Shown here: piece after piece, positions 1-64,000 of the stretch
Layout of the letters: every line of letters starts with the position of its first letter
Numbering within the stretch: position 1 is the stretch's first letter
Source of the DNA: Pomphorhynchus laevis
Lineage: Eukaryota; Acanthocephala; Palaeacanthocephala; Echinorhynchida; Pomphorhynchidae
DNA: 64,000 nucleotides
NCBI GenBank assembly: GCA_012934845.2
Contig: WNNJ02001140.1
Location: 25,631 to 89,630, forward strand
Direction: 5' to 3'
Program-made: the position numbers and the translations under genes
Notes under the pieces: generated by a model
Seen by the model: the letters and a program-made list of their open reading frames with translations, nothing else
Database searches by the model: none
Told to the model about the DNA's origin: nothing

Positions 1-1004
1 TTAATTAAATGGCTTGTATTTGCTTGCTAAAATCGATAGTTGAATTACATCTTGCGATCTGCTTTAGATACATAAACATTTAATTTTAAACGCAATTTAA
101 AATCATTGTTTAATAATTACAAATAAGAACGAAGAACTGCACGGTCAAAATTAAATAATATTACATAATTTATAAAATTATTAATTTAATTATTATTATT
201 TTTTATTAAATTATTTATTTATATGAAATTATCAATTATTAATAAAGTTATATGAAGTAAAGATCCTCAATAAAATCCGAGTCTTATAATTTTATACAAA
301 ATAAGGCTTGTCTATTTCAAGTCTCCAGTTCATTTGCTATTTCAGTAGATTTTTTCAGCTAAAGTAAACCGAATCGTAAATTGCGACCTCTAAAGCCGTA
401 GCTTTAATAAAATTGTTAGCCAAAAACCGTTTCTGAGAACTATACAATTAAACAATACAATTATAAAGGAATTTATTTCCATCGTAATTCATCATATGGG
501 TGTAAAATACTGAATTTAAGTAAATTTATAATCACGGATCTGCTGGATATGCAGCAAATCTGTGATTTGGAATTAATTAATACATCTTGGGATGTTATTG
601 GAAGAATATGGGATTGTTTTCTGTGAGCAGTGCTAAATCGTAAATATGATCATGATTTTGGGTCGTCTGTTATTTATTAGTCAATTCATAAAAATTGATT
701 TTTATTTTAATTTTCATAAAAATGACTTATATTTTAATTTGAAAAAAATTAATTTTAATTGAAAAATTTTCAATTTTTTATTTTTACTTGATATAAATTA
801 TAAAAATCTTATAACAATTATTTATTTTATTATCTAATTATTAAATTTTGATTTAGCATTATTATGCTTTATTTATTTTATAATTATGAAGAAGAAAAGG
901 TTTTTTAAGTGCAAATGTGACTATCAGTCACTTACAAGCCCACTAAAATGACAAAAAATTATAAATTAGGATTCCGTAGAAATGAAAATAATTTTTTTTA
1001 ATTG
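1..1004. other. AT-rich noncoding DNA with an inverted dispersed repeat
   Basis: No convincing gene is seen. The stretch at about 660-880 is the reverse complement of sequence found next to both Penelope-like RT copies (about 26520-26690 and 49150-49340), including the cgtctgttatttattag boundary. It is therefore a third, inverted copy of that repeat flank. The remainder is AT-rich low-complexity DNA. Confidence 0.5.
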
Positions 1005-1358
1005 TACATATGAAGATGATGCAGCAACATTTAAGGGAAGATTGTTCCACTGTTTACGCCCTGCAATCGATTATGATCGACGCGCGGTGAGCGAAAAATG
1101 ACGTGGAACATATAATCTTGATCTTGTAGAATGACTGCGAAGCGAAATAGAAGTTGTGGATTTACTGGATAATGTAGGTAAGATGAGCTGTGAAGGGGCG
1201 TTGGCATTTATGATATTTCACATAAAGCATGCTAGTTTAAACCTTATGCGGTTCGTGATGTCTAGTCAAGACAGCGAATTAGAATAACGCGATATGTGAT
1301 CAAATTTCCTTAAGCGAAAAATAACTCTAACGGCCGAATATAGAATACTTTACAAATA

Positions 1359-1784
1359 TTAGAGCGATGATTTCGGGTAATTAATAAGAAGACTGACAGA
1401 ATAATCAAGTTTGAAAATCAGAATAGAATTCACGAATTTCACCGTAGTGAGAGTATCGAGATTATGTCTTACTTGCCCAATGTCCCTCAAGATAAGAAAA
1501 TAGCATTGCGCTTTGTGTCTGATGAAAGGAAGAAATGACAAGTGGGAATCAAATGAAATTCCGAGAATTGTCATAGAAGTGACTACCGGTAAAGTATAGT
1601 CAGAAATTTTTATTGAAATGTTCGGATCAGACAAAGAGTGAAGTGTTATCCACATAAGGGTAGATTTCTTCGTATTGATTACTAAACGTAATGACGTCAA
1701 ATGTCTACAAAGAGGATGTAGACAATCATAAGCAATGTCTGCAAGGTCATTAACGGAAGAAGGATCACAGTCTGCATACAGCAC
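1359..1784 (-). pseudogene. Reverse transcriptase C-terminal part (family A copy 1)
   Basis: This is a 141-residue open stretch that starts inside the YADD block (the preceding bases give QYADDIVLYAD). It continues through the thumb region, with NTKKSTLMW and TILGISFDSHLSFLP. The same blocks occur in the family A copy at 33.5-33.9 kb ([24 protein letters not shown]), so the two copies confirm each other. Frameshifts separate it from the upstream RT part and from the downstream tail. Confidence 0.75.
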
Positions 1785-1989
1785 GATGTCGTCTGCATAT
1801 TGAATTAAATGAAAACCATAAGGAGAGGCTATATATGTAAGGTCGCCAAGAAGAAGTGCGAATAGTAGAGGTCCAAGAACAGAACCTTGAGGTACGCCGT
1901 GAATGATTTGATAAGTAAATGAGAAAGTTGAATTAGATTCAACACTAAAAGATCTACCAGTTAGATATGATTGTAACCATTTGATAACA

Positions 1990-2814
1990 CTAGATGAGAA
2001 ACCGTATCAGTCGAAGACATGTAAGGAGAATTTGATGGTCAACGACATCAAAGGCTAAAGCTAAATCAAGCGCTATAATAAGACCAATGCGACTCTTATC
2101 AATGGCGACAAGTAAATGGTCAAAAATTTGAGTGCATGCAGTGAGGGTTGAATGATGTTTACGATAAGCAGATTTAGAAGAAGGAAACAGGTTATTTACC
2201 TTCAGATAGTTACTTATTTGATGTAAGATTATACGATCAAAAAGTTTGGAGATTGTCGGTAGGTGAGAAATTGGTCTGTACGAAAAAGAAATCATGGGAT
2301 CAAGAGATGATCGCTTTACAAGTGGACGTATAATGGCAACTTTAAAGGAATCAGGATACTTCGAATACCGAATTGACGAATTGAAAAGATTACACAAATA
2401 AGGTAGAAGTGTGTGGATGCAAGATTTCAACACATAAGTTGGGATAATATCTCGGATAAATGTCGTGTTTGATAACTGCGTTAGTGCAATTAATATTTGC
2501 TGAGGATGTATAAGCGTAAAGTAGACAAGTTTCGGCAAATGATGATTCACGACAGAAGAAAAGTCGTCATTAATGGAAGCAAGAGTGGAAATGTTTGCAG
2601 TAAGCTTATCACGAAGGTATTCAGCATAAATGCAAGGAGACAGTGTTGATTTCGGATATGAAAGTCCAAGTAAGTTTTTAATGGAAGACCACAAATTGCG
2701 TGGAGAAGAAGGAGATTCAATTTTTGCTCGCCAGTAAGCAAGTGATTTATGTTTCAAGAGCTCACAGTATCGTTTACGAGCATCTTTGAAAGATAATCTG
2801 GCTGTACCTGCCAA
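1990..2814 (-). pseudogene. Reverse transcriptase, N-terminal and central part (family A copy 1)
   Basis: This is a 274-residue open stretch of the family A reverse transcriptase. It contains the upstream linker (WRAKIE, NLWSSIKNLLG) and RT blocks up to the DLALAFDVVDH motif, which carries the first catalytic aspartate. The reading frame is lost near 1990. The GVPQGSVLG and YADD blocks continue in other frames to about 1780. It is a fragment of a dead element, not a host gene. Confidence 0.75.
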
Positions 2815-3274
2815 AGAAACATTTCTTCGATGTGTTCTAAGATACAGGTGATGACAACGACGCAGTAAACGTTTGGCAGTGACACATTCACAATCAAACC
2901 AAGGAGCTTGATGAGAACGTCGTGGAACAAAAACCCTTAAAGTAATATTTTATCAAGAATTTGGGTAATGCATGATTCAAAGTTATTCGCAAGAATACTT
3001 ACAGATGATGAAGGAGACAAATCTAAAGAGCTTACTAGATAATTTTGAAATAGCGCTAAATCAAGAAGTTTCCAAAATCGATGAGAGCGAGATGTAGAGG
3101 GAAAATCGGAGAAAGGAATGTGATTGTAAGGAAAGAAGAAAATGATCAGAAATACCAGTATCAAGCACGATGGCACGTGATTTGATATGCGAGGAAGTTC
3201 GCAAAAAGAAACCATCTATGGTTCCTCCCAGAATATGTGTAGCATCAGTGTGTTGATAAACGAATCCGAGATCA

Positions 3275-3772
3275 TCAATTATTGGAAAAACGACGTGCTG
3301 CGTTTCGCGAGGTTGGGCATTTAATATGAATGTTAAAATCATCGAGAAGGATTATTGGGTCAGGTGCATCAATGTTTAAGAGGAGATCGTAAAATTCGTC
3401 GAAAAAAGTGTTGCTCGGACTAATGGAACCAGGACGATATAGTAAGATGAGGTTGTAACGATCATTAAGATTAGATGCTGAGAAATACATTAGCTCAAAA
3501 GACGTAGGTTCAATGGGAATGTCGTGGATGGCGAGCGGAACAGTGGGTAATGCGAAACATACAATACAGCCATATTTGATTGATGTTGAATACTCCGAAC
3601 GCGGACAATCAATAACATTTAAATTTAGTGAGGGTAGACGACGGATGCACAGATCATCTAGGGAATGCCATGATTCTGTAATACACAAGAGCAAAAGGTG
3701 GTTTTCGTCAAAAATGTGCAGAGCAAGATCAACTTTGTTACGTAAAGAGTGAATGTTTATTAGTCCAAACAA
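3275..3772 (-). pseudogene. Apurinic-like endonuclease fragment (family A copy 1)
   Basis: This 165-residue open stretch has the layout of the endonuclease of non-LTR retrotransposons. It begins with an NIHSLRNKVD block and has the CITESWH motif, which holds the catalytic glutamate. It ends near ILLDDFNIH, which matches the usual GDFN-type block. The next part (IDDLGFVYQHTDATHILGG, SDHFLL) lies in a different frame at 3342-3061, so at least one frameshift cuts the domain. Confidence 0.7.
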
Positions 3773-4481
3773 TACTGACGATGTGGGAAAAGATAAAGGA
3801 GAATTGACGCTTGTTTGATGTTCGATAACACCACTATCCAGTCATATGGCAAGATCTGTATTTCTAGGATGCCGATCGTTACGCCCCAGTATCCCAGGGT
3901 TTGGATCAGATACAGGTGTTGTCTCTGCACCTGCGACTGTAAGCTTATCCTTGTTTAAAGTGATTACGGAGCAATTATTTAAACTAGTGGAATTTGATAA
4001 TTGAATGACTCTATTGTTGCGAGTGCAAAATTATTTGTTCGGTTCGGCAATTCTCCTCTCTCTGAGTTGGTTCACCAGAAGGTTCTTAATCTCGCGTTCT
4101 GCAAGAGAAAAGTCAGGCATGATGTAGCCTCTACCGTATCAAGCAGTATGTCGTAATTTCGGAGCTAAAGAAAGGATGTAATCACTAAATGACGGACTAG
4201 AAGTAAAAGAGACAGCTAAAGTGGGATATCAGAGCGCTTAGCAGGAAATCGACGAATTTGAAATTGTCAAAAATTCGGATTTGGACAACCTATCTCTTGA
4301 AAAAGCTTTAAGATTTCTGTATGATCATACTAAATAGGAAAGTTCTTTATGATTATTGTTGAGGAGCGTTTACTTTCCTTTTCAATAGAACGCAAGATTT
4401 GTAAGCTGGAAGCATTTTTGTTCTCGTTGCTTGTAGTAGCTAATACTGTCCGTACAATTTCTCTACGAACCTTCCCACTCA

Positions 4482-4769
4482 CTACTTCACTCCATGGGGG
4501 TCCATCATGCATATCACTAGATTAAGCCGGGAAGATTGTAAGTTTTGAGCTTGAGAATTACACGGTGGTGAAGCATTTATCTGTCGTTTGATTTCAGTCA
4601 GCTCACTCTCAAGAGAGCTGACTAACTCTGATTGTGCGGCTATATGTTTGGCAGCACAATAACCACAATAGAAATCACGGAGAAAGAATTCACGTGATAG
4701 TTGAACTGGAGTTTTCACAGCAGAATATACGTTGCAATCTGGAGCTGTACATTTTAATTCAAAGGACAC
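4482..4769 (-). pseudogene. ORF1 C-terminal part with PHD-like Cys cluster (family A copy 1)
   Basis: The open stretch of 95 residues carries CTAPDCNVY and FYCGYCAAKH cysteine pairs, then a charged helix (SSLESELTEIKRQI). A PHD-like zinc finger followed by a coiled coil is typical of ORF1 proteins of CR1-group elements. The upstream half of the finger is probably in another frame at 4774-4974. Assignment rests on position upstream of the endonuclease and on this pattern. Confidence 0.5.
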
Positions 4770-5030
4770 TTGCTCATTGATATTGGTATGACGTGCGCAG
4801 CTGCAGTTTGACTGTGTTGAACCTGATCAGCTTATGATAAAGATCCATAGAAGGCGTCCTTTCCAACTGACGGAATACGATTTGCACATTTTGGTGCCGA
4901 ACAATAAATACACTGCACGCCGTTCTTTGCACAAGCACAACTTCTGCACACCTATGCCGGACAATTGCAACCACAACATCGAGTTGATATTTGTCGAATT
5001 GATTGATCGTCTTGCAATTGATTGATCGTC

Positions 5031-6960
5031 TTGATTGAATCTTGATTGAATCGTCTTGATTGATTGTTGTACTGCGCTGTGTACAACACTCTTGTTGATA
5101 ATATTGTATGTATATCAGATTGTAAGTAGTTACTGATCAAGAATATTTAAACTCAATATTATAAAATATTGAGTTCCATTAATATTTAAACTCAATATTA
5201 TAAAATATTTTAGGGTTGGATTAAACTCAATATTATAAAATTTAACACAATATTATACAATAAAACAAAATAATATACAATAAAAACAATATATTAATTG
5301 AAGTAGTTGTTATCTTTCTCGATTGCATAAGTAGTGTATGTATATTATATCTCAAATGTATGTATATTAGATCTCAAACTTTTTTAATCATATTATATAC
5401 CTAGACTCGGTTAGCTGATTTGATTTGATATAAATATAAATTCTATAAAATCTTGTATAATTATTTATTATTCATCTTTATTTTTATTTATATATCGTAT
5501 AAAATAGTAGACTCAGTTATCTGATTTGTTCTACTGACAAGTTACTATTGATCTGTGGACTTTGCTTTCCCGATAATAAAACCTCTCCAAAATACTGAAA
5601 ACTATGTATTATTGATACGGTATTATTATTTCTGGCCCTATTGTCAATTATTCACTGAGCTAATTTTCAAGCAAGATTGATAATTTTTTCTTTTTCCTAT
5701 AATTGAAAATTATATATCAATCAAAAATTATTAAAATGTTAAAATACGTATACTCAGTTATCTGATCTGATACTTCAATTCCGTTGTAGTTTTTTGACTT
5801 TCTCAATTCATATTCTATCAAAATATGAAATTTTTTTCACATTCCAATCTAGTTTTTTACTAGAAAACTAGATTTGCACTAGAAATTCTTAAACTCGTAA
5901 TGTGTAGAGTATAGTAGTATATTGGTTTATGTGGATTACAAACGTAATTTTTAAACAACTGCGTTCATTAAGAAAGAGTGAATATCATAAATTTAAGTGT
6001 CAAGACTTATAAATTAAAGATGTAACGGGATAAATAAAAACAGTTTTAAAATAATTATTTGCAATTAAACTTTTATTTTAAAATTATTTATTTTTACTTT
6101 GTTAAATATATAAATATAATTACTAATAACTTCTTGTTAATTGATAATAATTAATTTGTTAATTAATTGCTTTTCTGGATATTAATTAATAATTTATAAA
6201 TATAAATATTAATTAATATATAAATATTAATTTATAGATACAATAATTTATAATAATTAATAATTAATTATTTTAATTCAGAAATTATTGGTAATTAATA
6301 TTAAAAGTAATTTGTTATTACGCTATTGTCGTCTAATCAATAAACGTAAACTATGATTAATAACTGTCAATATATCTGTCCAAGTGGTAGCAAAGCAAAG
6401 TTATCTGTCTAAGTATGTATAAGTCTAAGACCCCATATAAGTCTAAGACATTGCACAATGACATAATCTTAATATAGTACAATGACATAATTGATAGTAA
6501 AATAACAATCACATATTTTAATGTTATTATAAATTACACATTTAAATTTCATAAAAATGATTCATTTACATATTTTAATGTTATTATAAATTTAAAATAT
6601 TATTCTTTGAAATAATTCATTTAATTTTCTTTCAATTGAATTTAAGTTTATGTTCTCTTAAAACAATTTAATTTAATAGGGAACACAAATTGCCAATTAA
6701 TTTGTTATCACCAATATATTTCTATATCAAACAAAACTTCAAAATATATTTATGATTTAAGGATTTTAAAGTAAATTTCAGAATTAATAATTTTAATAAT
6801 TAATTATTTGAAATTTTTGTTCAAACTAAAATCATTATATCACATGCAGTATTTCTCTTTGAGTGTATCGACTTATTTATAACAGTATCGACTTATTTTA
6901 TTTTGCAGACAATCTCAAATGGTATTTGCATACAAACGATAACCATAAACTAAGATTAAA
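5031..6960. other. AT-rich repeats without a recognisable gene
   Basis: 5020-5070 is a gatcgtcttgattg microsatellite. 5140-5290 holds tandem actcaatattataaaatattgagt hairpin units. A motif close to agactcagttagctgattt occurs at about 5404, 5508 and 5748, and its reverse complement lies beside both Penelope-like copies (26470 and 49115). The remainder is AT-rich filler with no ORF worth calling. Confidence 0.5.
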
Positions 6961-7041
6961 CAAGTTGTCAGCTGTTAATAGTTACCGATTGCCATTGTGT
7001 ATGTCTTGATATAGATGTAATGCAATATTATTTAATTTATT

Positions 7042-7780
7042 TTGGTATTGAGAAGAGTAGTATGTTTAGCTAACTATGTCGGTTCACTCAAGAGTTACAA
7101 AATCACTCGATGTCGAATTCTACGAAACATTGCTTATGTCAAACGTGCATCGGTTTCACCAATTCTAACAACTCGACACAAGCGCTTAAGAGTTTATTGG
7201 GCGGAACAAAACCTCAAAACGGATTTCAGTAAAGTCATCTTCACGGATGAATGCTGCGCCACCATGGACGGCCCAGATGGATGGTCAAGTGGTTGGGTTG
7301 TTTATGGCCTCGAAACCCCTCACTGCATTCGCAGGCAACAAGGTGGCGGGGGGGATTATGTTTTGGGCTGCCATACTAAATGACGAACTTCTAGGTCCAA
7401 TCATTGTTCCAGACGGCGTGAAAATGAATAGCGAATATTACTGCCGATTATTGGGCGAAAACTTTATCCCATGGTATACATGTAAAAATGATGAATTATA
7501 TGATCGGACAATTTTCATGCACGATAATGCTCCAGCTCACTCCTCGTCAAAAACACATGTGTATCTTGCAGATCACGGTATTACTGGTAACAGTCTGATG
7601 TTATGGCCTCCAAATTCCCAGGACTTGAACCCAATTGAGCATTTATGGGCAATGATTAAGTCCCACGTCTACAAGAACGGTCGCCAGTACTTCTCAAAAG
7701 CGAACTTATAGAAATCTATTCAGGGAGCATTTAATATTACCCGTGAAAATATTAAAAAAAACCACACATTCTGTTGATGC
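7042..7780 (+). pseudogene. Tc1/mariner transposase, DD37E type, frameshifted
   Basis: This is a partial DDE transposase in two frames, 7042-7383 and 7247-7711. The first frame ends the helix-turn-helix linker and carries the first catalytic aspartate in IFTDECC. The second has MFWAAIL, the second aspartate in FMHDNAPAH, and the catalytic glutamate in WPPNSQDLNPIEHLW. I count 37 residues between the second Asp and the Glu, so this is DD37E rather than the DD34E of classical Tc1. A run of seven G at 7348-7354 marks the switch of frame. Six G would keep one frame, so a single inserted base explains the break. The frame ends at a TAG (7709-7711). The N-terminal DNA-binding region is missing or unrecognisable, and I found no clear terminal inverted repeats. 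Confidence 0.85.
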
Positions 7781-8280
7781 GGGACTATTGAACATAATTC
7801 GTACAGATGGACGTCACCTTAAGATGTGATTTTAACAAATAATTTGTCACCTTAAGATATAAATTTTTCTTCGAAATTTCTACAGAAAAACATGCTATCA
7901 GCAATTTGTTGTACTCTGACATTATACTGGTTTGCAATTCGAAAAATAAACCCCAGGAGAAAGCATATATTGCGACTTGCATAATAAGGTGGCACGGCAA
8001 AATCATTAAAAAAATCATAATCATCAAATTATTCTTGATATGAACATCGGGTCAAACTGATATTTAACAATATGAAAGGTACCCTTCATTCACACGTTTA
8101 TTTGTTTTTAGGGCGTTGTCACTGCTAAAATGAAGACATGATCAAAATATTTAGCAACTGCATAATAACGTGACACGCACTGTAGAGATATATCTGACAC
8201 AATGGGATGAATTATCACTTTCGTATTCTTGCAGTAAAATTTACTGAAAACAAGGCATTATTTTAACTGCCACTTGTTAA
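7781..8280. other. Flank of the Tc1/mariner element, no gene seen
   Basis: AT-rich DNA after the transposase. The phrases gcataataaggtggcacggc (7978-7997) and gcataataacgtgacacgc (8159-8177) are similar short direct repeats. They might be element-end binding sites, but I cannot prove a terminal repeat. Confidence 0.3.
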
Positions 8281-9370
8281 TCTTGGTTATCGTCTAAATA
8301 ATTTTTAGCCACACATGATCTGCAACAAGATCCGTGTTTACTTTCTAAAGTTAAGAAAGTAAACACGGATTAAATACACGATTAGTCAATTTGTGTCAAT
8401 TATTTATTTGTTATTTATTTATCAATTTCTTTTGATTAATTATTTATTCGATTATTAATCAGTTTGCTTATTTATTTGATTATTAAATTACCTGTCTGTC
8501 AGTTTGCGTATGGCAAAAAGATATTAAAATACGAATTCCAAATTTAACAGTCACTTGTTGATCGTAGTTATCGTTTAAACAATTTTCAATTTTAACAATT
8601 TTATATGTTACCTTTGTATTATATTATAGCGTAGAGTTATGAATTAAAAAGCAAAGTTCAGTTTGTAAACACGTATTAAATAAACAATTTGTTTCGATTA
8701 TTTATCTGCTATTTATTTATCAATTTCTTTCGATTAATTATTTATACGATTATTATTTTTTTACTTTATTTTTATTTTTTATTCATATGATCATTTCTAT
8801 GATCATACAATCATTTATGTTGAAGGAATCTTCATATATGATCTGAAAGTCCTTTTATTTAACAGGAAACATTTTGGTGATATTTCCCAAAATGGCATAA
8901 TGTGAACACCAATACATTTACCACGACTAATGGAAATATATCAATGATCATATTTCAGTGACCAATGATTACTCTATATCACTTAAACTATGTTCACTTT
9001 ATCCAGATTACATAGTTTACCAATCAATATTATCATGATCTGCTACCTTTATATTTTATCATACAGTAGAGTTTGCATAAAAAGCAAAGTTTAGAAATTA
9101 AACACGGATTAAATAAACAATTAGTCAATTTGTTTCGATTATTTATCTGTTATTTATTTATTTGATAATTTTTATCAATCAAATTAATAATAAAAATAAT
9201 TTTTATTATTATCAAACAAATTTTTATCTTTTTTTTATAATTTTTAATTATTATCTTGATAATTATTATCAATTTTTCGATTAATTATTTATTTGATTAT
9301 TAGTTAATTTACTTATTTATTTGATTATTTATTACCTATATGTCAGTGTAGCGTGTTGATAATTATGTGG
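8281..9370 (+). repeat. Three imperfect tandem copies of an AT-rich repeat
   Basis: The phrase aaacacggattaaata followed by cgattatttat and gttatttatttat-like text occurs at about 8361, 8667 and 9099. Spacings are roughly 300-430 bases. The first copy begins with a 17-base perfect hairpin (8330-8346 with 8354-8370, loop of 7). No coding potential is seen. It looks like a non-autonomous repeat amplified in place. Confidence 0.5.
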
Positions 9371-9599
9371 AAGTGCTAATCAAATAATCGCACTAAATAT
9401 AAAACCACAAAGCCTATAAGGAGTGACAGTTGTTTGCTGGAATTTAGAATATCTCTTCAGGATTGCATTGAACTGATTTATAGGTATGCAGTTAACCAGC
9501 AGGAAAATAGAATATTTGAAATTTTAGATATTTGTAGAAAGACTATTAACAGATTTCTGAAGTTTTTATTACTCCATAAACATATAATCAATAATAAGC

Positions 9600-10760
9600 A
9601 CATTAAATAAATATATGTGGAAGTGTCAATAGGAGGGAGGACCTTAAGGAGCACTCAACTAAGGTCAAAAGTCTTTGAGATGAATAGGAGTGAGGAGGGG
9701 CTATGTACGGAGTATAGTGGATGTAGATGTGCTTAGGGATAAATCGAGTAATGTCCAAGGGGATACGGATAGACCGCGTCTCCTGAAGGACTATAAGATC
9801 TGCGTCTCTACCAGATAAAAGTCTAAGGGCAGAAGCACCTCCCGAATTCCACAGAAGAATATTTAGCGAAAAATGATCTTGATTACTTTGCATTTTTTAA
9901 GTTAGCTGGAGTGGAATTGTCCCCTCTAACCCAGACCAGAGGTGGGAAGGCTGTCCTTCTCACAAACGGCCAAGCTATAAGACTTTACCTTCATTTCCTA
10001 AGGAGGCTGCCGCTACTACCCTAGTCATTATCCATCCTGGCTAACTTTAAAGAGTCCAGAGTCAGTTTAGAAGCATTTCGCTTTTTTTGAAGACGTCGTA
10101 CTTTTTACGACGTACTTTTTAGAGTACGTCGTAATATTCGTCGTTATAGGAGAACGTAACTCCTCAAACTTATCAACTTCGCTGATGCGTGGCCGAGCAG
10201 GCATCATCTAAGTTGGCCGTGTTGCAAGATTATCCACAATGCGGCTTTTTGTAGTCTTTAAAGTAGCTAAAAACCGGACCAAGAATGATGTTCACCGCTG
10301 CAGTTAGAACAATGGGGGAGGCAATGCACACTTTCCCGAATGAACATCGGATGATCCGCAGACCCCACATGTCCAGGTCCGCTCGCAATTAGAAGCCTAA
10401 TTCCCCCCATTGATGACATCCATTACAATGGGGGTACGTCATGTGATCAGAGTCTATGAGGGTGAATGACAGATTGTGCCTAAGAAAGGGGTTACATGTA
10501 CTGTTTGATAAACATTCAGCCTGACCAGCCGACGTTGAGCAAAGGGCAATTGGTAATGGTAGGCCGTTTTTGCCCATGATTGAAAGTATATTATGTATTT
10601 TATACGTAGATTCTAGAGTCCTTACATCTTCCTCTGACATGAAGGGCGGGAAATTGCTTATTTTTAAAGAAGCCTGAATAGGCTTGAAAGTTAACGTTCC
10701 GAAATCTGTTAAGTTCTTCTATAAAAATTCCAAATAGGCTGCTGCGATGTCTGATGTTCA
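9600..10760 (-). mobile_element. Non-LTR retrotransposon family B, copy B1 (5' part only)
   Basis: This minus-strand fragment reads ORF1 C-terminal region, then the start of ORF2. ORF1 (10640-10389) has SEEDVRTLE and the zinc-knuckle start PHCNGCHQWG. ORF2 (9893-9603) begins MQSNQDHFSLNILLWNSGG, a typical start of the apurinic-like endonuclease, with GRDADLIVLQETR carrying the catalytic glutamate. The endonuclease stops abruptly near 9600. The same blocks recur in B2, B3 and B4, which defines the family. Placement in the Jockey/I/R1 range is inferred from the CCHC gag plus this endonuclease. Confidence 0.75.
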
Positions 10761-10799
10761 GTAGGAAATGCGAACCTCATACTCAAAATATTTTATTGA

Positions 10800-12490
10800 A
10801 TATAATAAAATTCTATTTTTGTAAGCAACAGTCACCTAGTACCATGTCATAGCCGCTGTCAATAATACAATCCACGAAGTCACGGTTCTTATGAATCTCC
10901 CCTGGACGGATGTATACATTGGCTAAACTGAGGCGTTTACCATTCTTATATAGTGATATAACTAAACAAGACAGGGCTGGACAAGAATAGTTGAGTAGAA
11001 GGGACGATTTTAAGGAGCATTTAACTAAGGTCAATAGTCCTTGAGATGAAGGGGAGTGATACGGGGTTATGTACGGAGTATAGTGGGAACAGAAGTGCTT
11101 AGGGATGAATCGAGTAATGTTTGGAGGGAGACGGATAGACCGCGTCTCCTGAAGGACTATAACATCTGCATCTCTACCGGATAGAAGTCTAAGGGCAGAA
11201 ACACCTCCCGAATTCCATTGAAGAATATTCAGTGATAAAGGCTCTTGATTACTTTGAATTGTGATGGATTAGTTGGATGAGGGATCGCCAACCTAGACAG
11301 AGCTAGGTGCAGGAAGGTTTCCCTTCCCATCACTAACCCCATCTAGGGAAGGTACTTGCCCCTGGGCAATATCTTCATTTTCCATATTCATTTTACGGAA
11401 CATCTTCCTAATATTGATCGGGGGACGGTATTGGCTGAAGCCCCCTCTTCTTCGACTCCGGAAGAACTACCAAAACAGGTAGCGTATGATGAGTACTCAC
11501 TTTACCCAAAGCCATGAGAATTAGGTTTTCAAGTTTGCGATGGTATACTTCTAATTTTACGTTTATCGTACGTAATATCTCAGAGCCATCCATTCGCGGG
11601 GCGGCCACTTGCAAATAAGTAGAAGGTTTGACTAGTTTGATGAACAGGCTTATATATTCTTTAAACATACTGAATCTCCTACCCCAGGCAGGATGGCTTA
11701 CCTCCACAGTTCGAACAGGATGGGGGGGGCACACAACGGTCGTTCGATAGTAGAGTTTAACAGAAGCTGAACTGCAAACTTCGCATGTTGGGGTCCTACT
11801 GCAGCTGGAGGTCCAGTGCCTTATTTGTGACAACTGCTGCAGTAGGGATAAGTAAGCTCATCTTTTTCTGTAATGGAAAAACGGATATTAAAACCCATGA
11901 AGTGGTTCGATGAAGATTTAGCCAAGGATTCTGCAGTATCCACCGGAGCTCAGCAAAAGCCAACCAGGATAGGGTTGCCATCCCTCCCCCGGATTGACCT
12001 AAAATTAGTAATTTTGAATGTAGACATTAATGAGTGCATATCTTCCTCATCCATACTACTAGGAAGATTCGTCACCTTTAGCGAGGTCAGGATTGGCCTA
12101 AATGTGAGTTCACCATAAGCGGTTAGGTTGTTGGAAAAGTATTCAGAGTAATTTTTAGCCAGGTCTGCTGTGACGAACGAAACTTTCACCTCTGAAGGGT
12201 GAAGTTTCACGGTGTTGAACAAAATTCTGTTTTTATGCTGCTGGGTAAATGAACGTAAAAATGCATTGTAGAGTTCATGTCTTTCGATTGGTCGTATAAA
12301 TTTGATTAGAACCAAATAATTTAATTTTGGGATGGTGGAAGCACTTCCCAATCACCAGATAGTAAAGAAAGAGTACTGACCTTGTTAAATCGTTGTGAAG
12401 TTGAACTTACATGAAAAACCTTTTTTTTGGCTGGAATTCCACTGGTTTTTGCAGCAACATTTGAATCCTTTGAAAACTCCGACATGCTCA
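10800..12490 (-). mobile_element. Non-LTR retrotransposon family B, copy B2 (5' part only)
   Basis: This is a second minus-strand 5' portion directly behind B1. The ORF1 start (12490 downwards, MSMSEFSKD) is followed after a frameshift by a gag-like segment (12351-11950). That segment holds PIERHELYNAFLRSF and MDEEDMHSL, the same landmarks as in the copy at 53 kb. ORF2 begins near 11260 and continues to 10813 through SLNILQWNSGG, VIVLQETRSIRLP, NVYIRPGEIHKN and GYDMVLGD. It is truncated at about 10800 next to AT-rich sequence. B1 and B2 lie head to tail in the same orientation. Confidence 0.75.
11950..12351 (-). pseudogene. Family B gag-like ORF1 fragment (B2)
   Basis: A 133-residue open stretch. 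Landmarks are FIRPIERHELYNAFL, NRILFNTVKLHPSEVKVSF, and NLPSSMDEEDMHSLMSTFKI. Equivalent blocks in B4 (53716-53033) read QPVERQNLFNMFLRQF and NNLPQQLEDND-like text. The second half resembles an RNA-binding fold of retrotransposon gag proteins, which is an inference. The frame is broken on both sides. Confidence 0.6.
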
Positions 12491-12568
12491 TTTTTTAATG
12501 GAAACTATTCAACAAAGATACTGTTGAAGTTATTAATAACATTATTATACAGTTATTATTAAATAGCC

Positions 12569-12645
12569 CGCGTATCCGAATGGTCGAGGCGGCTGCATTG
12601 CAAACTCTATGTACGGGGTTCAAACATCGAGCTTGCATCCTCTAT
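12569..12645 (+). repeat. tRNA-derived SINE head or tRNA pseudogene, copy 1
   Basis: The order of elements is tRNA-like: an A-box-like tatccgaatggtcgagg, an anticodon-arm-like gcattgcaaactctatg and a B-box-like ggttcaaac. The acceptor and T stems do not pair well, so it is not a functional tRNA. A related copy lies about 180 bases downstream, which suggests a tRNA-derived SINE. Confidence 0.45.
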
Positions 12646-12745
12646 TGACATTTCTGTAAGTATACTCGTACGTCAAAACTACTAGGTCGCGTTGTCAACC
12701 GAAATATTGGCACCCGATGATGAATCAGGTTCACTCTACATTAAG

Positions 12746-12822
12746 CCCTGCATAGCCGAATGGTAAAAACATGTGCATTGCAAATTCTATGTAGGGGTTC
12801 AAAAATCCAGCATGCACTCTAT
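12746..12822 (+). repeat. tRNA-derived SINE head or tRNA pseudogene, copy 2
   Basis: It contains catagccgaatggtaaaaac (A-box-like), gcattgcaaattctatg and ggttcaaaaatcc (B-box-like) in the same order and spacing as copy 1. Stem pairing is poor. It lies just upstream of the plus-strand family B copy. Confidence 0.45.
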
Positions 12823-13455
12823 TTTACGATATAAACAAAAATACATACTGTGTCGTGAGTGGAAAATACAAAAAATTTGCACGAGCGAACAAATTGTCGG
12901 AGCATCAAACAATGCTCAATTTCAAGCTAATTCTAACAGAATAACTACAGCATTTTCGATGGAAAAAATCAATTCCGGTAAGAATCAAGATAATCCAAAG
13001 GTTAAGGTAGGTGATTTGTTTTCTTCTTCTGGTTCTATCATTGAGCGGGAGAACCACATCATGTACCTAAACTAACGAATCTAATAAGTATCACATTCAC
13101 CGAACAGATTCAGAAAAACAATATTTTAACGTCTTCCTGAAAAACTTCGCTTCTCGTCTAAAAGGCGAGTAATTTTTTGTACAATTAAATACTACAAGGC
13201 AGAAGTCCGGGTTTCCTTCTGTACTCCCGATCTTGCTAGCAACTACCTAAAAACTTCAATAGTAATCTTTCTAACTATAGGATAATTATATATTAGCCGG
13301 TTCAAGCGTCGCTAAAGATCAACAATATTCCGACTTTTATGTCGGATGAGGATATTTGTGGACTCAAAGAAGATTATAATATTAACAATATTAGAATCAT
13401 CACTGGAAAGAGAGGATTGTCAATTCCAGTAACATTCTGCTCTGCTTCGATTGAC

Positions 13456-13531
13456 GTGGCCGAGTGCCTTGCCCACTCAAAGTGGGCAAGGCACTCGGCC
13501 ACAAACAAATTGTGCAGGACACAATTTGTTT
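13456..13531. repeat. Two adjacent perfect palindromes inside copy B3
   Basis: 13456-13502 has 22-base arms (gtggccgagtgccttgccca with its complement) around a 3-base loop. 13503-13531 has 12-base arms (aaacaaattgtg / cacaatttgttt) around a 5-base loop. They start one base apart and break the gag frame. Confidence 0.8.
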
Positions 13532-14171
13532 TTACCTTAATAGATACCGACGCAATTACTTACCCCACTGTAACGTCTGCCACAGTTGGGGTCACTGGGG
13601 TTTGGGTGCTCTCTTCCTTACTCCTGCGGGGTTTGTGGCTCACCGGAAAATCACTCGGATAAATGCGATAAACCACGCCACTGCTCAAACTGTGGTGGTG
13701 ATCACCCTGACTGAGCAAGGAATCGCGTCTTCTTCAAGGAATACAAGAAATGGCATGTGGTTGAGCAGGCAAAGACATTTACTTTCTCCGGGACATGTTC
13801 GGACGGTATTAACCGCAATATGTCTGACGAAGATCTCATGCGCCTAATGTATGACAAACATCAGGAGTTCTTGGAGAAGCTGATATAGTTAGTAAAAAAT
13901 CTCATATCTAAGGCTGAGGAGCCTGATAGTCATCCGTCAACAGCAGTTAAAGCCAAAAAAGTTCTCAAATCAAAGAAGCATAATGGTTCGACGCAGAGCA
14001 TACAATCCTTAGAACTATTTAGGATGGCCAATAACTAGAGCCTAAAGTTGGGAAATAAAGATAATGTCCTTGGGCAAGTGTCTTCATCTGTCGTGACGGG
14101 ATGCGGAGAGGGCGTCCTTTCTGCCTCGGGTTGCGACTAGGGGGAGACATCCCACTCTAGATAACAAAACA

Positions 14172-14495
14172 ATGCAAATTAATTCTGAACCTTTTTCACT
14201 GAATATCCTTCAGTGGAATTCGGGAAGGGCTTCCACCCTTAGGCTTTTATCTGGTAGAGATGTATATGTTAAAGCCCTTCAGGAGACGCGGTATATCCGG
14301 CTCCCCCAGGACAATACTCGATTTATTCCAAAGCGCATCTACACCCACTTTACTCCGTACATAACCCCACCTCATTCCTCTTCATCTCAAGGTCTTTTAA
14401 CTCTAGTGAAGAGCACCTTAAGATCTTCCCTCATGTTAAACTATTCTTGCCCAGCCCTGTCTTGTTTAGCTATATCACTCTATAAAAATGGTTAA
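14172..14495 (+). pseudogene. Family B endonuclease N-terminal fragment (B3)
   Basis: This 107-residue open stretch starts with MQINSEPFSLNILQWNSG. The phrase ALQETRYIRLPQD holds the glutamate of the endonuclease. LSCLAISLYKNG marks the frame end. The domain continues in another frame with NIHIHPGEIHKNPD and YNMLLGDFNDRTGRWI, so one stop at 14495 interrupts it. Confidence 0.75.
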
Positions 14496-15250
14496 CGCAT
14501 CAGTATAGCCAATATTCACATCCATCCAGGGGAGATTCACAAAAACCCTGACCTCCTAGATCATATTTTGGGTAGTGGCTATAACATGTTACTTGGTGAT
14601 TTCAACGACAGAACTGGTCGTTGGATTAATGTAGCACTGCGGAGAGCCAGGAACGACTATCTTATTCACAAACCACCGTACCCCGCCTTTCATTGCTAAA
14701 CAACTAATTCTCTCCTCGACATATTACTGCTTTAATAAGATGTGGTTGTTGAAACCCATCTGTACGAAGCAGTCGCACCAACAACAGACCACCTCTCATG
14801 ACCTAATTCGTTGGCGGATAGAGGAAGATACATTGCTTAGGAGGAGGCTTCACTTTGATCCCATCAGAGTAGCCTTCTTTCAGGCAGCTATCCAACTCTT
14901 CCCCAGAATTGGTAATCAGAGTTTGACTACCTAATGTCTACCTCTATTCGCAAGCTACCGCGTTCCTCTGGACTACCTATCGAGGTCGTATTTACAATCC
15001 CATTCCTATAAAACTCAAAGTTATAGCTAAAATACTACATCTTCTTAATCTCTCTGTTTCCCCCAGACAGGTCCTCTCGAATGCATACTGGAGTTCTAGA
15101 TATAGGTTCCAGCTTAGCAGGGATAGGGCGAGCCTTACTCACCTTAAACCTTCTCAGTCTTCCTTTTGGAAGATATTCAAGAAAGAGAAGTTTGTCTGCT
15201 GGAAGGATATGGCATTAGGTTGAATTGGTAGCATAGGCCTTGATAAAGTT

Positions 15251-15997
15251 TTGGAGGAGTCACTATCCAAACATAATTATATAGCCACTCAATCAACCCA
15301 ATCAATCTCGCCTTGGTGTGACTTCTTAAGCAGAGATCTATCTGTTACAGATATCTTTAACTGCTATGGGCTACTACCGGGCACCTCCAAATCCTACGCG
15401 GCAATCTCCACTAGGGTCTGTCAGATTTTGACGGAAAGTCAGAGAAAGGATGTCGCGATCACAATGCTATTAGCCTCCCCGTCCGATATTGTCGGCATAA
15501 ATATGAGCCGTCGGGTGTTTTTACCAAAAAACAAATCGATTACATGTCCTAAATATCTGCGGCCCATTTCGATTCAAAACTCCCTCATATCCATTTACGA
15601 AAGGACCCCTGCGCGTAAAATCTGCGACCATCTAAGTAGGCTTAATTTAATCCCACAAGGTTTTTATGGGTACGTAAAAGATTGCTCGGTTCATTCAGCG
15701 ATAGGTGAAGTGCATCAGTTTTGTCGGGAAAATAGTCATCAACTTGCTGTGGCTGTTTTCCTTGACTTTTCTGATGCATTTGACCGCATTTTCATTCCTT
15801 TTGTTATATCATCTCTCAGGTTCCTCCGGTTGCCTGCGAGAATTGTTAACAGGGTGGAGATATTGCTGTACATCATTGATTCTTCTATGAAGAAGACCCT
15901 GATGCATATAATTTCTACCCTATTACGGGTGTGCCTCAAGGCTTCCCACTTTATCCAATCTTGTTTCTTGCTGCATTCAAATACATGTGAATCATAA
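15251..15997 (+). pseudogene. Family B reverse transcriptase fragment (B3)
   Basis: This 248-residue open stretch contains RT blocks: KYLRPISIQNSLISIYER, GYVKDCSVHSAIGEVHQF and VAVFLDFSDAFDRIF, with the first catalytic aspartate. The catalytic YADD box is absent because the element is cut off at about 15990. The corresponding region of B4 (51020-50500) has the box altered to YAND. It is a dead fragment. Confidence 0.75.
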
Positions 15998-17090
15998 AAG
16001 TCATTGATTGCGTCATTTTATTGAAAATATCAAAATAATTTAATATAATTATTAATTATTTATAAAAATTAATAATTTATTAATAAAATTAATAATTTTA
16101 TTATTAACACTTTATTCATAGTTTATAATTAATTTTATAGATTTATAAATTTACAGGAACAAAAAAAATAATTTTATCCCAAAAATTACAATTATTATCA
16201 TTTTATAATAAAATGATATTATTATGCCCAATAATAAAGCTTATTTCAAATTAATAATATCATATTAGTTTTAGCTTAATTATTTATTTATACATCAAGT
16301 AATTTTATTTTAATTTTAACTTTTATTGATTTAAATTTATGATTATTTGTTTCTTATTTAAACATATTTTTCAAATATTTACAATTTAAGTTTTTTTAAT
16401 GTTTTAAATATAATTTGTTTTGTTTTTCAATTACAATTTCACAATCTCTTTTAATTAGCATGATTTTTCTACTAATTTTAATTATCCTTTTAAGTTTTTG
16501 TATTTGCTTCATTTCTTTTGTTTTGTCTCGTGTACAGTACTAACTGCACACAAAAAAAGGCATTTTATAAAGGCATTTTCCTTTGTAAATATATTTTTGT
16601 TCAATTTTTAATTTGTTTACTTTTTTTGAGTACTTTTCTAAAATTGCAAACTTAATGCTTTTGTATTTGAATAAACAGTAATTTTCATGATGATATATGG
16701 AGCTATCGTACGTAATATTGTATTTTTTGATATTGTAAACTATAAAAAGAAATCAATGGATATTTAGTAATATATATTTCGAAATATTTGAGAATTCGCA
16801 ACCATTTTAGATTGCAAATACTAGAGAATATTAGAGAATTCGGAACCATTTTAAATCTTATTAGTTTTCAATATCTTAGTTTTTTAATATATCGTATATA
16901 TATTTCTATATATTTCTAAATTTGAGTTTTCTTCATGTTTTAAATTTAATTTGTTTTTCAATTGCAATTTCACAATCTCCGTTATTTAGTTATATTTTTT
17001 ACTAATTTTCATACTTTGATTATTAAATTTCTAGTTATTTTTCTATTTATTTTTCTAGTTATTTTTGATTTGTTCTTCATGTTTCTTATG
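15998..17090. other. AT-rich DNA, no gene seen
   Basis: Long poly-T and poly-A stretches. Two related blocks (about 16375-16470 and 16910-17000, with atttaattgtttttcaattncaatttcacaatctc-like text) are imperfect direct repeats. No ORF looks real. Confidence 0.4.
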
Positions 17091-17340
17091 CGAGCATCCC
17101 AGCGAAAACAATTCAAATTTGAAGCCCATCATCTGGCATTGAAAGGGAAAACCCAGGTGCGACTCTGGGCAGTTGGGCTATCTCGGGATTAGTCTTCTTT
17201 TCTAGAAGACGTTCCCCAGAGCAAAGGCTAAGGTTTCTCAAGCTATTCGTCTCTCGAATACCCAGCATAGTTCGCCTCGATTGGACTGCTCGGGAGGGGG
17301 TGCAAGACCCCGGGTGGTTTAGTCGGAGGGCTCATATCCC
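17091..17340 (+). mobile_element. Family B ORF2 C-terminal fragment
   Basis: This stretch is GC-richer than its surroundings. It is the same sequence, in opposite orientation, as 50161-50390, which lies just after the RT in copy B4. The shared reading includes LKGK, LWAVGLSRD and the cctcgattggact phrase. It is therefore a detached piece of ORF2 downstream of the RT. Confidence 0.6.
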
Positions 17341-17564
17341 CCGGACCTGAGGCCATAAATTAGATGACTATAAACAGAATAAAGAAAGACGAAAATACCT
17401 CAGTTTTCTTTTTCTCTAACTGACAACTCTTTAATTATCCGCATGTATTATTGTTTTTAAGAAAATCTTTTTTATTTATTGAATAATCGTTTTCTTGTTT
17501 AATATGTATCGTTATATTTATCGTTATAATAATACTACTAATAACCTTAGCATTAAAAATTAGA

Positions 17565-17745
17565 ATTATTGCAAATCATACTGTGGTAACTTCAAGTGCA
17601 TGTCAGTTTTTTACCCTTCGCTCATATTGTTACTCTGACTCCGCAAAAACAGTCTCCTTTATAATATGAAGCTTCTTGTTGGTCTGTCGACACAAGACAT
17701 CTGTCCTGTCAAAAATTCCTTCAATAAGGAATTTTGAAAGCGTTG
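17565..17745 (-). mobile_element. Penelope-like element tail fragment
   Basis: The reverse complement matches 57160-57650: ggacagatgtcttgtgtcg, then agactgttt-cgcggagtcagagtaac, then gaagttaccacagtatgatttgc. In the 57 kb copy this follows a GIY-YIG-like reading, so it is taken as the tail of a Penelope-like element. Confidence 0.45.
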
Positions 17746-18189
17746 ATTTTGTACATATCAATTAAATAAATCTTGAATTATTATTTTTATTTAATTCACT
17801 TTTTGTAATTTATTTTTATACATTTTATTATATATTATATAATAAAAATATATGCTTTAATATTTTATAATATATTTTGTATATAATATATTTTATAATA
17901 TAAAATATATTTTATATATTTATATAAATATAAATATATTAATACAGAGTTTTATTTCCCGTTCCGCCTTTCGGCTGGGCAAATAATTACAAAATAGGAA
18001 ATTAGTCAGAATCAACAAAATTTGAAGTATACAGATTGTCTGCTTCATGCGTCGTTTGTTGATCAATGACGAAGATCATTAATCTCTTGAAGTGACATAA
18101 GGCTAGACATCAACATTTCAAAATCAAAAGTAGTGAAGTTCCGCGGTGGTGGTCGTTTATCCAAGCATGACTCGCTTTTTATAAAGTCT
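17746..18189. other. AT-rich DNA plus an inverted scrap of family B
   Basis: 17746-17945 is TA-rich. The segment at about 18085-18110 (ctcttgaagtgacataagg) is the reverse complement of 18823-18845, so a short piece of the family B 3' end is present in both orientations. Confidence 0.35.
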
Positions 18190-18856
18190 CAAACACTAGA
18201 GTTCTGTATTAATTATAATAAGGTGCACCGCAAGGTGCACCGCACACCTTGAGGCTAAATCTTCTAAGATTGCAATTAAAACGGCTACATATCCTCAACT
18301 GAGGAAACTATCGTTTGAGGGAGCGTTGAGATATTTCGAGTTATGCTTCTACCAATTATTCAGTACAGGCTGGCAACATTCTGGGAGGACCTCATTGAGT
18401 TAAAATTTTAGACAGATTGATAGGTGTCAGGCCCGATTTTTGAAACATATAGTTGGAGTATCCAATAAATGTAGTACGACAGCGATCACATACTTGGCAA
18501 AAATAAAGCCGCTTAGTGTCCGACTATGTAGTAGTCTTAGATGTGTTCAAACGTCTAGTTATCTTTAACATTTGGTAGCTCTTGAGACTAAATTCATAAA
18601 CGTTGATCATGATTTAGCCAATTCTCCTATGTACCTGCAAAACAGTTGGAGATCACCGTCAAATGTGAAACGTTCATTAATATGGAGGTTATCTATTCAT
18701 GGTTTTCATTTAAACTATTGTCGCCGACTTCTCGCTTGTCATCGCCGTGATTCTTCTTGTATATGCCGCTTCTGTGCTTCTTCCTGTGAGGCCTCGCTCC
18801 ATGGTTTAGCCTGCTCTCACCTCAGCCTTATGTCACTTCAAGAGATAAATATATAA
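18190..18856 (+). mobile_element. Family B ORF2 C-terminal tail with Cys-rich end
   Basis: Across two frames the stretch reads LLPIIQYRLATFWEDLIEL, QARFLKHIVGV and then, at 18572-18856, a segment ending CRFCASSCEASLHGLACSH. A Cys/His motif near the C-terminus is common in ORF2 of Jockey/I-type non-LTR elements. Assignment to family B is by context and is not proved by a full-length copy. Confidence 0.5.
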
Positions 18857-19223
18857 ATATATTTTATAATATAATATATTTTATATATTTTATAATATTT
18901 TGTTGCTTTTATTCTATATTATAAAATATTATATATTTTTTGGAATTATATTTAAATTATAAGTAATGTTAAATACAACAGAAATTCTGAGAAATACCAT
19001 ATTTACAATTCATTTAAATGGGTAATTTTTTTGAAAGATCAAGCTAAATAAATTTGTCTGAAAAATGTTGTTTTCTTATCTGTCAGTGGAAATGATGGTT
19101 AATGTATTATGTATATCCGAAATAGATGAAAATAAACATTGTTTTCCATTTTCACGATCAATGCTAATCAAATCCATGTAGATATATTATTATTAGAAAA
19201 CTATTCTGCCAGAAAAAGCTAAA
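18857..19223. other. AT-rich upstream region of the EGF/CBM14 gene
   Basis: No other gene is seen. TA-rich up to 18965, then ordinary AT-rich DNA that probably contains the promoter and 5' leader of the gene starting at 19224. No single TATA box can be chosen with confidence. Confidence 0.3.
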
Positions 19224-19398
19224 ATGATAAACATACGAACGATGTTCATTGCATTCATTTCTTTTCATTTCTTCTTAACGTGTAATGTAAATTGCGAAGA
19301 ATTAGTTGAAAAATGTAGATACGGCAATGAAGTAGATGATGGTCGTTGTCCCGATTGCCAGTGTCATAGTGGATATTTCGGACAAAAATGTACACAAG
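19224..19398 (+). CDS. Exon 1 of the EGF/CBM14 gene (signal peptide and first EGF part)
   Basis: The exon starts at ATG 19224 and ends in CAA-G before gtaaaa. It encodes a hydrophobic leader ending around the Cys20-Cys24 region, then a Cys-rich EGF-like segment with [12 protein letters not shown] and [10 protein letters not shown]. This ATG is the first in frame ahead of the leader. The reading frame runs on into the intron only to a stop at 19439. Confidence 0.75.
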
Positions 19399-22300
19399 GT
19401 AAAATTTATTTAATTACACATATAACCTTATGTATTTAAAGTTTAAATATTGTCAAATCAAAAAGTTGATAAGAAATTCAGTTCGCGATTTTGAAAATTT
19501 CGAGAATTTTAAAATTCTCGATTTCGAGAATTTGCAATATACAAATTCTACATTTCATCACAACTAATGGGATAAATAAAACAAATTACCTCTTTTGACA
19601 TGTGGAGTTTAGTTTCCCGATAATAGAACCACTTTCAGAGATACCTAAATTGTATTATTAGTACGACATTTAAAATCGGAAGAAGTTTGCATTCCAAGGT
19701 GTTTACACTTTAAAATGTAAACTGCTTCACGTGATCACGTTTAATAGACCAGGTAATGGCCAGTAGCCTGATCGCGTAGCGCGTGAAGTGAAGATGGTAG
19801 ATCTCTTTAGATCTTGTTCCATCCTGCAACCGCCTTAAGCAGGGCAGCCCCCTGTGAAATGCGGTTGGATGGACCGTAGTAAGTTTAGTCTGAATCAACT
19901 AAACTAGGTGACGGCACCGAAAAAGCAACGTTAAGAATTATGACTTAAAAGTTACATGTACTCAACAATATTGGAAAAATACGTAAGTACTAATGATTTC
20001 AATTTTAGATCTTTTAAATGTAACAGAAAAAATTGTATAGTTTGTGATGTTATAAATAATAATAATTGTATTGTAAGTAATACGACAAACAAATGTTTTT
20101 CATTAAATATTAATAATAATTGTAACTGCAATACCGCAGGTGTAGTGTATCTAATACAATGTACATGTGGATTGCAATATATAGGAAAAACATATCAAAT
20201 GTTAAAAACTAGGTTTAGGCAACACATATATAATATACAGCATAATAGTCAAACTATATTTCATAAACATATGAGATTAATAGGACATGATATTAAAAAC
20301 TGTAAATTATTTATTTTAGAACATATTATCGAAGAAAACATTTCAATATTAAATCAAAAACTATTAGAAAAAGAAGATTTTTGGATTAAAACGCTTAATT
20401 CCATGTACCCATTAGGATTGAATGACGTGGTACAAGGAATTGGCAGAAGTAGTATAATACATAATAAACAACTATATTATAATAATCCGGTTAAACGCAA
20501 ACCAAGAAGTCATGGTGATAAAAGGAATAAAAAAATAAGTTAAAAATATTAAAAAAGATATGTATATATGAGCAATTAGAAATATAAAAACAACTTTTAA
20601 GAGATAATAAACTAAAATATCTTTGTAAATATAAGAAATTTTTCTAAAGATATTTGTTCAATAAATCAAAGATCAATTAACGAATGTGATAGGTTGAGTT
20701 GTATAATAGACAGTTATTGTAATATAAAATACTATAATCGGACAATAAATGTTAATAATAACAATAAAAAATATACACTAACCATAAAATTCATCAATAA
20801 ATGTATAGATAACGTAAATATAGGTAGAATTTTAAATAATTCTCAAAGTAAAGAAACAAAAGGAACAGATTTAAGTAAATATGTTCCTAAAATAAGGTAT
20901 AAGTTGTTACCGCCATTAGGACGAAAAATTTGTAATTATAATAAAGAATTGAAATCAACATGTAATGATAATATTAGAAACATTAAAGAAACTGAATGCA
21001 ATTGCTAAAGCGACAATTAGACAACAACCTCTGCCTAGTGTTTAAGGATGCTCTGTTGAGTAATTCAATATGTTTAAGGGCGCAAGCCTCAATCAATTAA
21101 TCAGTGTGGGAAACGCCTTTATTCACAATGTCACACAGGCAACCGAAACGACCAGTGTGTACCTCATTCTACTGATGAGTGTTGCCGGGTACTCATCATT
21201 TCGATGCTGAAGTGGTCGTCTAGAAGTGACATGGTGATTGAAAGTCGTGAATCTAAGTCCAGTCTATCAAGCAACACCATTTAGTATAAATGCCGTATTT
21301 CGTAAGAAATCCTGGACCGTTGTTTACTCAGCACATCTGTGCACTACTATTATACATGCCGTATCCATTAAGGATCCAATGAGTGCAACGACAATTCAGC
21401 AACAACCTCTGCTTAGTGTTTAAGGATGGTCCGCACAGCAATTCGATCTGGTAAAGAGCGTAAGCATCAGACAATTAAGCAAAGTGTCGGAAACGCCTTT
21501 ATTCACAATGTCACACAGGCAACCGAAACGACCAGTTTGTACCTCATTCTACTGATGAGTGCTGCCGGGTACTCCAACATTTCCATTCTGAAGTGGTCGT
21601 CTAGAAGTGACATGGAGATTGAAAGTCGTGAATCGAAATTCAGTCTATCAAACAACACCATTATATATTATATATACATAATATACATTATATATTATAT
21701 ATATTATTTACCAGTAAATGAATCAAATCTAGTCTATCAAGCAACATCATTTTCTTTAAATGTAGCATTTCGTAAGAAATACTGGAGGGTTGTTTACTTA
21801 CCACATTTGTTTACCATCATTATGATTTTGCGCATAATCTTTATGTTTAAAGATAGTAATGTCAAATTATTAGTTAAGTTATACGTTCTCGAAAAGAGAG
21901 TACTATCTATGTTTCCGGGTCTAAAAATTTATATAATAAAAAACGTTCTTGTTCGAAAGCGAAAGCCTCATACTTTTAAGCAACGCGTCGGAAATGCCTA
22001 CTTTTACTGTCACAAGGCAACCAAAACAACTAGTGCGTACTTCATTCTATTGATGAGTATTACCGAGTACTCCACTTGGGCGCTAAAGTAGTCTGCAAAA
22101 AGTGACATGGAGCTTGCTATTCGTTGATAAAGCCAGTTTCAGTTTGTAACTATATTATATATAATGAGTTCGCAGAATGTGTTAAACTGTGCTCCAGGAG
22201 CTAATAAACTTCAATTTCATATTCGTAATGTTGCCAAAAACCGGAGTTCGATTACATGCAGAGCAGACTTCCTTATCATTCCTAAACGAGCTGATGGTAG

Positions 22301-25300
22301 CCGGCAGCACTCATCAGTAGGTGAACTACCATCAGTCGTTTCGGCTGCCTTGAAGGAAGTTTGCTCTGCATGTAAGCTATTCATCCTCGTTATGGATGCC
22401 GTATCCAACAATCTAAACATACAGCTTCCGTGGACGATTCTATATGCTGATGACGTCATGCTTGCATCCGTAGATAAAGATGACCTCCAACAACAAATAA
22501 ACAGCTGAGAAAATCGACTCAAGCAGCTCGGTCTACGCCTGAACGCGCGTAAAACGGAATACTTGACCACAAATATGAATGATGATCAGCCACTACAGTT
22601 TGGAAGCACACACTGAACCGAACAACTGTGTTTATATACATTTGCTCTACCATAGCGACAGATGGTAACCTACACGCAGAGTTCACTTATCGAGTAAATG
22701 CAGCCTGGATGAAGTAGAGGTCAGTTACAGGTATTATCTGCGATCCAAAGATAAAAGACCGACTGAAGTCGAAAATTTACAAAACTGTAATACGACCCGT
22801 GGTCCTCTATGGTGCTGAATGGTCCTCTATAGTGCAGAAAGTTGCCGCAATGCAGACGAAGATTTCCCTATGGACAGCAGGGAAAACCTTAAAGGATAAT
22901 GTCCGGAACCAAGAAATAAGGAACCAGTTTGGCGTAGTGCCAATAATAGAGAAACTTCGCAAAAGGCGACAACAATGGTACAGCCAAGTTTTCCGCGCAA
23001 GCGAACACCAACCATCAAATAAGTCCATCGCTGTGACAGTGAATGGAAAGCGTCCGATATGAAGGCCGAAACTACGATGGATGTCATACGTCATGATTTG
23101 ATAAGTGTTGGACTGGAAACCAAAGACGCTCTCGATAGAGCCAAGTGGAGGCAACTCTCAAAAGCAGCGGACCTCGTCCCCTACACTGGATAGACGATAA
23201 AGAAAAAGAAGAAGATATTATATGTAATATATAATATATATTATATATAATATATAATATATATTTAAATTATATATAAATGTATATTTATACTATATAC
23301 AAATGTATAATATATATTATATATTATATATAATGCATATTATATATTTTAAACATTGAATTATGTGCGAGCATTAGTATAACATATCCAAGATATTAAA
23401 TATAATTGCAGTTTGTACTTTAACCTATATGTGATACTGAATTATAGTGAAATACAGATAAATTCAATCAAACTTTTATTCGATTGCTTTTATGGCAAAA
23501 GTGTTTTATTGTTATTATTTCTTATTAGGTCCAGGACTTGTTCATAAGTAATCTTGGAAACGATCACTAACAGGGTAGAAAATCTAAATTACAATAAAAT
23601 CTGATAATTTTTATTTACTCCAATTGAACAACCGCATGTAAAGCATCCACAAACGATTTCTGTTCCTCTTTGCTATATATCCTTTTATCATAGCCATTTA
23701 TTCCGTTTTTAATGTCATCTATTATACAAGTTAAGATCTTTTGAAACCGTAATCTTTTATGAACTCTTACCAGGCTTTGGACTCGTACTGAAATAGTCTT
23801 GGAAACGATCCTCTTCATCATCAGCGTAGAAATTCTAATTTACCATAAGGTTTAATAATGATTAAATATTCAAATTAAATAACCGCATAGAGAGTATCGT
23901 CAAGCCATTTCTTTTCCTCTTTGCTATACACCCTTTTGTCATCGTCATTCACTCCGTTTGTAATGTCCTCTATTATACAAGTTAAGATTTTTTGAAACCG
24001 TAATCTTTTCTTAACATACCAGGCTTTGGACTCGTGCTGAAATAGTCTTGGAAACGATCCTCCTCATCATCAGCGTAGAAATTCTAATTTACCATAAAGT
24101 TTAATAATGATTAAATATTCAAATTAAATAACAGCATGGAGAGTATCTTCAAGCCATTTCTTTTCCTCTTTGCTATATACCCTTTTGTCATCGCCATCCA
24201 CTCCGTTTGTAACGTTATCTATTGTACAAGGTCAGATGTTTTAAAAGTGTAATCTTTTATGAACTTACCAGGCTCTGGACTCGTGCTAAAATAGTCTTGT
24301 AAACGATCCTCCTCATTATCAGCGTAGAAATTCTAAATTACAATAAAATTTGACAATTTTTAAATACTCAAATTGAATAACCGCATGTAAAGCATCGCCA
24401 AGCCATTTATTTTCGTCTTTGCTCTTCACCCTTTTATCATCGCCATTCACTCCGTTTGTAACATCATCTATTATACATTTTAAGATTTTTTGAAACAGTA
24501 ATCTTTTATGAACTGACGAGGCTTTGGACTCGTGCTGAAATAATCTTGGAAACGATCCTCTTCATCATCAGCGTAGAAATTCTAAATAACAATAAAATTT
24601 GATAATTTTTAATTGCTCAAATTAAATAACCGCATAGAGAGTATCGTCAAGCCATTTCTTTTCCTCTTTGCTATACACCCTTTTGTCATCGTCATTCACT
24701 CCGTTTGTAATATCCTCTATTATACAAGTTAAGATTTTTTGAAACTGTAATCTTTTATGAACATACCAGGCTTTGGACTCGTGCTGAAATAGTCTTGGAA
24801 ACGATCCTCTTCATCATCAGCGTAGAAATTCTAATTTACCATAAGGTTTAATAATGATTAAATATTCAAATTAAATAACCGCATAGAGAGTATCGTCAAG
24901 CCATTTCTTTTCCTCTTTGCTATACACCCTTTTGTCATCGTCATTCACTCCGTTTGTAATGTCCTCTATTATACAAGTTAAGATTTTTTGAAACCGTAAT
25001 CTTTTATTAACATACCAGGCTTTGGACTCGTGCTGAAATAGTCTTGGAAACGATCCTCCTTCTCATCATCAGCGTAGAAATTCTAATTTACCATAAAGTT
25101 TAATAATGATTAAATATTCAAATTAAATAACAGCATGGAGAGTATCGTCAAGCCATTTCTTTTCTTCTTTGCTATACATCCTTTTGTCATCGCCATCCAC
25201 TCCGTTTGTAAAGTCATCTATTGTACAAGGTCAGATGTTTTAAAACTGTAATCTGTTTGAACTTACCATGCTTTGAACTCGTGCTCAAATAGTCTTGTAA

Positions 25301-28300
25301 ACGATCCTTCTCATTATCAGCGTATAAACTCTTAATTTCAATAAAATTTGATAATTTTTAAATACTCAAATTGAATAACCGGATGTACAGCATCTCCCAT
25401 CAATTTTTCATCTGTTTTATTCAACACTGTATTCTTTTGATGTAAAACACGATTCATTACACACATGATCGATGTCAATAGCAGAAAGGTAAATAATCGT
25501 AATGACATTTTCGAAATGTATTTAATACCGAATATAGTTTTTAACTAATGCCAGGACAATTCCTCATACCAACCACAAAAGGCGCCAAATTAATTATTGT
25601 TTAAAATGTATATAATCAATTTTATAAAGTATCAATCTAATTATTATGTTTTAATTTTTTATTGACTATTTTTTGCATTGTTAAACCATATTTTTTATTT
25701 AAATGATTTATAAAATTCTAGTTTTAAATTTTTAATTGATTTCCAAGCAATGCAGATTGTAAATTTTTACAAAAAGTTATTATATAATGATAACCAAATT
25801 CAGACTAAATGACAATGTTATCTAGTAGATTGTGCGAGAAGCAAACATCTATTCTGAGAATCAACATGTCTTTATAATATGGATAAATTATATAATATAT
25901 AATTAATTATATATTATATTATAATATAATATAGATTAGCACGTTTGTACATAATTGATATTAAAATTATTAATTATTAACTATTTATCTAATGATATTC
26001 AAAGAGTTATTTAATAATTATTATGAAATTTGTTTTTATATTTTATTCTTTGTGCTCATTTGGATAACTTTTAAATCTCATATTGAACTTGGGCATAACG
26101 AATTAAAATTTTGAAATTTAATTAAATATCATTAAATGTATTTATCTACATCGGACATAATACTCTGTGGATAATATTGTTAATAAACAAATTATATTAA
26201 TTAGTTTTTATAATAATATTATAATATTATCTTGATGTTAGAGATATTACCTGATATAATGATATCTTTAAGATGCAATATAATATTAGTATGTTTGATG
26301 CCATTTTTATTGTTGTTCGAGGAATATAGATTAAAACTGACAATAAGATCAAAATTTTAAAAATTGTATGTCATATATTAATCTAAATATTCCAATGATC
26401 TTGTATTATAATATTTTTTATTACAAATTTTTATTAAAGTGATTGATATCTTGTTGTGCCAAACGAATTAAATCAGCTAACTGAGTCTACGTATTGTTAT
26501 ATAATTATAAAATAAACAAAACATAATAATAATGCTAAATCAAAATTTAATAATTAAATAATAAAATTAATAATTGTTTTTAGATTTTCTATAATTTAAA
26601 TCAAGTTAAAAAATAAAAATAAAAATAAAAAATAAAAAATAAAATTTAAAATAAACGTCATTTTTATGAATTGACTAATAAATAACAGACGTTGTATCAG
26701 AATAAGAATTAGAGGTCATCAGGAGGAACTGCTATGCTATCAGGTTTCGGCCCCTAACTCCTCTACCCAACATAGCAGCGGGGCCAAATACATGCTAATG
26801 ATGTATTTCCTCTGAAATAACTATCTAGTATCTTATTCTAATGCAAAGTATATTATTTATTATCCATCCATAAAAATTTGCCACTTAAGAGTTTAAATTT
26901 ATTCTTTATATTATTGTGTTGATTTATATATTTTACTATTTTCTGCTTGATGTTATTTTTATAGTAACCTAGTTTAAAATATGTATCTATTAAATTATTT
27001 AAATGATTTTGAAGAAAGCCAATATCATTACATATTGTTGCAATTCTTAAAATTTCATTATTTAATGTATTATATTTTATATTATATGGTATGCATGAAT
27101 GCTCATGCAAAAATATGTTTCTTGTAAATTTAAATATGTCATCTTTACGATATAAATTAATAGTAGTTTTAGTTAATGTTAATTTAATGTTCATATCTAG
27201 ATATACACCTTCTTTATCATTAATATTGGTTTTGTTAAGAATAAGGCTTTCTGGATAAATGTGCTCACTAATTGAATAAAAATTATTAGAATTAAATACA
27301 CATATATCATCAATGTATCGAAACATATATTTCATATATTTATATTGTTTAGATTTAGTTTTTACACAGTTATGAACAAATTCATATTCTATAAAGCTTA
27401 AAAACAAGTCAGCTATAATTGGGCTACTATTACCACCCATTGGAACACCTTTTACTTGTCTAAATATAGATGTCCCTACTTTTAAATAATTTTGATTTAT
27501 CAAAATATTTAAGGATTCTATTAATTCAATTTTATCCATATATTTATATTTATTTGATGGTTTAATTTTTGTTAGATAGGCGTTATAATTATTATAACAT
27601 ATATATGTATATCTTTTTCCGAATATAAGGTTAATTAATTTTACTAACGCTTCTTTAATATCTACTAAATCTAGATTTGTATAAAGCGTACTAATATCGT
27701 ATGTATTTATATTTTGAAAATTTATTCCTTTTGCCTGTTCTAAAAAATGTGAAGTAATGTGAAGTAATGCTTCACATTTATATCTTTACCTATATCATAA
27801 ATTAGTTGACTTATTTAACGTTGCTCTATTAGTTTTCTTTGTATTTTATCATCTAAATTTTTTCCTTCTACCACGTATTCAAAATCATCACTTTCTTTAT
27901 ATGCAAGTACATATTGTGTGACGTTGGCCATCAGACGGCTTTATTTATAGTGTAGCTCCTTTTAATGATTGACACCCGCATCCCGCGTGGTTAATTTATT
28001 TTTTATGTCGCTTCCTATATTATTAAAACTCTGTTAAGCTTAATCCTATCTCCCCGACATTGACTTTTGCAATGTGTACTCGCTGGAAGATATACAACAC
28101 TCCTGGAACATGATGTATGTGCATTTATATTAAATTTCAGATTTGTGAGTCGATATGATGTGCTTTATATGTAATGCGGAAAGGTGCAAATATAGCAAAT
28201 GTGAAATTAAAATCAATTTATATCACATAATAGTATACTCGTTAAAAAGGAATTTGTTAAATTCGAAAATATCAAGTATTTCATTCAGTGATCATACGGA

Positions 28301-31300
28301 TAAAAAGAGATGTTTTAAATGCAACATAGGGCGAGCATTGTGTTGTAAACAGATTACAATAGCAAAATTACAAGAGCAACGTTATATAGGCCAACTAATC
28401 ACTGATACAGGTTACGGTTTAAATGTGGAGCATTACTTCGTATGGTGATACAATAGACCATCCTATTGATTCTAAGAAGATATTTACGCACATATATCTC
28501 TTAATATCTTAATGTTCGAGATATTACCTGATATAATACTGATATTTCTTAGATGCAATATAATATTAGTATATTTGATGCCATTTTTATTGTTGTTCGA
28601 GGAATAAAGGTTAAAACTGATAATAAGATCAAAATTTTAAAAATGTATGTCATATATTAATCGTCATCTTTTCTAAAATATTACAACGAAATAAGAAACC
28701 ATACTTGCAATAAATACCGCTCAATTAAGTTACAGGGAAAGCAGAACCCATGAATCTGGTCAAGGCGAATATCATTTGATTAAAAATTTTCAGGGTAAAT
28801 GCGAATAGGTACTATTTTAATTATAGACTAAATCAAAATTTAAATTTTGTCAAGTTTTAAAATTTAAAATTTAAACTTTAAGATTAAAAATTTGAATTCT
28901 GTCAAAATTTAAACTTTGTTTAAATTTAAATTAAATTTTATACCTACTGCAAATTAACTAAACAATTAAAAATGTATAAACGACATATTTAAATTACCGA
29001 AAATATATTTTAATGATCCAGGTGATAAAAGACATTTGTAATTTTCAAGTTACAATTGATGCTTGCAAAAATTTCTTGTAAAAGAAAATTTGTAACCAAA
29101 ATCTGTGCAAAATGAAGTCTACTTTATTATGTTTAACACAACAATTTTGATGTTCCAGCTTTAATTTGTAAAATCTGTTGGGTATATTATTAATTTATTT
29201 TTAGTAATTATTACATATTTGAAGACAAATTGCTATTGAAATTTTTGAAAGACGGATCTGGAAGAATTGAGTTGATAATAAAAAATAATCATGTAAAATT
29301 CTTTACATGATTGGCTGAATTGTACAGGTGTAGATTGTATTAACTTTCAAGTATATATAATCCTCGAATTTTGAAATCATTTGATGATATAAAATAATTT
29401 CGTGATTTTATAAAAAATCATGAAAAAGAAAATTTGTAACCAAAATCTGTACATAATTAATATGAAACAATTGTCAGTTTGCTTAGATTGAAACAATTTA
29501 AGCACCAAACATTCAAAAAATGAATCATTTGCAGCTTTTCTTATGTTGGATTTGTATAGATTATACGAATTATATACTCTTTCAGAAACATTTTTTATCA
29601 AAATGTAAGAAAGCACGTATTTTTAAATAAACCTTTGAATGCATATTAGTCATCAAATAGATATTTTATAGGTATATTATAAATGGTAAAATTATAATAT
29701 TATTTGGTTATACGGGCTATATTAGTACCATATTTACAATCTCAATGAAATAGTCTTGCATCGTAAATAAATTTGAAGAAAGCTGTCAAAAAACCATCGC
29801 AAAATTTATTCAACCGAATATTTCAATGCCTAGCTGGTATTATCTTCAGCAATTTTATGTTAATTTATCTCTCAAACCTTTTTAGGAAAGTTTGAGAAAA
29901 GTTTTTCTCAAACTTTTTTTGGAAAGATTATCTCTCAAACTTTTTTAAAAACGTTTGAGAGATAAATTAACATACAATTGCTGAAGATAATGCCAGCTAG
30001 GCATCGAAATATTCGGTTGAATAAATTTTGCGATGGTTTTTTGACAGCTTTCTTCAAATTTAAATGTTATCACACCGTCACATTCTTCGTTCAAATTCGA
30101 TATTTATTGTATTAAATTGCTTTGTAGCTATCTGTTTCTAAACATACGTTAGGTTTCTATTAATAAGAAATATTTAGGAAATATTTAATAAATTAAGAAA
30201 TATTTACACATGATAAATTTGTGATTGTTACCATGGTAGTTATCATTAATTTAAAAAATTGGATGCATATCAAAAATTGGCTTCACCGAAATTGGCTGAA
30301 TATCAGCTAATCTAATATAAATGTCCACAATGTTCAATAAGAGTATTTAATAAAATTAGCCGATTATTCAAATCGCTATAATAATAATGTTCAAATAACA
30401 ATAAATTACGTAAAGCATTACCTTTATCTTGAATTCATTTAAATGATATTTACACTTGCTTTAGTGAGAAGGTAGACATTGCTCTAACAATGCATTTCAA
30501 ACATATATTTCTCGATCTTTAAATTTGTGAATTGCCAGCTACACAAAGAAAAAATCATATCTTTATAAGGAACAAATTAATTTGTATTTCTAACATTGTG
30601 CTATGTATTTCAAAGACAAAAGAGTAAATCCAGTTTTGTCGAGGTTAGAAAATTTATATTGCGGTGAGGTTAGCCATAAAGAATTACTATATTTTGATTT
30701 GTCAGTTTTCTAGTTTTGTTTTAATATTTAAAACAAAATAGTTTTGTAAATATTTTTTAATTCACAGTTAAATAATTTAATTTGTTTTAAATTAAATATT
30801 TGAATAAATAAAATACTTGCAGTATATGCACTGTAACATAATAATATGTATTACATATTATTTAATATGCAATACATATTAAATTTAATATTATTACATA
30901 TAATAATATTATATTATATATCATATTATATTTAATATTATTACATATTATTACAATAATATGTAATACATATTTATAATATGTATTTTTTATTTTAGTT
31001 AAAGTTTTATATTTTGAAAATATTTTACAATATAATGAATTAAGCTTTTAGTAATTAATTTATTTAATATCGATAATATCAATAATTGTACAGTAATTAT
31101 ACACGAAAAATTAAAAAATGGCCTATTGTACTTTTGACTTTATATTTTTATAAATTGTACGATAAATTTGTACGATAAATTTGAGCGATAAAATAATACG
31201 ATAAATTTTCATCAGGATAAATTGTACGATAAATTGTACATCTTCTACTGATGATGGCAGTCAGCTACCAAAAATTCGATATTCAAATAAAATATTTTTT

Positions 31301-34300
31301 ACTTCACCCTCTTCACTAATTAATAGCATCTATTATCATTACAATACATAGATTCAATTATTTATTTTATTGACAAATTAAAAAAGATTTTAATTGTCAC
31401 ACACTTAGTAACAAAGTTTAAAGTATCAGTTGAGTGTGTAATCGTGAGAAAGCTTATTCATGATGTCTATACGCAATTTCTTTTTGATCATCGTGTATTT
31501 TTCAGCATGCTCTTGTAGTTTAGATTGTTGATCGTTCAACGCTGTTTTTTCAAATTTCGATAATCTTGAGACTGCGTTTAAACTACATCTTGAGACTACA
31601 TATCAGGAATAACTAAATTCATTCATCAATGTATATCAAAATATACTCTAAATACATAAATCTTCATTTTTATTAAATATAAAATTTATAATTACAATAT
31701 ATACAGGTATTTGTTCAGGGCGTTTAAACATCGAGATGAATTGTACGATAAACTGTACATTTTATCCGGATAACAGTGGACTATCGAAAATTCGATAGTC
31801 AACTGTTAGGAATATAAAAAGAATATAAATAGGAATAGAAAAAGAAAATTAATGTTCACAGATTTTCTTTTTCTATTCATTTGATGCTTAAACGTTCTTA
31901 ACTATTTGAGAGCACATCGAACGTATCATTGCACAATATACAGGTAACTTATACAAATTTGTACAAATCTTGTTTATCTGATTACAAATTTAAAACATCA
32001 AAATTAATTTAGAACGTCATTATTGGTTTAGATCTTGTAAGCAAATGGTAAATTTAGAAAATAAAAATTCATTTTAAGTATGGCAATTAAATTGATAAAG
32101 TATATTTTCTAAAATTAGAATGTCCAGCCGGTACATTTGGACCCAATTGTCGTCATCTTTGTAGATGTCAATCACCAGAACTTTGTGATCCGTTTAATGG
32201 TCATTGTGAAAATGAACAATGTCAGCGAGGATGGTTTTCGGGATTCAATTGCCAAAGTAAAGTAGTTTAAAGCAGTTTTTAAAGTAGTTTATTAAATTTC
32301 TTTTTAGCACAGTTCCTTTTTTTGTCAACGTTTCCCATGTTTTTATTAAAATCTCAAAACGTATTATTTTAATTTACTAAACTTAACAGATTATCAAATT
32401 AATAAAGTGTACAATCTATTGCTAAATATTTTAAAATTAAATTTTAAGATAAATGTCAAAACATTTATTATTTGTTTGATTTAAAAACAAACATCAAATT
32501 TTGACAACTTTAAAGAAGAAATCTGGAGATTAGAAATTCACAAGTGAAGGCAATGCCAATCCAGTAAAATATTTGTAAATGGCTATTTGCATTGTTATAA
32601 ATATTTACTGTGATTTATTAATTAAAATTTTTCTGAGATTATATTGTAAATTAAATATTATATATTAATAAGATAATAATATAATTATTATATTCTTATA
32701 ATATGATAATTTTATTATATAAAATATATATAGTGTATGATATATTTTAATATATCATATATGTATAATATATTATAATATATTATAAAAATATAAAATA
32801 ATAATATAATTAATTTATATTTTATAATATAATAATCAATAATATATGATTATGTGTTATGTATTATGTATTATCATATATAATACATCAAATAATGTAT
32901 AGAATAGAATAGAATAGAATTTATTTAGAGTGGCCGTTATGGTAAAATAGAACCATTTACAGGCCCACTATAGAAATTAAAAGACAAGTTTACGTCCGAT
33001 GAGTGTTTGAACTTGTATGTAGAGTTATTGAATTGATTGCGGCTGAAAGTGTTATTTTAGTTCGTTTGCAAGAAGTATGGCGATCAAGGAAGTTTTGAAG
33101 TGTTTAAGCGACGTCAATGATTTTGTGTCTCGAGGAAGTTTGTTCCAAAGGCGTGGAGCAGCGATGGTGACCACACGATATCCGTGATTATCGTTGTGAC
33201 GGGGGACGAAAAGCGAGTAGGAGCGATGACTTCTTAGGGAGAGACCAGTCGTCATATTGGATGCGCTATCAGGAAGATATAGATAAGGAGGGTTGTGCCG
33301 GAATTTGATTTGCCATGCAAGTGTGAGAATTTGAGAAATTATGCGCCTCGGAATGTCGAGCCAGTTAAGGATGCGGAGGGTGGTGGAGATGTGGTCGTAC
33401 TTACGAAGGCGGAAGATGACCCTAGCAGCCATGTGCAGAATCCTTTGTAGATAGTGAAATTGATATGCTTGACAGTTTACGAGAAGACCTAAGCAATATT
33501 CTAGACGAGGCATGAAAAGGCTGGAGATTAAAATAGCTGTCGATTTGACGTCGAGGTTTCTACGGACACTTCGAATGTAAGGAGGATGAGGGAGCATGAA
33601 CTGATCTTGCTACGAATGGAAGGCAGAAACGAGAGATTATTGTCAAAAGGGACACCGAGGATTGTCATGATAGTCACTTCTGGTAGACGGAAATTGTGTA
33701 TGCATACTGGAAAATCGAGGGTGTAAGAGTGGCGCGGTGTTATCCACATCATGTTAGATTTCTCGTTGTTTAAAAACATACGGATTGAACAAAGATATGC
33801 GTGAATAGCAGAGAGGCAAGACGATGCATCAGAAGCGAGGTTGGATGCAGATGTAAGTGTGCATGATGCATAGATTACTATATCGTCAGCGTACTGAATA
33901 ACTTCAAAGCCGAAAGGGACCACGATGGAAGATAAATCACCAAGAAGAAGGGTGAAAAGAAGCGGCTATAGAACGGATCCTTGTGGTACACCGCAGCTGA
34001 GAGGAACCGGCGAAGAAGAGTTGGAGTTGGAGACTACGTGATAAGAGCGATTTGAGAAGTAGGATTTGAACCAAGAAATGACATGAGACGAGAAGCAGTA
34101 ACGGTGTTTGAGACATAAGAGAAGTATAGTGTGATCAACTACATCAAAGGCGGAGGATAAATCAAGTGAAATTACAAGGCTTACTAGATGTTTGTCAAGA
34201 GCAAGAAGTAGATCATTGGAGAGTTTTGTGCATGCGGTCATAGTAGAATATATAATATTAATTAAAATAATATATTATATATTGTAATATATTAAAAGAT

Positions 34301-37300
34301 ATACATATAATATATTAAATATTTTTTATTTTATAATATAATTTTAAATTATATTATATATTACTTAATATAATAAGAAAAATAATTTGTTTTAGCTTTC
34401 TTGACAGTATCATTTATATATAATATATAATATAATATATAATTATAATATATATTATATATAATATTGTCTTTGTCACACAAGATGACTTTCGCATTGA
34501 AAACCAGCTACAGAATATTTCCTTCATGACTTCCAATTTCATACACTCTGATTACTAATGGCATCATTACAACTGCCGTATTCGTTTCGCACGCTTTCTG
34601 CTACATTGTGGTATTCCAAAACTCATCACAAAGCTGATTACAAACTCTTACGAAATTCGAATCATCCGAGATTCGAGATGTCACTCTTCGTAACTGGCTT
34701 TCGATCTTGACCGTTAGGCTACGATCCAGTATTGTCAGATTTCACACAGCATGTTAAACTTTCCATCATGATCTATAGAAACATCGATATCCGTGATGCT
34801 TATTGTCCCGCTTATTATAGATTGTTTAGTATGAGATCATAAAGATTTATTAAAATCGGTACTGGTAATCTTGTTATGGAGTCTTTATTATCTATCGAAT
34901 ATTATCTATTGTTGTGTACAGTGATGCTGATAGGATTAAAAGAATTACACTAGGATAATATGAAACTAACCAATGGATTAATAAGTCCCTGTAAGCAAAT
35001 AATATTCACAATAATAATGCATAACATAATGCATTATAGTATTATTTATAATATTATAATATTATATTTAATATTATTTAAATAGAAAGATAATTTGTAC
35101 TAGCTTTCTTGACAGTATCTATTGTCGAGTGTACAAAGTGAAAATTTTCAAGTAATCGATTTCATATAGAATAGCACGAAGAGGTAGTAAAAAGTCGTTA
35201 TGATTTTTATGAATTAATATAATTAATAACACATTTATTTTATATGGCAAATGTGGACGTGGTTACTTAGAAGTCCACCAATAAAAAATCAAATTCAGTA
35301 CTGTATATTGGCAAGAAATGTGTTAATAATGCAATATGCCAGGTTTATCGTTAGCATTACCGACAATGGATATGTTAAACGCGAAATCCATAATTAGTAC
35401 AATATCTAGTAATGACTAAGAGACTTGTGTAGCTTGATCGTAGAGTTAGAGAAGATATATGGACTGATTCGTATGAAGGAAGTTTAAGATAGAATGATGA
35501 GTTGGATACACAGAAATGAAAAACAATAAATAGAAGTTAAAACAAGACAGTAGTCCAGTTGCGGGAATAACAGTAAGGAAATAAGTTGTGCGGATTACTA
35601 TTCTACGAATGCTTCGAAGATCACGGAGGGAAAATAGCAAGGGCGAACCTTTTCATGAACAAACGGTAAAGGAGAAAGATTGTGATCAAATGAAATACCA
35701 AAAAATTCAAATGGTAGACGATGGGAAGAGGTTTACTATCTAGAAGTACAGGGAAGAAAGATATATCACATTGAGGGGGAGTCAACCATAAGACGCTAGA
35801 TTTTTCATAGTTGATGATCATTTGAATTGTATTAAGGTAACTGAACACTTCGATTAATCATTTTGTGGAGCACAAGGCAAGATCACCAATATTGGAGGAG
35901 CGAGAATGAGAATTTAGAAGGATGTCATCTGTATATTACATGATGTGAAAACCAAAGGGTTGAGTTATGCGCGACAAGTCACCAACAAGAGAGAAAATAA
36001 TGGGGTCATGGACTGATCCTTGAGGAACGCTGCGTGCAAGATGAAATAAACATGAAAAGGTTGAGCAACAACGAACTGGTAAGGTGCGTTCGTAAAGGTA
36101 GGATGCGAACAACGCAGCAGTTTTTCAAGAGAAATCGTAGCGATGATGAAGGCAAGATAGAAGAAGTGAGTACTTAACTATATAAAAGGTAGCTAAAAGT
36201 TCGAGAGAGATGACATACTGCTAAAACGGCGGTCGTGAGCGAGTATCAGGTCACTTAGAACTTTATGACATGCTGTTTCTGTGGAATGGTTTTGACGGTA
36301 AGCAGACCGGAATGGTGGATATAAATTTGAAGAGGAAAGAAAAGAATATTCTTGCGATGGGACGATACGTTCGAGACGTTTAGAGATGTTTGGGAGGTTG
36401 GGTATAGGAAGATATGATGATGGAGTACTGAAATCGAGGGACAATTTCTCAAATAGAGGACGACGATTGCGGCTTTCCAGGAAGAAGGGAAATTGTTACT
36501 GCGAATTGAAGTATAAAATGAGATGGTACAGAATATGACGAGTAAAAGAGTGATACTTTTTGACAGTAAGTAATAAGAATATGCTTCAGGATCAAGTTCG
36601 GAACACGATATTAAGGAGGTGTGAGCAAGAATAGTTTAAGATTTTCCAAGAATCTTTCGGGTTGTAGGAAGACGCAAGTTTATACTACCATAATGTCAAA
36701 GATTTTTGATGAATCAGAAAATGATGAGAGCGTCCTTGTCGAAGATAGTCCAGATAATGCTTATAAGAACAAGTTCGTCGCAGCGTCTGAGATGTCGTAA
36801 GTAAATTCGATGAAGGTGACAAAGATTGCGTTTGGAATGGCGACAATCATAGTCAAAACAAGGATCATTATGAGATCGTTTCATAGCTTGAAACATAGAA
36901 GAAGAATGCAATCAAAGATGAATGTCAACTTGGAGTCAAACTAAGGAAATAACAGGTTAGTAGTTAGTTGTGAATTCAGCGGTGCGGTCATAGAGGTATT
37001 AGAAATTGCGGAAATAAGATCATCGGATTGTAATTTGTTCCATGAACGGGAGGAGAACGCTATATTGAAAGATGATTGAACACCTAAATTTATACATAGA
37101 GACAGTAGAAAGTGTCAGAAAATCCAGGGTCATTGGTAGAAATCGAGTAAGGTAGTTTAGGATGAGTATGTAAACTAATGTAGTCAATAGTTCTATCAAG
37201 ATTATGAATTGCATGATTCGATATTATTGAGTGATTGTAATCATTGAAAGAGGTGACTATCTAAACGGATATTTAAATCACAAATTACAAGAGTAGAGAT

Positions 37301-40300
37301 GTGGGTGAGTGAAGTGTGTGAGAGTAAATCAGTGAGTTCGACAAAAAAGAAGTGGAAGGTGTACTAATACCTGGTCGGTATAAGATAGCGATGTTTAAAG
37401 GGGATGACAGAAGTGAAATTTGACAGAGAAGGAGTTAAAACTTTTTGGGATAAAAGGGGCACGAATCTGTTTTAGAAGAAGATTGTGACGAGAGAAGACA
37501 ATGATGTCACTATAGTTAGAAAGGGGAGCGTGGCATTCGCTAAGAAATATACGAGCTTTATCGACAACCGAGTAATCCAATGATCGGATACGCTTAATAG
37601 CAAAGTCGTGGATATCATAATGCCATGATTCAGTAAGACATAACAAGTCAAGTTGAAGAAATAGGTTAACAAGAAGATCGAATTTATAAATGCCGAAGCG
37701 GGTGTAAAGAAGAACGAGGCGGAATAACGAATTATTAATACAGTGGGTTGCAAGACAATAGGAAATTTGTGAGACAGTGAATACTGTTGAATTAAGAAGT
37801 TGAAATATTGTAATTGGCTATTTGAACTTGACTTGATGTTTATGATTGGCAATATGGTGTTTAAGGGAAAAGATGTTATTCGTTGGACGAATTTGACGTG
37901 GACACTGAGGTTGGCACGATGCAAACATGTCGTATGACAAAGCATTGGGTTGGATTTTCTGCTTGGGTTTTCTGCCGAGTTGACGCAGATTGTATTCACG
38001 AGAGCGGTTTTCTTTCAAGAGGACTAAACGACGTACATGATTTGTTCGTAAGTCGCGACCAGCTTGAATTACTTTTTGGACAATAGATGAAAGTAGCGTA
38101 ATTCGTAAAAATGGTGGCACATTTTCTCTAGTAACCGCTTGACGCAAAATTGGGCATTCTGTATATCAATAGAGCTTAGGCACAATTAGTTTAGTAAAAT
38201 ATGAACTTCTTTCTCGTCATCTTCTGATGGAAGTCATTTGATAATTACATTCCACAACTTTCTAGAGTCTTCTTTTATTGATATTAGAAGGCTTCATGTA
38301 CTATATCTGAAGACTATGGGTTTAATGTTGACTGAAGTGATCGGATCAATTGACTGCGAACTATAGTTGGAACAGCTGACTTAGCAATTTGCCAAACGAA
38401 TGACGTGCTGCTGTACAAACATCGGTTTGGGATAGTAGTGCAATAGATAGATCTGACTGAAATTGAGTTTGATGAGGTTGAATTGATGAGGTTTTGAGCT
38501 GCAAAATATTAAAACTGCCGTTTTCGTTTCGCACGCTTTATGCTACATTGTGGTAGTCAAGGGCTCATCACAAGACTGACTACAAACTCTTCTCCTTCCG
38601 AAATTCGAATCATCCAAAATTCGAGCTGTCACTCTTAGTAACTACCTTGCGATCTTCACCGTTAGGCTACGAACCAGGATTGTCAGATTTCACACATCAT
38701 ATTAAACTTTTCATCATGATCTATAGAAACTTCGATATCCGAGATGCTTATTGTCACGCTTATTATAGATTGTGTAGTATGAGATCATGAAGATTGATTG
38801 AAATCGGGACTGGTGATCCTGTTATGGAGTCTTTATTATCTATCGAATATTATGTATTGTTGTGTACAGTGATGCTGATAGGATTAAAAGAATTACATTA
38901 GGATAATATGAAACCAACTAATGGATTAATAAGTCCCGTGTAAGCAATTAATATTCACAAAAATAATGTATATTATAAGATAATATTATAATATTATAAT
39001 ATTATATTTAATATTATTAAAATAAAAAGATAATTTGCATTAGCTTTCTCGACAGTATCATTTGTATCTATTGTAGGGTGTACAAAGTGACTTTTTTCAT
39101 GTCATCGATTTCATTTAAGAATAGCGATTTTAGAATTTGGTCCGAACCAAAATTAAAATTAAACTGCACTCGAAGTAACAGTAAACTGCGTATACCCAAT
39201 TCCGATCCTACAAGCTATTGAACATCAATGATCGTTATAAATCAAATTTGATTAAATTAAAATAATTAATTTAATTTATAGAGTTACTTTGTAGTAATTT
39301 GCTCTGTCGAGCTTGTTGAGTTCTTTTGTGTTTTTTCGAAACAGCGTAAAAGCAGCAGTAGAGGCTTTCTGTTCAATGACAAAACAGCGTAAAAGCAGCA
39401 GTAGAGGCTTTCTGTTCAATGACACCTGGTGCAATCCGCTTTGGTATCCATACCAGTGTTCAAACAGGACAGTCGATAGGTGTATTGAACTTCCTGTGTC
39501 GTCCCTTTTTGACGAGAAACCTCTTGAATACTTCGTCGATGCATAGTGGTTGATTGTGATTAGATCAGTGTTTCTTAACCTTTTTTGAACAATGACCCAA
39601 CATTGCTCCCACTAGTGACATAGTGACCCGTTTTCTCACGAAATGATACTCATTTTACATATCACAGGTTTATTAAGTCCTCACGAGGGGTAAAAAACAA
39701 CTTATAGACAATTTGGGTAAATCTGAGAAACAGAATAAATGACTTTACAATAAACGCCTCGCACAAAAATGATTATATATAACAATATAATTGATTTCAA
39801 TTAATTAGATGATTTTTCTTCTTTTCTATTCATCAATTGCTGAATCCGTAGCTCCAACTTCGATATTGCCAGTCTCGTGTGATTGCTGTGTTCTAGTCTG
39901 ATCATCGACTTCGTTTTTAATAGAGTCAAAGTAGATTAACCCAGCTCGCAAAGATAAGGTATTGGAAAGGGGACAATTTCATTGAGCGCTAACCTTAATA
40001 GACCTGAATACACAAGGATCTGTCGAAGCCAGAAATCGTGTAATTCGTTGGCCTCAAATATTGTTTTGGCTTCTTAGATTGACTGGAAATCTATGAGCTC
40101 ATCTACTAGTTCGTCGTCTTCATCGATTTTTGCAAAAAGGTTGTTCAATCCAGGAAAATAGGTTTGGTTCTCATCAAGATAATGTGCGATTTGAATTTCA
40201 TATTCTGACAGATATTCCATGATGTTTTTAATCAAGTTCTCTGAAGCATCTGTATTTCTAAGCCACTCATCGAGCAATTTGAAATTGGCCATATTTCCTT

Positions 40301-43300
40301 TGACGACTCGTTTTTTCCACTGAGATAGCTTATTCACGAATGCATAAACATTCTGGAAACAGAGAATCCGATTAGCATTTGAATTTTGTAATTACAAATT
40401 CGGATCGTTTGTGTCCAAAAATATCAGCCAGGTAACACATAATTACTAAGAATTCTTAATCTTCAAACTTTTCCGACGCTTTGTGACCGTCATTTTGCAA
40501 AAACACAGCAATTTAATTAGACGGGCTTACCGCCCTATTCAATACACGACCTCGAGAAAGCCACCTTACTTCGGTGTGAAATAACAATACGCTATCTTCC
40601 GCTTTTACTTCCTCGCAAAATGATTTAAAAATTATATGATTAAGCGCTTTTCCACAAATGAAATTCACAACTTCAACTACAGGGGCTAGAAATTCTTTGA
40701 GAGTCCGCAACATTTTTGAGACAAGTGCCTGACGGTAAATAGCACAATGAATGCTATCTGGGGCAACATTTTTCACTAACCTCACAAAACCTGGTTTGTG
40801 CCCAAACATTAAAGGTGCACTGTCTGTGCAGATAGAACCAATTTTATTCCAGTCGATACCATGTGTTTTTAAGAAATCATTTAACAACCCGAAAACGTTA
40901 GTTGCTTCGGCAGTTAATTCCAACTTTGTGCAAAATAAAAACTCATCACAAAATGACGCGTCTTCTACATAAGAAGACGTCTTCTTCATTCGATTGTCTT
41001 CAACGAAGACAATCAAATGACTCATGTGGTGACATCCGTTGATTCGTCCAGCTGTAAACTAATTCGCATTGGGCTTTATACACTGAATTGTTCTGCAATA
41101 ATTATTGTAAGTAAATATACTTTAAGAGACACTAGAAAAAAGTAGTTTTAAAAGTAGAGATTTTCTACTTTTAAAAGTAGTTTTATTAAAAAATTGAAAA
41201 CTAAATATTAAAAAATTGTAAACTTTATTAAAACTAAATATTTAGTGCAGCTATTTAATTATACCTTTAGAGTTACTATAGAACTACAATTTTATCACGC
41301 TTAAATCCGTTCGCTGTCATTGTGAGAATACAAATTAGTTTTATATTTATATTTAATTATTTTTAATTAGGTTTGTCATCTAGAAATAATTTATATTTAT
41401 AATAAATAATAATTAATACTTTATATTTATAACTATAAATATATATTTTATCGGTTACTTATTTGGGATATTTTCTTCTATTACAAATACCATCATTTAA
41501 TCGTTTTAATTTTGCCTATTTTTAACAACTTTATTTTCATTGAATTTATTTGTATTTTATTAAGGAAGACAGTGTTCAAATCTAAAAACGAGTTTTATTC
41601 CAGACGATACGACTTGCTCTCGCTTTTATGCTTGCTTTCCTTCTAATCCTTATGCATATTTAGTTACATGTCCGAAAAATCTCCAATGGGTCAGAAACAC
41701 TAGCAGTTGTAGTGTGTCATCGCAAACATGCCAAACGGTTCCGTACAAAGAAGGAGATTTTGTAACAGGTAACCATAAATGAAATTCGTATTTTTATCGT
41801 TTAACTAATAGAATGCAGATTTATGTGTCACATGTTCTAACCAAATTAATTTGTTATCAACAAAAAATATAACCTTTTAATATTTAGCTGCTTTTTAAAA
41901 CAAAATTGCCAGAAAGTGAGCTCAAGCTGTATACTTCTATAAATATAATAAATATTATAAAAATAAACCAAGAAAATATAAATTTTTATTTGATTTATAT
42001 TTGATAGCGTAAAATTTTTATTTATTAACATAAATCTACATTATTTTAAATTATTAAATATTTTTAAAATAGTTTTATATTTTTATTAATCAATATTTTT
42101 ATTATAAAAATTTATTCGTACATTTAGTTTTGTTTTTCACAAAAAATATAATGTTTATATAATTTTATATTATTATATTGTTATATTATATATTGTTATA
42201 TATTGTTATTATTTTTTATATAAAATAATATTTATATAATGTTAAAATAAACGAGTTCATATTTGTAACAAAGCGAGTCCATTTAAAAAAGCATAACACC
42301 CTGCATTTTTACAGCATTTGGAAAAGCTAAAATTCTGTATAAAATAGCCTGAATTGTTCGGGAAAGCGAATTACTCAAATTGGAAGGAACAGTTCGGAAA
42401 ATGTCGATACATTGATGCAAATCAACATAAATGTTTTAAGACTGCTAATTTTGGCATTAGTGTAAATCATTTAAATTACCTTTCATTTATTAGTATCCAC
42501 TAAGGTCGTATTATTTTAAATAGTTGATAATGATCCATTATTGATAAAGAATTATTGAAGCTGGATCAAAAAGGATGAATTTTTTATTGATATTTTGCTA
42601 ACTTCTTTTAGCATCTTCAGTAAATTACAATTTTCTGAAGATGTAACTAATTTTCAGCGAGCAGGGATTGAGTTAAAAGTATGCCAGAGAGTCTTAGAGT
42701 TGAATAAAGTGATGATTTTATGCTGCCAAAAGAAGTTGCATTTGGTACGTGGTAGGTTGGATGATACCGGCGAAGAGCAAGATAGGAATCACGGAAAGAC
42801 GGAGTGATCGAGCGGAAATCACGCCTGAGAGAGCGATGATAGACTCGAAAATCATGACGGAGTTGACGCTTTGAGAGTAGGCATTGGATGTCAAACAATA
42901 GGGCACGGTGCAAGCGACCGTGTGGGTTAGGCTTGAAGGGCAAGAGAAGATCGAGAGTGAATGTGGGTTCAGAGTCGAAAATAAAGGCGAAATCTTTAGC
43001 CCTCTACAACTTAACTCAACCTTGAGTACTACTGCTTTTATCAACTAAGAATACAGAGTGGTGATATATATTCATTAACGAGGGAGACAAATGTTCTGTT
43101 TAGTTGAACTTATTTAAAATCAATAAAATGCTAATGTCTATAATGTTTATAACTAATGTTATTCTTTAAATAGTTGATAATGATCCATTATTGATAAAGA
43201 ATTATTGAAGCTGGTTCAAAAAGGATGAATTTTTTATTGATATTTTGCTAACTTCTTTTAGCATCTTCAGTAAATTACAATTTTCTGAAGATGTAACTAA

Positions 43301-46300
43301 TTTTCAGCGAGCAGGGATTGAGTTAAAAGTATGCCAGAGAGTCTTAGAGTTGAATAAAGTGATGATTTTATGCTGCCAAAAGAAGTTGCATTTGGTACGT
43401 GGTAGGTTGGATGATACCGGCGAAGAGCAAGATAGGAATCACGGAAAGACGGAGTGATCGAGCGGAAATCACGCCTGAGAGAGCGATGATAGACTCGAAA
43501 ATCATGACGGAGTTGACGCTTTGAGAGTAGGCATTGGATGTCAAACAATAGGGCACGGTGCAAGCGACCGTGTGGGTTAGGCTTGAAGGGCAAGAGAAGA
43601 TCGAGAGTGAATGTGGGTTCAGAGTCGAAAATAAAGGCGAAATCTTTAGCCCTCTACAACTTAACTCAACCTTGAGTACTACTGCTTTTATCAACTAAGA
43701 ATACAGAGTGGTGATATATATTCATTAACGAGGGAGACAAATGTTCTGTTTAGTTGAACTTATTTAAAATCAATAAAATGCTAATGTCTATAATGTTTAT
43801 AACTAATGTTATTCTTTAAATAGTTGATAATGATACATTATTGATAAAGAATTATTGGAGCTGGATCAAAAAGGATGAATTTTTTATCGATATTTCACTA
43901 ACTTCTTTTAGCATCTTCAGAAAATTACAATTTTCTGAAGATGTAACTAATTTTCAGCGAGCAGGGATTGAGTTAAAAGTATGCCAGAGAGTCTTAGAGT
44001 TGAATGAAGTGATGATTTTATGCTGCCAGAAGGAGTTGCATTTGCTACTAAGTAGGTTGAGATGAGACCGGCGAAGAGCAAGAAAGAAATCACGGAAAGA
44101 CGGAGTGATCGAGCGGAAATCACGTCTGAGATAGCGGTGATAGACTCAAAAAGCATGACGGAGTTGACGCTTTGAGAGTAGGCATTGGATGTCAAACAAT
44201 GGGGCACGGTGCAAGCGACCGTGTGGGTGAGGCTTGAAGGGCAAGAGAAGATCGAGAGTGAATGTGAGTTCAGAGTCGAAAAGAAAGGCGAAATCTTTAG
44301 CTCTCTACAACTTAATTCAACCTTGAGTACCACTTTTTTATCAATTAAGTATACAGAGTGGTGATATATCTATTAATGTGCTCACATGCATGATATAACG
44401 AGGGAGACAAATGTTCTGTTTAGTTGAACTTATTTAAATCAATAAAATGCTAATGTCTATAATGTTTATAACTAATGTTATTCTTTAAATAGTTGATAAT
44501 GATACATTATTGATAAAGAATTATTGGAGCTGGATCAAAAAGGATGAATTTTTTATTGATATTTCACTAACTTCTTTTAGCATCTTCAGAAAATTACCTA
44601 CTCGTTTTAATATTTTTAATAATTTTAATTTTAGTCATTTTCTGAAGATGCTATCAGAGGTTAACGAAATATCGAATAAAATTTTCCTTTTGTTATCCAG
44701 CTCTGATAATTCTTTTAAAAACAATAATAAAATCGTAACAAAGGTGAAAACGAAGATATAGGGCTTAAACCCACGGTCTATCGATTTAACTTGGCTGTTC
44801 GATATTTCAAACCTATCAACCTTGGCGTTTATCATTAATTTAGTTTTACTGTACCGAAAAAGAGTAACTAACTATTCAAACGTCTAAAAAGGACAACCAG
44901 AAACGTTTACAGTAAACACAATTATGTGGAATTCACCCCAGCAACATAGTCGGAAAGGTATTTTGAGGGAAATCGATTTATTTTCGAACGTTGAAATTCC
45001 ATGTAATCCTTTATCTGTTAATCCAACAGAATATCTGTCAGAGGATTTATTTACATAAAAGAGATTTCGTAATAATTTTATAATTTTTAAAGGTTTATTA
45101 ATTTTTTAATCTTTATATCAAAAACCAATGTAAATTACTCTGAGGTGAAGAGTAATTTTAGGGGTAGTAGTGATATGTATTAAAGTTTAAGATATAATTT
45201 AGAAAAGTTATAAAAGTTATTTTCTAATTTTTAGAAGTTTATAAAAGTTAGAAAATACCTAGCGAAGTTTTGAATTTTTTTTTAAATCGAAATTATTAAG
45301 TTAAGAAACTAACTTTAAATAAAAAGCTAATGTAATTCTAAAATTAGACGTGTACATTTAAAAATTATTAAAAAACTGTAATAAATGAAACATTAATAAT
45401 TTTTAAATAAAATTAATTATTTTACATTTTATTTTTCTTACAATATTTATATCTAATTAGTAAATTAGAAAATTAATTATATACTTTTAATAAATTTAAA
45501 ATTATTAAATTAAAATTATTCGGAACTAAATATAGTACGACTCGGAATATTTATTTTACTTAAAATTAATAATTTCTTAAAATTAATAATTTTTAAATAA
45601 AATTAATTTTAAATTTTTATTTTTAAAATTTTAATTAAAATTATTAGTAAAATAATTAATAAATTATTATTGAAACTAAATTATATATAATTTATAAATA
45701 TCTAATATACTAAATATCTAATACTTTATCTTATATATAAGTATATATATAAGATAAATAAGATAAAGATATAAATAAGTAAATATAAGATAAATTCTGT
45801 ATATATTGAATATACATTTCCAGTATACATATTCAAGTTCCAGGGTCATTTTTAAACGACTTTGATGCAAAAATCAAACATGGAAAAATATAAAATCAAA
45901 TATGAAAAAATACAAAATGAAATATGAAAAAATTTAAAAATATAAAATCAAACGTGGAAAAATACAAAATGAAATATAGAATTTACAAGTTTCAATTTAC
46001 AGTTAGCAAGTTTCAGATGCTTTTGAAACGGCTTTATGACGAAAGTCAAATATGGAAAAGTCAAATAGTCACTATTTATAATATTGCGTCTTATCAACAT
46101 ATACGAAACATATTGAACAATTTAAACAAAATAAAGTGATAATTAAAATAAAATAATAAACGATAGACAATTTTAAACAAAGTGATATATATCATTTAGC
46201 ATCATAATTTAACAAATTTTCGGCCCCTTGTCCTTCGTAGGTAAAATTGATAATAAATAAATCTTAATGAATAAATTTTCGCATTCTGATATTTTGAACA

Positions 46301-47458
46301 TAAAATATTATTGAGATTCAGATTTATGATATTACTTATTAATATTAACATATAATATTAATATTATATATTTTTAAATATTTACATTAATAAATTTGTT
46401 CATAACTTTATATTAATCATTTTATATTAATAAATATTTATATTTAAATAATTATACATTTTACTTATTATTAAAGTAATATTTAAATTGAAAGTTCAAG
46501 TTATTTAAAATAACTAAAGTTAAAGTTTATTAAACTATAATTAAAGTTCAAGTCAAAAATTTAAAAAATAATATATTTATGTCAATAACTTTGTATTTAC
46601 AAAACAACAAACAACTTCAGAGTGGAAACGTTTAATGGATAGATTGCGTGTATCCGACCCTGCTGCTTTATTGGGTTTAGGGTAAGAAAATATATGATGC
46701 AGTAGTTTTTCTAAAATCATTCTGTTCTAATACAAAATATTTTTAAATTAATTGAGATTTTGTTTTCTAAAATAATAAAATATTCGTTTTTAGTTTTTCA
46801 AGTATGGCTCTATTATATTTATATATTGTTTAAGTTTACTAATTATATTTCTCAAAATGTTAAATTACCTTTTAAATTGTTTTATTCTCTTTCGCTAGCG
46901 AAAAATTTTTATTCGTTTCAAAACTATCTGCACACGTATTACAGAACAAACACAGATTGTGATATTGATCACCTGCAATTGGATTTAGGGCCGCATCAGT
47001 ACGACGGCTGCCCAATTAATATACTTAAGCCTTATCGGGCAGATATTAATCATCGCATGCGATCCGAATATCGTCGATACATAGAGGATCGAAAAATCTC
47101 TAGCAAAATCTCAAATAAATCGTTTTTCCGTTATTACCACGATCGCGGATATGGAATATTTCGTCATGATCCTAATAATTGTGCATTTTACCATCAGTGC
47201 ATGTACATTTCGGGGATGTTTAGTCATTCTACCTTGAAATTGTGTCCAGGTCAATCAGTATTTAATTATGATTGGTCTATCTGTGTGTCTTCAGATGAAT
47301 TCGTAGAAACTAGATTGGGATCAACGATGCCTGATCAGGCTGACCTTTGTAATGCAGCACTCCACTCGGAAAATCGATTCGATACGGCTACCAATATACG
47401 GGATCTTTCAGAAATGATATACAGTAACATTAACTCTTACTTAAGCGCTCAATCGTAA
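19224..47458 (+). CDS. Secreted EGF-like / chitin-binding (CBM14) protein gene, five exons
   Basis: My model joins exons 19224-19398, 32119-32256, 41565-41768, 46621-46681 and 46945-47458. All sites are GT/AG, phases run 1,1,1,2, and the coding total is 1092 bases: 363 residues plus TAA. Residues 1-24 look like a signal peptide ([20 protein letters not shown]). An EGF-like stretch with many cysteines follows (Cys31 to about residue 104; [19 protein letters not shown]). Residues 108-160 form a CBM14 domain with six cysteines spaced C-x13-C-x5-C-x11-C-x12-C-x6-C. A second, incomplete CBM14-like block lies in the last exon (CAFYHQC then [14 protein letters not shown]). CBM14 domains bind chitin in peritrophic matrix and cuticle, so an extracellular chitin-associated role is inferred. 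Introns of 4.9-12.7 kb are full of transposons. Further small exons could exist. Confidence 0.7.
19440..19955. other. Intron sequence, no gene seen
   Basis: Inside intron 1 of the EGF/CBM14 gene. 19480-19545 has repeated cgagaatttt palindromic text. 19700-19930 is GC-richer and lies just upstream of the GIY-YIG reading frame. It may be the Penelope-like linker or end, but I cannot place it. Confidence 0.3.
19956..20543 (+). pseudogene. Penelope-like element GIY-YIG endonuclease fragment
   Basis: The 195-residue open frame begins with a Cys cluster ([10 protein letters not shown], residues 21-30). It then has a GIY-YIG nuclease fold: GVVYLIQC at about 62-69, YIGKT at 75-79, a catalytic-type Arg in TRFRQH near 85-90, and a Glu near 138-140 (LLEKEDFW). 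In Penelope-like retroelements this domain follows the RT and nicks the target DNA. No RT precedes it on this strand, so it is a fragment. A Penelope-like RT lies 6 kb away in the opposite orientation (27539-26853). Confidence 0.85.
20694..21008 (+). pseudogene. Possible further Penelope-like reading frame
   Basis: 104-residue open stretch after the GIY-YIG frame, rich in Asn and Lys. The central part ([17 protein letters not shown]) looks protein-like, and the composition matches the upstream frame. It may be the start of the next copy in a head-to-tail arrangement, which is common for these elements. No domain is recognised. Confidence 0.3.
21010..22140 (+). repeat. Tandem repeat of about 380 bases, three units
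   Basis: The phrase tcacacaggcaaccgaaacg recurs at 21131 and 21511, and in decayed form near 22010. Each occurrence is followed by cattctactgatgagtg (cattctattgatgagta in unit 3). Units 1 and 2 are 380 bases apart. Unit 3 is displaced to 498 by a TA microsatellite at 21661-21715. Upstream shared text includes cagcaacaacctctg and ttcgtaagaaat-ctgga. Open frames through the units are accidental or remnants. I find no complete gene. Confidence 0.6.
22252..22375. repeat. 124-base imperfect palindrome
   Basis: The left arm ttacatgcagagcagacttc pairs with gaagtttgctctgcatgtaa at the right end with one mismatch. An inner pair, ctgatggtag with ctaccatcag, is perfect. RNA from either strand would form a long hairpin. 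The reverse strand carries the same ccgaaacgac and ctactgatgagtgctgccgg text as the neighbouring 380-base repeat. Confidence 0.6.
22376..23195 (+). mobile_element. RTE-type non-LTR retrotransposon 3' fragment
   Basis: Readings spread over frames match the C-terminal half of an RTE-like ORF. At about 22440-22560 is [20 protein letters not shown] followed by [18 protein letters not shown], the catalytic YADD box and the following helix. At 22799-23062 is VLYGAEWSS, then [17 protein letters not shown] and GKRP. The end reads RWMS/DVIRHDL and [13 protein letters not shown] near 23100-23190. Stops and frameshifts abound. RTE-clade assignment comes from these motifs. The 5' half is absent. Confidence 0.75.
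23196..23510. other. TA microsatellite and 3' flank of the peptide gene
   Basis: 23215-23345 is a TA-rich microsatellite. On the minus strand an AATAAA polyadenylation signal lies at 23510-23505 (plus-strand tttatt), 32 bases after the stop codon of the repeat-module gene. Confidence 0.6.
23542..25508 (-). CDS. Secreted tandem-module protein gene, 16 exons, family not recognised
   Basis: Exon 1 (25508-25380) encodes [16 protein letters not shown], a signal peptide, and a short spacer (43 residues). Seven two-exon modules follow: 25330-25267/25217-25132; 25082-25016/24965-24880; 24830-24767/24716-24631; 24581-24518/24467-24382; 24332-24269/24218-24133; 24083-24020/23969-23884; 23834-23771/23718-23633. 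A last short exon (23583-23542) ends in TGA. All introns are about 50 bases with GT/AG ends, and phases alternate 0 and 1 without exception. The total is 1224 bases, 407 residues. Each module is 50 residues (51 in module 2). It starts [15 protein letters not shown], continues STSPKP, then TNGV, then DDKR, then YSKEEKKWL and ends DTL-Y/H-A. The Lys-Arg is present in all seven and could be a convertase site. There are no cysteines outside the leader. It may be a secreted polyprotein precursor or a repetitive structural protein. No family is recognised. Confidence 0.8.
25380..25508 (-). CDS. Exon 1 of the tandem-module gene (signal peptide)
   Basis: Exactly 43 codons from ATG (25508-25506) to CCG before gttatt. 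The hydrophobic core [15 protein letters not shown] marks a secretory leader. The exon's last part, [10 protein letters not shown], resembles the end of each module ([10 protein letters not shown]), so the leader exon may have been built from an ancestral module. Confidence 0.75.
25590..25620 (-). promoter_or_regulatory. Candidate TATA box of the tandem-module gene
   Basis: On the minus strand the text ttgattatatacatttta lies about 90-110 bases before the ATG. TATA-like words are frequent in this AT-rich DNA, so this is only a positional suggestion. Confidence 0.25.
25621..26228. other. AT-rich intron sequence, no gene seen
   Basis: TA-rich text at 25880-25935 and otherwise unremarkable AT-rich DNA between the peptide gene and the Penelope-like copy. 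Confidence 0.4.
26229..26393 (+). repeat. Direct repeat, left copy (about 165 bases)
   Basis: It shares gatattacctgatataat, gatgccatttttattgttgt and cgaggaata with 28507-28662 in the same orientation at high identity. The two copies bracket the Penelope-like RT. They may be the element's LTR-like ends, a long target duplication or an older repeat. Confidence 0.6.
26716..26816 (-). repeat. Structured RNA candidate after the Penelope RT, copy 1
   Basis: Two interleaved complementary pairs: ctgctatg (26729-26736) with catagcag (26771-26778), and ggcccc (26749-26754) with ggggcc (26780-26785). The order A-B-A'-B' would give a pseudoknot. An outer pair tcatcaggaggaa / ttcctctga surrounds it. The second copy at 49378-49433 keeps the pairs with one compensatory change. 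Confidence 0.45.
26853..27539 (-). pseudogene. Penelope-like reverse transcriptase (copy 1)
   Basis: 228-residue open frame holding RT palm blocks, with [10 protein letters not shown] and [12 protein letters not shown], and the thumb-side segment down to [11 protein letters not shown]. The N-terminal fingers ([10 protein letters not shown]) lie just upstream with the frame still partly readable. About 90 residues of the same C-terminal part recur at 49762-49505. Compared with known Penelope proteins the C-terminal linker and nuclease are missing. Confidence 0.85.
27951..28154. other. Sequence upstream of the Penelope-like RT
   Basis: It is GC-richer than the surroundings (gacacccgcatcccgcgtgg). 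It probably belongs to the element's 5' part or a neighbouring repeat, with no frame recognised. Confidence 0.3.
28155..28448 (+). CDS. Unrecognised Cys-rich open frame
   Basis: 97-residue ATG-to-stop frame with cysteine pairs [14 protein letters not shown] at the start and [12 protein letters not shown] in the middle. These could be zinc ligands. No family is recognised. It is inside intron 1 of the EGF/CBM14 gene between the Penelope-like element and the right-hand direct repeat, so a transposon-derived or degraded gene is as likely as a real one. Confidence 0.25.
   Translation: MMCFICNAERCKYSKCEIKINLYHIIVYSLKRNLLNSKISSISFSDHTDKKRCFKCNIGRALCCKQITIAKLQEQRYIGQLITDTGYGLNVEHYFVW
28507..28662 (+). 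repeat. Direct repeat, right copy
   Basis: Partner of 26229-26393 in direct orientation. Both contain cctgatataat, gatgccatttttattgttgt and ataagatcaaaattttaaaa. Separation is about 2.3 kb. Confidence 0.6.
28663..29768. other. AT-rich intron DNA with short duplications
   Basis: Repeated phrases such as aaaagaaaatttgtaaccaaaatctgt occur at about 29086 and 29428, a short direct repeat 342 bases apart. No gene is seen. The 79-residue frame at 29616-29377 is AT-rich and unconvincing. Confidence 0.4.
29769..30061. repeat. Long palindromic (foldback) element, about 290 bases
   Basis: The left arm runs from aaatttgaagaaagctgtca through accatcgcaaaatttattca to ttatctctcaaac. It returns as its reverse complement ending tgacagctttcttcaaattt. 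Arms are about 110 bases with very few mismatches. The centre holds repeats of tctcaaactttttt. It resembles a foldback MITE. No ORF. Confidence 0.75.
30062..30987. other. AT-rich intron DNA, no gene seen
   Basis: Ordinary AT-rich sequence, with a TA/ATT microsatellite-like tract at 30830-30990. Confidence 0.4.
30988..31800 (-). repeat. 800-base block with an inverted copy at 59210-60012
   Basis: The whole block is the near-identical reverse complement of 59210-60012. It contains repeated aaattgtacgataaatt text at both ends and an exon-like coding piece in the middle (31571-31426, minus). The two copies sit in introns of two different genes 28 kb apart. Confidence 0.75.
31426..31571 (-). pseudogene. 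Exon-like coding piece, copy 1 (coiled-coil-like end of a protein)
   Basis: After a possible acceptor (cgcag) the frame reads [18 protein letters not shown] then [17 protein letters not shown], ending [10 protein letters not shown] and TGA. The heptad-like charged pattern suggests a coiled coil. The identical piece occurs at 59428-59573 on the plus strand. It could be a host 3' exon captured in a repeat or part of an unknown mobile element. Confidence 0.35.
32119..32256 (+). CDS. Exon 2 of the EGF/CBM14 gene
   Basis: 138 bases between aaaattag and gtaaag, phase 1 to phase 1. It encodes [26 protein letters not shown] and [12 protein letters not shown], a laminin/MEGF-style EGF repeat. The joined split codon with exon 1 is GAA (Glu59). 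Confidence 0.75.
32257..32898. other. Intron DNA with TA-rich tract
   Basis: No gene is seen. 32640-32890 is a long TA/ATT-rich simple-sequence tract. Confidence 0.5.
32899..34245 (-). mobile_element. Family A non-LTR element, 5'-truncated copy 2 with intact 3' end
   Basis: The minus strand carries the C-terminal two thirds of the family A RT. The frame 34241-33966 has [11 protein letters not shown] and CGVPQGSVL and then hits TAG at 33965-33963, exactly where the next glycine would be. Frame 33923-33528 has [12 protein letters not shown] and [15 protein letters not shown]. Frame 33597-33052 gives the tail with [15 protein letters not shown] and [15 protein letters not shown] 3' UTR of about 130 bases ends in four ttcta repeats (plus strand tagaa, 32899-32925). 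A short 3' microsatellite tail is usual in CR1/L2-type elements. The 5' end is truncated in the RT at 34245, next to TA-rich DNA. Confidence 0.85.
34246..34570. other. TA-rich tract with a short piece of the 600-base direct repeat
   Basis: 34250-34470 is TA-rich simple sequence. At 34389-34420 the text ttttagctttcttgacagtatcattta is a third, partial copy of the end of the direct repeat found at 34571 and 38513. Confidence 0.5.
34571..35175 (+). repeat. 600-base direct repeat, left copy
   Basis: It shares its whole length with 38513-39125 in the same orientation, at an offset of 3942. Landmarks are ttcgtttcgcacgcttt, cgaaattcgaatcatcc, catcatgatctatagaaac, gtgtacagtgatgctgatag and agctttct-gacagtatc. 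Identity is high but not perfect. The pair encloses family A copy 3, like a pair of LTRs or a segmental duplication. Confidence 0.7.
35176..35439. other. AT-rich DNA, no gene seen
   Basis: Short stretch between the direct repeat and the family A copy 3. Nothing recognisable. Confidence 0.3.
35440..38150 (-). mobile_element. Family A non-LTR element, copy 3, heavily decayed
   Basis: Minus strand. A fragment at 38147-37818 is followed by endonuclease pieces (37999-37472; 37646-37395 with [20 protein letters not shown], the glutamate block seen in copy 1 as CITESWHSLDD). RT pieces follow at 36452-36193 ([19 protein letters not shown], compare SAYRKHHSTLTACTQIF in copy 1) and 35848-35621 ([14 protein letters not shown], compare NTKKSTLMWIT). 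Frames change every 100-250 bases. It is the oldest of the three family A copies. Confidence 0.75.
38513..39125 (+). repeat. 600-base direct repeat, right copy
   Basis: Partner of 34571-35175. A frame through it ([18 protein letters not shown], then SLLSIEYY) looks weakly protein-like, so the repeat may be part of an older transposon coding region rather than an LTR. Confidence 0.7.
39126..39312. other. Intron DNA, no gene seen
   Basis: Nothing recognisable. Confidence 0.3.
39313..39546 (+). CDS. Unrecognised short open frame with an internal 44-base duplication
   Basis: 77 residues. A 44-base unit starting aacagcgtaaaagcagcagt is repeated in tandem at 39339 and 39383, so the same DNA is read in two frames. 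The second half, [19 protein letters not shown] then [15 protein letters not shown], looks protein-like with less AT-biased codons. No family is recognised. It may be a degraded coding piece rather than a gene. Confidence 0.25.
   Translation: MLSSFVFFRNSVKAAVEAFCSMTKQRKSSSRGFLFNDTWCNPLWYPYQCSNRTVDRCIELPVSSLFDEKPLEYFVDA
39566..41045 (-). mobile_element. hAT-type DNA transposon, partial
   Basis: The plus-strand left end begins cagtgtttcttaacc at 39566, a typical hAT terminal repeat. The matching right end was not found. The minus strand holds a decayed transposase. 41025-40513 contains [31 protein letters not shown] and [16 protein letters not shown]. 40337-40074 contains [16 protein letters not shown] and [10 protein letters not shown]. 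Around 40060-39840 are HDFWLRQI and SLRAGLIYF in other frames. These blocks match the ZBED5/GTF2IRD2-related branch of hAT transposases. The N-terminal zinc finger is missing. Confidence 0.8.
40513..41025 (-). pseudogene. hAT transposase core fragment
   Basis: 170-residue open frame. The phrase [20 protein letters not shown] carries an RNase-H-fold aspartate, and [14 protein letters not shown] is the most diagnostic block of this family. It ends at a stop where the element's frame shifts. The next part of the protein continues at 40337-40074. Confidence 0.8.
41046..41564. other. Intron DNA, no gene seen
   Basis: Contains a palindrome around 41140-41172 (aagtagttttaaaagtaga with tctacttttaaaagtagtt). 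Otherwise AT-rich. Confidence 0.4.
41565..41768 (+). CDS. Exon 3 of the EGF/CBM14 gene (complete chitin-binding domain)
   Basis: 204 bases between ttattaag and gtaacc, phase 1 to phase 1. It encodes one complete CBM14 domain with six cysteines and the conserved aromatic between Cys2 and Cys3 (CSRFYAC). A single domain on a symmetric 1-1 exon is the typical shuffled-module layout. Confidence 0.8.
41769..42514. other. AT-rich intron DNA, no gene seen
   Basis: Nothing but AT-rich low-complexity sequence up to the tandem array. Confidence 0.4.
42515..44860 (+). repeat. 650-base tandem array, three units plus a partial fourth
   Basis: Units start at tttaaatagttgataatgat: 42515, 43165, 43815 and 44484. 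Units 1 and 2 are each 650 bases and almost identical; I saw one difference near the start. Unit 3 is 669 bases and more diverged. Unit 4 is cut after about 375 bases and carries a different insert between catcttcag and ctgaagatg. Each unit holds that 9-base hairpin and ends with aatcaataaaatgc, which includes an AATAAA. Open frames inside (for example 42647-42943 minus, repeated at 43297-43593) are carried along by the duplication and match nothing I recognise. Confidence 0.8.
44861..46620. other. AT-rich intron DNA with simple repeats
   Basis: 45700-45800 is a TA/AAGATA microsatellite. 45870-45975 holds short tandem units of the type tatgaaaaaatacaaaatgaaa. The 71-residue frame across it is low-complexity and rejected. 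Confidence 0.4.
46621..46681 (+). CDS. Exon 4 of the EGF/CBM14 gene
   Basis: 61 bases between aacttcag and gtaaga, phase 1 to phase 2. It encodes [20 protein letters not shown], a linker between the chitin-binding blocks. It is small, but the only open frame agrees with both neighbouring exons. Confidence 0.6.
46945..47458 (+). CDS. Exon 5 of the EGF/CBM14 gene (last exon)
   Basis: The acceptor cgtattacag at 46944 fits phase 2. The frame runs to TAA at 47456-47458. An open frame also extends upstream to an ATG at 46760, but that part is AT-rich intron-like sequence. The exon contains CBM14-like spacing C-x5-C-x14-C-x12-C (CAFYHQC to CVSSDE), lacking clear first and last cysteines, and a hydrophilic tail. 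Confidence 0.7.
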
Positions 47459-49090
47459 TTACAATTATAGAAATTTCGTTGAATTTGTAAAATAATACTG
47501 CTGCTGCCTTATATAATTTAAGAAACGTGCAGAATGCAATCATCAAAAATTTAATTTTTTGTTAATAATTTTGAAATGGATATATTGTCGCTACGACACA
47601 TGATCTCTGATCCTTGCACCATCGATCAAGATCGAATACATGTTGTGCTAGTAATTCAAGGTTACTTCTATTAACAAATAAAACAAAATCAATATCTTAT
47701 CATCTAGATCTTATATAAAAAACGTTAATTTAAATTTAAATATAATTTTAAATATTTAAATTAAAATATGATATTTAAAGATATTATCATCTGAAATTTA
47801 AATATGATAAATATTAGATTGTTTACATAGTCCAGTATATTTAATAATATAATATAATTAGCATTGATAAATTTCAGTTATTTTATTTTCGAATAGAAAG
47901 GAGCTTTTATTTATGAAGAAAGTTAATAATTTTGAAATTGATATATTGTCGCTACGACATATGACCTCTGAACATTGCACCATCGATCAAGAGTCCATGT
48001 CATTTTGTTGTGGTAGTTACTTTATTTTAAAATAAAATAAAACAAAATCGATAAAAAATTTTATTTAAATATAATTTTTTGTATTGAAATTTTAAATTTA
48101 AATTTTAAATTTAAAGTTTACTTAGTCCAGTATATTTAAAAAAATTGAAAATAAGCGAGATACTAAAAAATAAAAATCAAACAAAATACTTAAATACTTA
48201 CAATGTCATGTTTATATAAAAAACGTGCTGATAACTTCAATTATTAGTTGTCTAATTTTCTGTGTTTTCTATAAAAAACATGTTTTTCTAAAACCAGCGA
48301 CCGAGCCATGTTTGGTAACTTCAATGTGTACAATGAAATAACGTAGTATTATGTACATTTTAAATACAAAACCTAAATTTCAAAATTTCGAAGAACAAAG
48401 TCTATAATAAAAATGCTATTAAAGTGTATTAGATACATAGCTCTATCAAACATTTTGAATAAACGAAAGTCGGATAGTTGGATTTGGTTCACAAATCGAA
48501 ATATATAATATCACTAACTGTGATAATAAAAGACTAAAGGCGGCGTTTATGTTTTCTGTTAAATTGTATCCGGAACTAAAATCCTTCTAAAGCAAGTAAT
48601 CATTTTGTATATGCTGTATTGTGGAATTATATAACATTTAATAATTTACTATTGTGAATATTGCATATAACATTTAATAATTTGCAGAAAAGCCCCAAAA
48701 ATTCAAATAAATTGAGTTTTAGTTTCATACGCATATGATAATTCATCATAAGGAAAGTCATTTCGGAGCCTTTAAAATTGAACAGTTTCCTGAAATTTAT
48801 AGCTCTAGCAAACCTATATGTGGCGTTACTTAAAACATCAAATGCAATGCCGGGAAAATTATAATAAAATAAGAAAAATAAAATTAAAAGCTATTATTCA
48901 ATAATATAAAATTTAATATTGTACTACGCATATATCCAATTGGATATTCTTTTCAAAAATTTTGCATTTAAATTTTATGTTTACATAAAATATAGTTTAA
49001 TGAATTTACAGGGACGAAAAAATTAATTTTATTCAAAAATTACAATATTTCGATAGCTACTGCTTTCACCTTCTAAAAATACAATGAGTT
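47459..49090. other. 3' flank of the EGF/CBM14 gene with a direct repeat
   Basis: The text gttaataattttgaaatgga followed by tatattgtcgctacgaca and caccatcgatcaaga occurs at about 47561 and 47922, so an 80-base direct repeat lies 360 bases apart. An AATAAA lies at 47677-47682. No gene is seen from 48060 to 49090. Confidence 0.5.
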
Positions 49091-50160
49091 TGTTCAAACA
49101 AAAAAGGCATTAATTCAGCTAACTGATTCTACGTGTAATTATTTAATATAATTATTTAATAAGAATAAATAAATAAACAAATAAAAATGCTAAATCAATA
49201 AATCAAAATTTAATAATTCAATAATAAATAATTATAAATAATTGCTATAAGATTTTATAACTTATATCTAGTTAAAATAATAAATTGAAATTTAAAATAA
49301 AAGTCAATTTTCATTAATTGACTAATAAATAACAGACGTTGTATCAGAAAATAAGGATTAGAGGTCATCAGGAGGAACTACTATGCTATCAGGTTATCGC
49401 CCCTATTACTCGACCCAACATAGTATAAGGGCCTAATACATCTAATGACGCATTTCCTCTGATGAAATTTGATTATTTAGTATTATATTGTAATACAGAG
49501 TTTATTATTTACTATGCATCCATAAAACTTTTATGCTTAAGAGTTTAAATTTATTCTTTATATTATTGTGTTGATTTATATATTTGACTATTTTCTGCTT
49601 GATGTTATTTTTATAGTAACCTAGTTTAAAATATGTATCTATTAAATTATTTGAATGATTTTGAAGAAAGCCAATATCATTACATATTGTTGCAATTCTT
49701 AAAATTTCATTATTTAATGTATTATATTTTATATTATATGGCATGCATGAATGCTCATTCAAAAATATGTTTCTTGTAAATTTAAATATGTCATCTTTAC
49801 GATATAACTTAAAAGTAGTTTTAGTTCATGTCAATTTAATGTTCATATCTAGATATACACCTTCTTTATCATAAATATCGGTTTTGTTAAGAATGAGGCT
49901 ACCTGGATAAATTTGTTCACTAATTGAATAAAAATTATTAGAATTAAATACACATGTATCATCAATGTATCGAAACATATATTTCATGTCTTTATAATTT
50001 AGATTTATATTTTAAAAGGTTATGAACAAATTCATATTCGATAAAGCTTAAAAATAAGTTTGCTATAATTGGGCTACTATTACCTCCCATTAGAATAACT
50101 TTAATTTGTCTAAATATAGATGTCCCTACTTTTAAATAATTTTAATTAATCAAAATATTT
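49090..50160 (-). mobile_element. Penelope-like retroelement, truncated copy 2
   Basis: The minus strand has the same 3' flank, structured segment and RT C-terminal part as copy 1. The frame 49762-49505 repeats [19 protein letters not shown] to KFKLLS. Upstream, broken frames to 50160 include the region of the RYIDD block, altered. It stops abruptly at 50160, where family B sequence begins, so it is 5' truncated at a junction with copy B4. Confidence 0.8.
49366..49465 (-). repeat. Structured RNA candidate after the Penelope RT, copy 2
   Basis: tactatg (49379-49385) pairs with catagta (49419-49425) and gccc (49399-49402) with gggc (49429-49432), in interleaved order. Compared with copy 1, one pair changed from G-C to A-T on both sides. 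The outer pair tcatcaggaggaa / ttcctctgatga is also kept. Confidence 0.45.
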
Positions 50161-53100
50161 ACTTTCACCCCTCGAAGAGTCCAATCGAGGCGGACTATGA
50201 TGGGTAAACGAGCGACAAAGAGCTTGAGAAACCTGAGCCCTTGCTCTGGGGGACGTCCTCTAGAAAATAAGACTAATCCCGAGATAGCTCAAGTGCCCCA
50301 GAGGCGCACCTAGGTTTTCCCTTTCAATGACAGATGCTGGGGCCGTTACAGGGCCCACCTAGCTCTCTTCAGAATCCATTTAAGTCTATCCAGGTAAGCT
50401 TTCGCCGACCAGTTCACCTAACGTTGAACCCCAGGTATTTTACTCGACTCGTGAAGGTAGGGAGTTGTTGATTAGTCAAAATGGAGGAGAGGGCAGAGAG
50501 TTCTAATCTCTTAAGCTTTTGCTTTGTTGCATTGGCGCCATGGAAGACTACCACCTGCGATTTGGCGGAGTTTAAAATAGGATTGGACCGGGTTAACTAG
50601 CCTTTTAATCTTAAAAAAGAATCGGCTGATGTCCGGGACTACTTTTTTGCACCTGCGTCCAGAGAACAGGGATGTGGCATCATTAGCGTATACCACTAGA
50701 AGTTGTTCACGTTTAAATATTTAAAAAAGTTCAATTGAGGCAGCAAGAAATAAGATTGGAGAAGGAGGGGAACATTGAGGCACACCCGTAATAGGGCAGA
50801 ACTGACGCGCATCAGGTTCGTTTTCATAACAAAATCGCTTAGTGTACAGCAGTATCTACACCCTGTTAACAATTCTCGCAGGCAGCCCAAGGAACCTGAG
50901 AGAAGAGATAACAAATGGAATGAAGATGCGATCAAATGCAGCAGAAAAATCGAGGAAATAAGCCACATCAAGTTGATGACTGTTCTCCTGACAAAACTAA
51001 TGCACTTCACCTACAGCTGAATGGACCGAGCGACCTTTAACAAACCCATGGAAACCTGGTGGTATTAAGTTTCACCTACTTAGATGATCGCGGATTTAAC
51101 GCGCAAGCGCTTTCTCGTAAATCGACAGGAAAAAATTCAGAATGGAAATGGGCCGCAGGTCTTTATAACAAGAGATTATAATTTTCTTTGGAATAAAAAC
51201 ACGCCTACTAATGTTGATACCGACCACATCGGAAGGGTGTGGCTAATAGCATTGTGACGGCCATTTCTCTTCTTTGTTCGGCTGTCAAAAGCTGACAGAC
51301 ACGAGAAGAGAGTGAAGTGACGGATTTCGATGTGCCCGGAAGAGGCCCCCCCCCAAAAAAAAGTTAAGAATATCTGTGACAGATAGATCTCTACTCCTAG
51401 TCTCTTCAAGGCGGAATTGGTTGAGGTGATTGAGTGGCTCCATAATTGTGAAGGGATAATAAAAATAAATGATAATAATATGTTTAATAAACATTTTATA
51501 ATAAGAAAATGTTTTGACTCCTCTACAACATTTTCAAGACATATTTTTTCAATCCAGCCCAATGCTATATCCCTCCAACAGACAAACTTATCCTTCTTGA
51601 ATATCTAGCAGAAGGAAGACTGGGCTGGATAGAGGGAAGCAATGCTTGCCCTATCCTTACCCAGTTGGAACCTATATATAGTGCTCTAATATTCTTTCGA
51701 GAGAACTTGCCTGGCAGAAGCAGAGAGGTTGGGAAGACAAAGCATATACGCTAAGGTCTTGAGTTTTGTCGGAGTGGGACTGTAAATACGACTTTGTAGG
51801 TAGTCGAAAGTATCGCGGTAGCTTGCGAAGAGAGGTAGGAATTAAATTCGGTTAGCCCCTCATTACCAATTCGGGGTAAGCGTTGGATAGCTGCCTGAAC
51901 GAAAGCCACTCTGATAGCATCAAAGTGCAATCTCCTTCGAAGCAGCATATCTTCTTCTATCCGCCAACGAATCAAGTCGTCATGTCGCGACTGCTCCGTA
52001 AAGTGGAGTTTCAACAACCACATTTCATGAAGTAGTATATATACCTATATAGGTCTCACTCCTTGACCTATATAGGTCAAGGAGTGAATTCGATGATGTG
52101 CAATGAAAGGTAGGGTACGGTGGTTTGTGAATAAGATAACCGTTTCTAGCTCTGCGGAGTGCTTCATTAATCCAACGACCAGTTGTGTCGTTTAAGTCAC
52201 CAAGTGACATGTCATAACCGTTATCCATAATCCTATCCAGGAGGTCACGGTTCTTGTGAATCTCACCTGAACGGATGTAGACATTGGCTAGACTGAGGCG
52301 TTTCCCGTTCTTACAGAGTTAAACTATTAAAGAAGAAAAGGCTGGCAAGAATAGTTGAGTAGAAGGGACGATCTTAAGGATAATTTAACAAGGATTAAAA
52401 GACCTTGAGATGAAGAGGAGTGAGGTGGGGAGAGTAATGAAAAGGAGACCTCGAGTAATGTCCTGGGGAGACGAATAGACCGCTTCTTCTGAAGGACTAT
52501 AACATCTGCATCTCTACCAGATAGAAGTCTAAGGGTAGAATCTCCTCCCGAATTCCACTTAAAAATATTCATAAAAAAGGCTCACGAGTACTCTGCATTG
52601 TGTTAGGTCAGCTGAGTGGGATTGCCTCATCCCTAGACAGAGCTTGGGCGGAAAGGTTGCCCCTTCCGACACTAGCGCTATCCAGATTGGGAACTTGCCC
52701 ACGGACACATCCTTAATTTCACTTATCGGCGCCTTTGACCTTGCCCTTCAAAAGTTTACTAATCTTGATGGGTATAACGGCGTGGGCCGACGTTACTCTC
52801 TTTTTAGATTCAGGAACGGCAATTTGCGTAAGTATAACCGGGCTGGTACAGAATAATGAAACAAGAGCAGAAACCATCTCCTCTAATCTCTTAATGACAG
52901 AATTAATCTTTGTATCCATGATTCTAAGGATTTTGCTATCAATCATTCTTGAGGCCTTTTCGAAGAAGGAATCAATCTTCTTGTTCGGAACTTGTCTACA
53001 AAGTGGGTAGCCTACGTATTTTACACCAGCCATCAGACTTTGGCAGGAAGACAAGCTACATACTCCATAGGTCTTAGGGCACGAGCAATTGGAAGCTCAG

Positions 53101-53740
53101 TGCCCCCACTTGTGCAATTGTTGCAGTGTGGAAAAGTAAAATCTCCAGAACTTAGGATAGTAAAGCACAGGTTATATCCAAAGAAAGGATAAAAAGCCGA
53201 TTTGACCAATATTTCAGCTTGTTCAACAGGGGCTGAGCAGAAGCGCACTGGCAATGGAAAGCCACTTTTCCCAAATATTGATCTGAAGTTGGAGATTTTA
53301 TAAACTTGCTTCAACACTCCAATATCATTATCTTCCAATTGCTGTGGAAGATTAGAGATTTTAATCAAGACAAGTATGGGTTATGGTTGAATGATACCCA
53401 TATTCTTTAAATTCATTCCAGAGAATGACAAATATTCTTTCAATATGTCAACTGTTGCAAATGAAATTTTTATTACAGTTTCGAAGAACTTAATCGAGTT
53501 AAATAGAACTCTGTTGACATATTTGTCTGCGAATTGTCTAAGAAACATATTAAAGAGATTTTGTCTCTCCACTGGCTGCGTAAGTGAAATCACCCCCAGA
53601 TTTGTCAATTTAGCGTATGGATTCATATATAAAATATGAACAAAATATTTAAAATAAAATATTATTGTTGAGCGATATTTAAGTTTGTGATAAAATTCCT
53701 TTCTAAAATTGTACAAAATGTGAAATTCACAAACGATAAA
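50161..53740 (-). mobile_element. Non-LTR retrotransposon family B, copy B4, the longest copy
   Basis: The minus strand is read downwards. ORF1 is at 53716-53381 (TQPVERQNLFNMFLRQFADK) and 53368-53033 (LPQQLEDNDIGVLKQVYKI, then PHCNNC as the zinc-knuckle start). The gag tail continues to about 52720. The endonuclease is at 52572-52025 in pieces (NIFKWNSGGDSTLRLLSGRD, GYDMSLGDLNDTTGRWI). RT pieces lie from about 51560 to 50500, with the catalytic box altered to YAND (LVVYANDATSLFSG). The ORF2 continuation to 50161 matches 17091-17340. Frameshifts and stops are frequent. It is cut at 50161 against the Penelope-like copy 2. Confidence 0.8.
52056..52087. repeat. 32-base perfect palindrome inside copy B4
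   Basis: tcactccttgacctat is followed directly by its exact complement ataggtcaaggagtga, with no loop. A nested acctatataggt occurs just before, at 52043-52054. Confidence 0.8.
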
Positions 53741-55739
53741 AAATTTAAAGAAAAATTTTATCTAGAATATTGAATATTCAATTTTATGCAATTTTTAATT
53801 TATTTATAGAATGGAACCAAATAGCAGGCTCAAATATACAAGCAAAAACTTTTGATTGATGAATTTTGATGTAAAAATATAATGAAGTTCTACATTTAAA
53901 AGTTTTTAAGGAGTTTAAAATTATCGTATATTCCGAAAATTAATAAAACGCTGTTGTATTGTGTGGAATGCACGTCAATATATCATTTCATAAATGATGA
54001 TTGTGTAATAGAATTTAATTTAATACAACATTAAAAATGTTTGATATATTTTTTAATATTTTATTTAAATTGAAATTAACAGATTTTGTAATTGACATCT
54101 CGGTATTCGTGAATGTATATCTTTACAAAGTATAAATGAGTTAATTAATAGTTTATAATTATCGGATTTACAAAATACACAAGTGGTCGAGTATTTATGA
54201 AATAGCAATAGATGTTGATGATTTTTAAAAGAATTAATTATGAAAAATTTATAAAAGAAACTATATTTGTATTATATTTGTATTTACAATATTTGATATT
54301 GTAAAATATCTGATATACTTTTTGATATTGTAAATTTTGATATTTTTTAATATTTACTTTAAATTGAAATTTACAGATTCGGTAATTGAGTTATGTGATC
54401 GTGTATTTATGAGTGATTTTTAAATTAATTGATCGAAAATTGATAAAAAGAAACAAATATTTGTATTTACAAATATGATTGATTTCATTCAAAATCAATC
54501 ATTAAAAATGCATTCAACAATAAGTTTATAGAAAATCCAAGTCTTCATTGCTGATTGTTTAACCTAAATATAAAAACATGTAAAAATACACTTTTATTTG
54601 CAATATTCGTATGAGTTAGAAAATAAAATGAGAAACTAAACCATTCGTTTTATTAAATGACACACATATCTCACCATAATATTTAAGAAAATATTATGGT
54701 ATTTATAGTATTATAGTATTATTATATTATTATAGTATTATAGTATTATTTATGGTATTTATTTAAGAATAAATACCATATTTAAGAAAATACAGAGCTA
54801 GTATTTTTTACCGGAAGTTTTACACTTAAAAACGATTTTTGAATAAATTAAGCGCTTAATAAGCCAAGCGCTTATCTTAATCTTACAGCGCTTGGCTTAC
54901 GACGTTATTCTAAAAGTTATTTTATTTGATATTATAAATAATTTTATTTTGATATAAATATTTGATCAATATTAATTGATAATTGATTAATATATGATCA
55001 AATATTTTTCTGTTACCAAATTATAATCAGTGATTGAACGGTACAGGAAACTATGCGATATGTGAGAAATATGTGAATGTATAGAAATGTATAATATAAA
55101 TTATTATAAATTAATAATTAATAATATATTATAATTAATAAGATATACTAATAATTAATATATATATTAATTATTAATTAATCAGCAAAAAAAAAATCGA
55201 AAAGGCACTGCCTTAAGTATAAGAGATAATTATCTAATTGATCTGAGTAGAATTTGATATCACAATAATTTAAATTTCGTTTTAGAATGCAAAATTAATA
55301 ATATTGTCTTATTAAGTTAAATAGTTGCAGACATAAATTATTTGAACAAGCACCTTGAATAGGTGAAGTTTAAAAAAGAGATAATAGGAACATTAAATAA
55401 TGGTATCTTTATAATTATCAAACAAGAATTCTCGTTCACAATATCGTTTCAATACATTAGTCTACAACCTAAAATTTTAAGTTGTTAAAATTACCTTCTG
55501 GATATCGAACTTAATGATAATACATTAAAATGATTTAGTTTCTACTATTTTCAAAAGCAAAAGTAACATTTGATTCGCCCAAAATTTCATTAATGTAGAA
55601 ATTTCATACAAGTTCCCTTCGTATCGATGCAACGTGTGATTCTAATGGCATGGGCTAGTCCTCTAATAAGGAAGATTTGTATGTTCTGCATTAATACATA
55701 CCATTTGAATATAAATAATGCATTAAAGTTCATTGTGTT
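53741..55739. other. AT-rich intergenic DNA, no gene seen
   Basis: 54690-54790 contains atagtattatt-type simple repeats. 54840-54905 contains repeated gcgcttggctta-like text forming a palindrome (taagccaagcgctta with cagcgcttggcttac). 55130-55190 is TA-rich. It separates copy B4 from the 3' end of the RanGAP gene. Confidence 0.4.
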
Positions 55740-58700
55740 TCAACGCAGTAAATAAACATTTGCCAACATTTTTAAACTGTTTACTCCAATACTGAGATAA
55801 ATAATACTGCTTGTTTTAAATAGACTTACTTGTTAATTGATGATCGTAAATATGATTGTTCGTTGCCATTCCAAAACTCATGCGTTGCAATAAAGTCAGA
55901 TAGTAATTTTATTTGATTCTTTTGGACATTCTTACACTAAATGTTAAAATAAAACCGATTGTATATGCAAAAGCTCGTTTTATAATAACCTTTGTTTGCT
56001 GGATAATGTTTATGAAAATTCTAGCTAACCGCATTTTTTCTGAATTTGTTTGAACAACACTTCCAAGCTGTGCAAGTGAATAGTCTATATAATAAAAATT
56101 TTCAATATACAAAAGAAAATATTAATTCAAACATTAATGTTATGAGAAAATATGAAATAACAAAAATGAAAAATGGGAAAGAACGATAAACTCTGATCGC
56201 CGAAAGTCTTTGAAATGTGCGACAATTTAGATTTAACACTCAAAATTAAACGATTAAATATGATTTTGTTTGATAAAAATAAAAATTCGAAAGTTTGAAA
56301 TAAGTTTTCTACAATGAAAGGTTGAAAACACGGTATGTGTAATCTCTCATTTTTGAGAGATTATTACCATCTCTCATTTTTGAGAGATGGTAATAAGACT
56401 TTTGTTTGTTCATACTGAAACCTGCTTTTATTCTTCTATATTAGTAACCTAAAATGCATTCAAATTTGTATCTACATTTTAGTCTAAAAATGTAAATACT
56501 TTTTAAACAAAAAATTTTACTTTAATTTTTTACACAATATACACAAATATATCTCAAATGATTATACCATTCTGCGTGAATTTTTTATTAATCATATAAG
56601 TCCGACGCGAAAGAATGACGAATGCCGTTTCGTCATTACTATGACTCAGCAGTGCCAGTTCCCTCCCACTGCTGGATGCAGAGGAGGACTAGCAGACGGC
56701 AAAAGTGCTGGTCTTTCTCTGCATCCTCCTCTGCATCCAGCAGTGGGAGGGAACTGGTACTGATGAGTCATAGTGATGACGGAACGGCATTCGTAATTCT
56801 TTCGCGTCGGACTTATATGATTACACAAATATAATATATTAATTATATATTAATAATATAATATATATCAAATAAAAATACAGAGTATGACAATCAAATA
56901 AAGAGGAAAGTTCTCACGGCTGGTCATATAAGTGGAAAGAAATTTGAACATATTACAAATGCCCGCCGAGCATTTTCTTCTAGGAAAACCAAGAAATAAT
57001 GTAGGTTGCATATACTCTATCCCTTGAAGCAAGTATGATTAGAAATATACACTTAAAACCGGTGAGCAACTTGATACACGTATTGAACAGCATAGTCGTT
57101 ATCGAAAAACAACTAACATGCCATCAGCAGACTTGGACAACCCATGACAAATTGATTTTGACAGGACAGATGTCTTGTGTCGGCAGGCCAACAAAAAAAG
57201 ATTTATTTTAACGTGGCAAATGCGTGCCAGCGCACGCTTACATTACCACAACAAAACAAAAGTTTCATGGAATTAAACGAAATTCATTTTAATATTGATC
57301 AGCAAAGTTTTTGAGAAATACGTTAAATAAGTTTTGTCTTTCTATTGGTACCAAACGTTTGATGCAAACTATGTTCATTAACTTCGGTTCCGGTAAAGAA
57401 TTCCCCCTCCACACTAGAATCGAAAAAGAAGTGAAAAATTTACTTACCTCTTTTCCAGTTGTTGCGTTGCTCGAAAATTACATATTTTTTGAGCAATGTT
57501 CACTGTTTTTATTGTTTTTATCGTCACAATTTTCATTGTGACGTGGTCATTTGTTGTTAAAGTTCATATTATAAAAGAGACTGTTTTCGCGGAGTCAGAG
57601 TAACAACATGAGCGAAGGGTAAAAAACTTGAAGTTACCACAGTATGATTTGCAATATTTTTTATTTTTAATGCTAAGGTTATAATTTCAATCAACTAAAA
57701 TTAATTTTAATGATAATGTTCTAATTTTAATGTTTTTAATTTTTATTTTAGTTTATTTTTTGGTTTCTTGTTCTAATTGTGAATTGTTCAAATTTATTTG
57801 TTAATTTTAATCTCTTTAAAATGTTTGGTTTCTTGTTTTATATGTGTGACGTGACCATTTGTGCTTCTTACATGCACAATGTTTTAATGTTTTATCTAAC
57901 CGCTGTCACTTCATTTAGTGTATTAAACTTTCTGATTTTCTTTTCGGATTTTAAATGTAATATATTTATATATTAAAATAAATATAATATAATTAATATA
58001 TTAATATATAATTATATAGTTATATATCTAGGTAATATGTAGTTATAAAGTTTCTATAGTTATCTAGTTATAAATTTTATTTTTTCCTGTCAACCACTGC
58101 TCCGGGTGTCGGGTTGTGAAGTCAGTGTACGAACCAAACTACTCCAGATTTCGCGATTCTGGGGGACATACCAGAGTTTTATATCAGATTGCCTAAGGGC
58201 GGTCCTCAGTCATAAAAATCTAAAAAACAAATCTTAAATGATCACTTAAGATGCTACCATATAATTTTACTATGGAATATGCTGATGTTCATATTCAAAT
58301 ATCAGATATATTTTTAAAAATATTTTGGAGCGAAATCTGCCTGAAAACTGAAATAACCGAAAACTGAAATTGTTCTTCTACAATTAGAAATATTATAGAA
58401 ATATTTATGTTCATATTCAAATATCAGATATTTTTAAAATTGAAAATATTTAGTTACAAACGATTTAAAAAAATCAAATTAAAACTTAACAGTTGCAAAT
58501 CGGAAATAGCACTTACTGATAAAACGACAACAGTGCTTTTTATCAATTCCCGGTTTACCATGCAAAGCTGCCATTCCTAATATACCAGTTACGAAAATTG
58601 GAGTATTACTTGGATCCTAAATTATTAATTGCAAAAAGATAACAAATATCAATTTGATAAACTAAATACAAACCAACATTGACTGTCGTCCACACATTAA

Positions 58701-60784
58701 GCGATAGTGAATTTGCAGCATACTAGTTAGCGAAGCCTAGTGTGATAGTTTACATTGAAAAATTGCATAAAAACTCAAGTAATTACTAAATCAGTCGGCT
58801 TAGCTTGCTTGACATTATTTTCGTTTGTCGTCTAAATTTAACAACAAGTTTAAAGCTGACCCTCGTTACTAGATTATTATAATTTAAAACGATTTAAATT
58901 TAATGAAATTTAAATTTAAACTGTTGCACTCATATTGACAGGTAATTATTTACAATTACCAAACGAATTTTGGTAATTTGTTTTATTTGTTTTACAAATA
59001 AAACAAATTAATTCTTATTCGAAATATTACACAGAATGTAGAAGCTCAAAAGAATCTAAAAAACTATCTAAAGACAATTTTTGACACGTGTTTAACAACC
59101 AGAAGTAAAAATATAAATTAATGCGGAGAGTGAATATATTTAATAGAGATATTAATGAAGATATTAATGAAGAGAGTGAAGTAAAAAACATTTTATTTAA
59201 ATATCGAATTTTCGATAGTCAACTGTTATCCGGATAAAATGTACAATTTATCGTACAATTCATCTCGATGTTTAAACGCCCTGAACAAATACCTGTATAT
59301 ATTGTAATTATAAATTTTATATTTAATAAAAATGAAGATTTATGTATTTAGAGTATATTTTGATATACATTGATGAATGAATTTAGTTATTCCTGATATG
59401 TAGTCTCAAGATGTAGTTTAAACGCAGTCTCAAGATTATCGAAATTTGAAAAAACAGCGTTGAACGATCAACAATCTAAACTACAAGAGCATGCTGAAAA
59501 ATACACGATGATCAAAAAGAAATTGCGTATAGACATCATGAATAAGCTTTCTCACGATTACACACTCAACTGATACTTTAAACTTTGTTACTAAGTGTGT
59601 GACAATTAAAATCTTTTTTAATTTGTCAATAAAATAAATAATTGAATCTATGTATTGTAATGATAATAGATGCTATTAATTAGTGAAGAGGGTGAAGTAA
59701 AAAATATTTTATTTGAATATCGAATTTTTGGTAGCTGACTGCCATCATCAGTAGAAGATGTACAATTTATCGTACAATTTATCCTGATGAAAATTTATCG
59801 TATTATTTTATCGCTCAAATTTATCGTACAAATTTATCGTACAATTTATAAAAATATAAAGTCAAAAGTACAATAGGCCATTTTTTAATTTTTCGTGTAT
59901 AATTACTGTACAATTATTGATATTATCGATATTAAATAAATTAATTACTAAAAGCTTAATTCATTATATTGTAAAATATTTTCAAAATATAAAACTTTAA
60001 CTAAAATAAAAAATTTGTAAATAATTATGAATTAAAAATAAATTAAATCAAATTATCTTTTAATAAATAATAAAAAAAATTAATATTGTTAACAATTAAT
60101 AATTAAAAGATGAATATAAAATTAACTAATTATTTCATTAAAAAAGTTTAAAATTTATTTTTGTTTAAAAATTGAATAAAAACTTTTATCGCTCTTCTTA
60201 CCTAATAAAATAACTATTTAAAAAATAATATTATACCTTTGAAGAATGAGAAAGTTGTACGACTTTTTCGGGTATCTTGAAAACACTATTTTTTGACTTT
60301 GAATCTGAAAACACGTGCTAAAATCGACAAATAAAATGTACTAACAGCTAATAAATACGTACATTGATAAGTTTAGACCTCGAATCAGCTGCAAATTGCG
60401 TGGGTAACGATGGTTGACCGTGACTATCTAATGGTGTAGGTAATCGAAACTAACCCGGCTATGTTAATTAGCGATAATCATAATAAAACTTACTCTTATT
60501 TGTGGAGGTAAACTTGTGTTTGAATTGTTAATATGAAAATGTGGTTTATCGATTTCAATTGGATGTTTAATTTCTACCTTTGACGGAACCTAAATAATGA
60601 ATACGTTAGTTGAATTAGCCATAACGAATTACTGCATCGTTCTCCTTTAATACATCAGGATGTATCTGTAAAAATATAAAGAAATTATAATCAAAATCAA
60701 TACTGATTTACGTTTTCTGGTGCTTTAACAGTACTTTCGGAGTTTGAATCACTTTCATTGCTTGAATATTCTTCGTTTTGGGTG
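55740..60784 (-). CDS. RanGAP linker and divergent C-terminal exons
   Basis: Eight exons: 60784-60712 (acidic/serine-rich), 60665-60633, 60589-60494 (VPSKVEIKHPIEIDKPHF), 60317-60237 (NSVFKIPEKVVQL), 58616-58517 (TPIFVTGILGMAALHGKPGI), 56084-55990 (SLAQLGSVVQTNSEKMRLA), 55936-55830 (LLSDFIATHEFWNGNEQSYL) and 55791-55740. The last ends in TGA at 55742-55740. Phases 0,0,0,0,1,0,2 link them to each other and to the LRR exons. The position matches the C-terminal helical domain of animal RanGAP, but similarity is weak. A separate gene is possible though less likely. Confidence 0.65.
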
Positions 60785-63700
60785 CTTTCAAAAAGATATT
60801 TTATATTTGAGTATCGATGCAGTAAATAAACATTTTATCTTTCATAATTTGCAGACCGTGTAAACTGTCTATCACGAACACTGCCGATTATTTGAAATCG
60901 CAATTGGAAAATTTCAAAAACAATTTGTGATAAATCTTGAAACACGTTGAAAACACTTTTAAAGTAAAATTATTTACTTTATTTTTATTTGATAATAATT
61001 GAAAAATGTTTAGCAGATTAATGATAATAAATATAATTTAATAATATAATTTGAATCAAAAATAGGAAATAAATAAAATTTATATTTTGTTTACAATTTA
61101 ACTTTTAAAATGAATTTAAAATTTCAATTAAAAATTTTAAATATATAATAATATAATTAAATTTAACTTAAATTATATTACATTAACCGGGCTATCAACG
61201 AATTAACCCGGGGGAGGGCCGACTAAACAGCTCAACAATCACGACGCATTATGTTACTGTCTTACCTTGCCCGAAATTTGATTTTTTATTGAGAACACAA
61301 TGCTTCCGTAGTGAAAGACATTTACGATTTGACGAGAAAGTACAGTTCATCATGAGCCAAATCCTATACGTTGAGCTGCGCGACAAGACTGGGAGACAAC
61401 TTATCCTTCAAGTTTTGCATGTTGGGCTGGGAGTTCGTAAGCTCAAGATATTGTTATTTTCGCCTTTTGCATATCGCTGAACATATTATCAAATTTGATA
61501 CAACAGATACTAAGGCGAAGTTGCCTTGCGGAATCAACTTATTTTAACAGACTACACCGATGCGAAACTCGCATCGGATTCTCCACGTGATTGGAACCAT
61601 TTAAACAAGATTAATGCGTAATGGATTACTGCGAATTCGCTTACAACAAGTTACTTGACAACGCTGATACACTCATTGTTCGTTCCGGATTTCTTGCTAT
61701 TGTTTTAATATGACCTGGAGCCTTCTTGAAAGCCTGCATGTTAACGCTGTCATCAAACGCATCAACGACCAGGCTCCCCTCCTGGTTGTTGTTTTGAGAA
61801 TATGCATCCCTTGTTACAACCATTTACATGCATATGCAGGTAACAAGTATCAAAAGGGAAGTAAACACTCTTTAAACTGTCGATGCCTCCGGATCTCAAA
61901 AAGTTCGCCACGCCGCGGCTAACAAACTAATAGGAGTGTCCTTGGCTGCAACTAGTCTCTTCGAGGCTGTAACCAGTTGATCTCTCCTGTAACGATTAAA
62001 AACGGCGATACAAAGCAATCCTATTTCCGTGGGAGACCGAGCAAAGTATAATCAAATCTAATAATATAGTAATAATATAATAAAAGTCATTAAGGTATAA
62101 AAGTATATAGTCGTATAAAAGAATAAAGATCAAAGTATTAATTTAAGTTTATAGTCTAAGAAAATAGTATGAAATGCTTTGAATCATTTATGTTGCCATT
62201 TAAATGCAATCTATCGAAATCAATTTGTTCAAGCAAACTATAAATAAACTGATCAAATCCAAAATACTCAAAATTGTATGCATAAATCATTTAAAAGATT
62301 TTAAGCATTAAACGGTTAAACATTTATGTAACAAATGGTTAATGCTTTATATTAATTATTCAATTAAATAATTTAATTGAATTAATTTTAGTTTAATTTA
62401 TTTACTTAGATTCCTGCTATTATACAACTTTAATCCGTAATCACCATAATTACGAAACTGTAATTACAGTTTCGAATTAAAATGTATCATGATTTTGATA
62501 CAGAACACAAACTTATAGTGAATTTGTATAATTTGTATTTTCTTTAATTCGTAAAGAAAATACATGTTAAAAAGTAGCCAACCTTGTAAGTATATTTACA
62601 TCCGTCTTTGACCATTCTTTGTCGATATGATCTGTCAGTTTATCGCTTGTTTCGTTATCTATGTGGAGAAGCGTTTCTTAAAATGTATTATTTTCCTACA
62701 AGCGATTACAAACAGTTACCTTCAAGAACAATTAAATTTATCGATCTATTATTCCTGAGGCTGTCGAGTACTTGAATAGCCGAATCATCATCGATTTCGT
62801 TAGAACTCATTATTAAAACTCGTAAGCAATGAAGATTCGAGATTGATTGTGCTATTTCTAAAGCACCCTGATTTTCTAGTAGGCAATCGCCAATATTCAA
62901 ATATTCAAGACTGGTCATTTCCTGTAGAATCTAAAAATTTAAAGAAACAAAAGTAAATTGGCCAATATGGTAATGAATTTAACCTGAGCAATAGGAGCAG
63001 TTCCTTCCCCCGTAATTGTATTATCGTTAAAGCTAATAGTTTTTATTTGCTTATGGTTTCTGAGAGCTTCGAACATTGCTAATACTCCCTTGGCACCAAT
63101 ACCGTTCTGTGGCATTTGGATTTCCTCTAACGAAGATGACAACTGCAATGCCTTAGCGAGTTCAGTAGCGCCTTCATTTTCAAGCCGGTTTCGTCCACAA
63201 ATGAAAGTCTTAAGCTTTAAGGTTCTTGCACGAGAAGATAAAAATATCAACGATTCCGCCAAAGCCTTGACAAATAAAACGGCTATTAAAGAATCAAAAA
63301 CCTTCCATTTCTTACTCTAGCACCTTGAATACCAAGGCCATTATTGTGCAATCGTAAAATCTCTAACTCATGACAACAGGAACTTTTCAGTATTGATAAA
63401 AGACTGCTCATGCCAATAGGGCCAAATGCGTTGTCGCTTAAGTTAAGTTCACGAAGCTTAACTTTAGAATTACGTATTTCAGCGAAAAGGTTATCCTATA
63501 GCAGAAACATTCAATACAATCAATATTTAAATGAGAAATTATATACCAATGCTTGAGGAATTTCAGTTTTTAATCTGCCCGTGAACACGTCATTTAAAAT
63601 AAGTCGCTAAAATTTGAATATAAAAAAATTAAATATATCACGCAGTTAAGTACTTCGAGTTCCGGGTGTTTTTTAAGAGCCGAACCAATATGGAGTGCAG

Positions 63701-63854
63701 CTTCGACTCCGAGTGTATTGCCTTCTAATCGTAATACCTTGAGACACTGTATCTGACGAATCTTTGTACAAAGATCGGAACCTAAATGTAATTCAAAAAA
63801 CTCATATTTACAATTAACAATGGAATATTCGTTACACGCGATTAATGAATACAA
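55740..63854 (-). CDS. RanGAP: Ran GTPase-activating protein gene, at least 14 exons
   Basis: RanGAP stimulates GTP hydrolysis by Ran on the cytoplasmic side of nuclear pores and so drives nuclear transport. Exons in order: (63854)-63642, 63606-63547, 63495-63316, 63265-62984, 62930-62720, 62658-62583, 60784-60712, 60665-60633, 60589-60494, 60317-60237, 58616-58517, 56084-55990, 55936-55830, 55791-55740. All phases agree, and the last 13 exons total 1446 bases. Diagnostic blocks are LRLEGNTLGVEAA, NDVFTGRLKTEIPQAL (the conserved region with the catalytic Arg), LSDNAFGPIG, GRNRLENEG, MPQNGIGAKG and NIGDCLLENQGA. These leucine-rich repeats are followed by a Ser/Glu-rich linker (NEEYSSNESDSNSE). 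The C-terminal part is divergent, and its link to the vertebrate RanGAP1 C-terminal domain is only an inference. The first exon and start codon are uncertain, and the true start may lie upstream. Confidence 0.8.
56341..56393. repeat. Two adjacent perfect hairpins
   Basis: aatctctcatttttgagagatt (56341-56362) and ttaccatctctcatttttga to gagatggtaa (56364-56393) are two inverted repeats sharing the same core in direct tandem. They lie in a RanGAP intron. Confidence 0.6.
56617..56652 (-). ncRNA. Hammerhead-ribozyme-like motif, minus-strand arm
   Basis: Read on the minus strand: CTGCTGA (canonical CTGATGA with one change), stem II GTCAT / ATGAC with an AGTA loop, an intact GAAA, stem III ACG / CGT with loop GCATT, and a canonical GTC triplet ending at 56617. 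The lesion differs from the other arm, so the common ancestor probably had both boxes intact. Stem I is not apparent. Confidence 0.5.
56760..56795 (+). ncRNA. Hammerhead-ribozyme-like motif, plus-strand arm
   Basis: CTGATGA (56760-56766), stem II GTCAT / ATGAC with an AGTG loop, then GGAA where GAAA is required, stem III ACG / CGT with loop GCATT, and a GTA cleavage-type triplet ending at 56795. The core has one lesion (GGAA). Stem I does not pair well with the flanks. Activity is not expected without repair of these points. Confidence 0.5.
56940..57200 (+). mobile_element. Penelope-like GIY-YIG endonuclease fragment
   Basis: Across two frames the DNA reads GCIYSIPCEAS, then NIHLKTGEQLDTRIEQH and DFDRTDVLCRQANKKRFI. 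This matches the order of a GIY-YIG nuclease in Penelope-like elements: the VYxIPC block, the T-G-x-x-x-x-T-R-x-x-x-H block, and the downstream FDxTxVL block. It is a different, more diverged lineage than the copy at 19956. The tail repeats in inverted form at 17565-17745. Confidence 0.6.
57290..57480 (-). mobile_element. Family B ORF1 N-terminal scrap
   Basis: On the minus strand it reads VPIERQNLFNVFLKNFADQY, nearly the same as the gag start of copy B4 (QPVERQNLFNMFLRQFADK). It is a short insertion within the Penelope-like tail in a RanGAP intron. Confidence 0.6.
57650..58516. other. RanGAP intron DNA with a small non-LTR scrap
   Basis: Mostly AT-rich. 57960-58075 is TA-rich. The GC-richer segment 58085-58215 reads on the minus strand as WSSLVRTLTSQPDTRSSG. 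The W-x-x-L-V-x-x-L pattern resembles the C-terminal end of many non-LTR ORF2 proteins. This is weak evidence. Confidence 0.35.
58617..59209. other. RanGAP intron DNA, no gene seen
   Basis: AT-rich. 59100-59180 has short repeats of tattaatgaag before the inverted 800-base block. Confidence 0.4.
59210..60012 (+). repeat. 800-base block, inverted copy of 30988-31800
   Basis: The reverse complement of the 31 kb block over its entire length with few differences. It lies in the RanGAP intron between the exons at 60237 and 58616, and it includes the coding piece at 59428-59573. Confidence 0.75.
59428..59573 (+). pseudogene. Exon-like coding piece, copy 2
   Basis: Same frame as 31571-31426: [15 protein letters not shown] to [10 protein letters not shown], then TGA at 59571-59573. 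No stop has accumulated in either copy. That fits a recent duplication or selection, and the high overall identity favours recency. Confidence 0.35.
60785..62582. other. RanGAP intron with an unclassified GC-richer segment
   Basis: 61190-62050 is clearly less AT-rich (aattaacccgggggagggcc at its start). It contains several 60-70-residue open frames on both strands (61289-61480 plus, 61710-61922 plus, 61641-61823 minus), none of which I recognise. It is probably a transposon fragment. The rest is AT-rich. Confidence 0.35.
62720..63854 (-). CDS. RanGAP: RanGAP leucine-rich repeat exons
   Basis: Five exons, the first partial, separated by introns of 35-55 bases. They encode the curved LRR domain that contacts Ran. 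The block FTGRLKTEIP is among the most conserved stretches of the family. The last repeat (SNEIDDDSAIQVLDSLRNN, IVLEG) precedes the linker exon 62658-62583. Confidence 0.85.
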
Positions 63855-64000
63855 TCGTAATAAATCAAAAGTGTTTAATTATTAAAAATATTTAACGAGA
63901 GCGTTTTGGTGAAACACTGTAAAATGCCATTTCATATAAAATAAGTTTCCTTTAATTGACTTTTACTCGGCAGGATTTATAATATTAAAAAAATTAATTA

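Follow-up and report, generated by a model that had tools for sequence, protein, structure and literature searches.

Multi-copy neuropeptide and hormone precursors consist of near-identical units cut at dibasic sites, and amidation requires a Gly ahead of the dibasic site. In PMC10526429, the schistosome micro-exon genes (MEGs) are described as encoding parasite-specific, secreted, highly variable proteins and as having many short exons (3–81 bases) with introns of up to 5 kbp. The gene analyzed here resembles them in being a parasite gene with many short exons and a putative secreted product. However, its exons measure 42–129 bases and its introns 49–52 bases, and unlike those of MEGs most of its exons are near-identical tandem pairs of 64 + 86 bases, in which only the pair as a whole keeps the frame. 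Membership of the MEGs was rejected because the exon and intron sizes do not fit; protein searches, which need shared short words, returned no MEG protein.

Architecture of the seven-module gene

The gene lies on the minus strand, from 25508 to 23542 of the window (the whole 64,000-nucleotide stretch analyzed), on contig C164 of Pomphorhynchus laevis. Re-splicing gave an open frame of 16 exons and 1224 coding bases (407 aa) with no internal stop, in which the exon start phases alternate 0/1 and all 15 introns, of 49–52 bases each, are GT...AG. Exon 1 (129 bases) and a terminal exon (42 bases) enclose seven modules, each composed of an A exon (64 bases in six modules, 67 in one), an intron of class I and a B exon (86 bases in all seven), whereas introns of class J lie between B and A. 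The earlier note on this DNA had claimed seven pairs of 64 or 67 + 86 bases with introns of about 50 bases, 15 GT/AG introns, phases 0/1 and 1224 coding bases, all of which re-splicing reproduced, and an AATAAA 32 bases past the stop, which was seen on reading the sequence. The module array was separately detected by TRF (period 249, 7.3 copies, 87% matches, score 2617).

25380..25508, minus strand: exon 1, hydrophobic leader (residues about 5–18) and probable B-like tail (splicing model)
25331..25379, minus strand: intron 1, a J-type copy, between B and A (splicing model)
25132..25330, minus strand: module 1 (A exon 25267–25330, intron I, B exon 25132–25217)
24880..25082, minus strand: module 2 (A exon 25016–25082, 67 bases, one additional codon; B exon 24880–24965)
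24631..24830, minus strand: module 3 (A exon 24767–24830, B exon 24631–24716)
24382..24581, minus strand: module 4 (A exon 24518–24581, donor GTCAGT; B exon 24382–24467)
24133..24332, minus strand: module 5 (A exon 24269–24332, B exon 24133–24218)
23884..24083, minus strand: module 6 (A exon 24020–24083, B exon 23884–23969)
23633..23834, minus strand: module 7 (A exon 23771–23834, B exon 23633–23718)
23542..23583, minus strand: terminal exon, an A exon ended by an in-frame stop (splicing and alignment)
23505..23510, minus strand: AATAAA polyadenylation signal (read from the sequence)

The motifs described for every module (NFYAD, DRFQDYF or DRLQDY, NGV and Lys-Arg) were recovered overall, except that module 1 reads SLYAD and DRLQDYL. 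The J-type introns number eight, seven behind B exons plus intron 1, and their donor is weak (GTTATT, GTTGTT in one). Five introns of native CCT chaperonin genes have the donors GTTAGT, GTATGT, GTAAAT, GTAAGC and GTTTGT, and one of these introns is 58 nt long; hence, the P. laevis genome does use GTT donors and short introns.

The terminal exon is homologous to an A exon and closed by a stop. Aligned together with its downstream bases to the module 7 A exon and intron I, it scored 57, equaled in none of 500 shuffles, and the stretch past the stop, tested alone locally, was not significant. Exon 1 probably ends in the tail of a B exon, with moderate homology: the score was reached in 2/500 shuffles against module 4 and 19/500 against module 7, and in 25/500 against module 4 when 300 upstream bases were added. 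Since exon 1 probably carries a B tail, the seven Lys-Arg sites of the product fall between eight B–A units.

A two-module copy on a second contig

Another copy, on contig C104, has two modules, with exons of 129/64/86/64/86/42 bases and five GT...AG introns. The start, leader, stop and AATAAA are present at both loci alike. A shortened 206-residue query gave at least 18 protein matches in the genome at E up to 10, all within the two loci, and the DNA search hit two places; no further paralogs were found in the P. laevis genome by protein and DNA searches. In the protein search, no record of the seven-module locus came up. Residues 137–268 of GJ496_004348, a hypothetical P. laevis protein of the depositors, agree letter for letter with a stretch of the C104 splicing, so that these final 132 residues belong to the two-module product; the 136 residues before them come from within a hAT element adjoining the C104 copy. 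In contrast to the seven-module product, GJ496_004348 lacks a leader and comprises only two modules. Contig C1791 is identical to C104 over its bases 2901–5900 and 99.3% identical over the next ~880 bases, including most of the hAT element, after which it diverges.

Next to the two loci, flanking blocks of 653 and 736 bp match at 99.4% and 98.5%, respectively, which indicates that the module number changed recently. The claimed recent and ongoing amplification is borne out as a recent change in module number, the C104 locus having two modules. The first C104 module shares its A exon and intron I with module 5 and its intron J with modules 2 and 6 (identical), and the second is nearest to module 7. 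C104 intron 1 shows 2/49 differences from intron 1 of the seven-module gene and 1/49 from the intron preceding module 5. The mosaic nature of the C104 modules fits unequal exchange.

The two loci may represent two alleles of one gene and not two genes, a possible though tentative reading, compatible with any of the others discussed below. It agrees with the near-identity of the flank blocks and with the hAT insertion at C104, which is bounded by an 8-base target duplication (ATCTAGTA) and whose site is empty in the window. It is also in line with the origin of the long reads, which came from ten worms according to PMC7310846. The block common to both loci corresponds to about 23301–28495 of the window. 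Against the allelic reading, no alignment of ≥95% and >100 bases extends this block when C104:22000–161999 is compared with the whole 89,630-base C164; the only further match of this kind is an oppositely oriented repeat. Assembly misjoins could be an alternative cause of the missing alignment.

Constraint on the modules and nature of the product

The dN/dS ratio of the modules is indistinguishable from 1. For the eight distinct modules out of nine, the best log-likelihood tried with omega set to 1 was −487.09, against −487.02 with omega free; omega 0.7 and 1.5 fell less than 1 unit below the best and 0.3 was worse by about 5.4. No clear excess of silent changes was observed (13 vs. 10.8 expected, P 0.23), and exon columns (45/150 variable) are about as variable as those of the J introns (18/49) and the six 50-base I introns (13/50). 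A former gene decaying into an array of unconstrained repeats with no stable product would account for these values, for the weak J donors and for the records returned by the protein search, in which the seven-module locus is missing and the sister locus appears only as a fusion to a transposon exon. The earlier note had named a dN/dS near one as the mark of a non-coding satellite. The ratio is indeed about 1, but stop-free frames and intact splice dinucleotides in all nine modules were obtained in only 2/3000 neutral simulations, and this improbability means that the ratio does not make the array a satellite; a satellite would maintain neither frame nor splice sites, and the nine modules retain both. 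Furthermore, exon length changes only once among the modules, by exactly one codon, while the I introns differ in length by 1 and 2 bases, and the start, leader, stop and AATAAA are intact at both loci. We consider the decaying array quite unlikely.

Searches for relatives returned little. Pfam gave ten weak matches (E up to 10), all of them short of the curated cut-off, and Rfam nothing in the window at gathering scores. None of the five matches among PDB sequences at E up to 10 was convincing (best 0.026, RecF, 29 profile positions). In a set of 5.8 billion proteins, searched by a method that needs shared short words, the sole match was GJ496_004348. The suggested search with the ~50-residue module, made with the alignment of the modules, yielded no protein match with an E of 10 or less. 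These results agree with the earlier statement that no known family has this pattern. The gene is not described in any of the titles and abstracts listed for acanthocephalan secreted micro-exon genes, effectors or excretory–secretory products, repeated-exon genes and neuropeptide precursors, and the main text of the P. laevis genome paper contains no word starting with "secret" and no "signal peptide". It is apparently an orphan gene, found so far only in Pomphorhynchus laevis.

The 407-aa product (calculated mass 48 kDa, pI 4.42) starts with MSLR followed by a hydrophobic core with a 13-residue Kyte–Doolittle mean of 2.44. Of the claim of a secreted protein, the hydrophobic, signal-peptide-like leader is supported and secretion is predicted. 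The seven Lys-Arg sites delimit eight fragments, the final one 29 aa long, and the two sites of the C104 product delimit three. The repeat units have a pI of 4.15–4.83 and the first fragment, including the leader, 5.80. Given the acidity of the units, we set aside the idea of an antimicrobial peptide. AlphaFold2 on GJ496_004348 was uninformative (mean pLDDT 38).

Whether the Lys-Arg sites are cut separates two readings of a real secreted gene. The protein may stay whole as an acidic tandem-repeat surface or host-interface protein, possibly structural, a multi-copy binder or an antigenic decoy, with Lys-Arg as a plain part of the linker. The frame, the C104 copy and the simulations speak equally for this reading and for a cleaved precursor; the low pI and the repeats suit it, and so does a dN/dS near 1, as a repeat protein may have only weakly constrained amino acids. 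All eight distinct modules aligned from both loci keep DKR, but 22/51 columns overall are invariant, so conservation does not single out Lys-Arg. On the other hand, all seven sites sit at the junctions of the eight B–A units, and we regard an uncut protein as conceivable but doubtful.

Our preferred reading, at a probability of about 0.43, is an orphan, lineage-specific gene that unequal exchange has shaped and that encodes an acidic secreted precursor of several units, presumably cleaved at Lys-Arg. Points against it are the dN/dS of ~1, the lack of a clear silent excess, the similar variability of exons and introns, the weak J donors, the moderate B homology of exon 1, the acidic context of Lys-Arg (DDKR) and its unexceptional conservation, and the depositors' C104 model, which starts in the hAT element without a leader. 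In the ancestral two-exon gene, intron J would have separated an exon of leader and B from an A exon closed by the stop, and the product would have been a single short B–A peptide. A tandem duplication, read through the former stop, would then have produced leader-B'-[J]-(A-[I]-B-[J])x7-A'-stop. The new intron class I would have arisen at each junction, possibly out of the old 3'UTR. Local alignments of the 3'UTR to the seven I introns were not significant (85 to 241/300 shuffles reached the score) and global ones were suggestive at most (2 to 31/300). Subsequently, unequal exchange between the 249-base units would add or remove modules. The product would enter the secretory pathway, where prohormone-type proteases would cut the seven Lys-Arg sites between the eight B–A units, setting free several acidic peptides about 50 residues long and a final one of 29. 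Module number would set the count of near-identical peptides per precursor.

Acanthocephalans are gutless and inhabit fish intestines. A bolder and rather unlikely version of the precursor reading is that of a growing polyprotein gene, in which a two-exon peptide gene multiplied internally, gained a new spliced intron at each junction, perhaps out of its 3'UTR, along with a protease site at every former gene boundary, and has the dose of parasite peptide released in the host gut set by module number, 7 vs. 2 between copies or alleles with flanks about 1% apart. Secreted factors of P. laevis look little studied in the genome paper. If expressed, the gene would be a candidate host-interface factor whose module number is a measurable variable. 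Possibly it is also a young example of the path from small gene to repeat precursor, with the birth of a repeated intron, that is still readable in the DNA.

Comparison with multi-copy precursors and junction introns

Repeated units parted by dibasic sites, by which a multi-copy precursor is recognized, were found here (seven Lys-Arg, eight fragments), together with the hydrophobic leader. In contrast to the known precursors, the P. laevis units are ~50 aa long, acidic and without Gly before the dibasic site, each is split by an intron, and the processing is predicted. The second parallel is the new intron known from the junction of tandem duplicates, which intron I resembles in its position at the module junction. 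Unlike in the known case, intron I would be present seven times within a single gene, its origin from the 3'UTR is weakly supported and the direction of the change is presumed.

Anatomy of the seven-module gene

The locus is an open frame of 1224 bases over 16 exons on the minus strand, running from 25508 to 23542. The earlier note had drawn this anatomy from the sequence, and it was confirmed: all 15 introns (49-52 bases) are GT…AG and their phases alternate 0/1. Each module consists of an A exon and a B exon separated by intron I, and intron J precedes the next A exon. A separate tandem-repeat detection recovered the array with a period of 249 and 7.3 copies. The AATAAA begins 32 bases past the stop. 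The predicted product is 407 residues long with a single cysteine and a pI of 4.42, and its MSLR is followed by a hydrophobic stretch. The motifs said to recur in every module hold generally, with small corrections required for module 1. The seven-module locus is a real gene structure, so far known from one species.

Features of the window and exon lengths of the two gene copies
7247-7708, DDE_3 transposase fragment above cut-off, read as mariner-like
19956-20540, GIY-YIG endonuclease frame above cut-off, read as a Penelope-type element
25508-23542, minus strand, module gene; exons of 129, seven pairs of 64 (one 67) + 86, and 42 bases
42512-44600, stretch in four copies at a spacing of about 650 bases, with three similar open frames
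46760-47455, open frame whose CBM_14 domain (Peritrophin-A, chitin-binding) passes the Pfam cut-off
Second copy, contig C104; exons of 129, 64, 86, 64, 86 and 42 bases

The J donors, GTTATT and GTTGTT, are weak. Five CCT chaperonin introns of the same genome, read from translations, start with GTTAGT, GTATGT, GTAAAT, GTAAGC and GTTTGT, and one of them is 58 bases long. Since GTT donors and a short intron occur among these five, both traits are native to the P. laevis genome; none of the five, though, has T as its fifth donor base.

A second locus and exchange between modules

Among the genome matches listed, the gene occurred only on the contig of the window (C164) and on C104, where a copy with two modules, five GT…AG introns and 156 residues was found. 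This second locus supports the recent change of module number that had been proposed. The depositors' hypothetical protein GJ496_004348 is encoded on C104, and its residues 137-268 equal our own splicing letter for letter. Its first 136 residues come from inside an element at about 92983-96534, which we take to be a hAT transposon from its ends and 8-base duplication rather than from a family search. Its insertion, about 0.3 kb upstream of where the two-module gene has its start codon, produced the 8-base target duplication ATCTAGTA, and the corresponding site in the window is empty. The deposited model, without a leader, fuses an exon inside the element to the gene, and this start may be an annotation artefact.

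Two flanking blocks are shared by the loci, one with 99.4% identity (653 aligned positions) and one with 98.5% (736); the 3' side diverges somewhat more (about 7/180, judged by eye). Because the flanks are near-identical yet the similarity stops near window 23301 and 28495, and no match of at least 95% extends the shared block in 140 kb of C104, we are dealing either with paralogs of recent origin or with alleles that differ in structure. That question is separate from the competing readings of the gene product.

The first C104 module matches module 5 in its A exon (0/64 differences) and intron I (0/50), and its intron J is identical to those of modules 2 and 6 (0/49). The second is nearest to module 7 (1/64, 1/52, 6/86 and 2/49). 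The first intron of C104 differs by 1/49 from the intron before module 5, versus 2/49 from the first intron of the window gene. In the window gene, the coding sequences of modules 2 and 6 are the same except for an extra codon, and their introns differ at 1/99. Such a mosaic is what unequal exchange in a 249-base repeat would leave, in either direction, from seven modules to two or from two to seven.

Other differences and repeats were seen around these loci. A 1.28-kb repeat insertion (26471-27760), missing at C104, has at least 39 further genome copies at 98-100% identity and holds a reverse-transcriptase-like frame (26856-27539) with an RVT_1 score just under the Pfam cut-off. The contig end C1791:116-6778 matches C104 at 99.3-100%, most of the hAT element included, and then diverges, representing either assembly redundancy or another haplotype. 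A repeat at about 90735-91090 of C104 is tandem at a spacing of about 361 bases on several contigs (such as C785, C1215 and C1741) and is probably a satellite of the P. laevis genome.

Unit structure and selection on the modules

An alignment of about 110 bases pairs the terminal exon and following bases with module 7's A exon and intron I; its score of 57 was reached by none of 500 dinucleotide shuffles (maximum 33), and its strength sits in the exon part. When only the 3'UTR was compared with the seven I introns, the local alignments were not significant (85 to 241 of 300 shuffles reached the score) and the global ones suggestive at most (2 to 31 of 300), and another 3'UTR stretch showed no relation to intron I plus B (380/500). 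At the other end, the tail of exon 1 aligns to the B exon end of module 4 (2/500 shuffles, or 25/500 with 300 upstream bases added) and more weakly to that of module 7 (19/500). Intron 1 also belongs to the J class, which lends independent support to a B-like tail. Because the terminal exon is A-like, the end of exon 1 B-like and intron 1 of the J type, the gene would read leader–B'–[J]–(A–[I]–B–[J])×7–A'–stop and contain eight B–A units. Tandem duplication giving rise to introns is a known process (PMC4974935).

The seven Lys-Arg sites fall between the B–A units and divide the product into eight fragments, of which the final one has 29 residues. This coincidence is, in our view, the best pointer to a putative polyprotein, which would be processed at these sites. 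DKR belongs to the 22 invariant columns of the module alignment; its acidic context is not diagnostic.

A non-coding satellite had been named as the alternative should dN/dS among modules lie near one, and the value obtained cannot be distinguished from one. Over both loci (8 distinct of 9 total modules), the codon model reached a log-likelihood of -487.02 with a free omega; fixing omega at 1 gave -487.09, at 0.5 -488.6, at 0.3 -492.5 and at 2 -489.3. Silent changes numbered 13, versus 10.8 expected when the same 50 changes were placed randomly (P 0.23). The share of variable columns is about the same in exons (45/150) as in introns (18/49 in J, 13/50 in the six 50-base I copies of nine). With omega about 1, no clear silent excess and exons about as variable as introns, amino-acid constraint is weak, or selection is diversifying, or power is too low. 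Variable columns by codon position (19, 7 and 19 of 50 each) hint that second positions may be constrained. The satellite is disfavoured by the intact frames and splice sites. Of 3000 neutral simulations run along the module tree from an intact consensus, 6% kept a stop-free frame in all nine tips, 2.1% kept every splice dinucleotide and 0.07% kept both. The scheme assumes a tree though exchange between modules is evident, yields somewhat more variable columns than the real set (84.9 vs 77) and uses splice sites picked after viewing the sequence. The simulations lend moderate support to the view that the coding gene is being maintained.

Relatives and known systems

GJ496_004348 was the sole match among 5.8 billion proteins, in a search that finds only proteins sharing short words with the query within set length limits. 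No known family with this pattern emerged, in keeping with the earlier note: the module alignment search returned no protein, and no Pfam domain in the product passed the cut-off. No Rfam family matched the window, and PDB sequences gave no convincing relation to the product. AlphaFold2 on GJ496_004348 was uninformative (mean pLDDT 38, short low-confidence helices).

Pomphorhynchus laevis, the source of the window, is a thorny-headed worm of fish. Its genome paper (PMC7310846) describes long reads of ten worms, short reads of one and RNA pooled from six; by word search, that paper's main text is without 'intron', 'signal peptide' or any 'secret-' word. Word searches of the later P. laevis papers PMC9523657 and PMC9153150 (gene models, GJ496, secretion) likewise turned up nothing on the gene.

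Judged from its sequence, the gene probably encodes a putative secreted repeat precursor. The nearest idea is the schistosome micro-exon genes (PMC10526429), which are parasite genes for secreted proteins with many small exons but differ from the window gene in exon and intron sizes.
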